This document shows positions 1-55,106 of a stretch of 55,106 nucleotides of DNA, one piece after another. The stretch is taken from assembly GCF_943736985.1 (NCBI RefSeq), contig NZ_CALSFS010000004.1:1-55106 (forward strand), written 5' to 3'. Positions within the stretch are counted from its first letter, which is position 1. Every line of letters starts with the position of its first letter. The translations under genes were made by a program, and so were the position numbers. This DNA comes from Clostridium sp. Marseille-Q2269 (GTDB lineage Bacteria; Bacillota; Clostridia; Clostridiales; Clostridiaceae). The notes below the pieces were generated by a model. It saw only the letters and a program-made list of their open reading frames with translations. It did no database searches and was not told where the DNA came from.

Positions 1-740
1 GGGCCAGTATTTCCAGTAGGACCAGTAACTCCAGTAATACCCTGAGGACCTGTATCCCCAGTAGATCCAGTAACTCCAGTGACACCTTGAGGACCAGTAT
101 TTCCAGTAGGACCGGTAACTCCAGTAATACCCTGAGGGCCAGTAACACCAGTAGCACCAGTAACTCCTTGAGGGCCTGTATTGCCAGTAGGACCAGTTAC
201 TCCAGTAATCCCTTGAGCACCAGTAGCCCCTCTAGGCCCCGTAATACCTCTAATGCCTTGAGCACCGGTAGTTCCTCTAGGTCCGGTAATACCTCTAATA
301 CCCTGAGCACCAGTAGCACCTCTAGGTCCGGTAATACCTCTAATACCCTGAACCCCAGCAGCGCCTCTAGGTCCAGTAATACCTTGAGGTCCAGTAACCC
401 CCGTAGCTCCAGTAATACCCTGAGGGCCAGAATCACCAGTAGGACCGGTAACTCCAGTAATCCCTTGAGGGCCTGTATTGCCAGTAGATCCAGTAACTCC
501 AGTGATACCTTGAGGGCCAGTATTGCCAGTAGGACCAGTGACTCCAGTAATACCCTGAGGGCCTGTATTGCCAGTAGATCCAGTAACTCCAGTGACACCT
601 TGAGGACCAATATTCCCAGTAATACCTCGTGGTCCAGTAGTTCCTGTTGAACCTGTAATTCCTCTAGGACCTGTTGGTCCAGGTGGACAGGTGCATTTAC
701 TACAACTTGGCACAAACATAATTTTATGTTTATAATCCAA
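1..740 (-). CDS. collagen-like exosporium glycoprotein (BclA-type), 3' end outside window
   Basis: Read on the minus strand, the gene opens with a short Cys-containing head ending in [14 protein letters not shown]. From about residue 21 it is Gly-X-X triplets (Gly-Pro-Gln/Arg-Gly-Ile/Val-Thr) right to the window edge, so the C-terminal domain is missing. The likely start is TTG at 740, seven nucleotides or so after the AAGGTGAT ribosome site. The next in-frame ATG, at 719, has no good site. The gene at 2481-3455 has the same leader geometry and the same TTG position. Collagen-like proteins of this architecture form the hair-like nap of bacillus and clostridial exosporia. The threonines are potential O-glycosylation sites, and a glycosyltransferase lies just upstream at 1152-2237. 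The family assignment is firm. The exosporium location is inferred from the family and the neighbours. Confidence 0.85.
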
Positions 741-811
741 ATAAATCACCTTCTATTTAAAGTAGTACATTGATAACCTACTTGATAAAAATTAATATAA
801 GATTATCAATA

Positions 812-840
812 TATGATATGAATAATTTTTTATATTTAGT
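812..840 (-). promoter_or_regulatory. candidate sigma-K promoter of the collagen-like gene at 1-740
   Basis: On the minus strand CATATCATA (820-812) matches the sigma-K -10 consensus CATANNNTA. An AC dinucleotide lies 18 nt upstream (840-839), near the expected -35 position. The identical nonamer precedes the glycosyltransferase at 2308-2300. Confidence 0.5.
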
Positions 841-1015
841 ATAATATTGCAATTTCTTTGCTTTATAAGGTATAAATAATTGAACAAATTTATTATGGAT
901 TCATAACAATAAGATAGAAGAATTGATGCATTTCATAGGAATTAAGATGCAAATTACTTTGAAAATAAATTTAGCATTACATTATGATATTTTATTGCAT
1001 ATAATAAAAAAAATA

Positions 1016-1070
1016 ATAACATTTATCCTATATAAATCAAATAAAATAAAAATTATAGGATAAACGTTAT
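1016..1070 (-). terminator. terminator after the glycosyltransferase
   Basis: Arms at 1016-1032 and 1054-1070 pair over 17 nt with one wobble (21-nt loop). On the minus strand the hairpin is followed by a T-rich run with eight consecutive T, fitting a rho-independent terminator for the gene at 1152-2237. Confidence 0.7.
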
Positions 1071-1151
1071 AATGATTTTAAATAATTATAAATTTTAATA
1101 ACATCGCTTATAATTAAAGAATTAATTTAAGCTAAGGTTGTATTCATAATG

Positions 1152-2237
1152 TTAATCAAACCCAATACTTTTGAAGAATTTTTTATTATTCAGTAAAGTT
1201 TGATTGTTAGGGGAATATGAGAGAGCTATTTCATTATGTTCATAAGATAGCTTTTTGTTTCCCTGTTTATAGTAGCAAACACAAAGTTGAACGTGAGGAA
1301 GCCATGTCCAACAGTCATCCCTAAAGAATCCCCAACTATTTTTGGGACGTTCTAATTTAGTAGCTAATTCATACCAAAATATTGCATTAGGTATTTTATT
1401 TTCATTCAAGAAATAACGACCTAATCTACAACAAAATTCAGCCCTTGGGGTATCATAATTAAATGAATAATAACAGTATTTTCTAGCGTTAAAAGGATCT
1501 TTTATATAATTATAGTAATCTGCTAGCTTACCGCAGGCAGTTATCTTATCTTCATACCATCCAGAATTCATTTGCAATAATTTTTTATATTGTTCTATAG
1601 CTTTTTCATATAATCTATGATCATATAATTCATTTCCATAATAAAATACATCTCTTGGAGAAAATTCATAGTTATCTTCTATCATTTTCTTATATATATT
1701 TAAATTTCTATCGGAATCACGAGGTTTTACTTTATCATGAACTATAGCTATATCACTATCAAATATATTACCATATACTTGTAAATAGTTATGAACTCTA
1801 CCATACCACTTGAAATTCTTTTCTCGTTTGACAAGTCTGTTTCTTCTATAGCTTAAAGCCGGTATACCATCTTTATCCAAATTCATATTATAGAACATAG
1901 TAACAGAATCAATGGATCTATCAAGATTAGATGTTAATTTTTTGAATTTTTCTTGATCTTCTTTTAAGATTATATCATCTGCATCTAAATAGAATATATA
2001 TTCTTTAGTAGCTTTGCTGAATGAATAATTTCTTGCTGCTGCGAAATCTTGTATCCATTCAAAATAATAAATTTTGTCCGTAAATTTTTGAGCAATTTCT
2101 TTTGTTTTATCAGTAGAGCCTGTATCTACGATTATAATCTCATCTACTAGATCTTTTGCACAATTTAGACACCTTTCCAACGTAAGTTCTTCATTTTTTA
2201 CAATCATACATAAACTTATAGTTATAGGTTTTCCCAA
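1152..2237 (-). CDS. family 2 glycosyltransferase with TPR-like C-terminal half
   Basis: The N-terminal 110 residues have the GT-A fold signature of family 2: SLCMIVKNEE, then EIIIVDTGSTDKT, then the metal-binding YLDADD near residue 86. The C-terminal 200 residues read as helical repeats (ALYEKAIEQYKKLLQMN-like, AIFWYELATK) of the TPR type. This layout is common in clostridial and bacillar peptide/protein glycosyltransferases, including the SunS-like group. The start is TTG at 2237, behind GGAGATGATAT. It has its own sigma-K-like box (2300-2327) and terminator (1016-1070). Lying between two Thr-rich collagen-like genes on the same strand, it probably glycosylates them. That substrate is inferred, and the sugar donor cannot be told from the sequence. 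Confidence 0.85.
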   Translation of the reverse strand: MGKPITISLCMIVKNEELTLERCLNCAKDLVDEIIIVDTGSTDKTKEIAQKFTDKIYYFEWIQDFAAARNYSFSKATKEYIFYLDADDIILKEDQEKFKKLTSNLDRSIDSVTMFYNMNLDKDGIPALSYRRNRLVKREKNFKWYGRVHNYLQVYGNIFDSDIAIVHDKVKPRDSDRNLNIYKKMIEDNYEFSPRDVFYYGNELYDHRLYEKAIEQYKKLLQMNSGWYEDKITACGKLADYYNYIKDPFNARKYCYYSFNYDTPRAEFCCRLGRYFLNENKIPNAIFWYELATKLERPKNSWGFFRDDCWTWLPHVQLCVCYYKQGNKKLSYEHNEIALSYSPNNQTLLNNKKFFKSIGFD

Positions 2238-2299
2238 AATATCATCTCCAAATATAATTATTTATTTTAGTATTCATTCATAACATAACTGTCTAATTT

Positions 2300-2327
2300 T
2301 ATGATATGAAATGTTTAAATATTACGT
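2300..2327 (-). promoter_or_regulatory. candidate sigma-K promoter of the glycosyltransferase
   Basis: Minus-strand CATATCATA (2308-2300) matches the sigma-K -10 consensus, with AC (2327-2326) 17 nt upstream as the -35. It lies about 60 nt before the TTG start. Confidence 0.55.
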
Positions 2328-2408
2328 TCTATAAAATTTTAAAGGAAAAAATCTAGGAATATAAAAAATAAATTTAGAATTTTTAAGTATATATTTTATT
2401 ATAAAGAC

Positions 2409-2438
2409 AAGGCTATCTCAAAATAATGAGATAGCCTT
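2409..2438 (-). terminator. hairpin terminator after the collagen-like gene at 2481-3455
   Basis: A perfect 12-bp stem (2409-2420 with 2427-2438) has a 6-nt loop. On the minus strand it lies 43 nt past the stop codon and is followed by a modest T-rich stretch. The stem resembles sequences often seen at insertion-sequence ends, but here it is a simple short hairpin. Confidence 0.65.
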
Positions 2439-2480
2439 ATTAATATCATAGGTGTATTGATTTATTATAAAAAAATATAT

Positions 2481-3455
2481 TTATCCTATTTTTATAAGTT
2501 GTACAGATGCTGTAACAGATCCAGATACACTAGCAGGTATAGTAAGTGGACTATTTATATTAAAAAGTTGTAAGATATCACCTGCAACAGCATTAAATAT
2601 GGAATGTCCCATAATTTGATCATCTGTTATATTACCGAAAGAGGAAAATGGAATTATACCAGATATACTTAATCGAGGCTGAATTATAACTCCTTGAGGA
2701 GTTGATACAGCTTTAGTTACTGTAAATATTAGTTCGTATTTACCTGTTTCATTAATTGTAATAGATGAACTACCAGCTGTGTGTGAAAAAGCAATAACAG
2801 GATCAATAAATCCAGCATTATTAAAAGATATTGCTTGGTTAGTGTCAATATCTTCATCTTCTGCAATTGTCCTAGTAACAAATGCAGAAGGTAATAATTG
2901 AGGACCAGTAGGTCCGGTTACACCAATAGGACCAGTAGGGCCAGTAGGTCCGGTTATACCAATAGGACCAGTAGGGCCAGTAGGTCCGGTTATACCAATA
3001 GGACCAGTAGCACCAGTAGGACCGGTTACACCAATAGGACCAGTAGGTCCGGTTATACCAATAGGACCAGTAGCACCAGTAGGACCGGTTACACCAATAG
3101 GACCAGTAGGTCCGGTTATACCAATAGGACCAGTAGCACCAGTAGGACCCGTTACACCAATAGGACCAGTAGGTCCGGTTATACCAATAGGACCAGTAGC
3201 ACCAGTAGGACCGGTTACACCAATAGGACCAGTAGCACCAGTAGAGCCGGTTACACCAATAGGGCCAGTAGCACCAGTAGGACCGGTTACACCAATAGGA
3301 CCAGTAGCACCAGTAGGACCGGTTACACCAATAGGGCCAGTAACACCAGTAGGACCGGTTACACCAATAGGGCCAGTTACACCAGTTGGACCAGGAGGGC
3401 AAGTACATCTACCACAGCTGCAACTTGGCATGCATATCATACATCTATTACTCAA
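2481..3455 (-). CDS. collagen-like exosporium glycoprotein (BclA-type), complete
   Basis: The 324-residue protein has three parts. A Cys-rich head (Cys at about 5, 8, 12, 14, 17 and 19) ends in [10 protein letters not shown] collagen-like region of about 55 Gly-X-Thr/Pro/Ile triplets runs from residue 22 to about 187. A C-terminal domain of about 137 residues carries beta-strand patterns like those of the BclA/C1q-TNF-like trimer head. The likely start is TTG at 3455, preceded by AAGGTGAT at good spacing. A GTG nine bases further upstream lies inside that ribosome site. The repeats are Thr-rich, hence potentially heavily O-glycosylated. A glycosyltransferase lies immediately downstream with its own promoter. 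The family role is surface filament or nap of the spore. The exosporium assignment is inferred, and no symbol is given because clostridial bcl paralogues cannot be told apart here. Confidence 0.88.
2900..3392. repeat. collagen-coding minisatellite (36-nt and 63-nt units)
   Basis: The triplet region is built of near-identical DNA units. A 12-residue unit ([12 protein letters not shown]) is repeated near the 5' end. A 21-residue unit ([21 protein letters not shown], in two halves) comes at least three times in the middle. Two copies of a 12-residue [12 protein letters not shown] unit close the array. Copy number is likely to vary between strains. Confidence 0.85.
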
Positions 3456-3529
3456 GCAAATCACCTTCCATTTAAATAATATAGTTATATTTTTAATAAT
3501 AAAGTCAGTTATATTGACATTATTATTAT

Positions 3530-3538
3530 TATTATATG
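3530..3538 (-). promoter_or_regulatory. candidate sigma-K -10 box of the collagen-like gene at 2481-3455
   Basis: Minus-strand CATATAATA matches CATANNNTA and lies about 75 nt before the TTG start. No clear AC is present at the expected -35 spacing, so the call is weaker than for the neighbouring genes. Confidence 0.35.
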
Positions 3539-3657
3539 ATGATTTTCTTTGTTTGACATAATTGTAAATGATCCTAGTATTAACATTTATATATAATGTA
3601 TAGAATTAGTATCAAAGCTTATTAAAATATAAATATATTATAGATTATAAGATTTAG

Positions 3658-3687
3658 TTACATTAAACAGATGTAAATCATATAATG
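3658..3687 (+). promoter_or_regulatory. weak sigma-K-like promoter of the Cys-rich gene
   Basis: CATATAATG at 3679-3687 differs from the sigma-K -10 consensus at the last base. An AC lies at 3660-3661, 17 nt upstream. A sigma-E reading of the same -10 lacks a matching -35. Confidence 0.3.
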
Positions 3688-3746
3688 TATTGACAACAAA
3701 TAAGCTGAATTAATAGTCTTAAATTTTTGAAAGGATGTTGAGATTT

Positions 3747-4331
3747 ATGCTATGCTGTAATGATAGAAAAAAACTACAAGAAAAATTAGAAGATTTATAC
3801 TGTAATGGCTGTGGCATGTGCATGTGTCAAGCTGCTACTACTTTATGTGATTGCTGTGTAGATCCTATGCAAGATTTATTAACTCAATTAAGAACTGTTT
3901 TACCAGCTACTGCAACAATTCAATTAACTTTGGATACTGGAGCTACTCAATCTTTTTTAGTAAGTCAAATAGTATCAATAGATGATAGTGTAATTAGTTT
4001 AAATATAAATGGTATTAATCAATTTATTTCAATTTGTAATATTTCAAGAGTTAGATGGACTGGTGCAGGGACAATAGCTTTAATTAATTTACTTCCACCA
4101 GTATGCACTTGTGACGAATGTGATTGTTATGAAAGACCACTAAGAGAAAGATTAAATAGATTAATAGGTAGTAATGTACAAGTACAGTTTGAAGGACAAT
4201 TAGATCCTAATGCTACTCAACCTATAACAATAAGAAAAGTTGGTCTTGGAATAGTTATAGGACAAAATATAACTGATGGTCTTGTAGATGCATTTTCAGT
4301 TTGTAAGATTACAAAATTTATTCAAGGTTAA
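3747..4331 (+). CDS. cysteine-rich candidate exosporium/coat protein
   Basis: The 194-residue soluble protein has about 17 cysteines in clusters: LCC at the start, CNGCGMCMC, LCDCC, and VCTCDECDC in the middle. Between and after the clusters come two similar beta-rich segments of about 60 residues (DPMQDLLTQLRTVLP onward, and RERLNRLIGSNVQVQFEG onward). Each ends in a hydrophobic-strand plus ICNISRV/VCKITKF motif, which recalls the small beta domains of CotB/DUF2642-type coat proteins. ATG 3747 is preferred because ATG 3735 lies inside the AAAGGA ribosome site, although the spacing to 3747 is long. Cysteine clusters of this kind cross-link spore surface layers. The exosporium role is inferred from composition and position, and the protein is not recognised by name. 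Confidence 0.7.
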   Translation: MLCCNDRKKLQEKLEDLYCNGCGMCMCQAATTLCDCCVDPMQDLLTQLRTVLPATATIQLTLDTGATQSFLVSQIVSIDDSVISLNINGINQFISICNISRVRWTGAGTIALINLLPPVCTCDECDCYERPLRERLNRLIGSNVQVQFEGQLDPNATQPITIRKVGLGIVIGQNITDGLVDAFSVCKITKFIQG

Positions 4332-4444
4332 ATATAAAGTTAAAAAATTTTTTGATAAAGTATATATTCCATTCAAATAAAATTGTAAAACTTAGATAAT
4401 AAAGCCTTCTTATATTTTATTAAATATAAGGTGTTAGATTGTTC

Positions 4445-4475
4445 AAGAACCCCATGTATTTGCATGGGGTTCTTT
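4445..4475. terminator. bidirectional terminator between convergent genes
   Basis: A 12-bp GC-containing stem (4445-4456 with 4463-4474) has a 6-nt loop and lies between the convergent genes ending at 4331 and 4539. It is followed by T-rich sequence on the plus strand. A weaker AT-rich hairpin lies at 4408-4430. Confidence 0.7.
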
Positions 4476-4538
4476 ATATAAATATTTAATTTATAATGTT
4501 AATTAATTATAATTTATATTAAGACTATGATTTAATAA

Positions 4539-6269
4539 TTATTTATAAGGTTTACCTAAAAGTCTTTCTAGAAAACTCTTATTTTTAGAGCATTCTAGTT
4601 CTTGCTTTATAAGTGAGTTTTCTGATTTTAATTCCTCTAGACTTGTTTCCAATTTTTGCGAATAATTTGTTATATACTCAAAACTTTTTTCTTTTTCTTC
4701 AAGTTGTTTTTTTATGTTGGAGGCTTCTATATCATATTGTGTTTTCAAGTCTTCTAAGATATTATGCTTAGATTTTTCTAATTTTTCTTTCAATTTATTA
4801 CTTTCTATTTTTAATTCTTTAACGATTTTCTCTAAATCTTTATTTTTATCAAGCAAATTTTCAAATTCTATTTCCTTATCTTTAAGTTGTTTTTTTATAC
4901 TTTCAACTTCAATAAAATATTTATTTTCAAGACTTTTTATAGTTTCAATATTTTGATTTTGAAATTTCTCCATCATACTATTTAGATTTTTATTTTTCTC
5001 TAATTCTTCATTTAATTTTTCTTTAAAATCCTTAGTCTGAATACTTAGTTTATTATTAGTTTCTAATGTGGATTTATATCTACTTTCAATATTGGATTTT
5101 TGTATAGAAATTTTATTTAGATTTTCAACAAGATTGTTAATACGAGTATTTTCTTCTTTTAATTTTTCTGTTAGCAATATAGTTTTATTTTTTAAATTAT
5201 AGTTTATAGCATTTCTCTCCGATATTTCTTGGAGTAATTTTCTTATAGTGCTTTCTGCATCACATTTATCATTATTTTTATTATTATATGTTTTAGTGAC
5301 TTTAGGTAAAAATACATTGATGGTATCAGATATAGAAGCAAATATATTTTTACTTTCTATAGATTTATCCCAAGGACTTTGTTCATAAACATATTTATAC
5401 ATATCTATATTATCAAAGGATTCAGTATAAATGTTAGATGGGGAAGACCATTTAGTATTGTTAAAGGAAGAATACATTAATTTATCATCTTCTAACCATA
5501 CACAGTACAATATATTATTGAATATAATAAATGTAGATTTATATATAGGAGTATTTGTTTGATAAATAGGGAAATTTACAATATTATTGCTATTATCTAT
5601 TTTTACATGTTCTAATGTATATATTTTATCTTCTTCAGACACATTTAAAATATTAAATTCTGTATCTTTTTTTATAGTAGAAAAATTAATATTGCCACCA
5701 TCTAATCTATATAACTTTTTATAGTCACACCACTTATTATTTAAATATTTACAAGAGTTAATCACGTTAGATCCCTTTTCTTTTGTTATGTAAAACATGG
5801 TAATATTATTATCTATTACTTCTAAATGGTAATGAGTTTCTACACTATTTATAGTATTTATAGGACCTATTATATTGGTATCAAATTTATTTCCATTCCA
5901 TACATAATGTAATATGTTACCCATAGAATCTGATCTGTTTTCATAGAACATAAAAAATATATGAAGTTTATTTTCCTTAGAAAATAATGTTACTTCATCT
6001 ATACGGTTATTATGGGATTTTAATTTATAGAGAGTTTGAACAGACCATTTTTTGTTGAATTTGCAGTATTTAATAAGGCCTTCAAAGGTTATACATACTA
6101 TTTCTATTATTCCTAGACTAGTTATATTTATATTAAATTTTGAAACGCCTTCTAGAATTTTTGTTTCTTCCTGAAATTTATTACACATTAATTCGTTATT
6201 TTTGTTAATATAAAATTCATACATATTACCATATATATTTTTGAAAATGTATGAGTTGTTAAAATTCAT
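4539..6269 (-). CDS. propeller-like domain fused to a long coiled coil, function unknown
   Basis: The 576-residue protein has no signal peptide or membrane segment. Residues 1 to about 320 contain repeated W-containing strands (HYVWNGNKFD, CKYLNNKWCDYKKLY, VWLEDDKLMYSSFNNTKWSSP), the pattern of sialidase- or tectonin-like beta-propeller blades. From about 335 to 565 the sequence is almost pure heptad coiled coil rich in Lys, Glu, Asn and Leu. Two similar sub-blocks occur there (IKKQLKDKEIEFENL and IKKQLEEKEKSFEYI). It ends in LERLLGKPYK. ATG 6269 is chosen because the upstream GTG at 6278 is part of the AGGTAGGTG ribosome site. It sits between Cys-rich and collagen-like genes and has a sigma-K-like box, so a spore-surface structural or adhesive role is a reasonable inference. 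No named family was recognised. Confidence 0.7.
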   Translation of the reverse strand: MNFNNSYIFKNIYGNMYEFYINKNNELMCNKFQEETKILEGVSKFNINITSLGIIEIVCITFEGLIKYCKFNKKWSVQTLYKLKSHNNRIDEVTLFSKENKLHIFFMFYENRSDSMGNILHYVWNGNKFDTNIIGPINTINSVETHYHLEVIDNNITMFYITKEKGSNVINSCKYLNNKWCDYKKLYRLDGGNINFSTIKKDTEFNILNVSEEDKIYTLEHVKIDNSNNIVNFPIYQTNTPIYKSTFIIFNNILYCVWLEDDKLMYSSFNNTKWSSPSNIYTESFDNIDMYKYVYEQSPWDKSIESKNIFASISDTINVFLPKVTKTYNNKNNDKCDAESTIRKLLQEISERNAINYNLKNKTILLTEKLKEENTRINNLVENLNKISIQKSNIESRYKSTLETNNKLSIQTKDFKEKLNEELEKNKNLNSMMEKFQNQNIETIKSLENKYFIEVESIKKQLKDKEIEFENLLDKNKDLEKIVKELKIESNKLKEKLEKSKHNILEDLKTQYDIEASNIKKQLEEKEKSFEYITNYSQKLETSLEELKSENSLIKQELECSKNKSFLERLLGKPYK

Positions 6270-6352
6270 AATATTCACCTACCTTTATAAAATTATATTA
6301 ATAACAAGTTTCTTATATTCTTTTAATAGTAAAATATTACTAAAAATCTATT

Positions 6353-6377
6353 TAATTTATGCAAAAATTATATTAGT
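6353..6377 (-). promoter_or_regulatory. candidate sigma-K promoter of the propeller/coiled-coil gene
   Basis: Minus-strand CATAAATTA (6361-6353) fits CATANNNTA. The nearest AC (6377-6376) is only 14 nt upstream, shorter than ideal. Confidence 0.4.
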
Positions 6378-6397
6378 AAAATATATTTTAACTAATC

Positions 6398-6425
6398 ACA
6401 CTTATTTTTTTATATGCATACTATA
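6398..6425 (+). promoter_or_regulatory. candidate sigma-K promoter of the CsxA-like gene
   Basis: CATACTATA at 6417-6425 matches CATANNNTA exactly. AC at 6398-6399 is 17 nt upstream. The distance to the ATG at 6476 gives a leader of about 45 nt containing AGGAGG. Confidence 0.55.
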
Positions 6426-6475
6426 TATTGAGATAAAACAATGTTTCTTCTATATGAAAAAGGAGGATATTTTAT

Positions 6476-7342
6476 ATGGCTATTAATTCAAAAGATTTTA
6501 TTCCACGTCCAGGTTTTGTAAATAAACAAGGATGTTTACCAGATCCAGTGGAGATATGTTGTATTCAAGTACCTAAAGTTTTTGATCAATGTTTAAAAAA
6601 GGAATGCTTAAAACCAACAGATGATTGTGAACAATTATGTATGCAAATACCAAATATTACAGATCCATCACAGGTTAGATGTGTAGGATGCTGTGATGAT
6701 TTTACAGTAGTTGTTAATTCTGTTACTAAATGTCCTGTTGCAAATGGTAGAACTGGCTATAAGAAAGTAACTATTAATTATACAGTTACTTTTAATGTGG
6801 ATGTAGATGTAGAAATAAATGGCGTAATACAAACACAAACATTAACTTATTCAGTAAATAGAACTATAACTGCTGGCAACTTATATTGTCCAGACACTAT
6901 AGCTAAAACTGTAATAGGTAGAGAATGTACATCAGCAGAAGAAATCGACCAACAGTTTATAAAACTAGAAATCGTAGGAGATTGTTTAAGCACAGACATT
7001 TCTAAGGTAGATTGTGGTGGTTGTGGTTGCAGTTGTACTTGCCCAGATGATCCTACAGATCAAAAAGTATTCTTATGTGTTACACTAGGATTATTTATAA
7101 TAATCAAATGCGAAATAGTGGTTCAATTAATGGTTCCAGCTTATGGCTATTGCCCAGTACCAGATGAATGTGATTGCTCAGAGGATCCATGCAAAGACTT
7201 TATGGAAAGAGAACTTCCAACTTTATATCCACCACAAATAATGGATAATTTATTTGATGATTGTGATGATAACGATCATTGTTATGATAATAAATCCAGT
7301 AAAGAAGATGTAGATGAAGGTACTCTAATAGCTAGTAACTAA
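6476..7342 (+). CDS. cysteine-rich exosporium protein, CsxA-like
   Basis: The 288-residue acidic protein has more than 25 cysteines, many paired or clustered (EICCIQV, CVGCC, CGGCGCSCTCPDD, CDCSEDPCKD). A central beta-rich segment (residues about 80-170, TVVVNSVTKC to LEIVGDC) has the alternating Thr/Val pattern of a beta sandwich. Hydrophobic strands follow at about 198-225. The tail is Asp-rich. The start is ATG 6476, eight nt after AGGAGG. Size, composition and position beside collagen-like genes resemble CsxA, the self-assembling basal-layer protein of the C. sporogenes exosporium. That match is from memory of the family and not from an alignment, so no symbol is given. If correct, it forms a disulfide-linked hexagonal array to which the collagen-like proteins attach. 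Confidence 0.7.
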   Translation: MAINSKDFIPRPGFVNKQGCLPDPVEICCIQVPKVFDQCLKKECLKPTDDCEQLCMQIPNITDPSQVRCVGCCDDFTVVVNSVTKCPVANGRTGYKKVTINYTVTFNVDVDVEINGVIQTQTLTYSVNRTITAGNLYCPDTIAKTVIGRECTSAEEIDQQFIKLEIVGDCLSTDISKVDCGGCGCSCTCPDDPTDQKVFLCVTLGLFIIIKCEIVVQLMVPAYGYCPVPDECDCSEDPCKDFMERELPTLYPPQIMDNLFDDCDDNDHCYDNKSSKEDVDEGTLIASN

Positions 7343-7419
7343 TTTGTAATTTAAGAATAATATGAAAATTATTTTTAAAAGTTTATCGTATTAATTTATA
7401 AATTAAATATGATAGTTGT

Positions 7420-7510
7420 AAGAAAAGGAATATTGAATATGTATGCTTTTTATAGAAAGGTATATTATGACTTCGATCCCTATATAGGGATTCGGAGTCT
7501 TTCCATTTAT
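7420..7510 (+). terminator. terminator of the CsxA-like gene, apparently a decayed T-box leader
   Basis: The hairpin at 7469-7499 (CTTCGATCCCTATATAGGG and onward) is followed by TTTCC and then T-rich sequence. It is nearly base-for-base like the terminator of the proS T-box at 18817-18845. The preceding 45 nt (ATGCTTTTTATAGAAAGG at its core) resemble the start of that same leader (18630-18677). The middle, including specifier loop and T-box sequence, is absent. It presumably now acts only as the terminator of the gene ending at 7342. Confidence 0.55.
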
Positions 7511-7542
7511 GTTTTTTTCATGAGATTACTTTGATCAAATAG

Positions 7543-7719
7543 ATTTTCTTTGTTGTTTTATGGTTAATTGAAATTAGAAAAGCAACTATAGATAAGAAGA
7601 GTGTTGTATGTGATTATAAGATGTACTTAGGTGATATTGATAAAAAAAGAGTTGTATATGAATATAAAATAAAAGGGTCTGTGGCACTAAGAATAAATGC
7701 TACAATGATATTGTGTTAA
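7543..7719 (+). pseudogene. possible decayed coding fragment
   Basis: An open stretch of 58 codons after a stop begins with a hydrophobic run (IFFVVLWLI). It continues with two similar DKK-x-VV-x-(D/E)YK segments and ends at TAA 7717-7719. It has no start codon with a ribosome site and runs into the inverted-repeat element at 7662. No family was recognised, and it may be chance. Confidence 0.2.
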
Positions 7720-7785
7720 CTTTAAACTGTAAAACAATATATTGTGCTTAAATTCTTTAATGGGACAGCCCCTTTTATTTTATAT
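7662..7785. mobile_element. MITE-like element or insertion-sequence remnant
   Basis: Arms at 7662-7682 and 7765-7785 are inverted copies of 21 nt with a single mismatch. Similarity of the ends continues inward with a few changes (GGGTCTGTGGCACTAA against GGGGCTGTCCCATTAA). The 82-nt interior codes for nothing recognisable. Long inverted ends starting GGGGCTGTCCCA are typical of insertion-sequence termini. No clear target duplication was seen. It could also act as a hairpin terminator for the minus-strand gene ending at 7788. Confidence 0.5.
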
Positions 7786-7787
7786 AT

Positions 7788-8489
7788 TTAGATTGCTACT
7801 TTTTTAACTCTTTTAAGTTGATCTTTATTATATTTTAATATTCTTAAAATTGTGTATAACATAAATATAGTTGAGTACGTAGAAATATTAATCCAATTCA
7901 TAGACTTTATTCCTATAATCATTATATGAAGATATGTTAAAAAGTAAAATATATAAGACTTTTTCTGAAGTTTTTTCCAACTATAAGCACTCATTTTACG
8001 TCTTATCTTTTTGAAGGAAGTTATAAATAAAGGAATCATTAATATAAGACCTATTAAGCCAGTAATAACTATTCCTAAATAAGCCATAGATCCAGAGGGA
8101 TTGGACATGACTTTTTTAAATGAAAATAAAAAGAATTTAATAGTATATATTATTCCATGAGGTAATAACAGAATTGAAGCTATTATAGCTAGTTCTGCTC
8201 TCATTTTCAGCAGCTTCTTTGTGAAAGAGTAGTTTGTGCTTAATGCCCCAGCATACATTACTAAAATAAAAAATGATACTGAAATGATTCCCTTTATTGA
8301 TGTCTTCTCAAGATAATAAATAAACCCACTTAGTTTTGTTCCATGAACCATTTTAAAAGTTTCATAGATAATGGTTATAATTGATATTAAGCCTGCTAGA
8401 CTATAGAAAATTTTGCTGTACTTTGTTATGTTTTTGGAAAAAATTATAGAAAAGATTATCACTGATATAAAAGAATAAATTAATAACAT
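7788..8489 (-). CDS. ferric-reductase-like (MsrQ/YedZ-type) membrane protein
   Basis: The 233-residue protein has about six membrane segments and almost no soluble part. The segment SAYSWKKLQKKSYIFYFLTYLHIMIIG carries the Trp-Lys-x-Leu-x-x-x-x-Tyr pattern and a membrane His typical of the ferric-reductase-like transmembrane domain. A second His lies in LLPHGIIY. These could ligate heme. No FAD/NADPH domain is present, as in the MsrQ/YedZ group, and no MsrP partner is in the window. It stands alone and is preceded on its own strand by AAAGGAGTG close to the ATG. Electron-transfer function is inferred from the motif only. Confidence 0.55.
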   Translation of the reverse strand: MLLIYSFISVIIFSIIFSKNITKYSKIFYSLAGLISIITIIYETFKMVHGTKLSGFIYYLEKTSIKGIISVSFFILVMYAGALSTNYSFTKKLLKMRAELAIIASILLLPHGIIYTIKFFLFSFKKVMSNPSGSMAYLGIVITGLIGLILMIPLFITSFKKIRRKMSAYSWKKLQKKSYIFYFLTYLHIMIIGIKSMNWINISTYSTIFMLYTILRILKYNKDQLKRVKKVAI

Positions 8490-8849
8490 ATGGACACTCC
8501 TTTATGAAAAATATTTTAAGTAAAACTGATATTGGTTATAATATAAATTTTTATATATAAACCAAAAATAAATTGAAATTAATAATTAAATAGAAATGAT
8601 ATTCATTATCGATTAAAATTGTAATATAAATTTTTATAAAAGTCAATAGACATTTATTTGATCAAATGGGAAATGAATTTATAAAAATAGTAGCATTATG
8701 AAGGAATAAATATATAGATTTTAATTATAGTGACTATATGGGTTTTATTATTATTATTTTAAAACCTATATTGTAACAAGTTTCAGTTTTATTCATAAAA
8801 TATAATTGATAACTGTTTAATCAGGAACAAGAATATGAGGAGGTTCCTA
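8490..8849. other. divergent intergenic region
   Basis: This AT-rich spacer lies between divergent genes. It carries the sigma-K-like promoter at 8776-8802 and a short inverted pattern around 8741-8775 (TATGGGTTTTA / TAAAACCTATA). No further gene was seen. Confidence 0.5.
8776..8802 (+). promoter_or_regulatory. candidate sigma-K promoter of the lectin-like repeat gene
   Basis: AC at 8776-8777, 16 nt spacing, then CATAAAATA at 8794-8802. This is the best match to the sigma-K consensus in the window, about 48 nt before the start codon. Confidence 0.6.
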
Positions 8850-9896
8850 ATGTATTATAATAATCCATTTTTTTATGTTGCTCCATATTATATGGATGAC
8901 CCTAATTATCACCAATTTAATTATCCATTTATACAGGATCAAATGATGAGAGGTTTTGATGATTTAGAAGATTACGATGATTATGAAGAATACGATGAAG
9001 TTGAAGATGATGACTTTTTTTATGAAGATGATGATCTTCAAGATACCAGATCTTTTGATAGACAGATAAACATAAATCCCCCTGGCGGTGGATGGAGTAG
9101 ATGGGAAGATCTTGGAGGAAATATAACTTCTGCGCCAGCAGCAGCTTCATGGGGAAGAAATAGGATAGACACCTTTGCTAGAGGAACAGATAATGCCCTT
9201 TGGCATAAATGGTGGAACGGGTCTCGCTGGAGTGACTGGGAAAGTCTTGGTGGAAGAATAACTTCTGCACCAGCAGCAGTATCTTGGGGTCCTAATAGGA
9301 TTGATGTGTTTGCTAGAGGAACAGATAATGCTATGTGGCATATATTCTGGAATGGTTCTCGTTGGAGCGATTGGGAAAGTCTTGGTGGAAATATAAGTTC
9401 TGCACCAGCAGCAGCTTCATGGGGAAGAAATAGAATAGACACTTTTGCTAGAGGAACAGATAATGGTCTTTGGCATAAATGGTGGAATGGTTCTCGTTGG
9501 AGTGATTGGGAAAGATTAGGTGGAAGATTAACATCTTCACCAGCAGCAGTATCCTGGGGTCCTAATAGAATTGATGTATTTGCACGAGGAATGCAAAATC
9601 GTTTATATCATCTATGGTGGAACGGATCTCGTTGGAGTAACTGGGAAGATCTAGGTGGAAGACTAACTTCTGGTCCAGCAGTGTCCTCTAGAGGCCCTAA
9701 TAGATTAGAAGTATTTGCTAGAGGAGCAAATAATCAATTAATGACCAGAGCTTGGGAAAGATCCCGTTGGAGTAACTGGAGAAATCTAGCAGGAAATATA
9801 ACCTCTGATCCAGCTGCAGTATCCTGGGGACCAAACAGGACAGACGTATTTGCCAGAGGAAGGAATAATGCAATGTGGCACATATTTAGAAATTAA
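8850..9896 (+). CDS. PLL/DUF346-type lectin-like beta-propeller repeat protein
   Basis: The 348-residue protein has three parts. A Tyr/Phe/Pro-rich head covers about the first 30 residues. A very acidic segment follows at about 35-65. Six repeats of about 46 residues make up the rest, each with W-S-x-W-x-x-LGG, then an [13 protein letters not shown] motif, then NxxWHxxWNGSRW. These repeats match the PLL-type (fucose/O-methyl-sugar-binding) propeller and DUF346 pattern. Repeats alternate in two flavours ([13 protein letters not shown] and [13 protein letters not shown]), implying duplication of a two-repeat unit. ATG 8850 is preferred because AGGAGG at 8838-8843 lies six nt before it, whereas ATG 8835 sits in front of that site. 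There is no signal peptide. A sigma-K-like promoter suggests a spore-surface sugar-binding protein; this is inferred. Confidence 0.8.
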
Positions 9897-9960
9897 TAGC
9901 TATTTAGGACTATTTCTTTAATAGGATAGTAAGATAATAATAAAATTTATAGCACAATAA

Positions 9961-10012
9961 AAAATAAAAGAATTTTAAACTATATATTAGTTTAGATTCT
10001 TTTATTTTTTTT
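9961..10012 (+). terminator. terminator of the lectin-like gene
   Basis: A long imperfect stem (about 9961-9982 with 9988-10009) ends in a run of T. It lies between the gene ending at 9896 and the ABC operon. Confidence 0.6.
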
Positions 10013-10142
10013 ATTAATTTTTAAATATAAAAATCTTTATATTTTCTTTAGTTTATATTTTTTTAAGCTTTATTTTTATTATATATACTAAATATGTAGG
10101 AATAATTTCCAGATTTACATTAATTTAAATGGAGGGGAAAAT

Positions 10143-11048
10143 ATGGAAGTTTTAGAGGCGAAAAATATTAATAAAAAAATTGGAAGAAGGGAGATAATTA
10201 AAGACATAAGTTTTTCCATAAAAGCTGGAGAAATTTTTGGGTTTTTAGGCCCTAATGGTGCAGGAAAAACAACTACCATAAGAATGTTAGTAGGACTTAT
10301 ATCTCCAACTAAAGGATGCATCAAGATTATGGGACACGACATACAAAAAGATAAAATAGAAGCTTTAAGAAATGTAGGGTGTATAGTAGAGAATCCAGAT
10401 ATGTATAATGATTTAACTGGTATTCAGAATCTTAAATTTTATGCAGATTTATATGGGGACATAAGTAAAGAAAGAATTGATGAGGTTGTAGAGCTTGTGG
10501 GATTAAAGAATAGAATTAATGACAAAGTAAAAAAATATTCTTTGGGAATGAAACAAAGATTAGGGTTAGGACAGGCTATATTATCAAATCCAAAGCTATT
10601 AATATTAGACGAGCCTACAAATGGATTAGATCCAATAGGTATGCATGAATTTAGAGACATAGTAAAAGACATAGCAAAGAAAAATAATAGTGCAGTTTTT
10701 ATATCATCACATATTCTATCTGAGATTGAACAAATTTGTGATAGTTTTGCAATTATAAAAGATGGAGTGGTAAAGACAATACAATCATTTTCAAATAAAT
10801 CTTCTGATGGGGAAAGATTTAAAATATGTACAACTGAAATAAATAAAATAGAAAGTGTATTTTCTAAATTAGACTATATAAAAAGTATTAATACGGGAAA
10901 AGATTTTATTATTGTTGAATCAGATAAAAAATATTTTTCTCAAATAATAAAAGAAATAGGTAAAAATGATATAAATATTAATTATATATATAAAGTTAAA
11001 GATAATCTTGAAAATAAATTTATAAAAATACTTCAGGAAGGTGCTTAA
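10143..11048 (+). CDS. ABC transporter ATP-binding protein (BcrA/lantibiotic-immunity type)
   Basis: The 301-residue single ATPase domain has Walker A GPNGAGKTTTIRML near residue 40, signature YSLGMKQRLGLGQA near 137, and Walker B LLILDEPTNGLDP near 157. A C-terminal extension of about 85 residues is typical of drug- or peptide-export ATPases of the BcrA/EcsA group. It would power an ABC-2-type permease, and the partner gene begins right after the stop but is truncated (11053-11724). With its permease broken, this ATPase is probably orphaned unless it serves another permease. ATG 10143 follows GGAGGGG at good spacing. Confidence 0.88.
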   Translation: MEVLEAKNINKKIGRREIIKDISFSIKAGEIFGFLGPNGAGKTTTIRMLVGLISPTKGCIKIMGHDIQKDKIEALRNVGCIVENPDMYNDLTGIQNLKFYADLYGDISKERIDEVVELVGLKNRINDKVKKYSLGMKQRLGLGQAILSNPKLLILDEPTNGLDPIGMHEFRDIVKDIAKKNNSAVFISSHILSEIEQICDSFAIIKDGVVKTIQSFSNKSSDGERFKICTTEINKIESVFSKLDYIKSINTGKDFIIVESDKKYFSQIIKEIGKNDININYIYKVKDNLENKFIKILQEGA

Positions 11049-11052
11049 GTAT

Positions 11053-11724
11053 ATGAGATTAATAAAAAATGAAATAAAAAAAACTATATTATCAAAAAAA
11101 TATATAATTTCTATGGGTATATTTCTTATTTTATACATGGTAATAGGATTCTTAATGTGTAAAGATACATTGGGTTCAAAACCAGAAAATTTATTGAATA
11201 TGAATGAAGAAAATCTTCAGTATTGGCTAAAGGAAAAATCAAATAAAGGTATTTCTAAAGAGAGAAAATTTGAAATAGAAAAAAATATAAAATATATGGA
11301 AAGAAGAAATAAAGATTTAAAATTTGAAATTGCGAATAAAAATATGAATTGGAATGAAAGACTTAAAAAACAGAACAATGATTTAAGGGAAAGATTAAAA
11401 GAAGTTAAATTAAAAGGAAATACTACGGAAATAAGTGAATATAAAGATCAAATAGCAACAAATGAATACTATTTAAATAATAATATTAGACCTACTCCAA
11501 ATTATGAAATAACTGCATTTAGTCTATTGCCTAAAATAAATATGTTCGTAGGACTATTGATCATTTCAGTAATCATAGGAATAATTGTTTCGGATTCTGT
11601 ATCAGGAGAGTTTAATCCAGCTACCATAAAATTTCTTTTAACTAAACCAGTGTCAAGGAGCAGAATATTATTTTCAAAGTTTATGGCTTCAATTTTAATC
11701 TGTGCTTTTTCATTTAAAATATAA
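11053..11724 (+). pseudogene. ABC-2 permease, C-terminal half deleted
   Basis: The N-terminal half of an ABC-2-type permease is present. A membrane segment near residue 20 is followed by a long charged extracytoplasmic loop (about 45-155, coiled-coil-like). A second membrane segment (MFVGLLIISVIIGIIVSDSVSGE) and the PVSRSRILFSKFMASILI motif come next. At SILICAFSFKI the frame stops, where more membrane segments should follow. The sequence after it is the second half of a histidine kinase. The gene overlaps or abuts the ATPase gene. ATG 11053 has AGGAAGG upstream, and the alternative GTG 11041 sits too close to that site. It is judged non-functional. Confidence 0.75.
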
Positions 11725-12454
11725 CAATGAACTTACTTCCTTAGCAACAGCATTAAATGATATGGGAGATAAAATAAGAGAAAATAAAAAGAATGAAGAA
11801 GAATTTCTATTAAATATATCTCATGATTTAAGAACTCCATTAACATCTATATTAGGTTTTTTAAGCCTTTTAAAGGAAAAGAAGTATGATACAGAAAAAG
11901 AACGTGATAGATATATAAATACTATTGAAGAACAAAGCATATATCTAAAAACTCTTATAGAGGAATTTTTTCAGTTTTCTAAATTAAAATGGAAACATAC
12001 TAAATTGCGAAGAGAGAATATAAAATTGCAAGAAATATTACGGCAAATAGTTGATGGGTTTTATCCTCAATTAAAAGAAAATAGTATTACTATAGATATG
12101 AATTTCCCTGAAAAACCTGTATATAAAGATGTAGATATTGATAAATTTATGAGAGTACTAGAAAATGTAATATCCAATGCTATAAAATACAGTTCTGGAG
12201 GAACAGATATTATCATAAATTTATATGAAAATAAAGATAAAATAATAATGGAATTTTGGAATACACCTAAAGATGTTATAAAAGAAGATGAATTAAAGTT
12301 TTTATTTAAAAGATTTTATAAAAAAGACTTATCAAGAGGAAGTAAAGGAGCAGGACTTGGACTTGCTATAGCTTTAGAGTCTGTAAAGCTTCATGGGGGA
12401 CAGTTGTATGCAGTTATAAAAAATGAAAGATTAGGAATGATAATAGAAATATAA
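11702..12454 (+). pseudogene. sensor histidine kinase, N-terminal half deleted
   Basis: The frame holds the end of a HAMP linker (NNELTSLATALNDMGDKI), the dimerisation/phospho-acceptor box EEFLLNISHDLRTPLTSI, and an HATPase domain with N-box NVISNAIKYS and G-box KGAGLGLAIA. The usual DxG box is replaced by WNTPKD. Membrane and sensor segments are missing. There is no ribosome site before the ATG at 11702, which lies inside the truncated permease. A response regulator gene is also absent. The likely origin is one deletion from the middle of the permease to the middle of the kinase. Such kinases usually sit beside BcrAB-type exporters, so an original operon order of regulator, kinase and transporter fits. 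Confidence 0.75.
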
Positions 12455-12470
12455 TATAATATTATAGAGT

Positions 12471-12500
12471 AGGGTTTTCAAACAGGAGAACCCTTTTTTT
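12471..12500 (+). terminator. terminator after the kinase fragment
   Basis: AGGGTTTTC (12471-12479) pairs with GAGAACCCT (12486-12494), followed by a run of seven T. Confidence 0.75.
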
Positions 12501-12649
12501 ATTGTAAAAGTTAATAAATTGTTAATTATACTAGATATTATAAGAAGAATTTAATATATCTAATTTTTTGTAGAAATACGGCGAATTATGAAAAAGAATT
12601 TATAATGATAAAGGGGTATAATAATAATCTGACACAAGGAGGGAACTAA

Positions 12650-14308
12650 ATGTTAAAACCAGAAATTTTAAACCTATTAAAATGTAAACAGGGCAGATTT
12701 ACTAAAGAAGGATTAATAAAAGATTTTATAGCAGGTATTATAGTGGCTATAATAGCATTACCCTTATCAGTGGCTTTAGGTATAGCCTCGGGTGTATCCC
12801 CAGAAAAAGGTCTCATTACAGCTATAATAGCAGGATTTTTAATTTCATTTTTAGGTGGAAGTAGAGTTCAAATAGGAGGACCTACAGGAGCCTTTGTTGT
12901 TATAATATATGGTATCATAGAGAAATACGGTATAGATGGACTTGTAATAGCCACATTGATGGCAGGAATAATACTTATCATATTTGGACTATTAAAATTC
13001 GGTTCTTTAATTAAATACATATCTTATCCAATAACAGTTGGATTTACAGCAGGAATAGCTGTTACTCTATTCTCTACCCAAGTTAAAGATTTCTTAGGGC
13101 TAGCAATAAATAAAGTACCATCAGAATTTTTACCTAAATGGTCAATGTATTTATCGCATATAGGAACGTTAAATTATAAAACTTTAGGATTAGGCATTTT
13201 TTCTTTATTAGTTTTAATAATATGGCCTAGATTTAGTAAGAAAGTTCCAGGAGCTTTAATAGCACTAATATTGTCTACTCTTATAGCATTTTTTTTAAAA
13301 TTAGATGTAGCAACCATAGGTACTCAATTTGGAGAAATATCATCACAAATATCATTACCTAAATTGCCAGGGATAGACATTATAACATTAGAAAAATTAA
13401 TTAAACCAGCTTTTACTATAGCTATCTTAGCAGCTATAGAATCTTTGTTGTCTGCAGTTGTTGCAGATGGTATGATAGGTGAAAAGCACAATTCAAATAT
13501 GGAGTTAATAGCTCAAGGGGTAGGGAATATTGCATCAGCTTTGTTTGGTGGAATACCAGCTACAGGAGCTATTGCAAGAACAGCAGCTAATGTAAAAAAT
13601 GGAGGAAGAACTCCTATAGCAGGAATAGTGCATGCAGTAACATTATTATTAATAATGAAGATATTTATGCCTTTTGCAAAGTATATTCCACTTACTACTT
13701 TAGCAGCCATATTAATAGTAGTATCGTATAACATGAGTGGGTGGAGAATTTTTAAAGCCATGCTAAAAGCTCCTAAAAGTGATGTGATAATATTATTAGC
13801 TACATTTTTTCTAACAGTTATATTTGATTTGGTTATAGCTATAGAAGTAGGTATATTTATATCCATGTGTTTATTTATTAGAAAAATGGCTTTAGCTATA
13901 GAAGTTAATGAATTAGATGAGAATTATTGTTCAAATAAATTAAGATTAGAAAGTGTACATACAAGTAAAATTGGTAATGAAATATTGATATATGACATAA
14001 ATGGCCCATTATTTTTTGCAGGTATAGATAATTTTATGTCTTCAATAGAAAGTTTAGATACAGAATCAAAAGTAGTAATATTAAGAATGAAAAATATGCC
14101 TGTATTAGATGTTACGGCCTATAGTGAATTAAAGAAAATAGAAAAATTATGCATAGAAGAGGAAATAAAACTGATTATGTCTGAAGTTCAATCTCAACCT
14201 ATGAAAGTTATGAAAAGTATGGGCATGGTGTCAAGATTAGGTGAAAATACATTTATAAAATCCTTAGAGGAAGCTATACAAACAGCTAATAATTGTTGTA
14301 TGGGATAA
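12650..14308 (+). CDS. SulP-family anion transporter with STAS domain
   Basis: The 552-residue inner-membrane transporter has about 10-12 membrane segments (residues 25-415). They include the SulP signatures IIVAIIALPLSVALGIASGVSPEKGL, GGSRVQIGGPTGAFVV, and IPATGAIARTAANVKNGGRTPIAGIVHA (each quoted in part). A cytoplasmic STAS domain covers about 435-548 (VVILRMKNMPVLDVTAYSEL). Such proteins carry sulfate, bicarbonate or other anions in symport or exchange, and the substrate cannot be read from this sequence. The gene stands alone, with AGGAGGG before ATG 12650 and a strong terminator at 14351-14397. Length is normal for the family. Confidence 0.9.
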   Translation: MLKPEILNLLKCKQGRFTKEGLIKDFIAGIIVAIIALPLSVALGIASGVSPEKGLITAIIAGFLISFLGGSRVQIGGPTGAFVVIIYGIIEKYGIDGLVIATLMAGIILIIFGLLKFGSLIKYISYPITVGFTAGIAVTLFSTQVKDFLGLAINKVPSEFLPKWSMYLSHIGTLNYKTLGLGIFSLLVLIIWPRFSKKVPGALIALILSTLIAFFLKLDVATIGTQFGEISSQISLPKLPGIDIITLEKLIKPAFTIAILAAIESLLSAVVADGMIGEKHNSNMELIAQGVGNIASALFGGIPATGAIARTAANVKNGGRTPIAGIVHAVTLLLIMKIFMPFAKYIPLTTLAAILIVVSYNMSGWRIFKAMLKAPKSDVIILLATFFLTVIFDLVIAIEVGIFISMCLFIRKMALAIEVNELDENYCSNKLRLESVHTSKIGNEILIYDINGPLFFAGIDNFMSSIESLDTESKVVILRMKNMPVLDVTAYSELKKIEKLCIEEEIKLIMSEVQSQPMKVMKSMGMVSRLGENTFIKSLEEAIQTANNCCMG

Positions 14309-14350
14309 ATTTTATATAAATACAAATAAAAAGCTTAAGCAAATTAAAAA

Positions 14351-14405
14351 AGAATCTATAGTATAGGTATTTGAAAAAAATCTATATTATGGATTCTATT
14401 TTTAT
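14351..14405 (+). terminator. terminator of the SulP gene
   Basis: A 15-bp stem with wobble pairs (14351-14365 with 14383-14397) is followed by ATTTTTATTT. Confidence 0.7.
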
Positions 14406-14480
14406 TTATAATAAATAATATGGTAATTTTTAAACTTTTTATAAGTATACATCGTATTAAGTATGAAGGGGGGGATAACT

Positions 14481-15052
14481 TTGGCACTAAGTGATGAGGA
14501 ACTAGTCAATGATATTCTTAAGGGAAATCAATCAGCAATGGAAGTTCTTGTAAATAGAAATTATAAATTCATATATGCTTTTATATATAGAAATATAGGA
14601 GAGTATAATACTGCATTGGATCTAACTCAAGAAAGTTACATAAAAATCATGAAAAACTTGAAAAGTTTCAAAAAACATAAGGGGAATTTTCAATGTTGGA
14701 TTTTAAAGATAGCTTTAAATGTATGCAAGGATTATTGGAAAAGTGCTTATGTTAAATATAATGCTGGTGATGATGGTTCCTTAGAAAAAGTTTATGACGA
14801 GGAAAATGTTATAAATTATTTGGAAAAAGTTGAACAAAGACAAGAAATAAAAAATAGCATCATGCTATTACCAGAAGAACAAAGGGAAGTAATTATATTA
14901 AGATACTATAATGATCTAAAAATACGAGATATAGCTAATATATCAGGAACAAAGGAATCCACTGGGAAGTCAAGACTGAGGCTGGCTATAGAAAAGCTTA
15001 AGATATTATTGCAAGGGAGGGATAATAGTGAAAAAACCAGAGAAGTATTTAA
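14481..15052 (+). CDS. ECF-type RNA polymerase sigma factor (stop lost by a one-base indel)
   Basis: About 190 residues carry region 2 (ALDLTQESYIKIMKNLKSF) and region 4 (SIMLLPEEQREVIILRYYNDLKIRDIA, then a helix-turn-helix). The start is probably TTG 14481 after the GGGGGGG site; the upstream ATG 14463 lies before that site. As sequenced, the frame runs on into the downstream membrane protein as one 456-codon ORF. Adding one T to the TTT at 15048-15050 gives REVF followed by stop TAATGA for this gene. It also opens the next gene from GTG 15028. The gene heads a cluster with a membrane partner and an ABC exporter, so it probably regulates that cluster in response to envelope stress or peptides (inferred). 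Confidence 0.82.
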
Positions 15053-15833
15053 TGATGCAGAATTTTTAGATATTTCACAGGAAGAAATGAAACAATTCAT
15101 AGATACCTTTAGTGATTATAGTATTCAGTATCCTGCTGAAAGTGAAATAGATCAGTGTGTAGAAAATTTAAGAGTTTATGTTCCTAAAAACAAAAATCTA
15201 GCACAAGGATTTGAAAAATTCTTAAGAAGAGGGCAAATAGAAATAAGTTATATAAACAAGTTATATTGGATTATAAGTATTGTAATATTCTTAATAACTT
15301 TCAAATTGGCAATTAGCATGAACATCGATCCTTATAAAGTCATTATCCTAATAGGTCCTATTCCATTATTACTGGGCTTGGTAGAAATTTTTAAGGGAAA
15401 AGAAAACAATATGTTAGAACTAGAATTAAGTTTTAAAATTTCTGGCAAAGAAATGGTGATTAGTAGAATTATAGTAATAGGAATTTTTAATATTATTTTA
15501 AATACAGCTATAAGTTTAGTATTATTTAAAACTGGGTTAGATATTCAAATATTAAAAATTAATATTTTATGGATAGTTCCTTTTATATGGATAAATTTAA
15601 TGGCTTTTATAATAGCAAAAAAAGTTAGAGGATATTATGTTTCATTAGGAGCTATAAGCTTATGGGTTTTATTATTATATGAATTATTTCAAAATAGAAA
15701 TTTTATGGAGAAGATTATATATATAAATATTGGGGTTTATATTGCTTTAGCTATATCAGGAATATATTTGTTTTACAGAGTTCTTAAAAAATATATGAAA
15801 ACAGAAATAAAAGATTTTATATATGAAGAATAG
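15028..15833 (+). CDS. membrane partner of the ECF sigma factor, apparent one-base frameshift near its start
   Basis: With one T restored at 15048-15050, the gene reads from GTG 15028 (site GGAGGG 12 nt upstream) as KKPEKYFNDAEFLDIS and onward for about 268 residues. A soluble N-terminal part of about 75 residues precedes roughly six membrane segments (YWIISIVIFLITF to ISGIYLFYRVL). No zinc-finger anti-sigma motif is visible. Position right after an ECF sigma gene, overlapping it by about 25 nt, suggests an anti-sigma or sensor role. The family is not recognised by name. Eleven nt separate it from the ABC ATPase gene, so the four genes probably form one operon. Confidence 0.65.
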
Positions 15834-15844
15834 GAGATGACAGT

Positions 15845-16714
15845 GTGAAACTTAAAATAAATAATTTAACTAAAAAATATTCAGATAAGATAGCTGTAAA
15901 AGATTTTTCTATAGAGATGACTGAAGGGGTCTATGGATTATTAGGGCCTAATGGAGCAGGAAAAACTACATTAATGAGGATAATTTCTGATGTACTTAAT
16001 CCCACTAGTGGACAAATTTTAGTAAACAACGTGGATAAAAATGATTTAGGGGAAAATTATAGAGATTTATTAGGATATTTACCACAGGATATGGGATATT
16101 ATAATAATTTTACAGCAGAAAGATTTTTAAAGTATGTGGGAGCCCTAAAGGGCTTAAGTAAAAACACAGTTAAAGAAAGAATAGAAAAACTTTTAGAAGT
16201 TGTGAGTCTTGCAGATTGTAGAAAGAAAAAAGTAGGCAAATTTTCTGGAGGAATGAAACAAAGATTAGGAATAGCCCAGGCACTTTTAAATGATCCTAAG
16301 ATTTTAATATTAGATGAACCAACAGCAGGATTAGATCCTAAAGAGAGAATCAGGTTTAGAAATTTAATTTCAGATATATCCAAAGATAGGATTATTATTT
16401 TGTCTACTCACATTGTTGGAGATATAGAATATATTGCGAAAAAAGTTATTTTAATAAGAGAAGGACAGCTTATTAAATGCTCTACAGGAGAAGAACTCCT
16501 TAAAGAAATGAAAGGCAAAGTTTGGAAAGTAAAAATGGATGAGAAAGATATATCAGAATATGAAAAGACATATCAAGTAGTAAATATTATGAGAAAGATA
16601 GGGAAAGTAGAACTTAGAATAATAAGTTCTAATAAACCAGAAGGAGATTCTATAGATATTGAACCCAATTTTGAAGATATGTACATGCATTATTTTAATG
16701 AAAAAATAGAGTAG
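15845..16714 (+). CDS. ABC transporter ATP-binding protein
   Basis: The 289-residue ATPase has Walker A GPNGAGKTTLMRI near residue 38, signature FSGGMKQRLGIAQA near 135 and Walker B ILILDEPTAGLDP near 155. H-loop THIVGD lies near 190. A C-terminal tail of 75 residues probably docks the permease. The GTG start follows AGGAGATG. The gene is the third of the operon with the ECF sigma factor and its membrane partner. The permease at 16817-18034 follows after 102 nt. A role in exporting a toxic peptide or lipid-linked compound is typical for such modules; the substrate is unknown. Confidence 0.88.
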   Translation: MKLKINNLTKKYSDKIAVKDFSIEMTEGVYGLLGPNGAGKTTLMRIISDVLNPTSGQILVNNVDKNDLGENYRDLLGYLPQDMGYYNNFTAERFLKYVGALKGLSKNTVKERIEKLLEVVSLADCRKKKVGKFSGGMKQRLGIAQALLNDPKILILDEPTAGLDPKERIRFRNLISDISKDRIIILSTHIVGDIEYIAKKVILIREGQLIKCSTGEELLKEMKGKVWKVKMDEKDISEYEKTYQVVNIMRKIGKVELRIISSNKPEGDSIDIEPNFEDMYMHYFNEKIE

Positions 16715-16816
16715 TATTTTGACAAGATTTCATAATAAAATTTCACAATGAAATATAGCTTAGAATATTAAAAAGTTAGGAAAATATACAGGAGAATATA
16801 ACAGGGGGGTTGAAAC

Positions 16817-18034
16817 ATGGAATTATTAAAGCACGAATTATATAAAATATTTTCTAAAAAGTACTTGCTCTTAATATTAGGAGGAATACTGTTATTGGTT
16901 CATGGCTCTAATGGTATTATTGAATTTAAAGAGGTTAAAAATTATTATGAATCAACAAATGTATTATATAATTATACAAAACCTTTTGAAGGAAAAATAA
17001 CTAAGGGGAAAGAAGAAAAATTATCTAATATTGTTAAAAGTACTAAAGATAAAGATGATAGTAGGAAAAGAATATATGAACGAATATGGAATAATTATTC
17101 TCAGCAAAATAGACCAAAATTTGTAGCTATAGCTGATGTTTTAAGAAAAGCAGATCCACTGTTTTATAATAAAAAACTAGATAGTAGACCTCAAGATTTT
17201 AAAGGATATACACTAAAGGAATTAGATAAAAATTTAATGGATCTTAAAAAATTTGGAAAGGAAAATTCTTATGAATATAAAAATAAAACTATAGCTAATG
17301 ATATGTATAAAAAACTTTCAGAACCTAAGTTTTTTTATACAGAAGGGTGGCAATATATATCTAGTTTTGTAAATGAGACAAATTTTATTATTATAGTTAT
17401 AATGCTTTTGTTAGGGGTCTCTCCTATGTTTTCAGATGAATATAAAACTAAAGTAGATACAATAATTTTATCTACTAAAAAAGGTAGAAGTCAGTGTGTT
17501 AGGGCAAAGATATTAGCTTCTATTATATATGCTGTATTTATAACTTTTATATGTAATCTTATAAGTACTGTTTTAGTAAATATAGCATATGGATGGCAAG
17601 GATTTAGTGCACCTATGCAATGTTTATGGGATTTTATATGTTCTCCATATAATCTTACTATAGGCGAATTTAATCTTACATTATTTTTTACAACAGTAAT
17701 AGGAGCTATAATATTTGCACTATTGATATTGCTGATATCTAATATTACAAGATCATCTATGATGACTTTCTTTATTTCTGGATTTATATTGATGTTTCCA
17801 ATGTTAGTACAAAGATTTGGTGCAAATGCAAACTTTTGGTGGGAAAAGCCTTTGATAAGCTTAAGTATTGCACAGATTCTTAGTGGTGTAAAAATATATG
17901 ATGTATTTTCTACTATTAATATATTTGGACATCCTGTGATTTACCCTTATTTTATATTAACCTACTCCGCTCTGTTAGCAATTTTATTAATATATATTTT
18001 ACACAATAGATTAAAATATGAACAGATAAAATAA
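16817..18034 (+). CDS. ABC-2-type permease
   Basis: The 405-residue permease has one membrane segment at about 15-35, then a large soluble loop of about 140 residues (Lys/Asp/Tyr-rich). Five more segments follow (from NFIIIVIMLLLGVSPMFSDEY to YSALLAILLIYIL). The DEYKTKVDTIILSTKKGRSQCVRAKILAS stretch (quoted in part) is the usual ABC-2 coupling region after the second segment. ATG 16817 follows AGGGGGGTTG. It is the natural partner of the ATPase at 15845-16714. Confidence 0.82.
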   Translation: MELLKHELYKIFSKKYLLLILGGILLLVHGSNGIIEFKEVKNYYESTNVLYNYTKPFEGKITKGKEEKLSNIVKSTKDKDDSRKRIYERIWNNYSQQNRPKFVAIADVLRKADPLFYNKKLDSRPQDFKGYTLKELDKNLMDLKKFGKENSYEYKNKTIANDMYKKLSEPKFFYTEGWQYISSFVNETNFIIIVIMLLLGVSPMFSDEYKTKVDTIILSTKKGRSQCVRAKILASIIYAVFITFICNLISTVLVNIAYGWQGFSAPMQCLWDFICSPYNLTIGEFNLTLFFTTVIGAIIFALLILLISNITRSSMMTFFISGFILMFPMLVQRFGANANFWWEKPLISLSIAQILSGVKIYDVFSTINIFGHPVIYPYFILTYSALLAILLIYILHNRLKYEQIK

Positions 18035-18046
18035 TAATATAATCTT

Positions 18047-18117
18047 TATATAGTTTCAACTATTTATAATGAATTTATATTTTAAATAAAATTTTATAGA
18101 TAGTTGAAAATCTATAT
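18047..18117. repeat. interrupted inverted repeat after the permease
   Basis: Arms near 18047-18064 and 18100-18117 pair around TTCAACTAT/ATAGTTGAA. There is no T-run after it, so terminator function is uncertain. Confidence 0.35.
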
Positions 18118-18229
18118 TGTTATAAGATTTATGAATAGTTATAGAAAATAACAATTTATTAAGAGATAATTGTATTATATATTTATAATATGTAATAGAG
18201 AAATATATAAAAGAGAAGGATTGTTATAT

Positions 18230-18484
18230 ATGGCATATGTTTATATTTTAGAGTGTAAGGATGGAACTTTATATACAGGATGGACAACAGATATTGAAAG
18301 AAGAATAAGTGAGCACAATAAAGGAACAGGTGCAAAATATACTAGAGCTAGAAGACCAGTGGTTTTAAAATATTTTGAGAAATTTAATACTAATAGAGAA
18401 GCCATGAAAAGAGAATATGAAATCAAAACATTTTCTAGAAAAGATAAAATAAAATTAATTGATTATAATTCGATGGGATTGTAA
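18230..18484 (+). CDS. GIY-YIG domain protein (UPF0213/YhbQ-YazA type)
   Basis: The 84-residue protein is a bare GIY-YIG domain: AYVYILECKDGTLYTGWTTD (VYI...YTG in place of GIY...YIG), RISEHNKGTGAKYTRARRPV with its conserved Arg/His, and a Glu near residue 57 (REAMKREYEIK). This stand-alone family is widespread and of unclear biological role, perhaps DNA repair or nuclease. ATG 18230 lies nine nt after AAGGA. Earlier in-frame starts, back to 18170, have no ribosome site. It is followed by the proS promoter. Confidence 0.85.
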   Translation: MAYVYILECKDGTLYTGWTTDIERRISEHNKGTGAKYTRARRPVVLKYFEKFNTNREAMKREYEIKTFSRKDKIKLIDYNSMGL

Positions 18485-18560
18485 ATAATATCAATATTAT
18501 ATAACTTTATGAGCATATTAAAATTATAAAAAATATGGAAAATTAAAGCTAGTTAAGCTA

Positions 18561-18589
18561 TTGACAATGTTTATAATATAACTTATCAT
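18561..18589 (+). promoter_or_regulatory. sigma-A promoter of the proS leader
   Basis: TTGACA (18561-18566), 17 nt spacing, TATCAT (18584-18589). The T-box RNA would begin near 18596. Confidence 0.65.
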
Positions 18590-18599
18590 AATAATTAAA

Positions 18600-18850
18600 T
18601 ATTTAAAAATTATATAAATTTATAGCAAAGAAGAGGAATAGTAGATTCCTATGCTTTTTACAGAGAAGGATGTAAGATGAGAATTCCTAAAAGCTAAGTT
18701 TTGAACCAGCCTCAGAGTTCTGTACTGAAATTTAAGTAGGATACAGCGGAAAAATTCCGTTATCAATAAAAGTGAGCATATTTTATATGTTAACAAGGGT
18801 GGTACCACCGGCATAACTTCGGTCCCTGTCTAGGGATTAGGAGTTTTTTT
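18600..18850 (+). promoter_or_regulatory. T-box leader controlling proS (tRNA-Pro responsive)
   Basis: Stem I begins at GAGGAATAGTAG. The conserved T-box AGGGTGGTACCACCG is at 18796-18810. The competing terminator (18815-18845, ending in a seven-T run) lies before the gene. The antiterminator bulge TGGT would pair with a tRNA ending in A-CCA. The segment GAACCAG (about 18700) puts CCA in a plausible specifier position for proline, though the loop was not folded rigorously. Confidence 0.88.
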
Positions 18851-18884
18851 ATTTATAAAAATAAATTCTAGGGAGGAATTTAAT

Positions 18885-20321
18885 ATGGCAAAAAATAAAA
18901 AGTTTGTTGAAGATATTACACCTATGGATGAAGACTTTGCACAATGGTATACAGATATAGTAAAAAAGGCTGAACTTGCAGATTATTCAAGTGTAAGAGG
19001 TTGTATGATAATACGTCCTTATGCCTATGGTATGTGGGAAATGATTCAAAAGGATTTAGATTCAAGGTTTAAAGCTACAGGACATGAAAATGTATATATG
19101 CCTTTATTTATACCAGAAAGCTTACTAAATAAAGAAAAGGATCATATAGAAGGGTTTGCACCAGAAGTTGCATGGGTAACTCATGGTGGAGAAGAAGAAC
19201 TTACAGAAAGATTATGTGTTAGACCTACATCAGAAACATTATTCTGTGAACACTATGCTAAAATAGTTCAATCTTATAAAGATTTACCAAAACTTTATAA
19301 TCAATGGTGTTCAGTAGTAAGATGGGAAAAAACTACAAGACCATTTTTAAGAACTGCAGAATTCTTATGGCAAGAAGGTCATACAATTCATGCTACAGCA
19401 GAAGAAGCTAGAAAAGAAACAGAACAAATGCTTAATGTGTATGCAGAACATGTTGAAAATGTATTGGCTATACCTGTAATAAAGGGACAAAAGACAGAAA
19501 AAGAAAAATTTGCAGGAGCAGAAGCCACATATACAATAGAAAGTTTAATGCATGATGGTAAAGCATTGCAAACAGGTACATCACATTATCTTGGAGATCA
19601 TTTTGCAAAAGCTTTTGGAATACAATATTCAGATAAAGAAGGAAAACTTCAAAATGTTCATCAAACTTCATGGGGAGTTACAACTCGTATGCTAGGGGCT
19701 ATAATAATGGTTCACGGAGATGATAGTGGATTAGTAGTTCCACCAAGAATAGCCCCAATACAAGTAGTTATAGTTCCAGTAGCTCAACATAAAGAAGGAG
19801 TACTTGATAAGGCATATGAACTAAAAGAAAGAGTTTCAAAAGTAGCTAGAGTTAAACTTGATGATACAGATAAAATGCCAGGTTGGAAGTTTAACGAATA
19901 TGAAATGAAAGGTGTTCCAATAAGATTAGAAGTTGGTCCTAAAGATATAGAAAAAAATCAAGTAGTATTAGCAAGAAGAGATACAGGAGAAAAAATAGTA
20001 GTTTCTATGGATGAATTAGAGACAGTTATACCAGAACTTTTAGATAATATACACGAAACTATGTACAACAAAGCTAAAAAGAGAATGGAAGAAAAAACTA
20101 GTGTAGCTAAAGATATGGACGAATTTAAAAAAGTTGTTGAAGATAAAGATGGTTTTGTAAAAGCTATGTGGTGCGGAGATATAGAATGTGAAGAAAAAAT
20201 AAAAGAAGAAACAGGAGCTAGTTCTAGATGCATACCATTTAATGAAGAACATGTATCAGATACTTGCGTATGCTGTGGTAAAAAAGCTAAAAACCTAGTT
20301 TACTGGGGAAGAGCATACTAA
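18885..20321 (+). CDS. proS: prolyl-tRNA synthetase, archaeal/eukaryal type
   Basis: The 478-residue class II synthetase attaches proline to tRNA-Pro in the cytoplasm. The motif 2 region is around [14 protein letters not shown] and QWCSVVRWE (residues about 115-150). The [15 protein letters not shown] substrate loop and motif 3 [14 protein letters not shown] (about 285) follow. An anticodon-binding domain starts at IQVVIVPV. The C-terminal zinc-type region has four Cys ([15 protein letters not shown]) and ends in WGRAY with the terminal Tyr. The long INS editing domain of bacterial-type ProRS is absent. ATG 18885 follows GGGAGGA. Expression is controlled by the T-box leader upstream. Confidence 0.95.
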
Positions 20322-20370
20322 TATAATTTTCATAAAAAATTATATTTAATTTAGTATATTAAAATTAGAA

Positions 20371-20412
20371 AAAGGCATAGAAAAATCTATAATTATTTTT
20401 CTATGTCTTTTC
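20371..20412 (+). terminator. terminator of proS
   Basis: A 15-bp stem with one wobble (20371-20385 with 20396-20410) is followed by TTCT. Confidence 0.6.
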
Positions 20413-20534
20413 TCAATGTTTATTTATGGTAACCTTTAACTTAGTATTTGTAAATTATGGTGTAATTTTTTTTGTAAAGAGGTATAATGTATGTGTAATA
20501 GGAAAAATAAATTATTTATTGAGGGGGTATTCTT

Positions 20535-21926
20535 TTGGACATAAACAGCGTAATAGAGAATCTAAAAGAAGATCTTATAGATTCTACCGCAGAATTAGTT
20601 AAAATTAAAAGTATAGCAGGGGAAGCAAAAGAAGGTAAACCTTATGGGGAAGGCGTAGCTAGTGCTTTAGAAAAAGCATTAGAAATAAGTAAAAAGTTAG
20701 GTTTTAAAACTGTAAATGTAGATGGTTATGTTGGCTATGCAGAATATGGTGAAGGTGACGAATATGTGGGTGTTTTAGGACATCTAGATATAGTTCCAGA
20801 GGGAGACGGATGGAAATATCCACCTTATGGGGCAGAAATACATGATGGAAAGATGCATGGTAGAGGAACTACAGATGATAAAGGACCTATAATTGCAGCA
20901 TTATATGGATTAAAGGCTATAAAAGAAGCTAAACTTCCTTTGTCTAAAAAAGTTAGAATTTTATTTGGAACAAACGAAGAAATGGGATCTACTGAAATAG
21001 AGCATTATTTAGCAAAAGAGAAACCACCAGTACTTGGATTTACTCCTGATGCTGAGTACCCAATAATTTATGCTGAAAAAGGAATTACAATATTTGATGT
21101 AGTAAAAGATTTAAAGGTAAAAAGCAATAAAGATATTAAATTAAAATATATTAAAGGTGGAGAAGCTTCTAATATGGTACCAGATTATTGTGAAGCTGGC
21201 ATAGAATGCACAGATACTGATATGGTTATAAGAGCTGTAGAGTATTGTGCCACTAAAAATAAAATAGATTTAAGTGCAGAAGAAAAAGAAGGATTAGTTG
21301 TAATTAAATCTATGGGTATGTCTGCTCATGGTAGTACACCAGAGCTTGGGAAAAATGCTATAATGCAAATGTTTAAAATTTTAGCAGACCTTCCATTAGG
21401 ACATTGTGATGAATTACAATTTATAAGATTTTTCAATAATAATGTAGGAAATGAAACTGATGGTAAATCTTTTGGAGTAGATCTAGAAGATAAACCTTCA
21501 GGTAAATTAAGCTTTAATGTTGGAACTATTTCTATGGATGAAAATGAAATAAGAATGTCATTAAACTTAAGATATCCAGTTACACATAAAGTAGAGGATC
21601 TTATGGAAAGATTCAATAAAAAAATAGAAGGAACAGAAATAAGAATAGAAAATTTGGAAGATCAAAAACCTTTATATTTTGATGCTGAACATAAATTGAT
21701 AAAATCATTACAAAAGGTATATAAAGAACAAACAGGAAAAGAACCAAAACTATTGGCTATAGGGGGAGGAACTTATGCAAAGGAAATGCCTAATATAGTT
21801 GCTTTTGGACCAATTTTCCCAGGAGAACCAGATGTAATTCATAAAAAAGATGAATATATAGGATTAGAAAATTTAGTTTTAAATGCTAAAATATACGGAC
21901 ATGCTATATATGAATTAGCTAAATAG
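20535..21926 (+). CDS. pepV: M20-family dipeptidase (PepV-like)
   Basis: The 463-residue zinc metallopeptidase cleaves dipeptides in the cytoplasm. Visible residues are GHLDIVPEGDGW (first metal His and Asp, about residue 84), GRGTTDDKGP with the bridging Asp (about 118), GTNEEMGS with the catalytic Glu pair (about 152), and PDAEYP. A lid domain covers about 180-400. The last metal His is in PDVIHKKDEY near 440. The start is TTG 20535 after GAGGGGG. The gene is monocistronic, with a terminator at 21957-21998. Confidence 0.88.
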   Translation: MDINSVIENLKEDLIDSTAELVKIKSIAGEAKEGKPYGEGVASALEKALEISKKLGFKTVNVDGYVGYAEYGEGDEYVGVLGHLDIVPEGDGWKYPPYGAEIHDGKMHGRGTTDDKGPIIAALYGLKAIKEAKLPLSKKVRILFGTNEEMGSTEIEHYLAKEKPPVLGFTPDAEYPIIYAEKGITIFDVVKDLKVKSNKDIKLKYIKGGEASNMVPDYCEAGIECTDTDMVIRAVEYCATKNKIDLSAEEKEGLVVIKSMGMSAHGSTPELGKNAIMQMFKILADLPLGHCDELQFIRFFNNNVGNETDGKSFGVDLEDKPSGKLSFNVGTISMDENEIRMSLNLRYPVTHKVEDLMERFNKKIEGTEIRIENLEDQKPLYFDAEHKLIKSLQKVYKEQTGKEPKLLAIGGGTYAKEMPNIVAFGPIFPGEPDVIHKKDEYIGLENLVLNAKIYGHAIYELAK

Positions 21927-21956
21927 TATATTTATAAGATTTATAGTTATTTGGAA

Positions 21957-22000
21957 AAAAGATATGAGATAAATGTATAATATTTGCTCATATCTTTTAT
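21957..22000 (+). terminator. terminator of pepV
   Basis: A perfect 12-bp stem (21957-21968 with 21987-21998) is followed by ATTTCT. Confidence 0.65.
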
Positions 22001-22120
22001 TTCTCTATAATAATTTACATTACTGTATAGTTTTCTTGGAATAAAAATTGTATTTATAATATAGAAGAATATATATATAAAGTGATATTAAAGGTACATA
22101 TAGATATGATATCCATAAGT

Positions 22121-22182
22121 TAATGTTAAATTTATTATTAAATATTTTATTTAACAAATATTTAATAATAAATTTAACATTA
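22121..22182. repeat. perfect 27-bp inverted repeat
   Basis: Arms 22121-22147 and 22156-22182 are exact reverse complements around an 8-nt loop. The stem is almost purely A/T and no T-run follows, unlike a normal terminator. It lies in the 405-nt gap between pepV and the ftsH-like gene. The rest of that gap shows no gene. Confidence 0.85.
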
Positions 22183-22331
22183 GTCCAAATAACAATATAG
22201 TAATAACAAAAAAAATGTAATACTATTTATAGGAGAGAATAATTATATTTATTTTTTTATAATTATGATAAAATATACTATACTGCATGTTTAGGGTGTA
22301 AATTTATTTAATATAAAACGGAGGAAAAATT

Positions 22332-24314
22332 ATGTCTAAGAATAGTAAATTTGACAAAAATAAAATAAAGTATGTTGCTTATTATGCTGTAGCAGTGGCT
22401 TTAATAGTGTTTATGCTTAATGATTACATTACAAATATAAAATCCGATCATATAAAATATAGCGAATTTATGAAATATTTAAATCAAAATAAAATAGAAG
22501 AAGTTCAATTAACAAGAGATAAAATAATAATTCATCCTAAGATAAAAGAAGGAGAAAAGAATAAAATCATGTACACAGAGGCAGTTTATGACCCTGATTT
22601 AGTAAAAAAATTAGCATCTGCTAATGTGAAATATGGTGGCGTTCCTCAGGAAAGTTCAGCTATAAAAAGTTTTATTTTCAACTGGATTATACCTATGATG
22701 ATATTTATGTTCTTTGGAAAATTGATATTTGGAAAATTGAATAAAAAGATGGGTAGTGGTGTTATGTCTTTTGGGAAGAACACTGCTAAAATATATGGGG
22801 AAAATGAAACAGGAGTTAATTTTCAAGATGTAGCAGGACAAGATGAAGCTAAAGAATCTTTAGTGGAAATTGTAGACTTTCTACATAAACCGGAAAGATA
22901 CACAGACATAGGTGCCAGGCTGCCTAAAGGAGCACTACTTGTAGGTCCTCCAGGAACAGGTAAAACTTTATTAGCTAAGGCAGTAGCGGGAGAAGCTAAA
23001 GTACCTTTCTTTTCACTGTCAGGTTCAAGTTTTGTAGAAATGTTTGTAGGTATGGGGGCTGCCAGAGTAAGAGATTTATTTGAGCAAGCTCAAGACAAAG
23101 CCCCGTGCATAATATTTATAGATGAGATAGATGCTATAGGTAAGAGCAGAGATAATGCTATGAGTAGTAATGATGAAAGAGAACAAACTTTAAATCAGCT
23201 TTTGGCTGAAATGGATGGATTTGATTCATCTAAAGGTGTTGTTATACTGGCTGCTACTAATAGACCAGAAATATTAGATAAAGCTCTTTTAAGACCAGGT
23301 AGATTTGATAGAAGAGTAATAGTAGATAGACCAGATTTAAAGGGAAGAGAAGATATATTAAAGGTTCACTCAGATGGAGTAAAAATATCAAAAGAAGTAG
23401 ATATGTTATCTATTGCAAAAAGTACTCCAGGAGCAGTAGGTTCTGATTTAGCTAATATAATAAATGAAGCAGCATTAAGAGCTGTTAAAAATGGTAGACA
23501 AGAAGTTATACAAGAGGATTTAGAAGAAGCTGTTGAAGTTATTATTGCAGGTAAAGAGAAAAAAGATAGAATACTATCTCCACAAGAAAAAAGGCAAGTT
23601 GCTTTTCATGAGGTTGGGCATGCTCTTATAGCAGCATTACTTCCTAATACAGATCCAGTGCACAAAATAACTATTGTTCCAAGAACTATGGGAGCATTGG
23701 GTTATACTATGCAACTTCCAACAGAAGATAAATATTTAATAAATAAAGAAGAAATGATGGACCAAATAACAGTAATGTTAGGAGGACGTTCTGCGGAAGA
23801 AGTTAAATTTAATTCTGTATCTACAGGAGCTGCAAATGATATAGAAAGAGCTACTCAAACTGCTAGAAGTATGGTTTCCGTATATGGTATGACTGAAAGA
23901 TTTGACATGATGGCTTTAGAATCCGTTCAAAATAAATATCTAGATGGAAGACCAGTTCAAAATTGTAGCGCAGAAACAGCAGCTATAATAGATGAAGAAG
24001 CATTAAATATAATAAAAAATTGTCATGAAAAAGCAAAGGGCGTTTTAAAAGAAAATGAAGAATTATTAAATAAAATAACAGAAAGATTGCTAGAGAAGGA
24101 AACTCTTATGGGGGATGAATTCATGGCAATGGTTAAAGGAGAAAATAATTCTATATCAAAGCAAGTAGATGTGGATGAAGAGAAAAAAGTATTAGAAGAG
24201 AAAAGTAATGAAGGTAAATTAGAAGATAAAATATCAGATGAAAAGAATATAGATGATTCTGTAGTGGAGAATAAAAGCGTAGATATAGATGATAAACAAC
24301 CTACAGAAGAATAG
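22332..24314 (+). CDS. ftsH: FtsH-type ATP-dependent zinc metalloprotease
   Basis: The 660-residue membrane-anchored protease degrades unfolded or regulatory membrane and cytosolic proteins. Membrane segments lie at about 14-32 and 112-128, flanking a short extracytoplasmic domain. The AAA module has Walker A GPPGTGKT near residue 205, Walker [12 protein letters not shown] near 258, and second-region-of-homology [18 protein letters not shown]. The peptidase has zinc motif HEVGH near 426. The tail after about 605 is a Lys/Glu/Asp-rich low-complexity extension. ATG 22332 follows GGAGGAAAA. The neighbours are not the usual tilS/hpt, so this may be a second FtsH in the genome. It is followed after 20 nt by a HelD-type helicase, probably in one transcript. 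Confidence 0.92.
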
Positions 24315-24334
24315 AACGAAATGGAGAGATGTTT

Positions 24335-26464
24335 ATGGATAATAAGGAAATTAACAATTCCATAGATAAATGTATAGACCTAAGTATGGAGAAAGAATAT
24401 CTAGATTTTATAATAGATAAAATTAGAAAAGAAACTAGCATATATTTAGATAAAAGAAAAGATACAGTACAAGATATAGTAGAATATAGAAAAGAATTTT
24501 TAGAAGAAGATAAAAATGATGAAGATAAGGTAGTAGAGTATTTTGATCATGATAGATATTTAAAAGAGAAACTTTATGGATTTATAGACAAAAAGCTAAA
24601 AGAATTAACAGTTTTAGAACAAAATCCTTATTTTGGGAGAGTTAATTTTATAGATGAAGGTGATGAGGATTCCATATATATAGGTAGATATGGCTTTTTA
24701 GAAACTGGCAGTTATAAGCCTTTTATTGTGGATTGGAGAGCTCCTATATCTCAAATATTTTATCAAGGCAAGCTAGGCAATATACCTTACGAATCACCAG
24801 AAGGTGAAATAGAGGTAGATGTTAAATCCAAAAGACAATATGTTATTCGTAAGGGAATATTAAAGGGTATGTTTGATTCTGTTTTAGATGTAAAAGATGA
24901 AGTTCTTCAAATGGTCCTAACTGAAAATACTAAGGAAAAATTAAAAGATATAGTTATGACTATACAAGAAGAGCAAGATAATTTAATTAGACAACCTAAA
25001 GATAAATCTATAATTGTAAATGGAGTGGCAGGTAGTGGAAAAACTACCATCGCTCTTCATAGAGTAGCGTACTTACTATATAATTATAGAAAGCAGATAC
25101 AAGATAAAGTACTAATACTAGGACCCAATAATATTTTTGTAGATTATATATCAGAGGTATTACCAAGCCTAGGTGAAAATGGTGTTAAACAAACTACATT
25201 TAAGGATTTTATAGAAGATCTAATTCCTATAGATAAGTTCATAGGATATGATGATTATATAAAAAGACTTATAGGAAAAGATAATAAGTTTATAGAAGAT
25301 ATAAAACATAAACAATCTATGGACTATATGAAAGATTTAAATAATTTTATGGATAGCTTAGAACAAAATACATTTACTACAAAAGATGTAATATTAGTTG
25401 ATGAAGTTGCTATCAGTAAAAAAGAAATAGATGAAATGCTGTATTCTTATTATAAATATATGCCGTTGTTTAAAAGGAGTAAAAAGGTAAAAAGAATAGT
25501 TTTTTCTAAGATAAGAGATGCAAGAAATAAAAAAGTTTATGAGATTAAAAAGCAGTATGAAGAAAAGATAAGTAAATTATCAAAAGAAGAGCTAGAACTT
25601 AGTAAAAATAATATAGAATTTGAAAGAAAAAATACTATAAGAAGTTTAGTAAAAAAATCTATAGAACTAAAAAAATCATTAGTATGGTTAAATAATCCAC
25701 AGGTTTTAGATGTATATAATGAATTTAATAAAAATAAGGAACTTACTATAGATGATGTTATTGCTATATTATATTTAAAAATAAAATTAGAGGGTTTAAG
25801 ATACAAAAATGAAATAAAACACATAGTAATAGATGAAGCACAGGATTATTCATTCTTACAATTTGTAGTATTAAAAGAGCTTACTGATTGTCAATCTTTC
25901 ACTATAGTAGGAGATGTTAATCAAAGAACATTACCTTGTAATAATCAGATTCCTATGTTATGCTTAGATTCTGTCTTTGATAGAGTTGATGTAGAATATT
26001 TTAATTTAGATAAAAGTTATAGATCAACAAAAGAGATTATGGAATATGCTAATAAATATTTGTCAACTAATAAAATTGTTCCTTTAGTAAGAGAAGGGGA
26101 GCCTGTAAAAGAAGTAACAGTAAATAATACACAGGAATTAGTAGATAAAATTAATTACTATTTAGATTATTTAGATAATAAAGAATATGAAAATATTGCA
26201 ATTATAACAGCAACACTAGAAAAAGGTAAAGTTATAGGAGCAGAATTGAAGAAAGAAAGATATATAAATCTAATACACAGAGAAGATATAATTTATTCTG
26301 GAGGAAAGATTATAATTCCTTCTTACTTATCAAAAGGATTAGAATTTGATGCCACCATTCTAGTATTAGATGATAACAATGAAATAGAGCATTTAAAATA
26401 TATAATGGCTACAAGAGCATTGCATGAAATGATAGTTGTACACAATGAAGATGAAAAGTTATAA
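24335..26464 (+). CDS. helD: HelD-type UvrD-like helicase
   Basis: The 709-residue superfamily 1 ATPase is of the HelD/helicase IV group, which removes stalled RNA polymerase from DNA in Gram-positives. An N-terminal coiled coil (residues 1-85) is followed by GRYGFLETGSYKPFIVDWRAP, a HelD hallmark quoted here in full. Walker A GVAGSGKTT is at about 230. Helicase motifs are IVIDEAQDYSFLQ near 505, VGDVNQRT near 527, DKSYRSTKEI near 565 and a C-terminal ATRALHEMIVV. ATG 24335 is preferred to 24329, which sits two nt from GGAGAG. It lies just downstream of the ftsH-like gene. Confidence 0.87.
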   Translation: MDNKEINNSIDKCIDLSMEKEYLDFIIDKIRKETSIYLDKRKDTVQDIVEYRKEFLEEDKNDEDKVVEYFDHDRYLKEKLYGFIDKKLKELTVLEQNPYFGRVNFIDEGDEDSIYIGRYGFLETGSYKPFIVDWRAPISQIFYQGKLGNIPYESPEGEIEVDVKSKRQYVIRKGILKGMFDSVLDVKDEVLQMVLTENTKEKLKDIVMTIQEEQDNLIRQPKDKSIIVNGVAGSGKTTIALHRVAYLLYNYRKQIQDKVLILGPNNIFVDYISEVLPSLGENGVKQTTFKDFIEDLIPIDKFIGYDDYIKRLIGKDNKFIEDIKHKQSMDYMKDLNNFMDSLEQNTFTTKDVILVDEVAISKKEIDEMLYSYYKYMPLFKRSKKVKRIVFSKIRDARNKKVYEIKKQYEEKISKLSKEELELSKNNIEFERKNTIRSLVKKSIELKKSLVWLNNPQVLDVYNEFNKNKELTIDDVIAILYLKIKLEGLRYKNEIKHIVIDEAQDYSFLQFVVLKELTDCQSFTIVGDVNQRTLPCNNQIPMLCLDSVFDRVDVEYFNLDKSYRSTKEIMEYANKYLSTNKIVPLVREGEPVKEVTVNNTQELVDKINYYLDYLDNKEYENIAIITATLEKGKVIGAELKKERYINLIHREDIIYSGGKIIIPSYLSKGLEFDATILVLDDNNEIEHLKYIMATRALHEMIVVHNEDEKL

Positions 26465-26762
26465 ACAATGTGGATAAGTTTTCATTAACAATGTGGACTA
26501 TTTATATAAATAAAAACTCTATTGAAAAATGTTTTATACTATGAGTTGTAATTAATAAGGCTTTAAATAAAATTAAAATAAAGAACTCCTAATTTATAAG
26601 AGTATATAAATTAGGAGTTCTTTATTTTTTAATGAAATTTTCCGAATTATATCTAAATTAAAAAGTCTCTTTTAATAAAAGCGTATATAAAAATTACATT
26701 AAATTATAACCTGTAATTAATTATTTGTTAAACAAATTTAATAAGTTTAATAAATTGCTAAG
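26465..26762. terminator. convergent intergenic region with strong bidirectional terminator
   Basis: The hairpin at 26580-26622 has a stem of about 18 bp around AACTCCTAATTTATA and ends in TTTATTTTTT on the plus strand. It separates helD from the convergent ATPase gene. No gene was seen in the gap. Confidence 0.75.
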
Positions 26763-27854
26763 TTAGTTTGTTTTAAAATTTAAAAAATCTTCAATTATAG
26801 ATTCTTTAATTTGCGGAATTTTAGAAAAGTCCATATTAGTAGCATAATATTTTTCTAAATCATCATGAATATTTTTTTCAGAATTAAGTATATCTGTAGC
26901 CTTATTTATAAGTTTATAAAATAATTCCTTAGTTTCATTTATTTTTGATCTGTTGTTATTTAGGATAGATAAATCTAATAAATTATCCATATATATTTGC
27001 TCACCATCTAAAAATTCCTTGTTAATTTCGTTAGAGGTCATAATTGCAGAATCAAGTTCTGGAATTGCAATATGTTCTATCATATTTGGAACTAGAGGGT
27101 TATGATAGTACTCAACAAATAAACCTCTATTTATAGCTTCATTACCTAAGGCAGTTAATATTTCTGTTTTACCAGTACCAGGGGCTCCGTTTAAAACGTA
27201 CATGTTTTTTGTACTGCTATAAATACTATCTGTGTGGCTTACAATTCCTTCAGGAGTAATGGCACTTATAAATAGATGTCTTTTTCCACCTTTACCAGGC
27301 ATAAAAGTATTTTGTTTAAATAAATTATTCTTCAATTCTGACTCTAGTTTATATAGATTATCATAGTTTTTAGCATTGCAGTTTAATACTCTCCAATCTT
27401 CATGGATAGATCTAGCTGCATTTAAGTATCTGTAGGCTCTTTTAAATGTTTCACTTATTTCATTGCTTACTTTTATTATCTCATTCTTATGATTTTTTAA
27501 TTCATTTTCATCTAGTAAATCACCTAGATTTATTATTTTATCTATTGCGCCAGGTACCTTGGGATCTAGCATATGAGGGGCTGTTCCATCTACCATAGCC
27601 ACTTTCAATTCTTTTATTTTTATAGAATCCAAAGAGTTACTATCTGAAGAACAATGAAAAAATTCTAAAGTATAATTATTATTTATAAAAAAATCTGCAA
27701 TACTTTTCATTAATGAAGATTTACCAGTGCCTGGACCACCTTTTAAGTATATAATTCTATTAGCTGTATTAACATCTATTATATTATTAAAGAGAGAGTA
27801 GAAGCCTTCAGAGGTATTACCACCAGCAAAGAAGTGTTTTGATGGGTTTATCAA
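26763..27854 (-). CDS. tandem P-loop ATPase (PRK06851-like), function unknown
   Basis: The 363-residue soluble protein has two separate Walker A motifs: KGGPGTGKSSLMKSI at about 38-52 and NGAPGTGKTEILTAL at about 222-236. The two halves look like an internal duplication, each opening with an HxFxxGxTxEG or RHLFISAITPEG-type strand before its P-loop. The start is TTG 27854, behind AAGGAG. The longer frame from 27899 adds residues that read through the ribosome site. This family occurs in clostridia and bacilli without an assigned role. It is monocistronic here. Confidence 0.7.
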   Translation of the reverse strand: MINPSKHFFAGGNTSEGFYSLFNNIIDVNTANRIIYLKGGPGTGKSSLMKSIADFFINNNYTLEFFHCSSDSNSLDSIKIKELKVAMVDGTAPHMLDPKVPGAIDKIINLGDLLDENELKNHKNEIIKVSNEISETFKRAYRYLNAARSIHEDWRVLNCNAKNYDNLYKLESELKNNLFKQNTFMPGKGGKRHLFISAITPEGIVSHTDSIYSSTKNMYVLNGAPGTGKTEILTALGNEAINRGLFVEYYHNPLVPNMIEHIAIPELDSAIMTSNEINKEFLDGEQIYMDNLLDLSILNNNRSKINETKELFYKLINKATDILNSEKNIHDDLEKYYATNMDFSKIPQIKESIIEDFLNFKTN

Positions 27855-27969
27855 AAAAATCAACTCCTTAATTAAAATCACTATATATAATATGCACAAA
27901 ACATAATTTTGTATACTAATTAGGATTTAACTATTGAGTTATGATTTCAATTAAAATATACATACTGAA

Positions 27970-29157
27970 TTAGTAAAAATCTCTATCTACAGTTATAACT
28001 GAATTATACTGTGGGTGCATTTTTTTTATAGAATCATCTATATCTTTTTTTAGTTTATCTTCTAATTCTGAAGTAAGTTTAAAAGAATGATCTATTACTA
28101 TGTCAAATATTAAATTCTTATATTCATCTTCTCCTACTATTCTAAAATCGTGCATTGATTTTATTATAGGAAACCTTTCTAAAGCTTTTGAGACCTCTCT
28201 ACGAGTAAAAGATACTTCTTTATTATCTACATTAACAGGATCCATGTGAATTACTAAGAGAAGATCTAATTTTTCAGATATTTCTTTCTCAGCTTTATCT
28301 ATAACTTCATGAATCTTAACAATAGATTCGTTTGAAGGAACTTCAGCATGAATTGACGCCATATATCGTCTTGGACCGTAATTGTGTATTATTAAATCAT
28401 GTACACCCATTATTAAATCATTTCTCATAATGTTATCTACAATTTCATTTACAAGTTTTGAATCTGGAGCTTCTCCAAGTATTGGACTTAATGTTTCTTT
28501 TATTAAACTTATACCAGAATATAATATAAAAAGTGAAATTACAATTCCGAAATATCCATCTAAGGGTATTGATATCCATTTACTTGTAATTAAAGATAAT
28601 GCTACAAAAAATGAAGCAATAACATCACTTAGTGCATCAAAAGAGGTAGCTTTTAAAGCATTTGAATCTATTTTTTTACCTATAGATTTATTAAAAATAC
28701 TTAACCATAGCTTTACAAGAATAGATAGGACAAGAATAACAAATGGTATAAGTTGAAATTTAACGAAAGTTGGATGAATTATCTTATTGAAAGAAGATTT
28801 AATAAATTCTACACCAACTAATAAAACCATAAAAGATACTATAAATCCAGACAAATATTCTATTCTGCCATGACCAAAAGGATGCTCTTTATCTGCTGGC
28901 TTTGAAGCAAGTTTGAAACCTAAAAATGTAATTATAGAAGAAGCTGCATCAGATAAATTATTGAATGCATCAGCTATAACAGCTATACTATTTGAAATTA
29001 ATCCTATAGATAATTTTGTTACAAATAATATGATATTACATAGTATACCTACAATACTTGCTAAATACCCATAAGCATCTCTTACTTTTTTGTTATTAAC
29101 ATTATTATGATTTTTAATAAATTTTGTTATTAGAAATCTAGTAAACATAGAAAACAC
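27970..29157 (-). CDS. cation diffusion facilitator (metal/proton antiporter)
   Basis: The 395-residue efflux transporter has six membrane segments (about 32-235). The metal-site motifs are ADAFNNLSDAASS (segment 2, Asp pair) and HPFGHGRIEYLSG. Segment 5 has ATSFDALSDVIAS. A cytoplasmic dimerisation domain (about 240-330, IMGVHDLIIHNYG) is followed by an extra C-terminal segment of about 65 residues. Family members export Zn, Mn, Fe or Co; the metal is not determinable here. ATG 29157 follows a GGCAGGTG site. No metal-sensing regulator is adjacent. Confidence 0.88.
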   Translation of the reverse strand: MFSMFTRFLITKFIKNHNNVNNKKVRDAYGYLASIVGILCNIILFVTKLSIGLISNSIAVIADAFNNLSDAASSIITFLGFKLASKPADKEHPFGHGRIEYLSGFIVSFMVLLVGVEFIKSSFNKIIHPTFVKFQLIPFVILVLSILVKLWLSIFNKSIGKKIDSNALKATSFDALSDVIASFFVALSLITSKWISIPLDGYFGIVISLFILYSGISLIKETLSPILGEAPDSKLVNEIVDNIMRNDLIMGVHDLIIHNYGPRRYMASIHAEVPSNESIVKIHEVIDKAEKEISEKLDLLLVIHMDPVNVDNKEVSFTRREVSKALERFPIIKSMHDFRIVGEDEYKNLIFDIVIDHSFKLTSELEDKLKKDIDDSIKKMHPQYNSVITVDRDFY

Positions 29158-29435
29158 CTGCCAAGTTTAGAATAATAAATTCTAATAGAATTCATTATGT
29201 ATTATAACATATAAACTTTTCCTTATTTTATATTTTGGGGATTTTTAAAAAGATTATTTATTTTAAAAAGTTATATATATATTATTTGAATGAGTATATA
29301 TAAAATAATCAAATTAAATTTTGTTTTCAAATTGATTATTATAGATACTTTTTATAAGATAATTCTCACTAATTATATATAACAATAATATTATGAATAT
29401 GTAGGATAAATATTCATAGGAAAGGAATAAAAAAA

Positions 29436-30719
29436 GTGGATGAATTTAATGAAGCATATAATTTAGCTGTAGGTTATGAGGAAAAAAAGCAAATATTTAA
29501 TTCTTTAATAGAGTATAGAAAAGCTTTGTTTTATTGCGAAAATGAAATTCTAGAGAATTCTATAGAAGATAAAATTTATAAACTAGAGTATAGAAATAAT
29601 GATGTAGAAACTATAGAAAAAATTAAGCAATACAACATGGAAATAGAAAAATTTGTTGTTGATCAATTCATGCATCCTGATTTAGATTTAAAATTCGAAG
29701 ATTATGTAACTACAAAAAAGCCAAAGGTAAAAGAAAATCTAAAAGTTTTATTTGGAACTATGGAAATTGCAAATCAAATGAGCACGTATTCAAAAGCCCT
29801 TAGGAAACAAGGAGTAGAATCATTTACTTTAAATTATTATCCTAATTGGATTAATTACAATAGTTCCGACTTTAAGTTGTATGGTGACAATAATACAACA
29901 ATTAAACATCTAGCCAAATTAATTTCTCAATTTGATGTATTTCATTTTTTCTTTGGATCAACTCTTTGGGCAAACTTAATAGATATAAAGATATTAAAGA
30001 AAATAAATAAAAAGGCTTTCATGAACTATTGGGGTTCAGAAATAAGGCAATATTCTAAAGCTGTAAAGATAAATAAATATATTAAAGTAAAAACAAAAAA
30101 TGAAAAACATATTATGGAGAAAATAGATTTATGTGCAAAATATATAGATAATTGCATTGTTGCTGATAAGGAGTTATATAGGTATATTGACGGATGTTAT
30201 AAAAACGTATATTTTATACCTCAGGCTATAGATATTAGTGAATATAAGCCAATAGTGAATGATTATGAAAATAAGCAGTTTTTTATTGTTCATGCTCCAA
30301 CAAATGCAGAATGTAAAGGAACAAAATATATAATTGAAGCAATAGATAACTTAAAGAAAAAATATAGTTTTGATTTTCAATTGGTAGAAAAAGTTCCTCA
30401 TATAGAAGCAAAAAAGATTTATAGAGAAGCAGACTTAATAGTTGATCAGATACTGGGAGGAAGTTATGGATTGTTTTCTATAGAATGTATGTGTATGGGG
30501 AAACCGGTAGTTTGTTATATAAGCGATTATATGAAAAATAATTATCCAGAAGATATTCCAATAATATCTGCTAATCCAAGTAACATAGAACAAAAATTGG
30601 AGTATATATTAAATAACAAGCATATTTTATATGATATATCTAAAAAAGGAATAGAGTATACCAAGAAATATCATGACATGAATAAAATAGCTAAACAGTT
30701 AATTCATATATATAAATAA
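29436..30719 (+). CDS. glycosyltransferase (GT4-like) of a sugar cassette
   Basis: The 427-residue cytoplasmic protein starts with a helical N-terminal region (1-85). A GT-B-fold body follows from KVLFGTMEIANQMSTYSKALRKQG. The C-terminal nucleotide-sugar domain has FFIVHAPTNAECKGTKYIIEAI and YREADLIVDQILGGSYGLFSIECMCMGKPVV (each quoted in part), matching the E-x7-E region of GT4. The start is GTG 29436 after GGAAAGGA. It is the first of four closely spaced genes that look like nucleotide-sugar synthesis and transfer. Acceptor and sugar are unknown. Confidence 0.72.
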   Translation: MDEFNEAYNLAVGYEEKKQIFNSLIEYRKALFYCENEILENSIEDKIYKLEYRNNDVETIEKIKQYNMEIEKFVVDQFMHPDLDLKFEDYVTTKKPKVKENLKVLFGTMEIANQMSTYSKALRKQGVESFTLNYYPNWINYNSSDFKLYGDNNTTIKHLAKLISQFDVFHFFFGSTLWANLIDIKILKKINKKAFMNYWGSEIRQYSKAVKINKYIKVKTKNEKHIMEKIDLCAKYIDNCIVADKELYRYIDGCYKNVYFIPQAIDISEYKPIVNDYENKQFFIVHAPTNAECKGTKYIIEAIDNLKKKYSFDFQLVEKVPHIEAKKIYREADLIVDQILGGSYGLFSIECMCMGKPVVCYISDYMKNNYPEDIPIISANPSNIEQKLEYILNNKHILYDISKKGIEYTKKYHDMNKIAKQLIHIYK

Positions 30720-30737
30720 TCTTATGGGGGAATTTTG

Positions 30738-31709
30738 GTGATTAAAAATAAAAAGATTTTATTAACAGGCGGGGCAGGATTTATAGGAACAAAGCTATGT
30801 GAAGAGTTATATAAAAATAATAAAATATGGTTATACGATAATCTTAATAGAAATTCTATAAAAAATACTAATTTGTTGGACTATTCTAATATAAAACTTA
30901 TACAAGGAGATGTATTAGACTTTGATAATTTAAAAAAAACTATAGATAAAATAAAACCTAACATAGTTGTTCATTTAGCAGCTATTGCAGGAATAGATAC
31001 AGTTATAAAAAATCCTGTTAATACTATGAAAGTTAATATGATAGGTACATTCAATATTCTAGAAGTTTTAAAAGATTGTGAGGGATTTCTAGAAAGATTT
31101 GTAGATTTTTCAACATCAGAAGTTTTTGGATCTTATGCATATAAGGTGGAAGAAACTTCTAATACAAATTTGGCACCTGTAGGAGAAGCAAGGTGGACAT
31201 ATTCCATAAGTAAATTAGCAGGAGAACATTTAACCTATAGTTATTACAAAGAGTATAAATTACCTACTGTTTCAGTTAGACCATTTAATATATATGGTCC
31301 AGGACAAGTAGGTGAAGGGGCTATACATGAGTTTGTAACAAGAGCTATAAAAAATGAAGATATTAATATCCATGGAGACGGTGATCAAATTAGATCTTGG
31401 TGCTATATAGAAGATTTTATAAATGGAATTATGCTTTGTATTGAAAATGAGGATGCAATAGGAAATTCTTTTAATATTGGTAATCCAAGAGGGACAATTA
31501 CCATAAGTATGTTAGCTAAACTCATAAAAAATATTTCAAAATCAAATTCTAAAATTAAATATATTCCTAAAAATTATGTTGATGTTGAACTAAGGATGCC
31601 CAGTATAGATAAGGCTAAAAATATTTTGGGATTTATACCTAAATATGATTTAGAAAAAGGGTTGGAAGAAACAATAAAATGGTATACGAGGAATTTAGAT
31701 AATGATTAG
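30738..31709 (+). CDS. SDR-family NAD-dependent sugar epimerase/dehydratase
   Basis: About 323 residues form an extended SDR. The NAD-binding LLTGGAGFIGTKLCEEL is at the N-terminus, with VVHLAAIAG near 85. Ser/Thr sits in the FSTSEVFG loop and the YSISK catalytic pair is near 155. Substrate-loop signatures are RPFNIYGPGQ and GDGDQIRSWCYIEDF. It acts on a nucleotide-activated sugar. The start is taken as GTG 30738, seven nt after GGGGG; TTG 30735 is possible. The gene overlaps the aminotransferase gene by 8 nt. The order SDR, aminotransferase, acyltransferase is typical for making N-acylated amino sugars. Confidence 0.85.
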   Translation: MIKNKKILLTGGAGFIGTKLCEELYKNNKIWLYDNLNRNSIKNTNLLDYSNIKLIQGDVLDFDNLKKTIDKIKPNIVVHLAAIAGIDTVIKNPVNTMKVNMIGTFNILEVLKDCEGFLERFVDFSTSEVFGSYAYKVEETSNTNLAPVGEARWTYSISKLAGEHLTYSYYKEYKLPTVSVRPFNIYGPGQVGEGAIHEFVTRAIKNEDINIHGDGDQIRSWCYIEDFINGIMLCIENEDAIGNSFNIGNPRGTITISMLAKLIKNISKSNSKIKYIPKNYVDVELRMPSIDKAKNILGFIPKYDLEKGLEETIKWYTRNLDND

Positions 31710-32805
31710 ACTATCAGTACCTTTTATTGATGATAATGAGATGAATGAAATAAAAAACGTTTTAAATTCAGGATATCTGGTACAAGGGAATAAAGTAGAA
31801 GAATTTGAAAACTTGATAAAGGAGTATCTACATGTTAAGCATGCTATAGCTGTAAGCAATGGAACAGCAGCCTTACATTTATCTTTGATTGCACTAGATA
31901 TTAAACCTAGTGATGAAATTATAGTACCAGATTTTACATTCCCAGCCACATCAAATGTGGTGGAGAATATTGGAGCTAAAAGTATTTTTGTAGATATAAA
32001 TTTGGATGATTTTTGTATTGATACAGATGAGATTGAAAATAAAATTAATAATAATACAAAAGTAATAATTCCAGTACACGAATTCGGACAAGTGTCAAAT
32101 ATGGATAAAATAATGGATTTAGCATCCAAGTATAGTTTAAGGGTAGTAGAAGATGCAGCGTGTGCTTTAGGTGCTGAGTACAAAAATAAAAAAATAGGTA
32201 CTATAGGAGATTTAGGATGTTTTAGTTTTCATCCTAGAAAATCAATAACAACTGGAGAAGGTGGTATAGTTGTAACTAACAATGATGAATTTGCAAGAAA
32301 AATACGAGCTATAAGAAATCATGGTATGGACTATTATCATGGAACACCTAAATTTATATTTTCTGGACTTAACTATAGGATGACCAATATACAAGGTGCT
32401 ATGGGAGTTGCCCAATTTAGAAAATTAGATAAAATAAACAAAGTTAGAAAAATTATAGCTAATAAATATAACGAAAGATTATACAATATAAAAGAAATAA
32501 TTTTACCAAGAGAAAAAGAATATAGTAAACATATTTGGCAAACTTATCATATACTTTTAAATAAATCTATAAATAGAGATTCTATCATAGAAAATTTAAA
32601 AGAAAAAGGTATAGAAACAAATATAGGAGCTTATGCAGTTCATGAACAAGATTATTATAAGAAAAAATATAGTTATGATGATAAAGAATTTAAAAAATCA
32701 AGTTTTGCGTGGAAACAAGGATTAGCATTACCTCTTTATGTAGGAATAAAGGATAATGAAATCGATTATATAGTAAGTCAACTAAAGGATTATATTTATA
32801 ATTAA
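31702..32805 (+). CDS. DegT/DnrJ/EryC1/StrS-family sugar aminotransferase
   Basis: The 367-residue PLP enzyme transfers an amino group to a keto-sugar nucleotide. Family signatures are NSGYLVQGNKVEEFE, VSNGTAALHLSLIAL, DEIIVPDFTFPAT, and VEDAACALGAEYKNKKIG. The PLP lysine is in FSFHPRKSITTGEGG near residue 182. It overlaps the SDR gene by 8 nt, so translation is probably coupled. It likely uses the product of that SDR. The C-terminal part is complete. Confidence 0.9.
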   Translation: MIRLSVPFIDDNEMNEIKNVLNSGYLVQGNKVEEFENLIKEYLHVKHAIAVSNGTAALHLSLIALDIKPSDEIIVPDFTFPATSNVVENIGAKSIFVDINLDDFCIDTDEIENKINNNTKVIIPVHEFGQVSNMDKIMDLASKYSLRVVEDAACALGAEYKNKKIGTIGDLGCFSFHPRKSITTGEGGIVVTNNDEFARKIRAIRNHGMDYYHGTPKFIFSGLNYRMTNIQGAMGVAQFRKLDKINKVRKIIANKYNERLYNIKEIILPREKEYSKHIWQTYHILLNKSINRDSIIENLKEKGIETNIGAYAVHEQDYYKKKYSYDDKEFKKSSFAWKQGLALPLYVGIKDNEIDYIVSQLKDYIYN

Positions 32806-32894
32806 TAAGAATTTAATGGAGAAATAATTGCAAGTATTGAGTTAATTAAATTAATATAGGTTGAATATATTAATAACGTGGTGGAGATAGAAAT

Positions 32895-33455
32895 ATGGAT
32901 AATAAAAAAATCAAGGAGTATTTAAAGGGCTATTTAGATGAAGAACGTTTAGAGATGAAAAAAAAATTTAATAGAATACTTCCAACCAATGAGCTTTTAT
33001 ATGATAGATGGGAAAAAGCATCTTTAATAAAAGCAGGAGAAGGATCTAGTATATATGATACCAGTGTAATAATGGGGGATGTTAAAATAGGAAATAATGT
33101 TTGGATTGGTCCTTTTACAATGATTGAAGGCATAAATGGCAAAATTACTATTGGAGATAACTGCGATATTTCAACAGGAGTACAAATATATACTCATGAT
33201 TCATCTTTAAGGGTTGTAAGTGGAGGAAAGGAAGATTTAGTAAAAGGAGACGTAACAATTTTAGAAAATACTTATATAGGAAGTATGAGTATAATAAAAC
33301 ATGGAGTAAAAATTGGAAAAAGATGTATAATAGGAGCTAATAGTTTTGTAAATAAGGATATTGAAGATTATAGCGTAGCTTTTGGAACTCCAGCTAAAGT
33401 AGTTGGTAAGGTTATTTTAAAAGATGATTATGTAAGTATAAAGTATTATAAATAA
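32895..33455 (+). CDS. hexapeptide-repeat (left-handed beta-helix) acyltransferase
   Basis: The 186-residue protein has a helical N-terminal 45 residues and then hexapeptide repeats ([IV]-G-x-x-x-x: GDVKIGNNVWIGPF, GKITIGDNCDIST, NTYIGSMSIIKHGVKIGKRCIIGANSFV). The acceptor His is in YTHDSS. Such enzymes acetylate or formylate amino sugars, which fits the preceding aminotransferase. ATG 32895 is preceded by GGTGGAGAT. The 89-nt gap to the aminotransferase gene shows no terminator, so it probably ends the cassette. The acyl donor is unknown. Confidence 0.85.
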   Translation: MDNKKIKEYLKGYLDEERLEMKKKFNRILPTNELLYDRWEKASLIKAGEGSSIYDTSVIMGDVKIGNNVWIGPFTMIEGINGKITIGDNCDISTGVQIYTHDSSLRVVSGGKEDLVKGDVTILENTYIGSMSIIKHGVKIGKRCIIGANSFVNKDIEDYSVAFGTPAKVVGKVILKDDYVSIKYYK

Positions 33456-34024
33456 AAATTATATAGAAAGTTTAGTTTGCTATGTCAAAATATTTACGTA
33501 CATTTATTTAAAATATGATTCTGTAAGCTCAATTTTAATAGCTTAACCTAGTGTAAAGTAAATTGACCAAATTCCAATATTTGGTCTTAACTTTGTGTAA
33601 AGAAGATTGATGTAACTTCATTGTAGATTTTCCAAAGTGTAGAATAATCTGTGTAAACTCCATAAGAATGATAGAATGATTCTTATAAAAATAGAGGATA
33701 CACAGATTATTTTATTTAATATAAATAATCAATTAAAACAACAAAACCTGTAAGTGGAAAAAATGTTTGGGGAAAACCAAATTGATATTTGAGGAATTGG
33801 ATATGAGATAATTGGCATATATAGAAAATAAATTTTATCATCTTTATTGTAAAGGACAGCTAACTGATATTAAGGTGACAGAGTAATCATAAGAAAATAG
33901 TAGAATTATTTATATATAGTGGAAAATAAAGGGGATAATCTGTTTATTAATAATATAATACATATATAATATTTATGAGTTTATTTGGTATAATTAATAT
34001 AAAATATAAGTAGGTGGTGTTTTT
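33456..34024. other. intergenic region with insertion-sequence-like scars
   Basis: A perfect 13-bp inverted repeat built on AATAATCTGTGTA lies at 33643-33655 and 33699-33711, with only 43 nt between. Two more GTGTAAA motifs (33551, 33595) flank a hairpin at 33565-33586 (GACCAAAT/ATTTGGTC). Such GTGTAAA-type ends recall IS256-like termini. The stretch 33751-33888 contains short open pieces (for example AYIENKFYHLYCKGQLTD) broken by stops. No intact gene is present. Confidence 0.45.
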
Positions 34025-35329
34025 GTGAACAATTATTTAAAAATATCTCAGAATCTTTTGAATTTTATATATGATAGCCCTTCACCTTTTCATGTTGTAA
34101 ACAATATGAAATCTATTCTTGATTCCAATCATTATGAGGAGCTCAAAGACAGTGAAAAATGGAATCTTGTAAAAGGTGGAAAGTATTATACTATAAAAAA
34201 TCAATCTGCTATTATAGCTTTTTGTATTGGAAATAAACAAATAGAAGATTGTGGTATTAGAATAGTAGGGGCTCATACTGATTCACCAACATTTAAAATA
34301 AAACCAAATCCACAAATATTTTCTAAAGGAAATTATATAAAACTAAATACAGAAGTATATGGAGGTCCTATATTAAATACTTGGATGGACAGGCCTTTAT
34401 CTTTAGCAGGAAGAGTTACAGTAAGGAGTAAAAACCCATTTAAGCCTGAAATGAAGCTTGTTAATGTAAAAAGACCAATACTTATAATACCTAATTTAGC
34501 TATTCATATGAATAGAAGTGTTAATAAAGGCTATGAATTAAATAAACAAAAAGATATGTTACCTATTTTAGGGTTGATAAATGAAAAATTAGAGGAAGAA
34601 GATTATTTATTAAGGATATTATGTAAGGAGTTAAATGTAGAAAAATCTGATATATTAGATTTTGAATTATTATTATATGAATTTGAAAAAGGATGTATTA
34701 TGGGGATAGATGATGAATTTATATCTTCTTCCAAATTAGATGATTTGTCTATGGTTCATGCAGGATTAAATGCCTTGATAGAAAGTGATATAGAAGATTC
34801 AAGCCAAATGTTAGTTTGTTTTGATAACGAAGAAGTAGGTAGTTCTACAAAACAAGGAGCAGATTCTCCATTACTTTCAAGTATTATAGAAAGAATTGTT
34901 ATAGGATTAGGAAAAGATAGAGAAGATTATTTTAGAACTCTTTCTAAATCTTTTATGATATCTTGTGATTCTGCTCATGCAGTTCATCCAAATACAGAAG
35001 AAAAGGCTGATCCAACGAATAAACCTATAATAAATAAAGGACCAGTTATAAAAATTAATGCAAATCAAAGCTATACTTCTGATGCATATTCTACATCTGT
35101 ATATGAAGAAATTTGTGATTTAGCTGAGGTTCCAGTACAAAAATTCGTTAATAGATCTGATGAAAGAGGCGGATCTACTATTGGACCAATATCTTCAACT
35201 CATGTAAATATTGATTCTGTAGATGTAGGTACTGCACTTTTAGCCATGCATTCTGTTAGAGAACTTGGGGGAGTAAAAGATCAGTTTTACATGATAGAAT
35301 CATTGAAGAAATTTTATACTTTAAAATAA
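34025..35329 (+). CDS. M18-family aspartyl aminopeptidase
   Basis: The 434-residue zinc aminopeptidase removes N-terminal acidic residues from peptides. Visible signatures are SPSPFHVV near the N-terminus, the first metal site RIVGAHTDSPTFKIKP (about residue 83), VCFDNEEVGSSTKQGADSP with the catalytic Glu pair (about 262), SCDSAHAVHPN, and the last His in SSTHVNIDSVDVGTALLAMHS. Length is normal. The start is GTG 34025, seven nt after AGGTGG. It stands alone, upstream of the lysine riboswitch. Confidence 0.9.
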   Translation: MNNYLKISQNLLNFIYDSPSPFHVVNNMKSILDSNHYEELKDSEKWNLVKGGKYYTIKNQSAIIAFCIGNKQIEDCGIRIVGAHTDSPTFKIKPNPQIFSKGNYIKLNTEVYGGPILNTWMDRPLSLAGRVTVRSKNPFKPEMKLVNVKRPILIIPNLAIHMNRSVNKGYELNKQKDMLPILGLINEKLEEEDYLLRILCKELNVEKSDILDFELLLYEFEKGCIMGIDDEFISSSKLDDLSMVHAGLNALIESDIEDSSQMLVCFDNEEVGSSTKQGADSPLLSSIIERIVIGLGKDREDYFRTLSKSFMISCDSAHAVHPNTEEKADPTNKPIINKGPVIKINANQSYTSDAYSTSVYEEICDLAEVPVQKFVNRSDERGGSTIGPISSTHVNIDSVDVGTALLAMHSVRELGGVKDQFYMIESLKKFYTLK

Positions 35330-35345
35330 AAATAATAAATAGCTA

Positions 35346-35374
35346 TTGATTTGTTTTATTATTCATGTTAAACT
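35346..35374 (+). promoter_or_regulatory. candidate sigma-A promoter of the lysine leader
   Basis: TTGATT (35346-35351), 17 nt, TAAACT (35369-35374), about 25 nt before the riboswitch core. Confidence 0.45.
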
Positions 35375-35398
35375 AATAAAAATTCAATTAAATAAAAG

Positions 35399-35645
35399 CT
35401 ACTTATGGAGAGGCGCTGTAATTATTAGTATTTATTCTTAGTCGGCGGACTGTGAGGAATAAAGAAAGGGATTATGGCCGAAGGAAGAAGTTTTGCAAAA
35501 ATTTTTCCTGGCTTTGCATAGAATATATGTAAGGCTGTCACTTGAAAAAAGTGGAGAGCTGCATAGGTACACAGACGTTGCATATTATTTATGTTTATTT
35601 AAATAATGCAGCAAAGGTGTTCCTTTGTTGCATTATTTTTTTATA
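35399..35645 (+). promoter_or_regulatory. lysine riboswitch (L box) with attenuator
   Basis: The core has the L-box elements in order: GGAGAGGCGCTG (from about 35407), TTAGTCGGCGGACTG, GGCCGAAGGAAG (about 35477), GGCTGTCACTTG (about 35533) and GTGGAGAGCTGCATAGGT. The expression platform is a 16-bp hairpin (35602-35617 with 35622-35637) ending in seven or more T. GTTGCATATTATTT at 35577-35590 can pair with the terminator's left arm to form an antiterminator. Lysine binding should favour termination before lysC-lysA. Confidence 0.92.
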
Positions 35646-35726
35646 AAAAATATGTACGCTGTAATACTTATTAGATTTTGGAGCAGTTGATTTAAAGTGG
35701 CTTATTTATAATTAGGGGGCATTTAT

Positions 35727-36929
35727 ATGGCAATAATCGTTCAAAAATATGGAGGTACATCCGTAGCAACAGTAGAAAAAATACAAAATATAGCTAAATC
35801 TGTTGTAAAAAGAAAAAAAGAAGGAAATGATCTGGTAGTTGTAGTTTCTGCTATGGGGCATACTACAGACAATCTTATAAAATTGGCTAAGGATATAAGT
35901 AGTACACCAGATAAAAGAGAATTAGATGCATTGATTTCTACAGGAGAAATGGTATCAGCATCTCTTTTATCTATGGCAATCAAGGAACTAGGAGAAGATT
36001 CTATAAGTTACACAGCCTATCAAATAAATATAAGTACAAATGGACAATATGGAAAATCCTTAATAAATGATATTGATGAAAAAAGAATAGATAAAAGTTT
36101 AAAAGAAGGAAAAGTTGTTGTTGTTGCAGGATTTCAAGGAATAAATTGTGATGGTAATATAACAACTTTAGGTAGAGGCGGTTCAGATACTTCAGCAGTG
36201 GCAATAGCAGCAAAATTAAATAATGCTGTGTGTGAAATATATACAGATGTAGATGGTATATACAGTGTAGATCCTAGAGTGTACAATAAAGCTAAAAAAT
36301 TAGATTACATAGATTATGAAGAAATGTTAGAACTGTCTAGCTTGGGAGCTCAAGTTATGCATTCAAGATCTATAGAATTAGCAGAAAAATATCACATACC
36401 TATTTATGTAGGTTTAAGTAATGGTAATACTAAGGGAACAGTTATTAAGGGGATGAATAATATGAATATGGAAATAAAATCAGTAACAGGATTAGCAACT
36501 AGTGATGATGATGTTGCAATAACAATTGAAGATATAAAAGAAAGTATAAATGTGGTAGCAGACATATTTGGTAAATTGGCAGAAAAACAAATTAATATAG
36601 ATATAATAAGTCAAACAGCACCTATAAATAGCAAAATAAGTTTATCCTTTACTATACCAAAGGAAGATTTAAAGGATTGTATGAATATAATAAAAGCTTA
36701 TGCACCACAGGATAAAATAAGAATAGATGAAAACTTAACTAAATTTTCTATAGTGGGAATAGGTATGAAAAATACATCAGGGGTTGCAGCTAGGATGTTA
36801 AAATTATTTAGTGATAATAACATAAAAGTAAAAATGATAACAACTTCAGAAATAAGAATTACCTGTGCAATAAATGTAGAAGATAAAATAGATGCTATAA
36901 ATTTAGTGGCAAAAGAATTCAATCTATAA
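35727..36929 (+). CDS. lysC: aspartate kinase
   Basis: The 400-residue monofunctional enzyme catalyses the first step of the aspartate family, aspartate to aspartyl phosphate. The kinase domain has VQKYGGTSVATVEKI at the N-terminus, FQGINCDGNITTLGRGGSDTSAVA (quoted in part, about 137) and EIYTDVDGIYSVDPR near 172. Two ACT regulatory domains cover about 255-400 (ITIEDIKESINVV and FSIVGIGMKNTSGVAARML). ATG 35727 follows AGGGGG. It is cotranscribed with lysA (15-nt gap) under the lysine riboswitch, so it is the lysine-specific isozyme. Confidence 0.93.
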   Translation: MAIIVQKYGGTSVATVEKIQNIAKSVVKRKKEGNDLVVVVSAMGHTTDNLIKLAKDISSTPDKRELDALISTGEMVSASLLSMAIKELGEDSISYTAYQINISTNGQYGKSLINDIDEKRIDKSLKEGKVVVVAGFQGINCDGNITTLGRGGSDTSAVAIAAKLNNAVCEIYTDVDGIYSVDPRVYNKAKKLDYIDYEEMLELSSLGAQVMHSRSIELAEKYHIPIYVGLSNGNTKGTVIKGMNNMNMEIKSVTGLATSDDDVAITIEDIKESINVVADIFGKLAEKQINIDIISQTAPINSKISLSFTIPKEDLKDCMNIIKAYAPQDKIRIDENLTKFSIVGIGMKNTSGVAARMLKLFSDNNIKVKMITTSEIRITCAINVEDKIDAINLVAKEFNL

Positions 36930-36944
36930 ATAGGATGTGGAAAT

Positions 36945-38231
36945 ATGAAACTTTTTGGAAGCATGAATATAAAAAACAATAATTTATATATAGGTAAAAT
37001 TAATACTTTAGATTTAGCTAATAAATTCAAAACACCTTTATATGTAATGGATGAAACTCTTATAAGAGATAATTGTAGAAGATATATAAATTCTTTTAGT
37101 AAAGAAAAAAATAAAGTAGCCTATGCAGGAAAAGCCTTTCTAACTAAGGCGATGTGCACTTTAATAAAAGAAGAAGGACTTTTTTTAGATGTAGTATCAG
37201 GAGGAGAAATATTTACTGCTTATAAAAGTGGATTTCCAATGGGAAAAATATATTTTCATGGTAACAATAAAGCTATAGAAGAAATAGAAATGGCTATAGA
37301 TTTAGGCGTTGGAATATTTGTAGCAGACAATTTTCAAGAATTAGATATTATAAATACTATTTGTAAAAATAAAAATATAAAGCAAAAAGTAATCTTAAGA
37401 GTTATTCCAGGTATTGAGGCTCATACTCATGAATATATTAAAACTGGTCAAATAGATTCTAAATTTGGATTTACATTAATAGATGACGGTGCTATTAAAG
37501 CTGTAAAAAAATCTTCTGAATTAGAGAATATACAATTTTTAGGGCTTCATTGTCATATAGGCTCTCAGATATTTGAAACAAAGCCCTATGAAGAAGAAAT
37601 AGAAATAATGTTTAATTTAATAAAAAGAATTAATGAAGAATTAAATATATATGTAGAAGAGTTAGATTTAGGCGGGGGTTTTGGAATATATTACACAGAT
37701 GGAGATAATCCCCAAAAAATAGAAGAATTTTGTAAGCTTATACTAGATAAAGCACAGAACTATTCAAAGAAAATAGGTATTAGACAACCTACATTAACAA
37801 TAGAGCCAGGTAGATCTGTAGTGGGCAATGCTGGGATTACACTATATTCAGTAGGTTCAATTAAAGAAATACCTAATGTGTCTAAATATGTGGCTGTAAA
37901 TGGTGGCATGACAGATAATATAAGGCCTGCACTATATAAATCACAATATGAATGTACAGTGTGTAATAAGGTTTTAGATAATTTATCAGAAGAAGTGAAG
38001 ATAGTAGGAAAATGTTGCGAATCTGGAGATGTACTTATAGACAATGTAAGATTGCCAAAATTAGAATCTGATGATTTGCTGGCTGTATTAAATACAGGGG
38101 CTTATGGTTATTCTATGGCAAGTAACTATAATAAAGCTTTATTGCCATCTGTAGTGTTTGTTAATGATGATAAAGTAAGATTAGTATGTAAAAGACAAAC
38201 TTATGAAAATTTAATACAAAATGAAGTATAA
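36945..38231 (+). CDS. lysA: diaminopimelate decarboxylase
   Basis: The 428-residue PLP enzyme (fold III) converts meso-diaminopimelate to lysine, the last step. The PLP lysine is in VAYAGKAFLTKAM near residue 64. Other signatures are LDVVSGGE, LGLHCHIGSQI near 200, LGGGFGIYYTD near 242, EPGRSVVGNAG near 286 and the substrate-binding CCESGDVL near 350. The gene begins 15 nt after lysC and ends at the terminator 38278-38315. Confidence 0.94.
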   Translation: MKLFGSMNIKNNNLYIGKINTLDLANKFKTPLYVMDETLIRDNCRRYINSFSKEKNKVAYAGKAFLTKAMCTLIKEEGLFLDVVSGGEIFTAYKSGFPMGKIYFHGNNKAIEEIEMAIDLGVGIFVADNFQELDIINTICKNKNIKQKVILRVIPGIEAHTHEYIKTGQIDSKFGFTLIDDGAIKAVKKSSELENIQFLGLHCHIGSQIFETKPYEEEIEIMFNLIKRINEELNIYVEELDLGGGFGIYYTDGDNPQKIEEFCKLILDKAQNYSKKIGIRQPTLTIEPGRSVVGNAGITLYSVGSIKEIPNVSKYVAVNGGMTDNIRPALYKSQYECTVCNKVLDNLSEEVKIVGKCCESGDVLIDNVRLPKLESDDLLAVLNTGAYGYSMASNYNKALLPSVVFVNDDKVRLVCKRQTYENLIQNEV

Positions 38232-38277
38232 AATATTTGTCAAAATAAATATAATTTTTTGTAAGATTAAAAAGAAA

Positions 38278-38322
38278 AATATTATTGAGTTGATACAATT
38301 CAACTTAATAATATTTTTTTTA
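38278..38322 (+). terminator. terminator of the lysC-lysA operon
   Basis: A perfect 16-bp stem (38278-38293 with 38300-38315) is followed by TTTTTTAT. Confidence 0.85.
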
Positions 38323-38471
38323 TTTAATAATAATATTTGTAATTTTAAATATTATTAGATAAAGACAGGTGATTAGTTACCAACTATAACCTGATTTTTA
38401 ATTGTAATATTTTTATTCTGATTGGAAATACTAAATTAGGCATACTCTTTACAAGGAAAGGATGAATTCCC

Positions 38472-41400
38472 ATGACAGTATTTATACCTATTTTTGTTTG
38501 TATAATTTTAATGATTTTAATATATATAATTTATAAAAATAACAATAGTAAAGGAAATTTAATAGATGATATAAACAATATATTTTTTAGCGAAGATAAA
38601 CAAGATTTAGAACAATTTGTAGAAGATATATCAGAATTTCATGGTATAGTATCTAACAGAAAATGTAGAAAATTAGTGTTGGAGAGTTTAGATAAAAGTT
38701 ATGAGAGAATAATGGAAAATTATAAATACATAGTATCACTGGATGAAGATATAAATATGACTGTACCTGCAGGAGAATGGTTGCTAGATAATATATATCT
38801 TATAGAAAAACAATATAAAGATATAAAAAAGAATATGCCATTTTCATATTATGTAAAATTACCTGTTATAAATAAAGGCATAATGAAATGTTATCCCAGA
38901 GTATATCATTTAGCTTTAGCTATAATACATAATTTTTACGGAAATATGGATAAAGAATTTATAATAACCTTTATAAATAAATATGAAAAAAACAATGTTT
39001 TAACTAGTTCAGAAATATGGGCATTACCTATAATGCTAAGAATATCTTTAATACAAAAGATATCTATAATATCAGAAGAGATAGCGTATATACAAAGAGA
39101 AAGAAAAAGAGGAGAAAAATTAGCAGATAAAATAATTAGAGACTACAATAATAAAAACCTAGATAGAACTATTAATGAATTAAAAAATAATGGCATAAGA
39201 ATTAGTCCTTATTTCATGGAAACATTTATAAATATACTAAATGACAATGGAATAAAAGAGAAAAATTTAGATTTATTTATACAAGAGCAATTGGATATAA
39301 AAGAAAAAAATATAGATAATATAATAAGTTCAGGATATAGAAAGCAATCTAAACAGCAGATAGTTATGGGGGATTGTATAAATGGATTAAGAAATGTAGA
39401 ATCTATTAATTGGAAAAATGTATTTGAGAATGTTAGTATAATCGAAAAGATATTAAAAGAAGATCCTTTAAAAGTTTATAATGATATGGACTTTCCATCT
39501 AAAAATTTTTATAGAAATAAAATAGAGAGATTATCAAGAAAATTAAGGCTTCCTGAAAGTTATATAGCAAAAAAGAGCATAGAATGTGCAGAACAGTTTG
39601 AAGCTAAAAATAAAGAAGAATTTTATAAAAAACATGTTGGATATTATATAGTTGAAGAAAAAGGGGCTAGAATACTTAGAAAATCTTTAAGTATAAAAAA
39701 CAAAGGAAAAGATAAAATAAAAGATTTTCTAATTAGAAATAAAGTTAGATCTTATATAAGCAGCATAGTAATTTTTACACTAATATTTGAATTTTTTATT
39801 ATAAAATCTATAGGATATAACAACATATATATTATGTTGTTACAATTTGTAATACTTTTAATACCAAGTAGTGAAATAATAATATCAATTCTAAATTGGA
39901 GTTTGAATAATTTAACTAAACCTAATTTTATACCCAAGTTGCAGCTTAGGGATGGAATAGATGATAAAGCTTCAACAGTTGTTGTAATACCTACATTAAT
40001 AGGAAGTATAAAAAGAGCAAAAGAATTGATAAAAGATATGGAAGTACATTATTTAGCTAATAAAGAAAATAATCTTTATTTTGCTATACTAGGAGATTTT
40101 AAAGACAGTAAAAATGAAAAAGAAGAAAATGATGAAGAAATAGTAAGAGAAATGTTAAAAGAAGTAGAGAGATTAAATAATAAATATTGCAAAGGCAAGG
40201 AAGAAATTTTTTTCTTTTTAAATAGATGTAGAAAATATAATAATAAAGAGAAAAAATGGATGGGATGGGAAAGAAAAAGAGGAAAATTAGAGGAATTTAA
40301 CAAGCTCGTACGTGGAGAAGAAGATACTAGCTATAATGTTATAAGTGGAAATATAAAAACTTTGAGAAATGTTAAATACGTAATAACATTGGATGCAGAT
40401 ACAAAGCTTCCAAGAGATGTGGCTAAAAGATTAATAGGTGCCATGGAACATCCACTTAACAAACCCATAATAGATAAAGTAAAAAAAGTAGTTTGTCATG
40501 GGTATGGACTTATGCAGCCTAGAATTAGTATAGGAGTAGAAGATGCTAGTAGGACCATGTTTTCAAAGATTTTTTCTGGAGAAGTAGGTTTAGATACCTA
40601 TACTACAGCTGTATCAGATATTTATCAAGATTTGTTTAAAGAAGGTATATTCACAGGAAAAGGAATATATCATGTAGATACTTTTAATATGATGCTTGAT
40701 GGAGAAATAAAAGAAAATTCTGTTCTGAGTCATGATTTATTAGAAGGGTCTTATGTTAGAACTGCTTTAGTTACTGATATACAATTAGTTGATGGATACC
40801 CTGCTTACTATAATTCAAGTTGTAAAAGAATACACAGATGGGTAAGGGGCGACTGGCAGCTTATACCATGGATATTTAAAAGGACAGCTATAAATAGATT
40901 ATCTAAGTGGAAAATAGTGGATAATTTACGAAGGAGTCTTTTAGCACCTTCTATAATTACCCTTATATTATTTTCTCTTATTATATATTATGGAACTAAT
41001 GAGATGATAATTGTAGCTTTCCTTTCCATAATTGCACCTATATTGTTTAATGTTTCAGAGGTTATTGTGTTGCCAACTAAAGGTATAGGGCTATCTGGAA
41101 GAATATATAGCGTAAAAAATGTACTAAAGCAGTTCTTTTTAATTTTTGCTTTTATTCCTCATAAAGCATATTTAATGAGAGATGCAATAATGAGAACTTT
41201 ATATAGGCTTTGTGTAAGTAAAAGAAATTTATTAGAATGGCAAACTGCAGAAGATGCTGAAAAAATGTCACGCAAAGATTTCTATGGATATATAAAGAAC
41301 ATGTGGGTAGGCAGCCTAATTGCTGTAATTATACTGTATTTATCCATAAGAAGATCTAATGAACTGGCTATATTTCTTGTCCCAACTTGCATAGTGTGGT

Positions 41401-42116
41401 TTATTAGTCCTTATATAGCTTTTTATGTAAGTAAGGATAAGAAAGATAAATTATATTTAGATAAATATGATAGAAGTTTATTATTTAATATAGCTAGAAG
41501 AACTTGGTCATACTTTGATGATTTTGTTTGTGAAGATACCAAATGGTTAGCTCCAGACAATTATCAGGAAGAACCCTATAAGGGTATAGCTTATAGAACA
41601 TCCCCTACAAATATGGGAATGGGGATAACCTCAAATATTGCAGCCTATGATTTAGGTTTTATAACATTAAAAAATGTTACCAATCGCTTGGGAAATATAC
41701 TATCTAGCATGGAAACTTTAGATAAATATAATGGGCATTTTTATAATTGGTATGATATAAAAACTGCTAAGCCATTAAATCCTAGATATATATCTGCAGT
41801 AGATAGTGGAAATCTGGTAGGGTATTTATGGCTTACAGAAGAATCATTAAAAGATATATTAAAGAGACCATTATTGATGAAAAAAAATATTGACGGATTA
41901 ATAAGCTTATTAGAGTTAGCAGATGAAGAACTAAAAAAAGAAGAAGACATAGATAACTTTTATATAAATATAATATTTATACTAAATAAAGCTGAACCAG
42001 ATATTGTGTTTTTCAACAATATGATTTTAAAAATATTAAATAAGCAAAGGCAGTTATCCGATTTTAATTTAGATATAAATAAACTTATTGGAATAAAAAA
42101 CTGTCTGATTTTTTAA
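38472..42116 (+). CDS. N-terminal part of the NdvB-like protein: GT84 glycosyltransferase
   Basis: This ORF has 1214 codons. A membrane anchor (residues 3-21) precedes a helical region (about 40-400) and two membrane segments (about 422-470). The glycosyltransferase domain has VVVIPTLIGSIKRAKEL, ITLDADTKLPRDVAKRL near 640, HGYGLMQPRIS and HRWVRGDWQLIPW near 790. Further membrane segments lie at about 820-955. A glucoamylase-like domain begins at RTWSYFDDFVCEDTKWLAPDN and NMGMGITSNIAAYDLG. In cyclic beta-1,2-glucan synthases the GT84 part makes the chain from UDP-glucose. ATG 38472 follows AAGGAAAGGATG. It is truncated by the shift at 42095-42100. Confidence 0.82.
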   Translation: MTVFIPIFVCIILMILIYIIYKNNNSKGNLIDDINNIFFSEDKQDLEQFVEDISEFHGIVSNRKCRKLVLESLDKSYERIMENYKYIVSLDEDINMTVPAGEWLLDNIYLIEKQYKDIKKNMPFSYYVKLPVINKGIMKCYPRVYHLALAIIHNFYGNMDKEFIITFINKYEKNNVLTSSEIWALPIMLRISLIQKISIISEEIAYIQRERKRGEKLADKIIRDYNNKNLDRTINELKNNGIRISPYFMETFINILNDNGIKEKNLDLFIQEQLDIKEKNIDNIISSGYRKQSKQQIVMGDCINGLRNVESINWKNVFENVSIIEKILKEDPLKVYNDMDFPSKNFYRNKIERLSRKLRLPESYIAKKSIECAEQFEAKNKEEFYKKHVGYYIVEEKGARILRKSLSIKNKGKDKIKDFLIRNKVRSYISSIVIFTLIFEFFIIKSIGYNNIYIMLLQFVILLIPSSEIIISILNWSLNNLTKPNFIPKLQLRDGIDDKASTVVVIPTLIGSIKRAKELIKDMEVHYLANKENNLYFAILGDFKDSKNEKEENDEEIVREMLKEVERLNNKYCKGKEEIFFFLNRCRKYNNKEKKWMGWERKRGKLEEFNKLVRGEEDTSYNVISGNIKTLRNVKYVITLDADTKLPRDVAKRLIGAMEHPLNKPIIDKVKKVVCHGYGLMQPRISIGVEDASRTMFSKIFSGEVGLDTYTTAVSDIYQDLFKEGIFTGKGIYHVDTFNMMLDGEIKENSVLSHDLLEGSYVRTALVTDIQLVDGYPAYYNSSCKRIHRWVRGDWQLIPWIFKRTAINRLSKWKIVDNLRRSLLAPSIITLILFSLIIYYGTNEMIIVAFLSIIAPILFNVSEVIVLPTKGIGLSGRIYSVKNVLKQFFLIFAFIPHKAYLMRDAIMRTLYRLCVSKRNLLEWQTAEDAEKMSRKDFYGYIKNMWVGSLIAVIILYLSIRRSNELAIFLVPTCIVWFISPYIAFYVSKDKKDKLYLDKYDRSLLFNIARRTWSYFDDFVCEDTKWLAPDNYQEEPYKGIAYRTSPTNMGMGITSNIAAYDLGFITLKNVTNRLGNILSSMETLDKYNGHFYNWYDIKTAKPLNPRYISAVDSGNLVGYLWLTEESLKDILKRPLLMKKNIDGLISLLELADEELKKEEDIDNFYINIIFILNKAEPDIVFFNNMILKILNKQRQLSDFNLDINKLIGIKNCLIF

Positions 42117-42132
42117 ATGAATCTCTTAATGA

Positions 42133-45100
42133 ATTCAAAATATTCCTTGGAAAGAGCAAATAATAGAAAATATAGGTATATGCAAAGATGTCATAGAAGA
42201 AATAAGAGATTTTGTTGTAAAAGTACCTATAGAAGAAATACCATATAGAATAAAATACATCATTGATAAATTAGAACAAATAAAAACAGATCAGAGCTAC
42301 GAAAAAGAATGGATTTTAAATTTAATAAATAATTTAAATATTAGTGGTGAAAACATTAAAAAATTAATAAAAGATATAGATAATATAAATATAAGATTAT
42401 ATAAACTAGCAGAAGATACAGATTTTAAAATTCTATATGATAAAGATAGAAATTTATTTACTATAGGATTTAATGTAGACTCAGGAGAAATAGCCAATTC
42501 TTATTATGATTTATTAGCTTCAGAAGCTAGGCAAGCAAGTTTTGTTGCTATAGCCAAAGGCGATATACCACAAGATAACTGGATAGCATTAGGTAGAGCT
42601 ATGACTTATATGGGGAAAAAATTAAAAGGGTTAGCTTCATGGAGTGGGACTATGTTTGAATATTTTATGCCTCTATTAATAATGAAGAACTATGAAAATA
42701 CTTTATTAGATCAAACATATAAATCAGTAGTAAAAGGACAACAACTATATGTTAAAAATAAGAATATACCTTGGGGAATATCAGAATCTGCATATTATCA
42801 TTTTGATGGAGATAAAAACTATCAATATATGGCTTTTGGAGTACCTGGTATAGGAATAAAAAGAGGATTGTCTAAAGATCTAGTTATAGCCCCATATTCT
42901 TCTTTGTTAGCTTTACAAAAAGATGTAAATGGAAGTATAAAAAATATAAATAGATTAATAGATGATGAGCTCTTAGCTAGATATGGATTTTACGAAGCAG
43001 TAGATTATACTAAAAACAGAATACCAAAAGGAAAGAGTAGATGTATTATTAAATCTTTTATGGTACATCATCAGGGAATGAGCCTTATGGCTTTAAATAA
43101 TGTTGTAAACGATAATATATTTCAAAGAAGGTTTCATAACAAATCAGAAGTTAAAGCTACAGAATTGTTATTACAAGAGAGAAAAACTAATAGGATTATA
43201 TATAATAGGAGTATTAAAAAATATAATACAGAATGTAAGGTTGATACTGTTGATCAGTATAGTAGAATTTATAACACAGCTAAAACTGACATACCTAGAG
43301 TAGCATTAATATCTAATGGTAATTATTCTTTAATGATCACTAACAGAGGTGGAGGGTATGGCAAAAAAGACAATACTACTATTTATAGATGGAGAGAGGA
43401 CTTAACATCGGATTCTAAAGGGTTGTTTTTCTATATAAAAAATATAAATTCTAATAATTATTGGAGTGCTACTTATGAGCCTTGTAAATTTGAAGGTAAA
43501 AATTACAAAGCTCAATTTGCTAGTGATAAAATTACTTTTTCAAGACAAGATGGTAATATAATAACAGAAACTAATGCTACAGTTTCCCAAGAAGAAGATG
43601 CAGAAATAAGGAGTATAAATTTAAAAAATAATAGTGATAATGATAGAGTCATAGAAATAACTAGTTATTGTGAAGTAACACTGGCAAATTATAATGCAGA
43701 TTTAGTTCATCCAAGTTATAGTAATTTATTTGTAAAAACGGAATTAGAAGAAGAGCCATTTTGTATTCTAGCTAATAGAAGAAGAAGAAGTGAGAATGAT
43801 GAATCTCCTTGGATAATGCAGACTGTAGCTGTAGACGGTGATCAAATTGGTGGATTTGAATATGAAACTAGTAGAATAGATTTTATAGGAAGAGGAAGAA
43901 ATTTATATAATCCCAAAGCTATGGATAGTGATACTAATCTTAAAAAATCTATAGGACCAGTTTTAGATCCAATCATAAGCATAAGAATTAGAGTAAAATT
44001 AAAGGGTAAGTCCAATTGTACAGTAGCATATACAACTGCTTTTTGCAGTTCTAAAGATGAAGGATTAAAAATAGCAGAAAAATATAGAAATATACGTAAT
44101 GTAAGAAATGCCTTTGATTTATCTTGGAATCACAGTAACTTAGAAATGAAAAATTTAGGCATTAGATCTACTGCGGCTAATATGTATCAGTATATTGCAT
44201 CTAATATATTGTTTATAAATGGAAATATGAAAGAAAGAGTACAATATATAAAATCAATAAATTTAGGTCAATCAAATTTATGGGTTTACGGAATATCAGG
44301 AGATAATCCTATAATTTTAGCTACTTTAGATGAGGAAGCAGGAATAGATATAGTAAGGCAACTATTAATGGCTTATAGATATTGGAAAATGAAAAATATA
44401 AATGTAGATTTAGTAATAGTTAATACTAAGGAAAGCTCGTATATACAGCCTGTAGAAGATTCCATATTAAATTTAATAAATAGTATAGGATTGATGAGCA
44501 ATATAAATAAATCATCAGGAATATTTTTATTTAACAAATCTACTATGAGTGAAACAGATTTAGAGCTTTTAAAAGCTATATGTAGATTATATATAGATTG
44601 TAATAAAGGATCTCTAGCAGAACAGATAAATATATGTAGTAATAAAAAAGAAGAGATAGATTTGTTAGAGAAAAAAGAATTACAATATAATCCTAAATAT
44701 TATAAATTGACAATTCCCAAATTAGAGTATTTTAATGATATAGGTGGATTTGATATAGAAAACAATGAATATACAATATTATTAAAGGATTATAATAACA
44801 CACCATTACCATGGATAAACGTAATGTCTAATGGTAAATTTGGATTCCATGTATCAGAAAGTGGTTCATCTTATAGCTGGTATAAAAACAGCAGGGAAAA
44901 CAAGTTGACTAATTGGTGCAATGATCCAGTAATAGATGGAGAGAGTGAACATATTTACGTAAGAGATGAAGAATCAGGGGAAATATGGAGTATTACCCCT
45001 AAACCTGTAAGGGATTCTGGTCAGTATATAATAAGTCATGGATTTGGATATTCTAATTTTAAACATTATGCTAAAGGCATAATTGGGGAGGTTATAAACT

Positions 45101-47103
45101 ATTGTCCTATAGAAGATAATTGTAAAATATCTTTAATAAAGCTTAAAAATAATACCAATATAACAAGAAAAATATCTGTAACCTACTATGCTTCAATGGT
45201 TTTAGGAGTATCTAAGCAGTTAACTTCACAATATATAAGTACTTATTTAGATGAAGAAGACTTTATATATGGGAAGAATCCTTATAATACTAGCTTTAAG
45301 AAAACTATAGCTTATTTAAAAATAGTAGGAGGACAGGAAGAATCATTTACAGGGAATAGAAAGGAATTTTTGGGTGTTGATGGAACTATAGAAAATCCTA
45401 ATGGATTGAAGTATAAAAAATTAAATAATGAAGTGGGTGCAGGTATAGATCCATGTATGGCTGAAAATTCCAAAATAACTTTAGAACCAGATGAAGAAAA
45501 AGTATTAGTAGCTATATTAGGAGCAGAAGAGAATATAGAAGATGTAAAGAAAAAAATTAGTAAATATAACAATGAAATGGTGGCTTTTAAGGAATTAAAT
45601 AATGTTAAGGATTATTGGAAAAATCTTTTGGGCAGCATAAAAGTAAAAACTCCAGATAAGAGCATGGATTTAATGTTAAATGGATGGCTTTTATATCAAG
45701 TAATAGTATGTAGATTATGGGCTAGGACAGCTTTTTATCAATCAGGAGGTGCATATGGATTTAGAGATCAACTTCAAGATGTTATGTCTGTATGTTATAT
45801 AGATCCGGATATGACTAGAAAACAAATAATATATAGTTCTTCAAGACAGTTTAAAGAAGGAGATGTTCAGCATTGGTGGCATCCAGTAGTAGAAAGTGGT
45901 ATAAGAACTAGATTTTCAGATGATTTATTATGGCTTCCTTATGTAACAATAGATTATATAAAAAATACAGGAGATTATGGTATATTAGAAGAAACTACAA
46001 ATTATTTAGAGGAACCTTTATTAAAACAAGGCGAAGATGAAAGATACAATGTAGCTTCTGTATCTAGTGAAAAAGGAAGTATATATGAACATTGTATAAG
46101 GGCTATTAATAAAGCTTTAAAGTTTGGAGAACATAATATACCTTTGATGGGATCTGGTGACTGGAACGATGGAATGAGTACAGTAGGAAACCAAGGCAAA
46201 GGAGAAAGTGTTTGGCTTGGATGGTTCTTATATACTATATTAGAATCTTTCATAACTATATGTGACTATAAAAAAGATAGTGTAAATATGAATCGATATA
46301 GAGAATATATGCAATTTATAAAAGAAAATATAGAGAAAAATGCATGGGATGGAAGTTGGTACAGAAGAGCATATTTTGATAATGGTATTCCCTTAGGTTC
46401 TGTAGAAAATGAAGAATGTACAATAGATTCCCTATCTCAATCTTGGTCTGTATTGTCAGGAGCAGGTGTAGAATCTAGGTGTAAAGAAGCTATGGAAGCT
46501 GTTGAAAAGAATCTTATTAAAAAAGATAAAGGGATTATTTCTCTTTTAACTCCAGCTTTTGATAAATCTAATTTACAACCAGGATATATTAAAGGATATT
46601 TACCTGGTGTTAGAGAAAATGGAGGACAATATACTCATGCGGCTATATGGGTAGTATTAGCTTTTGCTAAAATGAACATGGAAGATAAGGCATGGAGCTT
46701 ATTTAGTATGATAAATCCTATAAATCATGCCAATTCTTATTTTAATTGTCAAAATTATAAGGTTGAGCCTTATGTTATGACCGCAGATATATATGATGTA
46801 GAGCCACATACAGGTAGAGGAGGATGGAGCTGGTATACAGGAGCTGCTTCATGGATGTATAGAACAGGTATAGAGGGTATATTGGGATTAAAATTGAAGG
46901 GAAAAGATGGATTTTATATAGATCCATGTGTACCTAAACATTGGAAGGAATATGAGATATATTATAATAGAGGAAATTGCAAATATAATATAAAAGTAGT
47001 TAGACAAAATAAAAAAGAACTTTGGGTAGATGGTAAATTAAAACAGGACAATATTGTACCAATATTTGAAAAGGGTACTCATGAAATAAGGGTCATAATA
47101 TAA
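42133..47103 (+). CDS. C-terminal part of the NdvB-like protein: GH94 phosphorylase
   Basis: The frame is open from 42133. The first ATG, at 42601, has no ribosome site, so this is the continuation of the upstream ORF and not a separate gene. It finishes the glucoamylase-like domain (KLKGLASWSGTMFEYFMPL, HHQGMSLMAL). Two linked beta-sandwich/alpha-barrel units of GH94 follow: TNRGGGYGKKDNTTIYRWRED, GGFDIENNEYTI, GAYGFRDQLQDVM, QHWWHP, and GSGDWNDGMSTVGNQGKGESVW with the catalytic-type Asp near nucleotide 46160. It closes with EPHTGRGGWSWYTGAASWMYR. In the family this domain trims glucan chains by phosphorolysis. Stand-alone clostridial versions may instead act on beta-1,2-oligoglucans. Confidence 0.82.
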   Translation: MQNIPWKEQIIENIGICKDVIEEIRDFVVKVPIEEIPYRIKYIIDKLEQIKTDQSYEKEWILNLINNLNISGENIKKLIKDIDNINIRLYKLAEDTDFKILYDKDRNLFTIGFNVDSGEIANSYYDLLASEARQASFVAIAKGDIPQDNWIALGRAMTYMGKKLKGLASWSGTMFEYFMPLLIMKNYENTLLDQTYKSVVKGQQLYVKNKNIPWGISESAYYHFDGDKNYQYMAFGVPGIGIKRGLSKDLVIAPYSSLLALQKDVNGSIKNINRLIDDELLARYGFYEAVDYTKNRIPKGKSRCIIKSFMVHHQGMSLMALNNVVNDNIFQRRFHNKSEVKATELLLQERKTNRIIYNRSIKKYNTECKVDTVDQYSRIYNTAKTDIPRVALISNGNYSLMITNRGGGYGKKDNTTIYRWREDLTSDSKGLFFYIKNINSNNYWSATYEPCKFEGKNYKAQFASDKITFSRQDGNIITETNATVSQEEDAEIRSINLKNNSDNDRVIEITSYCEVTLANYNADLVHPSYSNLFVKTELEEEPFCILANRRRRSENDESPWIMQTVAVDGDQIGGFEYETSRIDFIGRGRNLYNPKAMDSDTNLKKSIGPVLDPIISIRIRVKLKGKSNCTVAYTTAFCSSKDEGLKIAEKYRNIRNVRNAFDLSWNHSNLEMKNLGIRSTAANMYQYIASNILFINGNMKERVQYIKSINLGQSNLWVYGISGDNPIILATLDEEAGIDIVRQLLMAYRYWKMKNINVDLVIVNTKESSYIQPVEDSILNLINSIGLMSNINKSSGIFLFNKSTMSETDLELLKAICRLYIDCNKGSLAEQINICSNKKEEIDLLEKKELQYNPKYYKLTIPKLEYFNDIGGFDIENNEYTILLKDYNNTPLPWINVMSNGKFGFHVSESGSSYSWYKNSRENKLTNWCNDPVIDGESEHIYVRDEESGEIWSITPKPVRDSGQYIISHGFGYSNFKHYAKGIIGEVINYCPIEDNCKISLIKLKNNTNITRKISVTYYASMVLGVSKQLTSQYISTYLDEEDFIYGKNPYNTSFKKTIAYLKIVGGQEESFTGNRKEFLGVDGTIENPNGLKYKKLNNEVGAGIDPCMAENSKITLEPDEEKVLVAILGAEENIEDVKKKISKYNNEMVAFKELNNVKDYWKNLLGSIKVKTPDKSMDLMLNGWLLYQVIVCRLWARTAFYQSGGAYGFRDQLQDVMSVCYIDPDMTRKQIIYSSSRQFKEGDVQHWWHPVVESGIRTRFSDDLLWLPYVTIDYIKNTGDYGILEETTNYLEEPLLKQGEDERYNVASVSSEKGSIYEHCIRAINKALKFGEHNIPLMGSGDWNDGMSTVGNQGKGESVWLGWFLYTILESFITICDYKKDSVNMNRYREYMQFIKENIEKNAWDGSWYRRAYFDNGIPLGSVENEECTIDSLSQSWSVLSGAGVESRCKEAMEAVEKNLIKKDKGIISLLTPAFDKSNLQPGYIKGYLPGVRENGGQYTHAAIWVVLAFAKMNMEDKAWSLFSMINPINHANSYFNCQNYKVEPYVMTADIYDVEPHTGRGGWSWYTGAASWMYRTGIEGILGLKLKGKDGFYIDPCVPKHWKEYEIYYNRGNCKYNIKVVRQNKKELWVDGKLKQDNIVPIFEKGTHEIRVII

Positions 47104-47562
47104 AAATATATTAAATTACATTTTAATTATTCTTTAAAGATTTATTTATTTTATCATACTAGAGTTCAACGTTTGGAATTGAAATACTATTGACAAAATT
47201 AATATGAAATTTATCCATGAATTTTATATTAAAAAAATCAGCAACATATGCTTTAGTATAATTATCCCAAAATATATAGCAAGAAGGTTGATAATTATAA
47301 TTATATAATGTTATTTCAAAGATTTATAGACTTAATTGATTGGAAATTCTTTGAAATATATTCTTAGAACTATAATAGTGTATTTTAAATTAAATAATTT
47401 TACAGTTGAATAAATATACCCTATTTAGTTAAATAAAATTTGCAACTAAATAGGGTTTTATTTATAAGACTTGTTTATTGTATAGTTTTTATTATAAAGT
47501 TTATTGTTTATTATATAAATTTTATTATAATAGTTTTTTAGATTAAAAATTAATTTGAATAT
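47104..47562. terminator. convergent intergenic region with bidirectional terminator
   Basis: A 13-bp stem (47418-47430 with 47444-47456, ACCCTATTTAGTT/AACTAAATAGGGT) has TTTTATTT after it on the plus strand and an A-rich flank for the minus strand. The rest (47104-47417) is AT-rich with no supported gene. Confidence 0.7.
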
Positions 47563-47757
47563 TTATATGTCATCTTCTCCTAATTCATTTGAAGTATAAT
47601 CAAATTCTGGCCAAGCTATATTATTACATACTATAGGATCTCTTACATTATCAGGCAACTTAGAATAGGTTTTACCAGTTTTAGACATAGATTTTATTAT
47701 TTTAGGATCTTGTTCTAAGTAATCCCTTTCTTTAGGTAAATAAGGCTTTTTATCCAT
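47563..47757 (-). CDS. small conserved-looking hypothetical protein, 64 residues
   Basis: The charged 64-residue protein is rich in Lys, Asp and Pro, with YLPKERDYLEQDPKII at the start and IAWPEFDYTSNELGEDDI at the end. It has no membrane segment or signal. It is called real because AAGGAGTGA lies at good spacing before the ATG, and because a terminator follows and an empty region precedes it. Two aromatic/acidic clusters suggest a small binding or spore protein, but no family was recognised. Confidence 0.6.
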   Translation of the reverse strand: MDKKPYLPKERDYLEQDPKIIKSMSKTGKTYSKLPDNVRDPIVCNNIAWPEFDYTSNELGEDDI

Positions 47758-47940
47758 TTAAATCACTCCTTTTTAAGTTATTATATAATTTAGTATTCCA
47801 CTAATAATAAAAATAATTATGTCAATATATTGTTGCTTAATATTAAATATTTAAGAAATATCTTCTTTTTAAAAGGGAAAAAATAATAAATAGAGAAATT
47901 ATATAAAGGGTACACAAATTTAAATAGTGGAGGGATTTTC

Positions 47941-48315
47941 ATGGTAAAATTAAATGAAGTATACAAATGTGAAGTATGTGGTAATATGATACAAGTTGTT
48001 CATGCATCTGCAGGTCAATTAGTATGCTGTGGTAAACCTATGAGATTATTAGAAGAAAATACAACAGATGCAGCACTAGAAAAACATGTTCCAGTGGTTG
48101 AAAAAACGGAAGATGGAGTTATAGTAAAAGTTGGAGAAAAAGAGCATCCAATGGAAGAGAAGCACTATATAGAATGGATTGAAGTTATCACAGAAAATAA
48201 AGTTTATAAAAAATATTTAAAACCAGGAGAAAAACCAGAAGCAGAATTTAAATTAGATGAAGAAGTACTAAAAGTTAGAGAATACTGTAATATACATGGA
48301 TTATGGAAGAAATAA
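47941..48315 (+). CDS. dfx: desulfoferrodoxin (superoxide reductase)
   Basis: The 124-residue two-iron protein reduces superoxide to peroxide in anaerobes. The N-terminal desulforedoxin domain carries YKCEVCGN and LVCCGKPM (four Cys for Fe centre I). The superoxide reductase domain carries LEKHVP, EKEHPMEEKHYIEWIE and REYCNIHG, which supply the His4-Cys ligands of centre II. ATG 47941 follows GTGGAGGG. It is monocistronic with a terminator at 48378-48418. Confidence 0.95.
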   Translation: MVKLNEVYKCEVCGNMIQVVHASAGQLVCCGKPMRLLEENTTDAALEKHVPVVEKTEDGVIVKVGEKEHPMEEKHYIEWIEVITENKVYKKYLKPGEKPEAEFKLDEEVLKVREYCNIHGLWKK

Positions 48316-48377
48316 GATATAAATAATTAATACTACACATTAAATTTTATGTGTAATTTTTAAAATTTTAAATTAAG

Positions 48378-48421
48378 TAAAGTCCTATTTTAAAGTTTTA
48401 TTTATAAATAGGACTTTATTT
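48378..48421 (+). terminator. terminator of the desulfoferrodoxin gene
   Basis: A 13-bp stem (48378-48390 with 48406-48418, TAAAGTCCTATTT/AAATAGGACTTTA) ends in TT. Confidence 0.65.
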
Positions 48422-48491
48422 AGCTTATAAATAATATTTTTATAAATGTAATAAATTTGCTTAAAATAATAAAAATAGTTTCATTTAGCTA

Positions 48492-48522
48492 TTGACAATA
48501 TAGTAGTAAAATAATGTATAAT
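48492..48522 (+). promoter_or_regulatory. candidate sigma-A promoter of the trpS leader
   Basis: TTGACA (48492-48497) and TATAAT (48517-48522) are separated by 19 nt, slightly long, with TG just before the -10. Confidence 0.45.
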
Positions 48523-48595
48523 ATATTTAAAATAATTTTAATTTATTAATTTTGAGTATTAAAAATTAATTTTAAAATTTTTATATTTATATTTA

Positions 48596-48836
48596 GAGAA
48601 GGGAAAAGTAAGCTTAAAAACAAATTTAAAGAGAGCTGTAGATGCTGAGATTACAGTAATTATGGTTAAGCCAAATGGGCCCCTGAAAACCTAGGTGAAA
48701 TAATAGTAGCCTTAGGCGTAAGTCTTACGTTACAAAGACAGAATTTTATGTTCGTAGAGGAGAAATTTAAGATTTCTTGAATATAGGTGGTACCGCGACA
48801 ATTCGCCCTATAACTTTTGTTATAGGGCTTTTTTAT
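48596..48836 (+). promoter_or_regulatory. T-box leader controlling trpS (tRNA-Trp responsive)
   Basis: The leader starts at AGAGAAGGG. It has a candidate specifier TGG in CCAAATGGGCCCC (about 48680) and the conserved T-box AGGTGGTACCGCGAC at 48785-48799. A perfect 10-bp terminator GCCCTATAAC/GTTATAGGGC (48805-48814 with 48819-48828) is followed by eight T in ten bases. Confidence 0.92.
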
Positions 48837-48872
48837 ATACTCTTAAAAAATAAAATAGATGGAGGAAACAAT

Positions 48873-49871
48873 ATGGAAGATAACAAAAAGGTTATATTTA
48901 GTGGAATTCAACCTTCAGGAAACTTAACTTTAGGGAATTATTTAGGTGCATTAAAAAACTGGGTTAAGTTACAAGATGAATATGATTGTTATTATTGTGT
49001 AGTAGATTTACATGCTATAACAGTGAGACAAGAACCTAAAGATTTGAGAAGAAGAACTCTGGAAGTATTAGCAATATATATAGCTTCAGGTATAGACCCT
49101 GATAAGAATACTATATTTATACAATCACACGTACCAACTCATTCAGAAGCAGGATGGATTTTAAATTGCAACACATATATAGGTGAATTATTTAGAATGA
49201 CTCAATATAAAGATAAATCTCAACGATATGGTGAATCTGTGTGTGCAGGCTTACTAAACTATCCAGTTTTAATGGCCGCAGATATATTATTATATAATAC
49301 AGATTTAGTACCAGTAGGTAAAGATCAAAAACAACATTTAGAAATAACAAGAGATTTAGCCCAAAGATTTAATAATTTGTATAGCCCAACTTTTAAAATA
49401 CCGGAACCATATATACCAGAAGCGGGAGCAAAAATAATGGATTTACAAGATCCAAGCAAAAAAATGTCTAAGTCATCAGATAATGAAAATTCATATATAT
49501 TAATTATGGATCCACCAGACGTTATAAGAAAGAAAATTAATAGATCAGTAACAGACAGTCTAGGAACAGTTAAATATACAGATGATCAATTAGGAATTAA
49601 AAACTTAATGACAATATTAAATACAATAACTGGCATGACTATGGAAGAAATAGAAAAAAAATATGAAGGACAAGGATATGCTCAATTTAAGAAAGATGTA
49701 GCAGAAGCTATAATTTCAGAATTAGAGCCAATTCAAAATAAAGTAAATGAATTGTTAAATGATAAGGAATATTTGGAATCTATATACAAAAAAGGTGCAG
49801 AAAAAGCTTATAAGACATCTTATAAAATGTTAAGAAAAATGCAAAAGAAAATAGGGTTTATACCTAGATAA
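48873..49871 (+). CDS. trpS: tryptophanyl-tRNA synthetase
   Basis: The 332-residue class I synthetase charges tRNA-Trp in the cytoplasm. The HIGH-like motif is in SGIQPSGNLTLGNYLGAL at the N-terminus. The tryptophan pocket region is TQYKDKSQ and MAADILLYNTDLVPVGKDQ. The KMSKS motif is exact in DPSKKMSKSSDNE near residue 200. ATG 48873 follows GGAGGAAAC; the longer open frame from 48777 runs back through the T-box and terminator and is not coding. Confidence 0.96.
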   Translation: MEDNKKVIFSGIQPSGNLTLGNYLGALKNWVKLQDEYDCYYCVVDLHAITVRQEPKDLRRRTLEVLAIYIASGIDPDKNTIFIQSHVPTHSEAGWILNCNTYIGELFRMTQYKDKSQRYGESVCAGLLNYPVLMAADILLYNTDLVPVGKDQKQHLEITRDLAQRFNNLYSPTFKIPEPYIPEAGAKIMDLQDPSKKMSKSSDNENSYILIMDPPDVIRKKINRSVTDSLGTVKYTDDQLGIKNLMTILNTITGMTMEEIEKKYEGQGYAQFKKDVAEAIISELEPIQNKVNELLNDKEYLESIYKKGAEKAYKTSYKMLRKMQKKIGFIPR

Positions 49872-49900
49872 TATATTAAGATTATAAATTTATAGCATGT

Positions 49901-49946
49901 AAAAATAAAAAGTTTTCATTATTATTTATGAAAACTTTTTATTTTT
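49901..49946. terminator. bidirectional terminator between trpS and the HAD gene
   Basis: A perfect 19-bp inverted repeat (49901-49919 with 49928-49946, core AGTTTTCAT/ATGAAAACT) has A-rich and T-rich ends on both strands. Confidence 0.8.
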
Positions 49947-49954
49947 AAAGTAGA

Positions 49955-50761
49955 TTATTTTTCAAGTATAAATTTATTTATTACATGAGCTACACCATTA
50001 TCTTCATTAGTTTTAGTAATATAGTTGGCTACTTGTTTAACTTCAGGGTAAGCATTTTCCATAGCTACACCTAAACCAGCATACTCTATCATAGATATAT
50101 CATTTTCTGCATCTCCAACACATATTACTTCTTTTTTGTCTATATTTAATATATTACATAACTTTTCCACACCGTGGCCTTTACTTGTATGATTATTTAG
50201 AAATTCTAAATAAATAGGTGCAGTTCTTACTACATTATATTTTTCTCTAAATTCTTGTGGTATTTGTTTGATTATTTCAGTTATTTTTCCCTCACGGCCC
50301 ACAAACATTATTTTTATTATGATTAAATCTTCAGGTAAATTATTAATATCCACTATACTTAAAGGCATATTATTAATATTGCTATCAAATTCACTATATT
50401 CATTTAACTTAGGTGTATAGCATTCATTAGCTGTAAAAAAGTGAATATCTATATCAAATTTTAAGCTTAGCTTATATATTATTTTTAGATCATCATGAGT
50501 CATTCTATCTGAATATAACACTTCACCAGTTTTTGTTTCTTGAATTAAGGCACCATTAAGAGCAATGGCATAGTCACCATTGTGAATTAAATTTAATTCA
50601 TTTAAATAATTTTCTATACCTTTAACAGGTCTTCCTGTAGATAAAACTACTTTACAGTCCTTAGATATAGCAGCTTTTATAGCTTCTTTATTTTCTTTAG
50701 ATATAGTCTTTTTACTGTTAAGAACAGTCCCATCCATGTCTAATGCTATTAATTTATACAT
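49955..50761 (-). CDS. Cof-type HAD-superfamily phosphatase
   Basis: The 268-residue cytoplasmic phosphatase has motif I ALDMDGTVLNSKKTIS at the N-terminus, motif II VVLSTGRP near 43, and motif III/IV with Lys near 196 and VICVGDAENDISMIEYAGLGVAM near 212. The cap is the large C2 type of the Cof/YidA group, which acts on sugar phosphates or flavin and pyridoxal phosphates; the substrate is not readable. ATG 50761 follows GGAGGTTGT. It is monocistronic. Confidence 0.9.
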   Translation of the reverse strand: MYKLIALDMDGTVLNSKKTISKENKEAIKAAISKDCKVVLSTGRPVKGIENYLNELNLIHNGDYAIALNGALIQETKTGEVLYSDRMTHDDLKIIYKLSLKFDIDIHFFTANECYTPKLNEYSEFDSNINNMPLSIVDINNLPEDLIIIKIMFVGREGKITEIIKQIPQEFREKYNVVRTAPIYLEFLNNHTSKGHGVEKLCNILNIDKKEVICVGDAENDISMIEYAGLGVAMENAYPEVKQVANYITKTNEDNGVAHVINKFILEK

Positions 50762-51244
50762 ATTACAACCTCCATATTAGCTATAATATAAAAATATTAT
50801 AACATATTGTAAATAAAATCAAATTTGTAACTAAAAGTGATATTGTTTACATTTATAATATTACCAAATTCTTTAAAAAATTTATTTATATTTATATTTT
50901 AGTTAAAATTTATTTTATGAAGAAGAATATTAGGGTAATGTATTTTTATTGAAAATAAACTTTGTAAATGATATAATTTAACTTGTTTTATTAAAGTATT
51001 ATGTACATAGTTTATACAAATACTATACATATATAATTTTGATCTAATAGTAGAGGATGTAGCTAATTAGACATCCTTTGTTTTATTTCATAATTTTATA
51101 AATTTTTATTAGTACTAAAATTAATGTTGATTTATGTATAATTAGATTAATATTAAAAAATCATGTTTATAATATTTTTAATATGGAACTTTAGTACTTG
51201 ATTAGCTAGAGAATAAATATTTACTATAAAAGGAGAGTGATTTA
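50762..51244. other. intergenic region upstream of prfC
   Basis: The spacer carries the candidate small RNA at 50949-51085. Outside it the spacer is AT-rich with no open frame supported by a ribosome site. AAAGGAGAGTG directly precedes prfC. Confidence 0.5.
50949..51085 (+). ncRNA. candidate small RNA (promoter plus terminator, no ORF)
   Basis: A textbook sigma-A promoter (TTGAAA 50949-50954, 17 nt, TATAAT 50972-50977) is followed about 75-80 nt later by a terminator (AGGATGT 51054-51060 with ACATCCT 51071-51077, then TTGTTTTATTT). The predicted transcript of about 100 nt, from near 50984 to 51085, has only an 11-codon open frame without a ribosome site. It ends about 160 nt before prfC. It could also be an attenuated prfC leader. 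Confidence 0.4.
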
Positions 51245-52834
51245 ATGGCTGATTTAAAAGAAAATATAGAGACAAGAAGAACCTTTGCTATAATATCACA
51301 TCCAGATGCTGGCAAAACTACTTTAACAGAAAAGTTATTATTATACGGAGGAGCTATAAGATTAGCAGGTTCTGTAAAAGCTAGAAAGGCATCAAGACAT
51401 GCCACTTCAGACTGGATGGAAATAGAAAAACAAAGGGGAATATCTGTAACTTCCTCTGTAATGCAATTTAATTATGAGGGATATTGTATAAATATATTAG
51501 ATACTCCAGGACATCAAGATTTTAGTGAAGATACATACAGAACTTTAATGGCAGCAGATAGTGCGGTAATGGTTATAGATGCTGCTAAAGGTGTAGAGGA
51601 ACAAACAAAAAAACTGTTTCATGTATGTAGTTTAAGAGGCATACCTATATTTACATTTGTAAATAAGATGGATAGAGAGAGCAAAGATCCATTTGAACTT
51701 ATGGAAGACATAGAAAATGTATTAGGTATAAAATCTTATCCAATAAATTGGCCTATAGGTTCAGGTAAAGGCTTTAAGGGTGTTTATGATAGAAAGAAAA
51801 AAATAATTCAAGCCTTTAATGGTGGAAATCATGGTCAAACAGCCGTAGAATCCTTATCAGGTAACATAGATGACTCTGTATTTAAAGATCTCATAGGAGA
51901 AGATTTACATGAAAAGCTAAAAGAAGATATAGAGCTTTTAGACATTGCAGGAGATGATTTTGATCAAGAAAAGGTAAGGGTTGGAGAATTGACACCAGTA
52001 TTTTTTGGTAGTGCCTTAACTAATTTTGGAGTAGAACCATTTTTAGAAGAATTTTTAAATTTAACCCCACCACCGCTACCAAGAGAATCAGATAACGGAG
52101 AAATAGATGTATTTAGTGATAAATTTTCAGCTTTTGTATTTAAGATTCAAGCTAATATGAATCCAGCACATAGGGATAGAATAGCTTTTATGAGAATATG
52201 TTCTGGTAAGTTTAAAAAAGGTATGGAAGTTTATCATTATCAAGGAAAAAACAAAGTTAAGCTTGCTCAGCCACAACAATTTTTAGCTCAGGATAGAGAA
52301 ATAATTGAGGAAGCATATGCTGGAGATATAATAGGGGTTTTTGATCCTGGTATATTTAGAATAGGGGACACTCTGTGTTCTACTCAGGATAAATTTAAAT
52401 TTGAAGGAATACCTACTTTTGCACCAGAATATTTTGCTAGAGTTAGAACTATAGATACCATGAAAAGAAAACAATTTATAAAAGGTATGACTGAAATATC
52501 TCAAGAGGGTGCAATACAAGTTTTTAAGGAACTACATATAGGTATAGAAGAAATAGTGGTTGGAGTAGTTGGTGTTCTTCAGTTTGAAGTTTTAGAATAT
52601 AGAATGAAAAATGAATATAATGTAGATATAAAATTGGAAAGAATACCTCATAAGTATGTAAGATGGATTGAAAAATCAGAAAAAGAAGCTGAAAAGTTAA
52701 GCATAACTAGTGACACTAAAATAGTAAAAGATTTAAAGGATAGAGATTTATTATTATTCCAAAGTGACTGGTCTATAAGTTGGGCTTTAGAACATAACAA
52801 TGGCTTAGTTCTTTCAGATATAGGTAAAAATTAA
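51245..52834 (+). CDS. prfC: peptide chain release factor 3
   Basis: The 529-residue translational GTPase recycles release factors 1 and 2 from the ribosome. G1 is ISHPDAGKTTLTEKLL near residue 17, the G2 region is DWMEIEKQRGISVTSS, G3 is LDTPGHQDFSEDTY near 83, and G4 is FVNKMDRE near 140. The RF3-specific insert LAGSVKARKASRHATSDWM is present. Domains II and III reach to the C-terminus at normal length. ATG 51245 follows AAAGGAGAG. Confidence 0.95.
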   Translation: MADLKENIETRRTFAIISHPDAGKTTLTEKLLLYGGAIRLAGSVKARKASRHATSDWMEIEKQRGISVTSSVMQFNYEGYCINILDTPGHQDFSEDTYRTLMAADSAVMVIDAAKGVEEQTKKLFHVCSLRGIPIFTFVNKMDRESKDPFELMEDIENVLGIKSYPINWPIGSGKGFKGVYDRKKKIIQAFNGGNHGQTAVESLSGNIDDSVFKDLIGEDLHEKLKEDIELLDIAGDDFDQEKVRVGELTPVFFGSALTNFGVEPFLEEFLNLTPPPLPRESDNGEIDVFSDKFSAFVFKIQANMNPAHRDRIAFMRICSGKFKKGMEVYHYQGKNKVKLAQPQQFLAQDREIIEEAYAGDIIGVFDPGIFRIGDTLCSTQDKFKFEGIPTFAPEYFARVRTIDTMKRKQFIKGMTEISQEGAIQVFKELHIGIEEIVVGVVGVLQFEVLEYRMKNEYNVDIKLERIPHKYVRWIEKSEKEAEKLSITSDTKIVKDLKDRDLLLFQSDWSISWALEHNNGLVLSDIGKN

Positions 52835-52858
52835 TTTTCACCAATTAAATATAATAAG

Positions 52859-52901
52859 AAAGAGATGATACGCAAATTATATTTTTGTGTATCATCTCTT
52901 T
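52859..52901. terminator. bidirectional terminator between prfC and the PAP2 gene
   Basis: An 18-bp stem with one wobble (52859-52876 with 52884-52901, core AGAGATGATACGCAAA) separates convergent genes. Confidence 0.8.
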
Positions 52902-52910
52902 TATTTAAAG

Positions 52911-53903
52911 TTAATATAGTGATTTTGAACTTCCAACCAATATATTGTCTAGGCATACCGTTTCTTTGTTTTTCCTATAATAAAATTTATTTAGAATTTT
53001 GGTCAACAAAATCTTTCCCTTAGCTAATATAAAGTCCACTAATTTTACAGTTACAAAAGCTAATATAATTCCACCAATTACATCTATAATCCAATGTATT
53101 TCTAGATACATTGTAGAGTATACTACTGATAGACAGAAAAATGACCATACAAATTTAAATATTTTATCTTTTTCATGTAATACAACTAAAAACATAGCAA
53201 AGGCTATAGACGTATGCATAGACGGAAAACAATTTAAAGTAACTCCAGCTGCTGCTTCTGGACTTAAATGTCTAGCTAAGCCATCGGGATGTCCATTTAC
53301 ATACCAAACTTCTTGTAAATGGAACATTAAATAAAATGGAGTTATTAAGAACACTTGAAGTACGTGGGCAGATAAAGCGTATCGAATCATCTTCCTAAAA
53401 TCTTTAGATACAGCTGCTCTATACATAGGAATTAAAGCTGGAATAACAAAACCATTATTATATACTAATCTAAAATACCAAGTAAGGGTTTCATTTTGAA
53501 AAATTCTTGCAAAACCTGCATCATTAAAAGGTATGTTTTTAAAAGATGGATTAAGATCCATCACAATATCTCTGCTTATTTGCCAGCTTAACATTTTTCC
53601 CCAAAATTCATATCCGTGTTTATTTATATACATTATAAATATTAGAAAAGGAATTGCTAATATTAAAAAAGGTATTATTTTTACATCTTTTCTAACATCT
53701 TTATAAGCTGTAAGAGTAGCAATGGCTAGCAAAAGTAAATAAAATTTATAGCTGTAGGATATACTTGGAAAACGCATAGCCTTAATAAAGAAGTACAAAG
53801 CTATAATACCTATAATTATTGAATAATATTTGTCACAAAATTGTAAAATAGAATTTAATTTACAATTTTTTTTAAATAAAGATATTTTTGTATTATTAGC
53901 CAA
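52911..53903 (-). CDS. PAP2-family membrane phosphatase
   Basis: The 330-residue protein has about seven to eight membrane segments. The PAP2 signature motifs are in the C-terminal third: CFPSMHTSIAFAMFLVV (the PSGH-type motif) and LEIHWIIDVIGGIILAFV with the catalytic-type His. Motif 1 (Lys-x6-Arg-Pro) is not obvious; GHPDGLARHLSPEA is the nearest Arg-containing region. This pattern resembles inositolphosphotransferase/Aur1-like PAP2 proteins more than classic phosphatidate phosphatases. A role in lipid or polyprenyl-phosphate turnover is inferred. It is preceded on its own strand by AAAGGAGAA before the start. Confidence 0.8.
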   Translation of the reverse strand: MANNTKISLFKKNCKLNSILQFCDKYYSIIIGIIALYFFIKAMRFPSISYSYKFYLLLLAIATLTAYKDVRKDVKIIPFLILAIPFLIFIMYINKHGYEFWGKMLSWQISRDIVMDLNPSFKNIPFNDAGFARIFQNETLTWYFRLVYNNGFVIPALIPMYRAAVSKDFRKMIRYALSAHVLQVFLITPFYLMFHLQEVWYVNGHPDGLARHLSPEAAAGVTLNCFPSMHTSIAFAMFLVVLHEKDKIFKFVWSFFCLSVVYSTMYLEIHWIIDVIGGIILAFVTVKLVDFILAKGKILLTKILNKFYYRKNKETVCLDNILVGSSKSLY

Positions 53904-54054
53904 TTATATTCTCCTTTCGTTATTAATAAAATTTAAAAAACTGAAAAAACTTAATGTTTCATTAATAAATTATATAATATGTACAAAAAAATGTATATAT
54001 AAAAATTTTGATTTAAGTTTAAATTAATAAAAATTTTGTAAATTTATATTAAAA

Positions 54055-54082
54055 ATTGCAGTTGTTTGGTAACAACTGCAAT
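54055..54082 (-). terminator. terminator of the small membrane protein gene
   Basis: A perfect 12-bp stem (54055-54066 with 54071-54082, ATTGCAGTTGTT/AACAACTGCAAT) has a 4-nt loop. On the minus strand it is followed by TTTTTAATAT. Confidence 0.8.
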
Positions 54083-54092
54083 GTATATATAA

Positions 54093-54248
54093 TTATCTTA
54101 TTTTTTCTTTTTCTATAAAAATATCAATTATAAAAATTGTTGCTGCAAGTAATAGAAGGGCATTTATAAAAGTAGTTCCTAGCTTAAATATAAAGGATAT
54201 TAAGTAGAATATAAGTATAATAGAGATTATCCATCTTAAAAAGTTCAT
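54093..54248 (-). CDS. 51-residue membrane protein of the lmo0937 type
   Basis: Read from ATG 54248 on the minus strand, the protein begins MNFLRWIISIILIFYLISFI and continues FKLGTTFINALLLLAATIFI to a charged end EKEKIR. It has two hydrophobic segments split by a Gly-containing turn, the pattern of the lmo0937/DUF5670 small membrane family. AAGGAG lies eight nt before the start and a strong terminator follows at 54055-54082. Two other ATGs overlap; one stops after three codons and the other gives no such pattern. The function of the family is unknown. It is the only gene seen in the 498-nt gap between the PAP2 and S-component genes. Confidence 0.7.
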   Translation of the reverse strand: MNFLRWIISIILIFYLISFIFKLGTTFINALLLLAATIFIIDIFIEKEKIR

Positions 54249-54401
54249 TCATTCATCTCCTTATTATATAGATTAATTTATTTATAGATATAGCTTTTCC
54301 TATAATAATAAGATTTATTTAGATAATGTACCCATACACTTTAAGAAAAGATAAATACTTTATATACTATATACAAAAAGTTTTTAAGGAGATGAATTGC
54401 A

Positions 54402-54965
54402 ATGGAACAAAAAAAAGTTATGCATAATAGTAATATATTAGATATAGTGCATGTAGCTATTATGGCCGCAATAATATGTGTAGTTACTTTCACAATAAAG
54501 GTTCCAACATATGCGGGATATACTCATTTAGGAGATAGTATGGTGCTTTTATCAGTAGTACTTTTAGGAAGAAAAAAGGGTGTGTTTTCATCAGCTATAG
54601 GTATGGCAATGGCTGATATAATAAGTGGATACTTAGTTTGGGCTCCTTTTACAATACTAATAAAAGGATTAATGGCATTTATAGCAGGAACAATAATATA
54701 TAAAGATAAAGAAAAACAAGAAAATTTATCTGTAAAATTATTAGGATTTATATTGGCAGGTATATGGATGGTGGTTGCTTACTATTTAGCAGGTGCCATA
54801 ATAACTAGATTTATAATGGTAGAAAGCGCAACTTTAAGCCAAGCATTACTAATATCATTAAAGGATATACCATCAAATATAGCCCAGGCTGTGGTTGGAA
54901 TCATAATAGCATTACCACTAGGAAGAGCATTAAAAAGATCAAGTTTAATGAAAAGCATAAATTAA
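54402..54965 (+). CDS. ECF-transporter substrate-binding (S) component
   Basis: The 187-residue protein has about six membrane segments and belongs to the ECF S-component group (ECF-ribofla_trS-like). It has AIMAAIICVVTFTIKVP, then GYTHLGDSMVLLSVVLLG, then GMAMADIISGYLVWAPFTILIKGLMAF (quoted in part). The conserved THLGDS and ADIxSGY motifs are present. It captures a vitamin or related small molecule and needs a shared EcfAT module encoded elsewhere. No recognisable riboswitch (FMN, TPP, folate) was seen in the 140 nt upstream, so the vitamin is not assigned. ATG 54402 follows AAGGAGATG. Downstream to the window end (54966-55106) no gene was seen. Confidence 0.85.
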   Translation: MEQKKVMHNSNILDIVHVAIMAAIICVVTFTIKVPTYAGYTHLGDSMVLLSVVLLGRKKGVFSSAIGMAMADIISGYLVWAPFTILIKGLMAFIAGTIIYKDKEKQENLSVKLLGFILAGIWMVVAYYLAGAIITRFIMVESATLSQALLISLKDIPSNIAQAVVGIIIALPLGRALKRSSLMKSIN

Positions 54966-55106
54966 GAAAATTACAACTTAAAAGTCACTACCTTAGATTA
55001 AAAAAAGGGATATGTGGCTTGAAAGGCAATTCACTTCAATAAGAGATTCTAATTTGTTTTTCCTTAAAATATATGATTCCAAATTATAACTGGCTGAACG
55101 CTCAAA

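Follow-up and report, generated by a model that had tools for sequence, protein, structure and literature searches.

A probable csxA-type exosporium locus with two classes of upstream element in Clostridium sp. Marseille-Q2269

Analysis of a 55,106-nucleotide stretch of the Clostridium sp. Marseille-Q2269 genome (hereafter the window) suggests that it carries a csxA-type exosporium locus with two classes of upstream element, in which PCC, encoded divergently from csxA, would be made early and the CsxA homologue later via sigma-K; we give this reading a probability of roughly 0.7. Homology, gene order, co-occurrence across genomes and conserved upstream elements are read directly from the sequences. 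A locus of this kind has already been described in a related species (C. sporogenes), and, judging by sequence matches, the little-noticed PCC accompanies csxA throughout the family. The preliminary description had proposed seven genes of spore-surface type in positions 1-9896; the ORF list contains all seven where it had placed them, and their assignment to an exosporium locus is borne out by homology and by the gene order shared with the published csxA cluster. An eighth gene in this interval, ferric-reductase-like (7788-8489), has no box in front of it, and an ABC transporter and a SulP-like gene (names assigned by eye) lie downstream of the locus.

The CsxA homologue, the divergent gene PCC and neighbouring genes

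The product of 6476-7342 (+), 288 aa with 27 Cys, is by sequence a CsxA homologue and a predicted basal-layer lattice protein; published CsxA has 299 aa and 25 Cys (PMC4942563). C. akagii is among the species reported to have CsxA/CsxB homologues (PMC4942563), and the sole match in its genome (G001) is at 42%. The family of C. akagii was covered by 206 genomes, in which the best ProRS match to the window is 83%; 71 of them have a csxA match at E 0.001. Neither plasmids nor solved structures gave a match in CsxA searches, and a contig scan of genomes with the CsxA pattern returned 36 matches with no true relative among them. In four loci (L120, L121, L122 and L132), the csxA homologues lie between ZapA and the U32 peptidase.

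Head to head with csxA lies PCC (4539-6278, -; start probably at ATG 6269), with a propeller-like head, a coiled-coil stalk and a conserved basic C-terminal tail. Every one of the 55 genomes in which csxA is clearly matched also has PCC, mostly head to head. This count sets aside 16 genomes where the csxA match is weaker (E above 1e-20) and includes G115, in which csxA is matched by fragments at contig ends; with any csxA match accepted, PCC is present in 58 of 71. When only PCC ORFs of at least 350 aa and with E no higher than 1e-10 were counted, 50 of 58 loci had PCC divergent and less than 600 bp from a csxA, and the match coordinates place PCC divergently beside csxA in two further genomes with clear csxA outside the 20-kb locus set (G069 and G085). 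PCC gave only scattered matches to Pfam and NCBIfam, mostly coiled-coil, and a PCC profile had six matches in the PDB, every one in the stalk region; the PCC alignment comprises the window and 29 of the 50 ORFs. The propeller-like label for the head is drawn solely from its sequence pattern and its internal repeats of about 50 aa, the best off-diagonal match having a probability of 87%. An AlphaFold model of PCC from the single sequence was set aside (mean pLDDT 49).

Pfam searches at E 0.001 matched collagen repeats in two genes, GT2 and DUF346, and gave no match for the csxA, PCC and Cys-rich products. CLR1 (3-749, -; PF01391 E 2.4e-38) is a collagen-like protein with tandem repeats whose gene is cut at its 3′ end by the window edge, and CLR2 (2481-3464, -; PF01391 E 4.8e-25) is a second, with a C-terminus weakly like BclA_C (PF18573; E 1.9e-4, 21.7 bits, below the Pfam cut-off of 38) that had no match among solved structures. 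Between them lies a GT2 glycosyltransferase with TPR repeats (1152-2237, -; PF00535 E 1.7e-22), the best 80 of whose 581 relatives have 45-58% identity. A minority of csxA loci in relatives have a collagen-like ORF (11 of 58) or a glycosyltransferase (6 of 58) nearby. The Cys-rich protein (3735-4331, +; 198 aa, 15 Cys) was matched in 5 of 206 genomes.

Sigma-K-like elements and the DUF346 lectin gene

The seven genes had been proposed to share a sigma-K-like signature, a claim that holds for part of the set. All six CATANNNTA boxes are exact, at 812-820 (-; CLR1, CATATCATA), 2300-2308 (-; glycosyltransferase, CATATCATA), 3530-3538 (-; CLR2, CATATAATA), 6353-6361 (-; PCC), 6417-6425 (+; csxA) and 8794-8802 (+; DUF346), and the one-off variant at 3679, before the Cys-rich gene, reads CATATAATG. 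By spacings counted by eye on the box sequences, AC precedes four of the six at 16-18 nt, as had been stated (17 nt for the glycosyltransferase, 17 for csxA, 16 for DUF346 and 18 for CLR1), and also the 3679 variant, at 17 nt. A box lies within 100 nt upstream of 6 of the 7 locus genes and of 1 of 29 others picked from the ORF lists of the window with uncurated starts (Fisher 2.4e-5; 4 of 29 within 200 nt), and AC plus box, with A or G as last base, precedes 5 of 7 and 0 of 29; none of 2000 shuffles reached either figure, and the p-values carry selection because the set of seven was picked by the same reader who had proposed it. Shuffles of the whole window give 95.5 +/- 10.7 boxes, compared with 76 in the real sequence, and there is hence no window-wide enrichment of the motif; its density is higher within 1-9896 (22 boxes, against 54 in the other 45 kb; 2.2 vs 1.2 per kb, binomial p=0.013). 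The background for motif density was the 45 kb flanking in the window together with 394 control ORFs of at least 200 aa with fewer than 10 Cys, taken from their first start codon and excluding any that match the spore proteins of the window.

Conservation in other genomes separates these boxes. The csxA promoter is predicted to be sigma-K-like, AC-N17-CATACTATA (6398-6425, +). The corresponding pattern AC-N15-17-CATANNNTR is found upstream of csxA in 69 of 84 homologous regions, whereas 300 shuffles gave 2.3 (maximum 7) and the control ORFs 12 of 394; strict CATANNNTA is found in 44 of 85, window included, and the set omits two loci (L118 and L119) at contig ends of G115. This relaxed pattern, like the ATA-type one below, was fixed after inspection of homologues, and upstream-region and co-occurrence counts ignore phylogeny. 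Upstream of DUF346, where the predicted sigma-K-like element is AC-N16-CATAAAATA (8776-8802, +), the same pattern occurs in 26 of 43 homologues (0.8, maximum 4, in shuffles) and strict CATANNNTA in 12 of 44, window included; no start with a ribosome site was found in 7 of 50 DUF346 loci, and a few of the 43 starts kept are doubtful.

A joint matrix built from the csxA and DUF346 sites of other genomes, with which 110,212 window positions were scored, ranked the csxA box (6417) first and the DUF346 box (8794) second, with scores of 25.1 and 24.9, the third-ranked position reaching 12.8; the training sites are orthologues of these two tested genes, and the score is therefore partly orthology. 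With csxA-only training, the DUF346 box kept rank 2, and the Cys-rich and glycosyltransferase boxes fell at 29 and 303; with DUF346-only training, the Cys-rich box ranked 2 and the csxA box only 31. The joint matrix placed the Cys-rich box at 6, the glycosyltransferase box at 22 and the collagen-like boxes at 46 (CLR1) and 91 (CLR2). Three genes, csxA, DUF346 and the Cys-rich one (whose box ends in G), have AC at 16-17 nt from a CATANNNTA-type -10; this combination is moderate for the glycosyltransferase and absent for PCC and CLR2. Support for the proposed signature is strong at csxA and DUF346 and fair to good at the Cys-rich gene (candidate promoter AC-N17-CATATAATG, 3660-3687, +; its G115 homologue has a similar upstream AC-N17-CATATAATA); it is moderate at the glycosyltransferase, weak at CLR1 and unconvincing at CLR2, which has no AC at 16-18 nt.

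The last gene of the interval (8850-9896, +; PF03984), previously taken to start at 8835 and corrected to 8850 by its homologues, encodes 348 aa, in which an acidic N-terminus precedes six repeats of 45 aa. By sequence it is a PLL-type lectin homologue (phmmer E 7.5e-98 to PLL2), with sugar binding predicted at most; a Foldseek search with a single-sequence model (mean pLDDT 67) matched the PLL/PHL lectins of Photorhabdus at E 9.7e-23, 47% identity and TM-score 0.69. The preliminary description had counted it and PCC as two undescribed propellers: the first has a known kind and lies away from csxA in relatives, and PCC is without a family name, although the C. sporogenes paper drew a 'highly conserved ORF' at its position. 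A stem-loop suggested by eye in the DUF346 leader gave no consensus pair in RNAalifold.

We consider it an even bet that the DUF346 gene is an unrelated neighbour, with a sigma-K-type promoter and no part in the CsxA exosporium. Across genomes DUF346 shows no association with csxA: 56 of 206 have a DUF346 homologue and 71 have csxA, with 23 in common (Fisher p=0.25), or 16 when only clear matches are taken (p=0.73). Of these 16, 11 have the gene on a contig other than that of csxA and 5 have it 600 kb or more from csxA; in the window, the ferric-reductase-like gene stands between. Against this reading stand the near-ideal sigma-K-type box and the arrangement in G115, where DUF346 lies about 4.3 kb from a PCC homologue with SulP between.

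The ATA-type element of PCC and a proposed two-step programme

The conserved element upstream of PCC is of another type. The box at 6361 was rejected as a PCC promoter (joint-matrix rank 769), and 63 nt away from it lies a predicted sigma-E-like element kept in homologues, ATA-N17-ATATAAT (6292-6318, -). ATA-N16-18-ATATAAW is found upstream of 38 of 50 PCC homologues, compared with a shuffle mean of 5.3 (maximum 12), and a matrix resting on 10 non-redundant sites ranked the window site (6298) first, narrowly (18.6 vs 17.3 for the next). ATATAAT includes the sigma-A hexamer TATAAT, and PCC could therefore use sigma-A. That PCC is under housekeeping sigma-A and outside sporulation control, with the conserved ATA incidental, is nonetheless unlikely: the consensus of 24 non-redundant sequences has no TTGACA-like -35, ATA lies at 16-17 nt and at most 60 nt from the PCC start in 30 of 50 homologues against 1.2 (maximum 6) in shuffles, and PCC is constantly paired with the spore-coat gene csxA. 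Still less probable is transcription of all seven genes together in a single sigma-K regulon, as first proposed, which has in its favour the box on six genes, AC plus box on five and the listing of C. difficile bclA1-3 as sigma-K regulon members (PMC3789822). The PCC homologues speak against it, since just 2 of 50 have AC plus box (CATANNNTR alone in 16 of 50) and the ATA-type element is conserved instead, as do the low ranks of the PCC, CLR1 and CLR2 boxes.

With a sigma-K signature that runs from strong to weak and a PCC element of ATA type, a two-step mother-cell programme is thus more likely than one common regulon. We infer sigma-factor identity, expression order, the role of PCC and a spore location of the lectin along the following lines. 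PCC, with an element closest to the sigma-E type, would be produced first by the mother cell and might act as nucleator or tether for the CsxA lattice made later through sigma-K. CsxA would self-assemble into a hexagonal, disulphide-linked basal layer, and the collagen-like proteins, by analogy with C. sporogenes, would form a hairy nap to which the GT2 enzyme adds glycans. AC-N16/17-CATANNNTR would serve csxA, the lectin and Cys-rich genes, and probably the glycosyltransferase. In C. acetobutylicum, sigma-K is reported to act at initiation too (PMC8102284), which blurs the timing.

A broader proposal, which we advance tentatively and at somewhat less than even odds, is that PCC represents an undescribed family and an obligate CsxA assembly partner across Clostridiaceae, and that in many clostridia the sigma-K PLL-type lectin acts as an adhesin on the spore surface. 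Members of such a family would have a head of beta-propeller type on a coiled-coil stalk that varies in length, together with the conserved basic tail; from one divergent intergenic region, the ATA-type promoter would fire PCC earlier and sigma-K would fire csxA later, and stalk length could set the coat-exosporium gap. The clostridial exosporium is reported to require CsxA (PMC7333573). PCC, found in 55 of 55 genomes with clear csxA and having an earlier-type promoter, is a candidate morphogenetic protein for lattice nucleation or anchoring, and the lectin, if the proposal is true, would equip the spores of many clostridia with a surface that binds sugars.

Comparison with known systems

In the cluster described for C. 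sporogenes, csxA is accompanied by collagen-like genes, a glycosyltransferase and a Cys-rich ORF, and a conserved ORF runs divergently from it (PMC7333573). The window shares with this C. sporogenes / C. botulinum group I cluster the CsxA homologue, the collagen-like genes, the glycosyltransferase, the Cys-rich ORF and the divergent conserved ORF, and PCC probably corresponds by position to the latter, drawn in blue in that paper. The C. sporogenes cluster lies between zapA and the U32 peptidase, an address that the window locus does not share and that distant csxA homologues need not have (PMC7333573). Two collagen-like genes are seen in the window, whose edge cuts the cluster, compared with three in C. 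sporogenes; unlike that cluster, the window adds the ferric-reductase-like gene and the PLL-type lectin, then the ABC transporter and SulP. The collagen-like repeats are also shared with BclA of Bacillus, although the C-terminal match of CLR2 is weak.

In C. difficile, sigma-K promoters are reported to have AC at the -35 and sigma-E promoters ATA (PMC3789822). The -10 type is common to both, and the window elements show the same AC/ATA split at the -35. PCC keeps the ATA and the 16-18 nt spacing, whereas its -10, ATATAAT, is not CATA-type and has A for the leading C of CATA in these mother-cell promoters.

The Photorhabdus lectin PLL is seven-bladed, whereas the window lectin has six sequence repeats. 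The window lectin also differs from PLL/PHL in its acidic N-terminal extension and its sigma-K-type promoter, and has DUF346-type repeats in common with them (PDB 6rfz, 5mxe and 5c9l).

Sigma-K-type promoters at the locus

The seven genes of spore-surface type and the six sigma-K-like -10 boxes placed in positions 1-9896 by the preliminary description were all confirmed there in the window. Enrichment of the box over background was not found window-wide (76 observed, 95.5 expected) but was evident just upstream of the seven genes: a box lay within 100 nt of 6/7 locus genes versus 1/29 other window genes (p=2.4e-5), and AC at 15-18 nt plus a box preceded 5/7 and 0/29, respectively. The order is CLR1 (3-749, minus strand; collagen-like), a glycosyltransferase gene (1152-2237, minus), CLR2 (2481-3464, minus; collagen-like), a Cys-rich gene (3735-4331, plus), PCC (4539-6278, minus; head and coiled-coil stalk) and csxA (6476-7342, plus), with PCC and csxA head to head. 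An eighth gene in the interval (7788-8489), ferric-reductase-like and predicted to encode a membrane protein, lies between csxA and the DUF346 lectin gene (8850-9896, plus), with no box upstream. The leaders of CLR1 (about 750) and CLR2 (about 3465) have in common GAAGGTGATTT directly upstream of the start, which suggests duplication or joint translational control.

The strict box was found in 44/85 csxA upstream regions, the window included, compared with 2.45 (maximum 9) in 200 shuffles. With the last base relaxed from A to A or G, a change made only after the homologues had been inspected, AC-N15-17-CATANNNTR occurred in 69/84 csxA regions from other genomes, against 2.3 (maximum 7) in 300 shuffles and 12/394 control ORFs of the same loci; 11 of the other regions had no box, and in 4 a box was present but both AC and ATA were missing at this distance from it. 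Upstream of DUF346 homologues, AC and the relaxed box were present in 26/43 (shuffles 0.8, maximum 4), and the strict box in 12/44. A joint matrix of 51 non-redundant sites (35 csxA, 16 DUF346), built with the window left out, ranked the csxA box first (25.1) and the DUF346 box second (24.9) among 110,212 window positions, the third scoring 12.8. Matrices trained separately on csxA and on DUF346 sites were also used, to limit the effect of orthology. The csxA-only matrix ranked DUF346 2nd, the Cys-rich gene 29th, CLR1 75th, CLR2 270th, the glycosyltransferase gene 303rd and PCC 489th; the DUF346-only matrix ranked the Cys-rich gene 2nd, the glycosyltransferase gene 22nd, csxA 31st, CLR2 69th and CLR1 521st. 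A Cys-rich homologue in genome G115, 66% identical to the window protein over residues 1-88, has a similar upstream box at equal spacing. Given these ranks and the G115 box, the proposed common signature is graded: strong for csxA and DUF346, fair to good for the Cys-rich gene, moderate for the glycosyltransferase gene, weak for the collagen-like genes and unsupported for PCC.

The PCC family and its promoter

A divergent PCC homologue lies less than 600 bp from csxA in 50/58 fetched csxA loci; of the remaining 8, 5 represent an additional csxA locus in a genome whose pair lies elsewhere, 2 begin at contig ends, and in 1 the two genes are separated by 1,185 bp. In raw counts that ignore kinship, PCC is present in 55/55 genomes with a clear csxA match and 58/71 with any match, and 4 of the 62 genomes with PCC lack csxA. 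An alignment of 30 members divides the protein into a head of ~320 residues, a coiled coil whose length varies, and a short basic motif at the C-terminus, retained in nearly all members and absent in that of locus L162; four of the five invariant columns fall within the head. Because the head contains internal repeats, each about 50 aa long, but has no family name in Pfam or NCBIfam, it is likely, though unproved, to be a beta-propeller. In six loci (L117, L127, L128, L129, L130 and L133), another gene (about 430-490 aa) adjoins PCC on the same strand; several products begin with a ISNLGNNTITIID-like sequence, and two of the six, when scanned, gave no Pfam match above cut-off.

AC plus box preceded PCC in 2/50 homologues (shuffles 0.6, maximum 3), and any CATANNNTR in 16/50. 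An element defined post hoc from inspected PCC upstream sequences, ATA-N16-18-ATATAAW, occurred in 38/50 (shuffles 5.3, maximum 12), and lay less than 60 nt from the start in 30/50 (shuffles 1.2, maximum 6). A matrix of 10 non-redundant sites from other genomes placed the window site at 6318-6292 first, narrowly (18.6 versus 17.3). According to PMC3789822, C. difficile sigma-E and sigma-K have a common -10 and differ at -35 (ATA versus AC). Since ATATAAT includes the sigma-A hexamer, a sigma-E-type PCC promoter is a lead, not proof.

The DUF346 lectin and other parts of the window

Of the "two undescribed propellers", the DUF346 protein proved to be a PLL-type lectin homologue (PLL2 match, E 7.5e-98) with six repeats in sequence, and its single-sequence model matched a PLL-type lectin structure (Foldseek E 9.7e-23); only the PCC head stays without a name. 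DUF346 matches occur in 56/206 genomes of the family of C. akagii, with identity up to 84-85% over the propeller. No association with csxA was found across the 206 genomes (p=0.25), and in the 16 with clear csxA and DUF346 the latter is on a different contig in 11 and 600 kb or more away in 5. In G115, DUF346 lies about 4.3 kb from a PCC homologue with SulP in between; a SulP gene is also downstream in the window. We read the gene as a lectin gene of sigma-K type, probably of spores, whose product may or may not be part of the exosporium encoded here. Its mRNA leader (8803-8849, with homologues' leaders) is strikingly conserved; by eye, a small stem-loop with compensating changes appears upstream of the ribosome site, and RNAalifold on these leaders found no consensus pair.

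Elsewhere, adjacent plus-strand ORFs at 38472-42116 (1214 aa, no Pfam match) and 42601-47103 (1500 aa, glycoamylase and GH94 domains in Pfam) are presumably pieces of one cyclic-glucan-synthase-like protein. Two T-box leaders and one lysine riboswitch occupy 18619-18830, 35400-35569 and 48587-48813.

Proposed order of synthesis and the published csxA cluster

We propose that PCC would be made in the early mother cell, as a nucleator or tether, and that the CsxA lattice and the Cys-rich protein would follow under sigma-K, probably together with the glycosyltransferase; the collagen-like proteins, whose promoters are unsettled, may also come late. Sigma-K of C. acetobutylicum is active at initiation as well (PMC8102284), which makes this order tentative. 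In the open-licence text surveyed, which included PMC7333573, PMC4942563, PMC8775613 and PMC11076785, no account was found of the PCC family, PCC-csxA co-occurrence, a promoter for csxA or a PLL lectin on spores of clostridia.

The window CsxA homologue has 288 aa, of which 27 are Cys; for CsxA as published (PMC4942563) the figures are 299 and 25. The window protein has one match in C. akagii (42% identity) and matches in 71/206 genomes of that family (E 0.001). In four of the fetched loci, L120, L121, L122 and L132, csxA homologues occupy the published address, with ZapA and U32 peptidase (Pfam) on either side, and here too each faces a PCC homologue in head-to-head arrangement. The identity of the window protein with published CsxA is one step removed. 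Duplication of csxA is frequent (84 copies in 58 loci, L114-L173), and copies sometimes flank one PCC gene on both sides. According to PMC7333573, csxA of C. sporogenes has a highly conserved ORF as its divergent partner, in a cluster that also includes a Cys-rich ORF, a glycosyltransferase and three collagen-like genes; the window likewise has collagen-like genes (two), a glycosyltransferase, a Cys-rich gene and a divergent gene, PCC, beside csxA.
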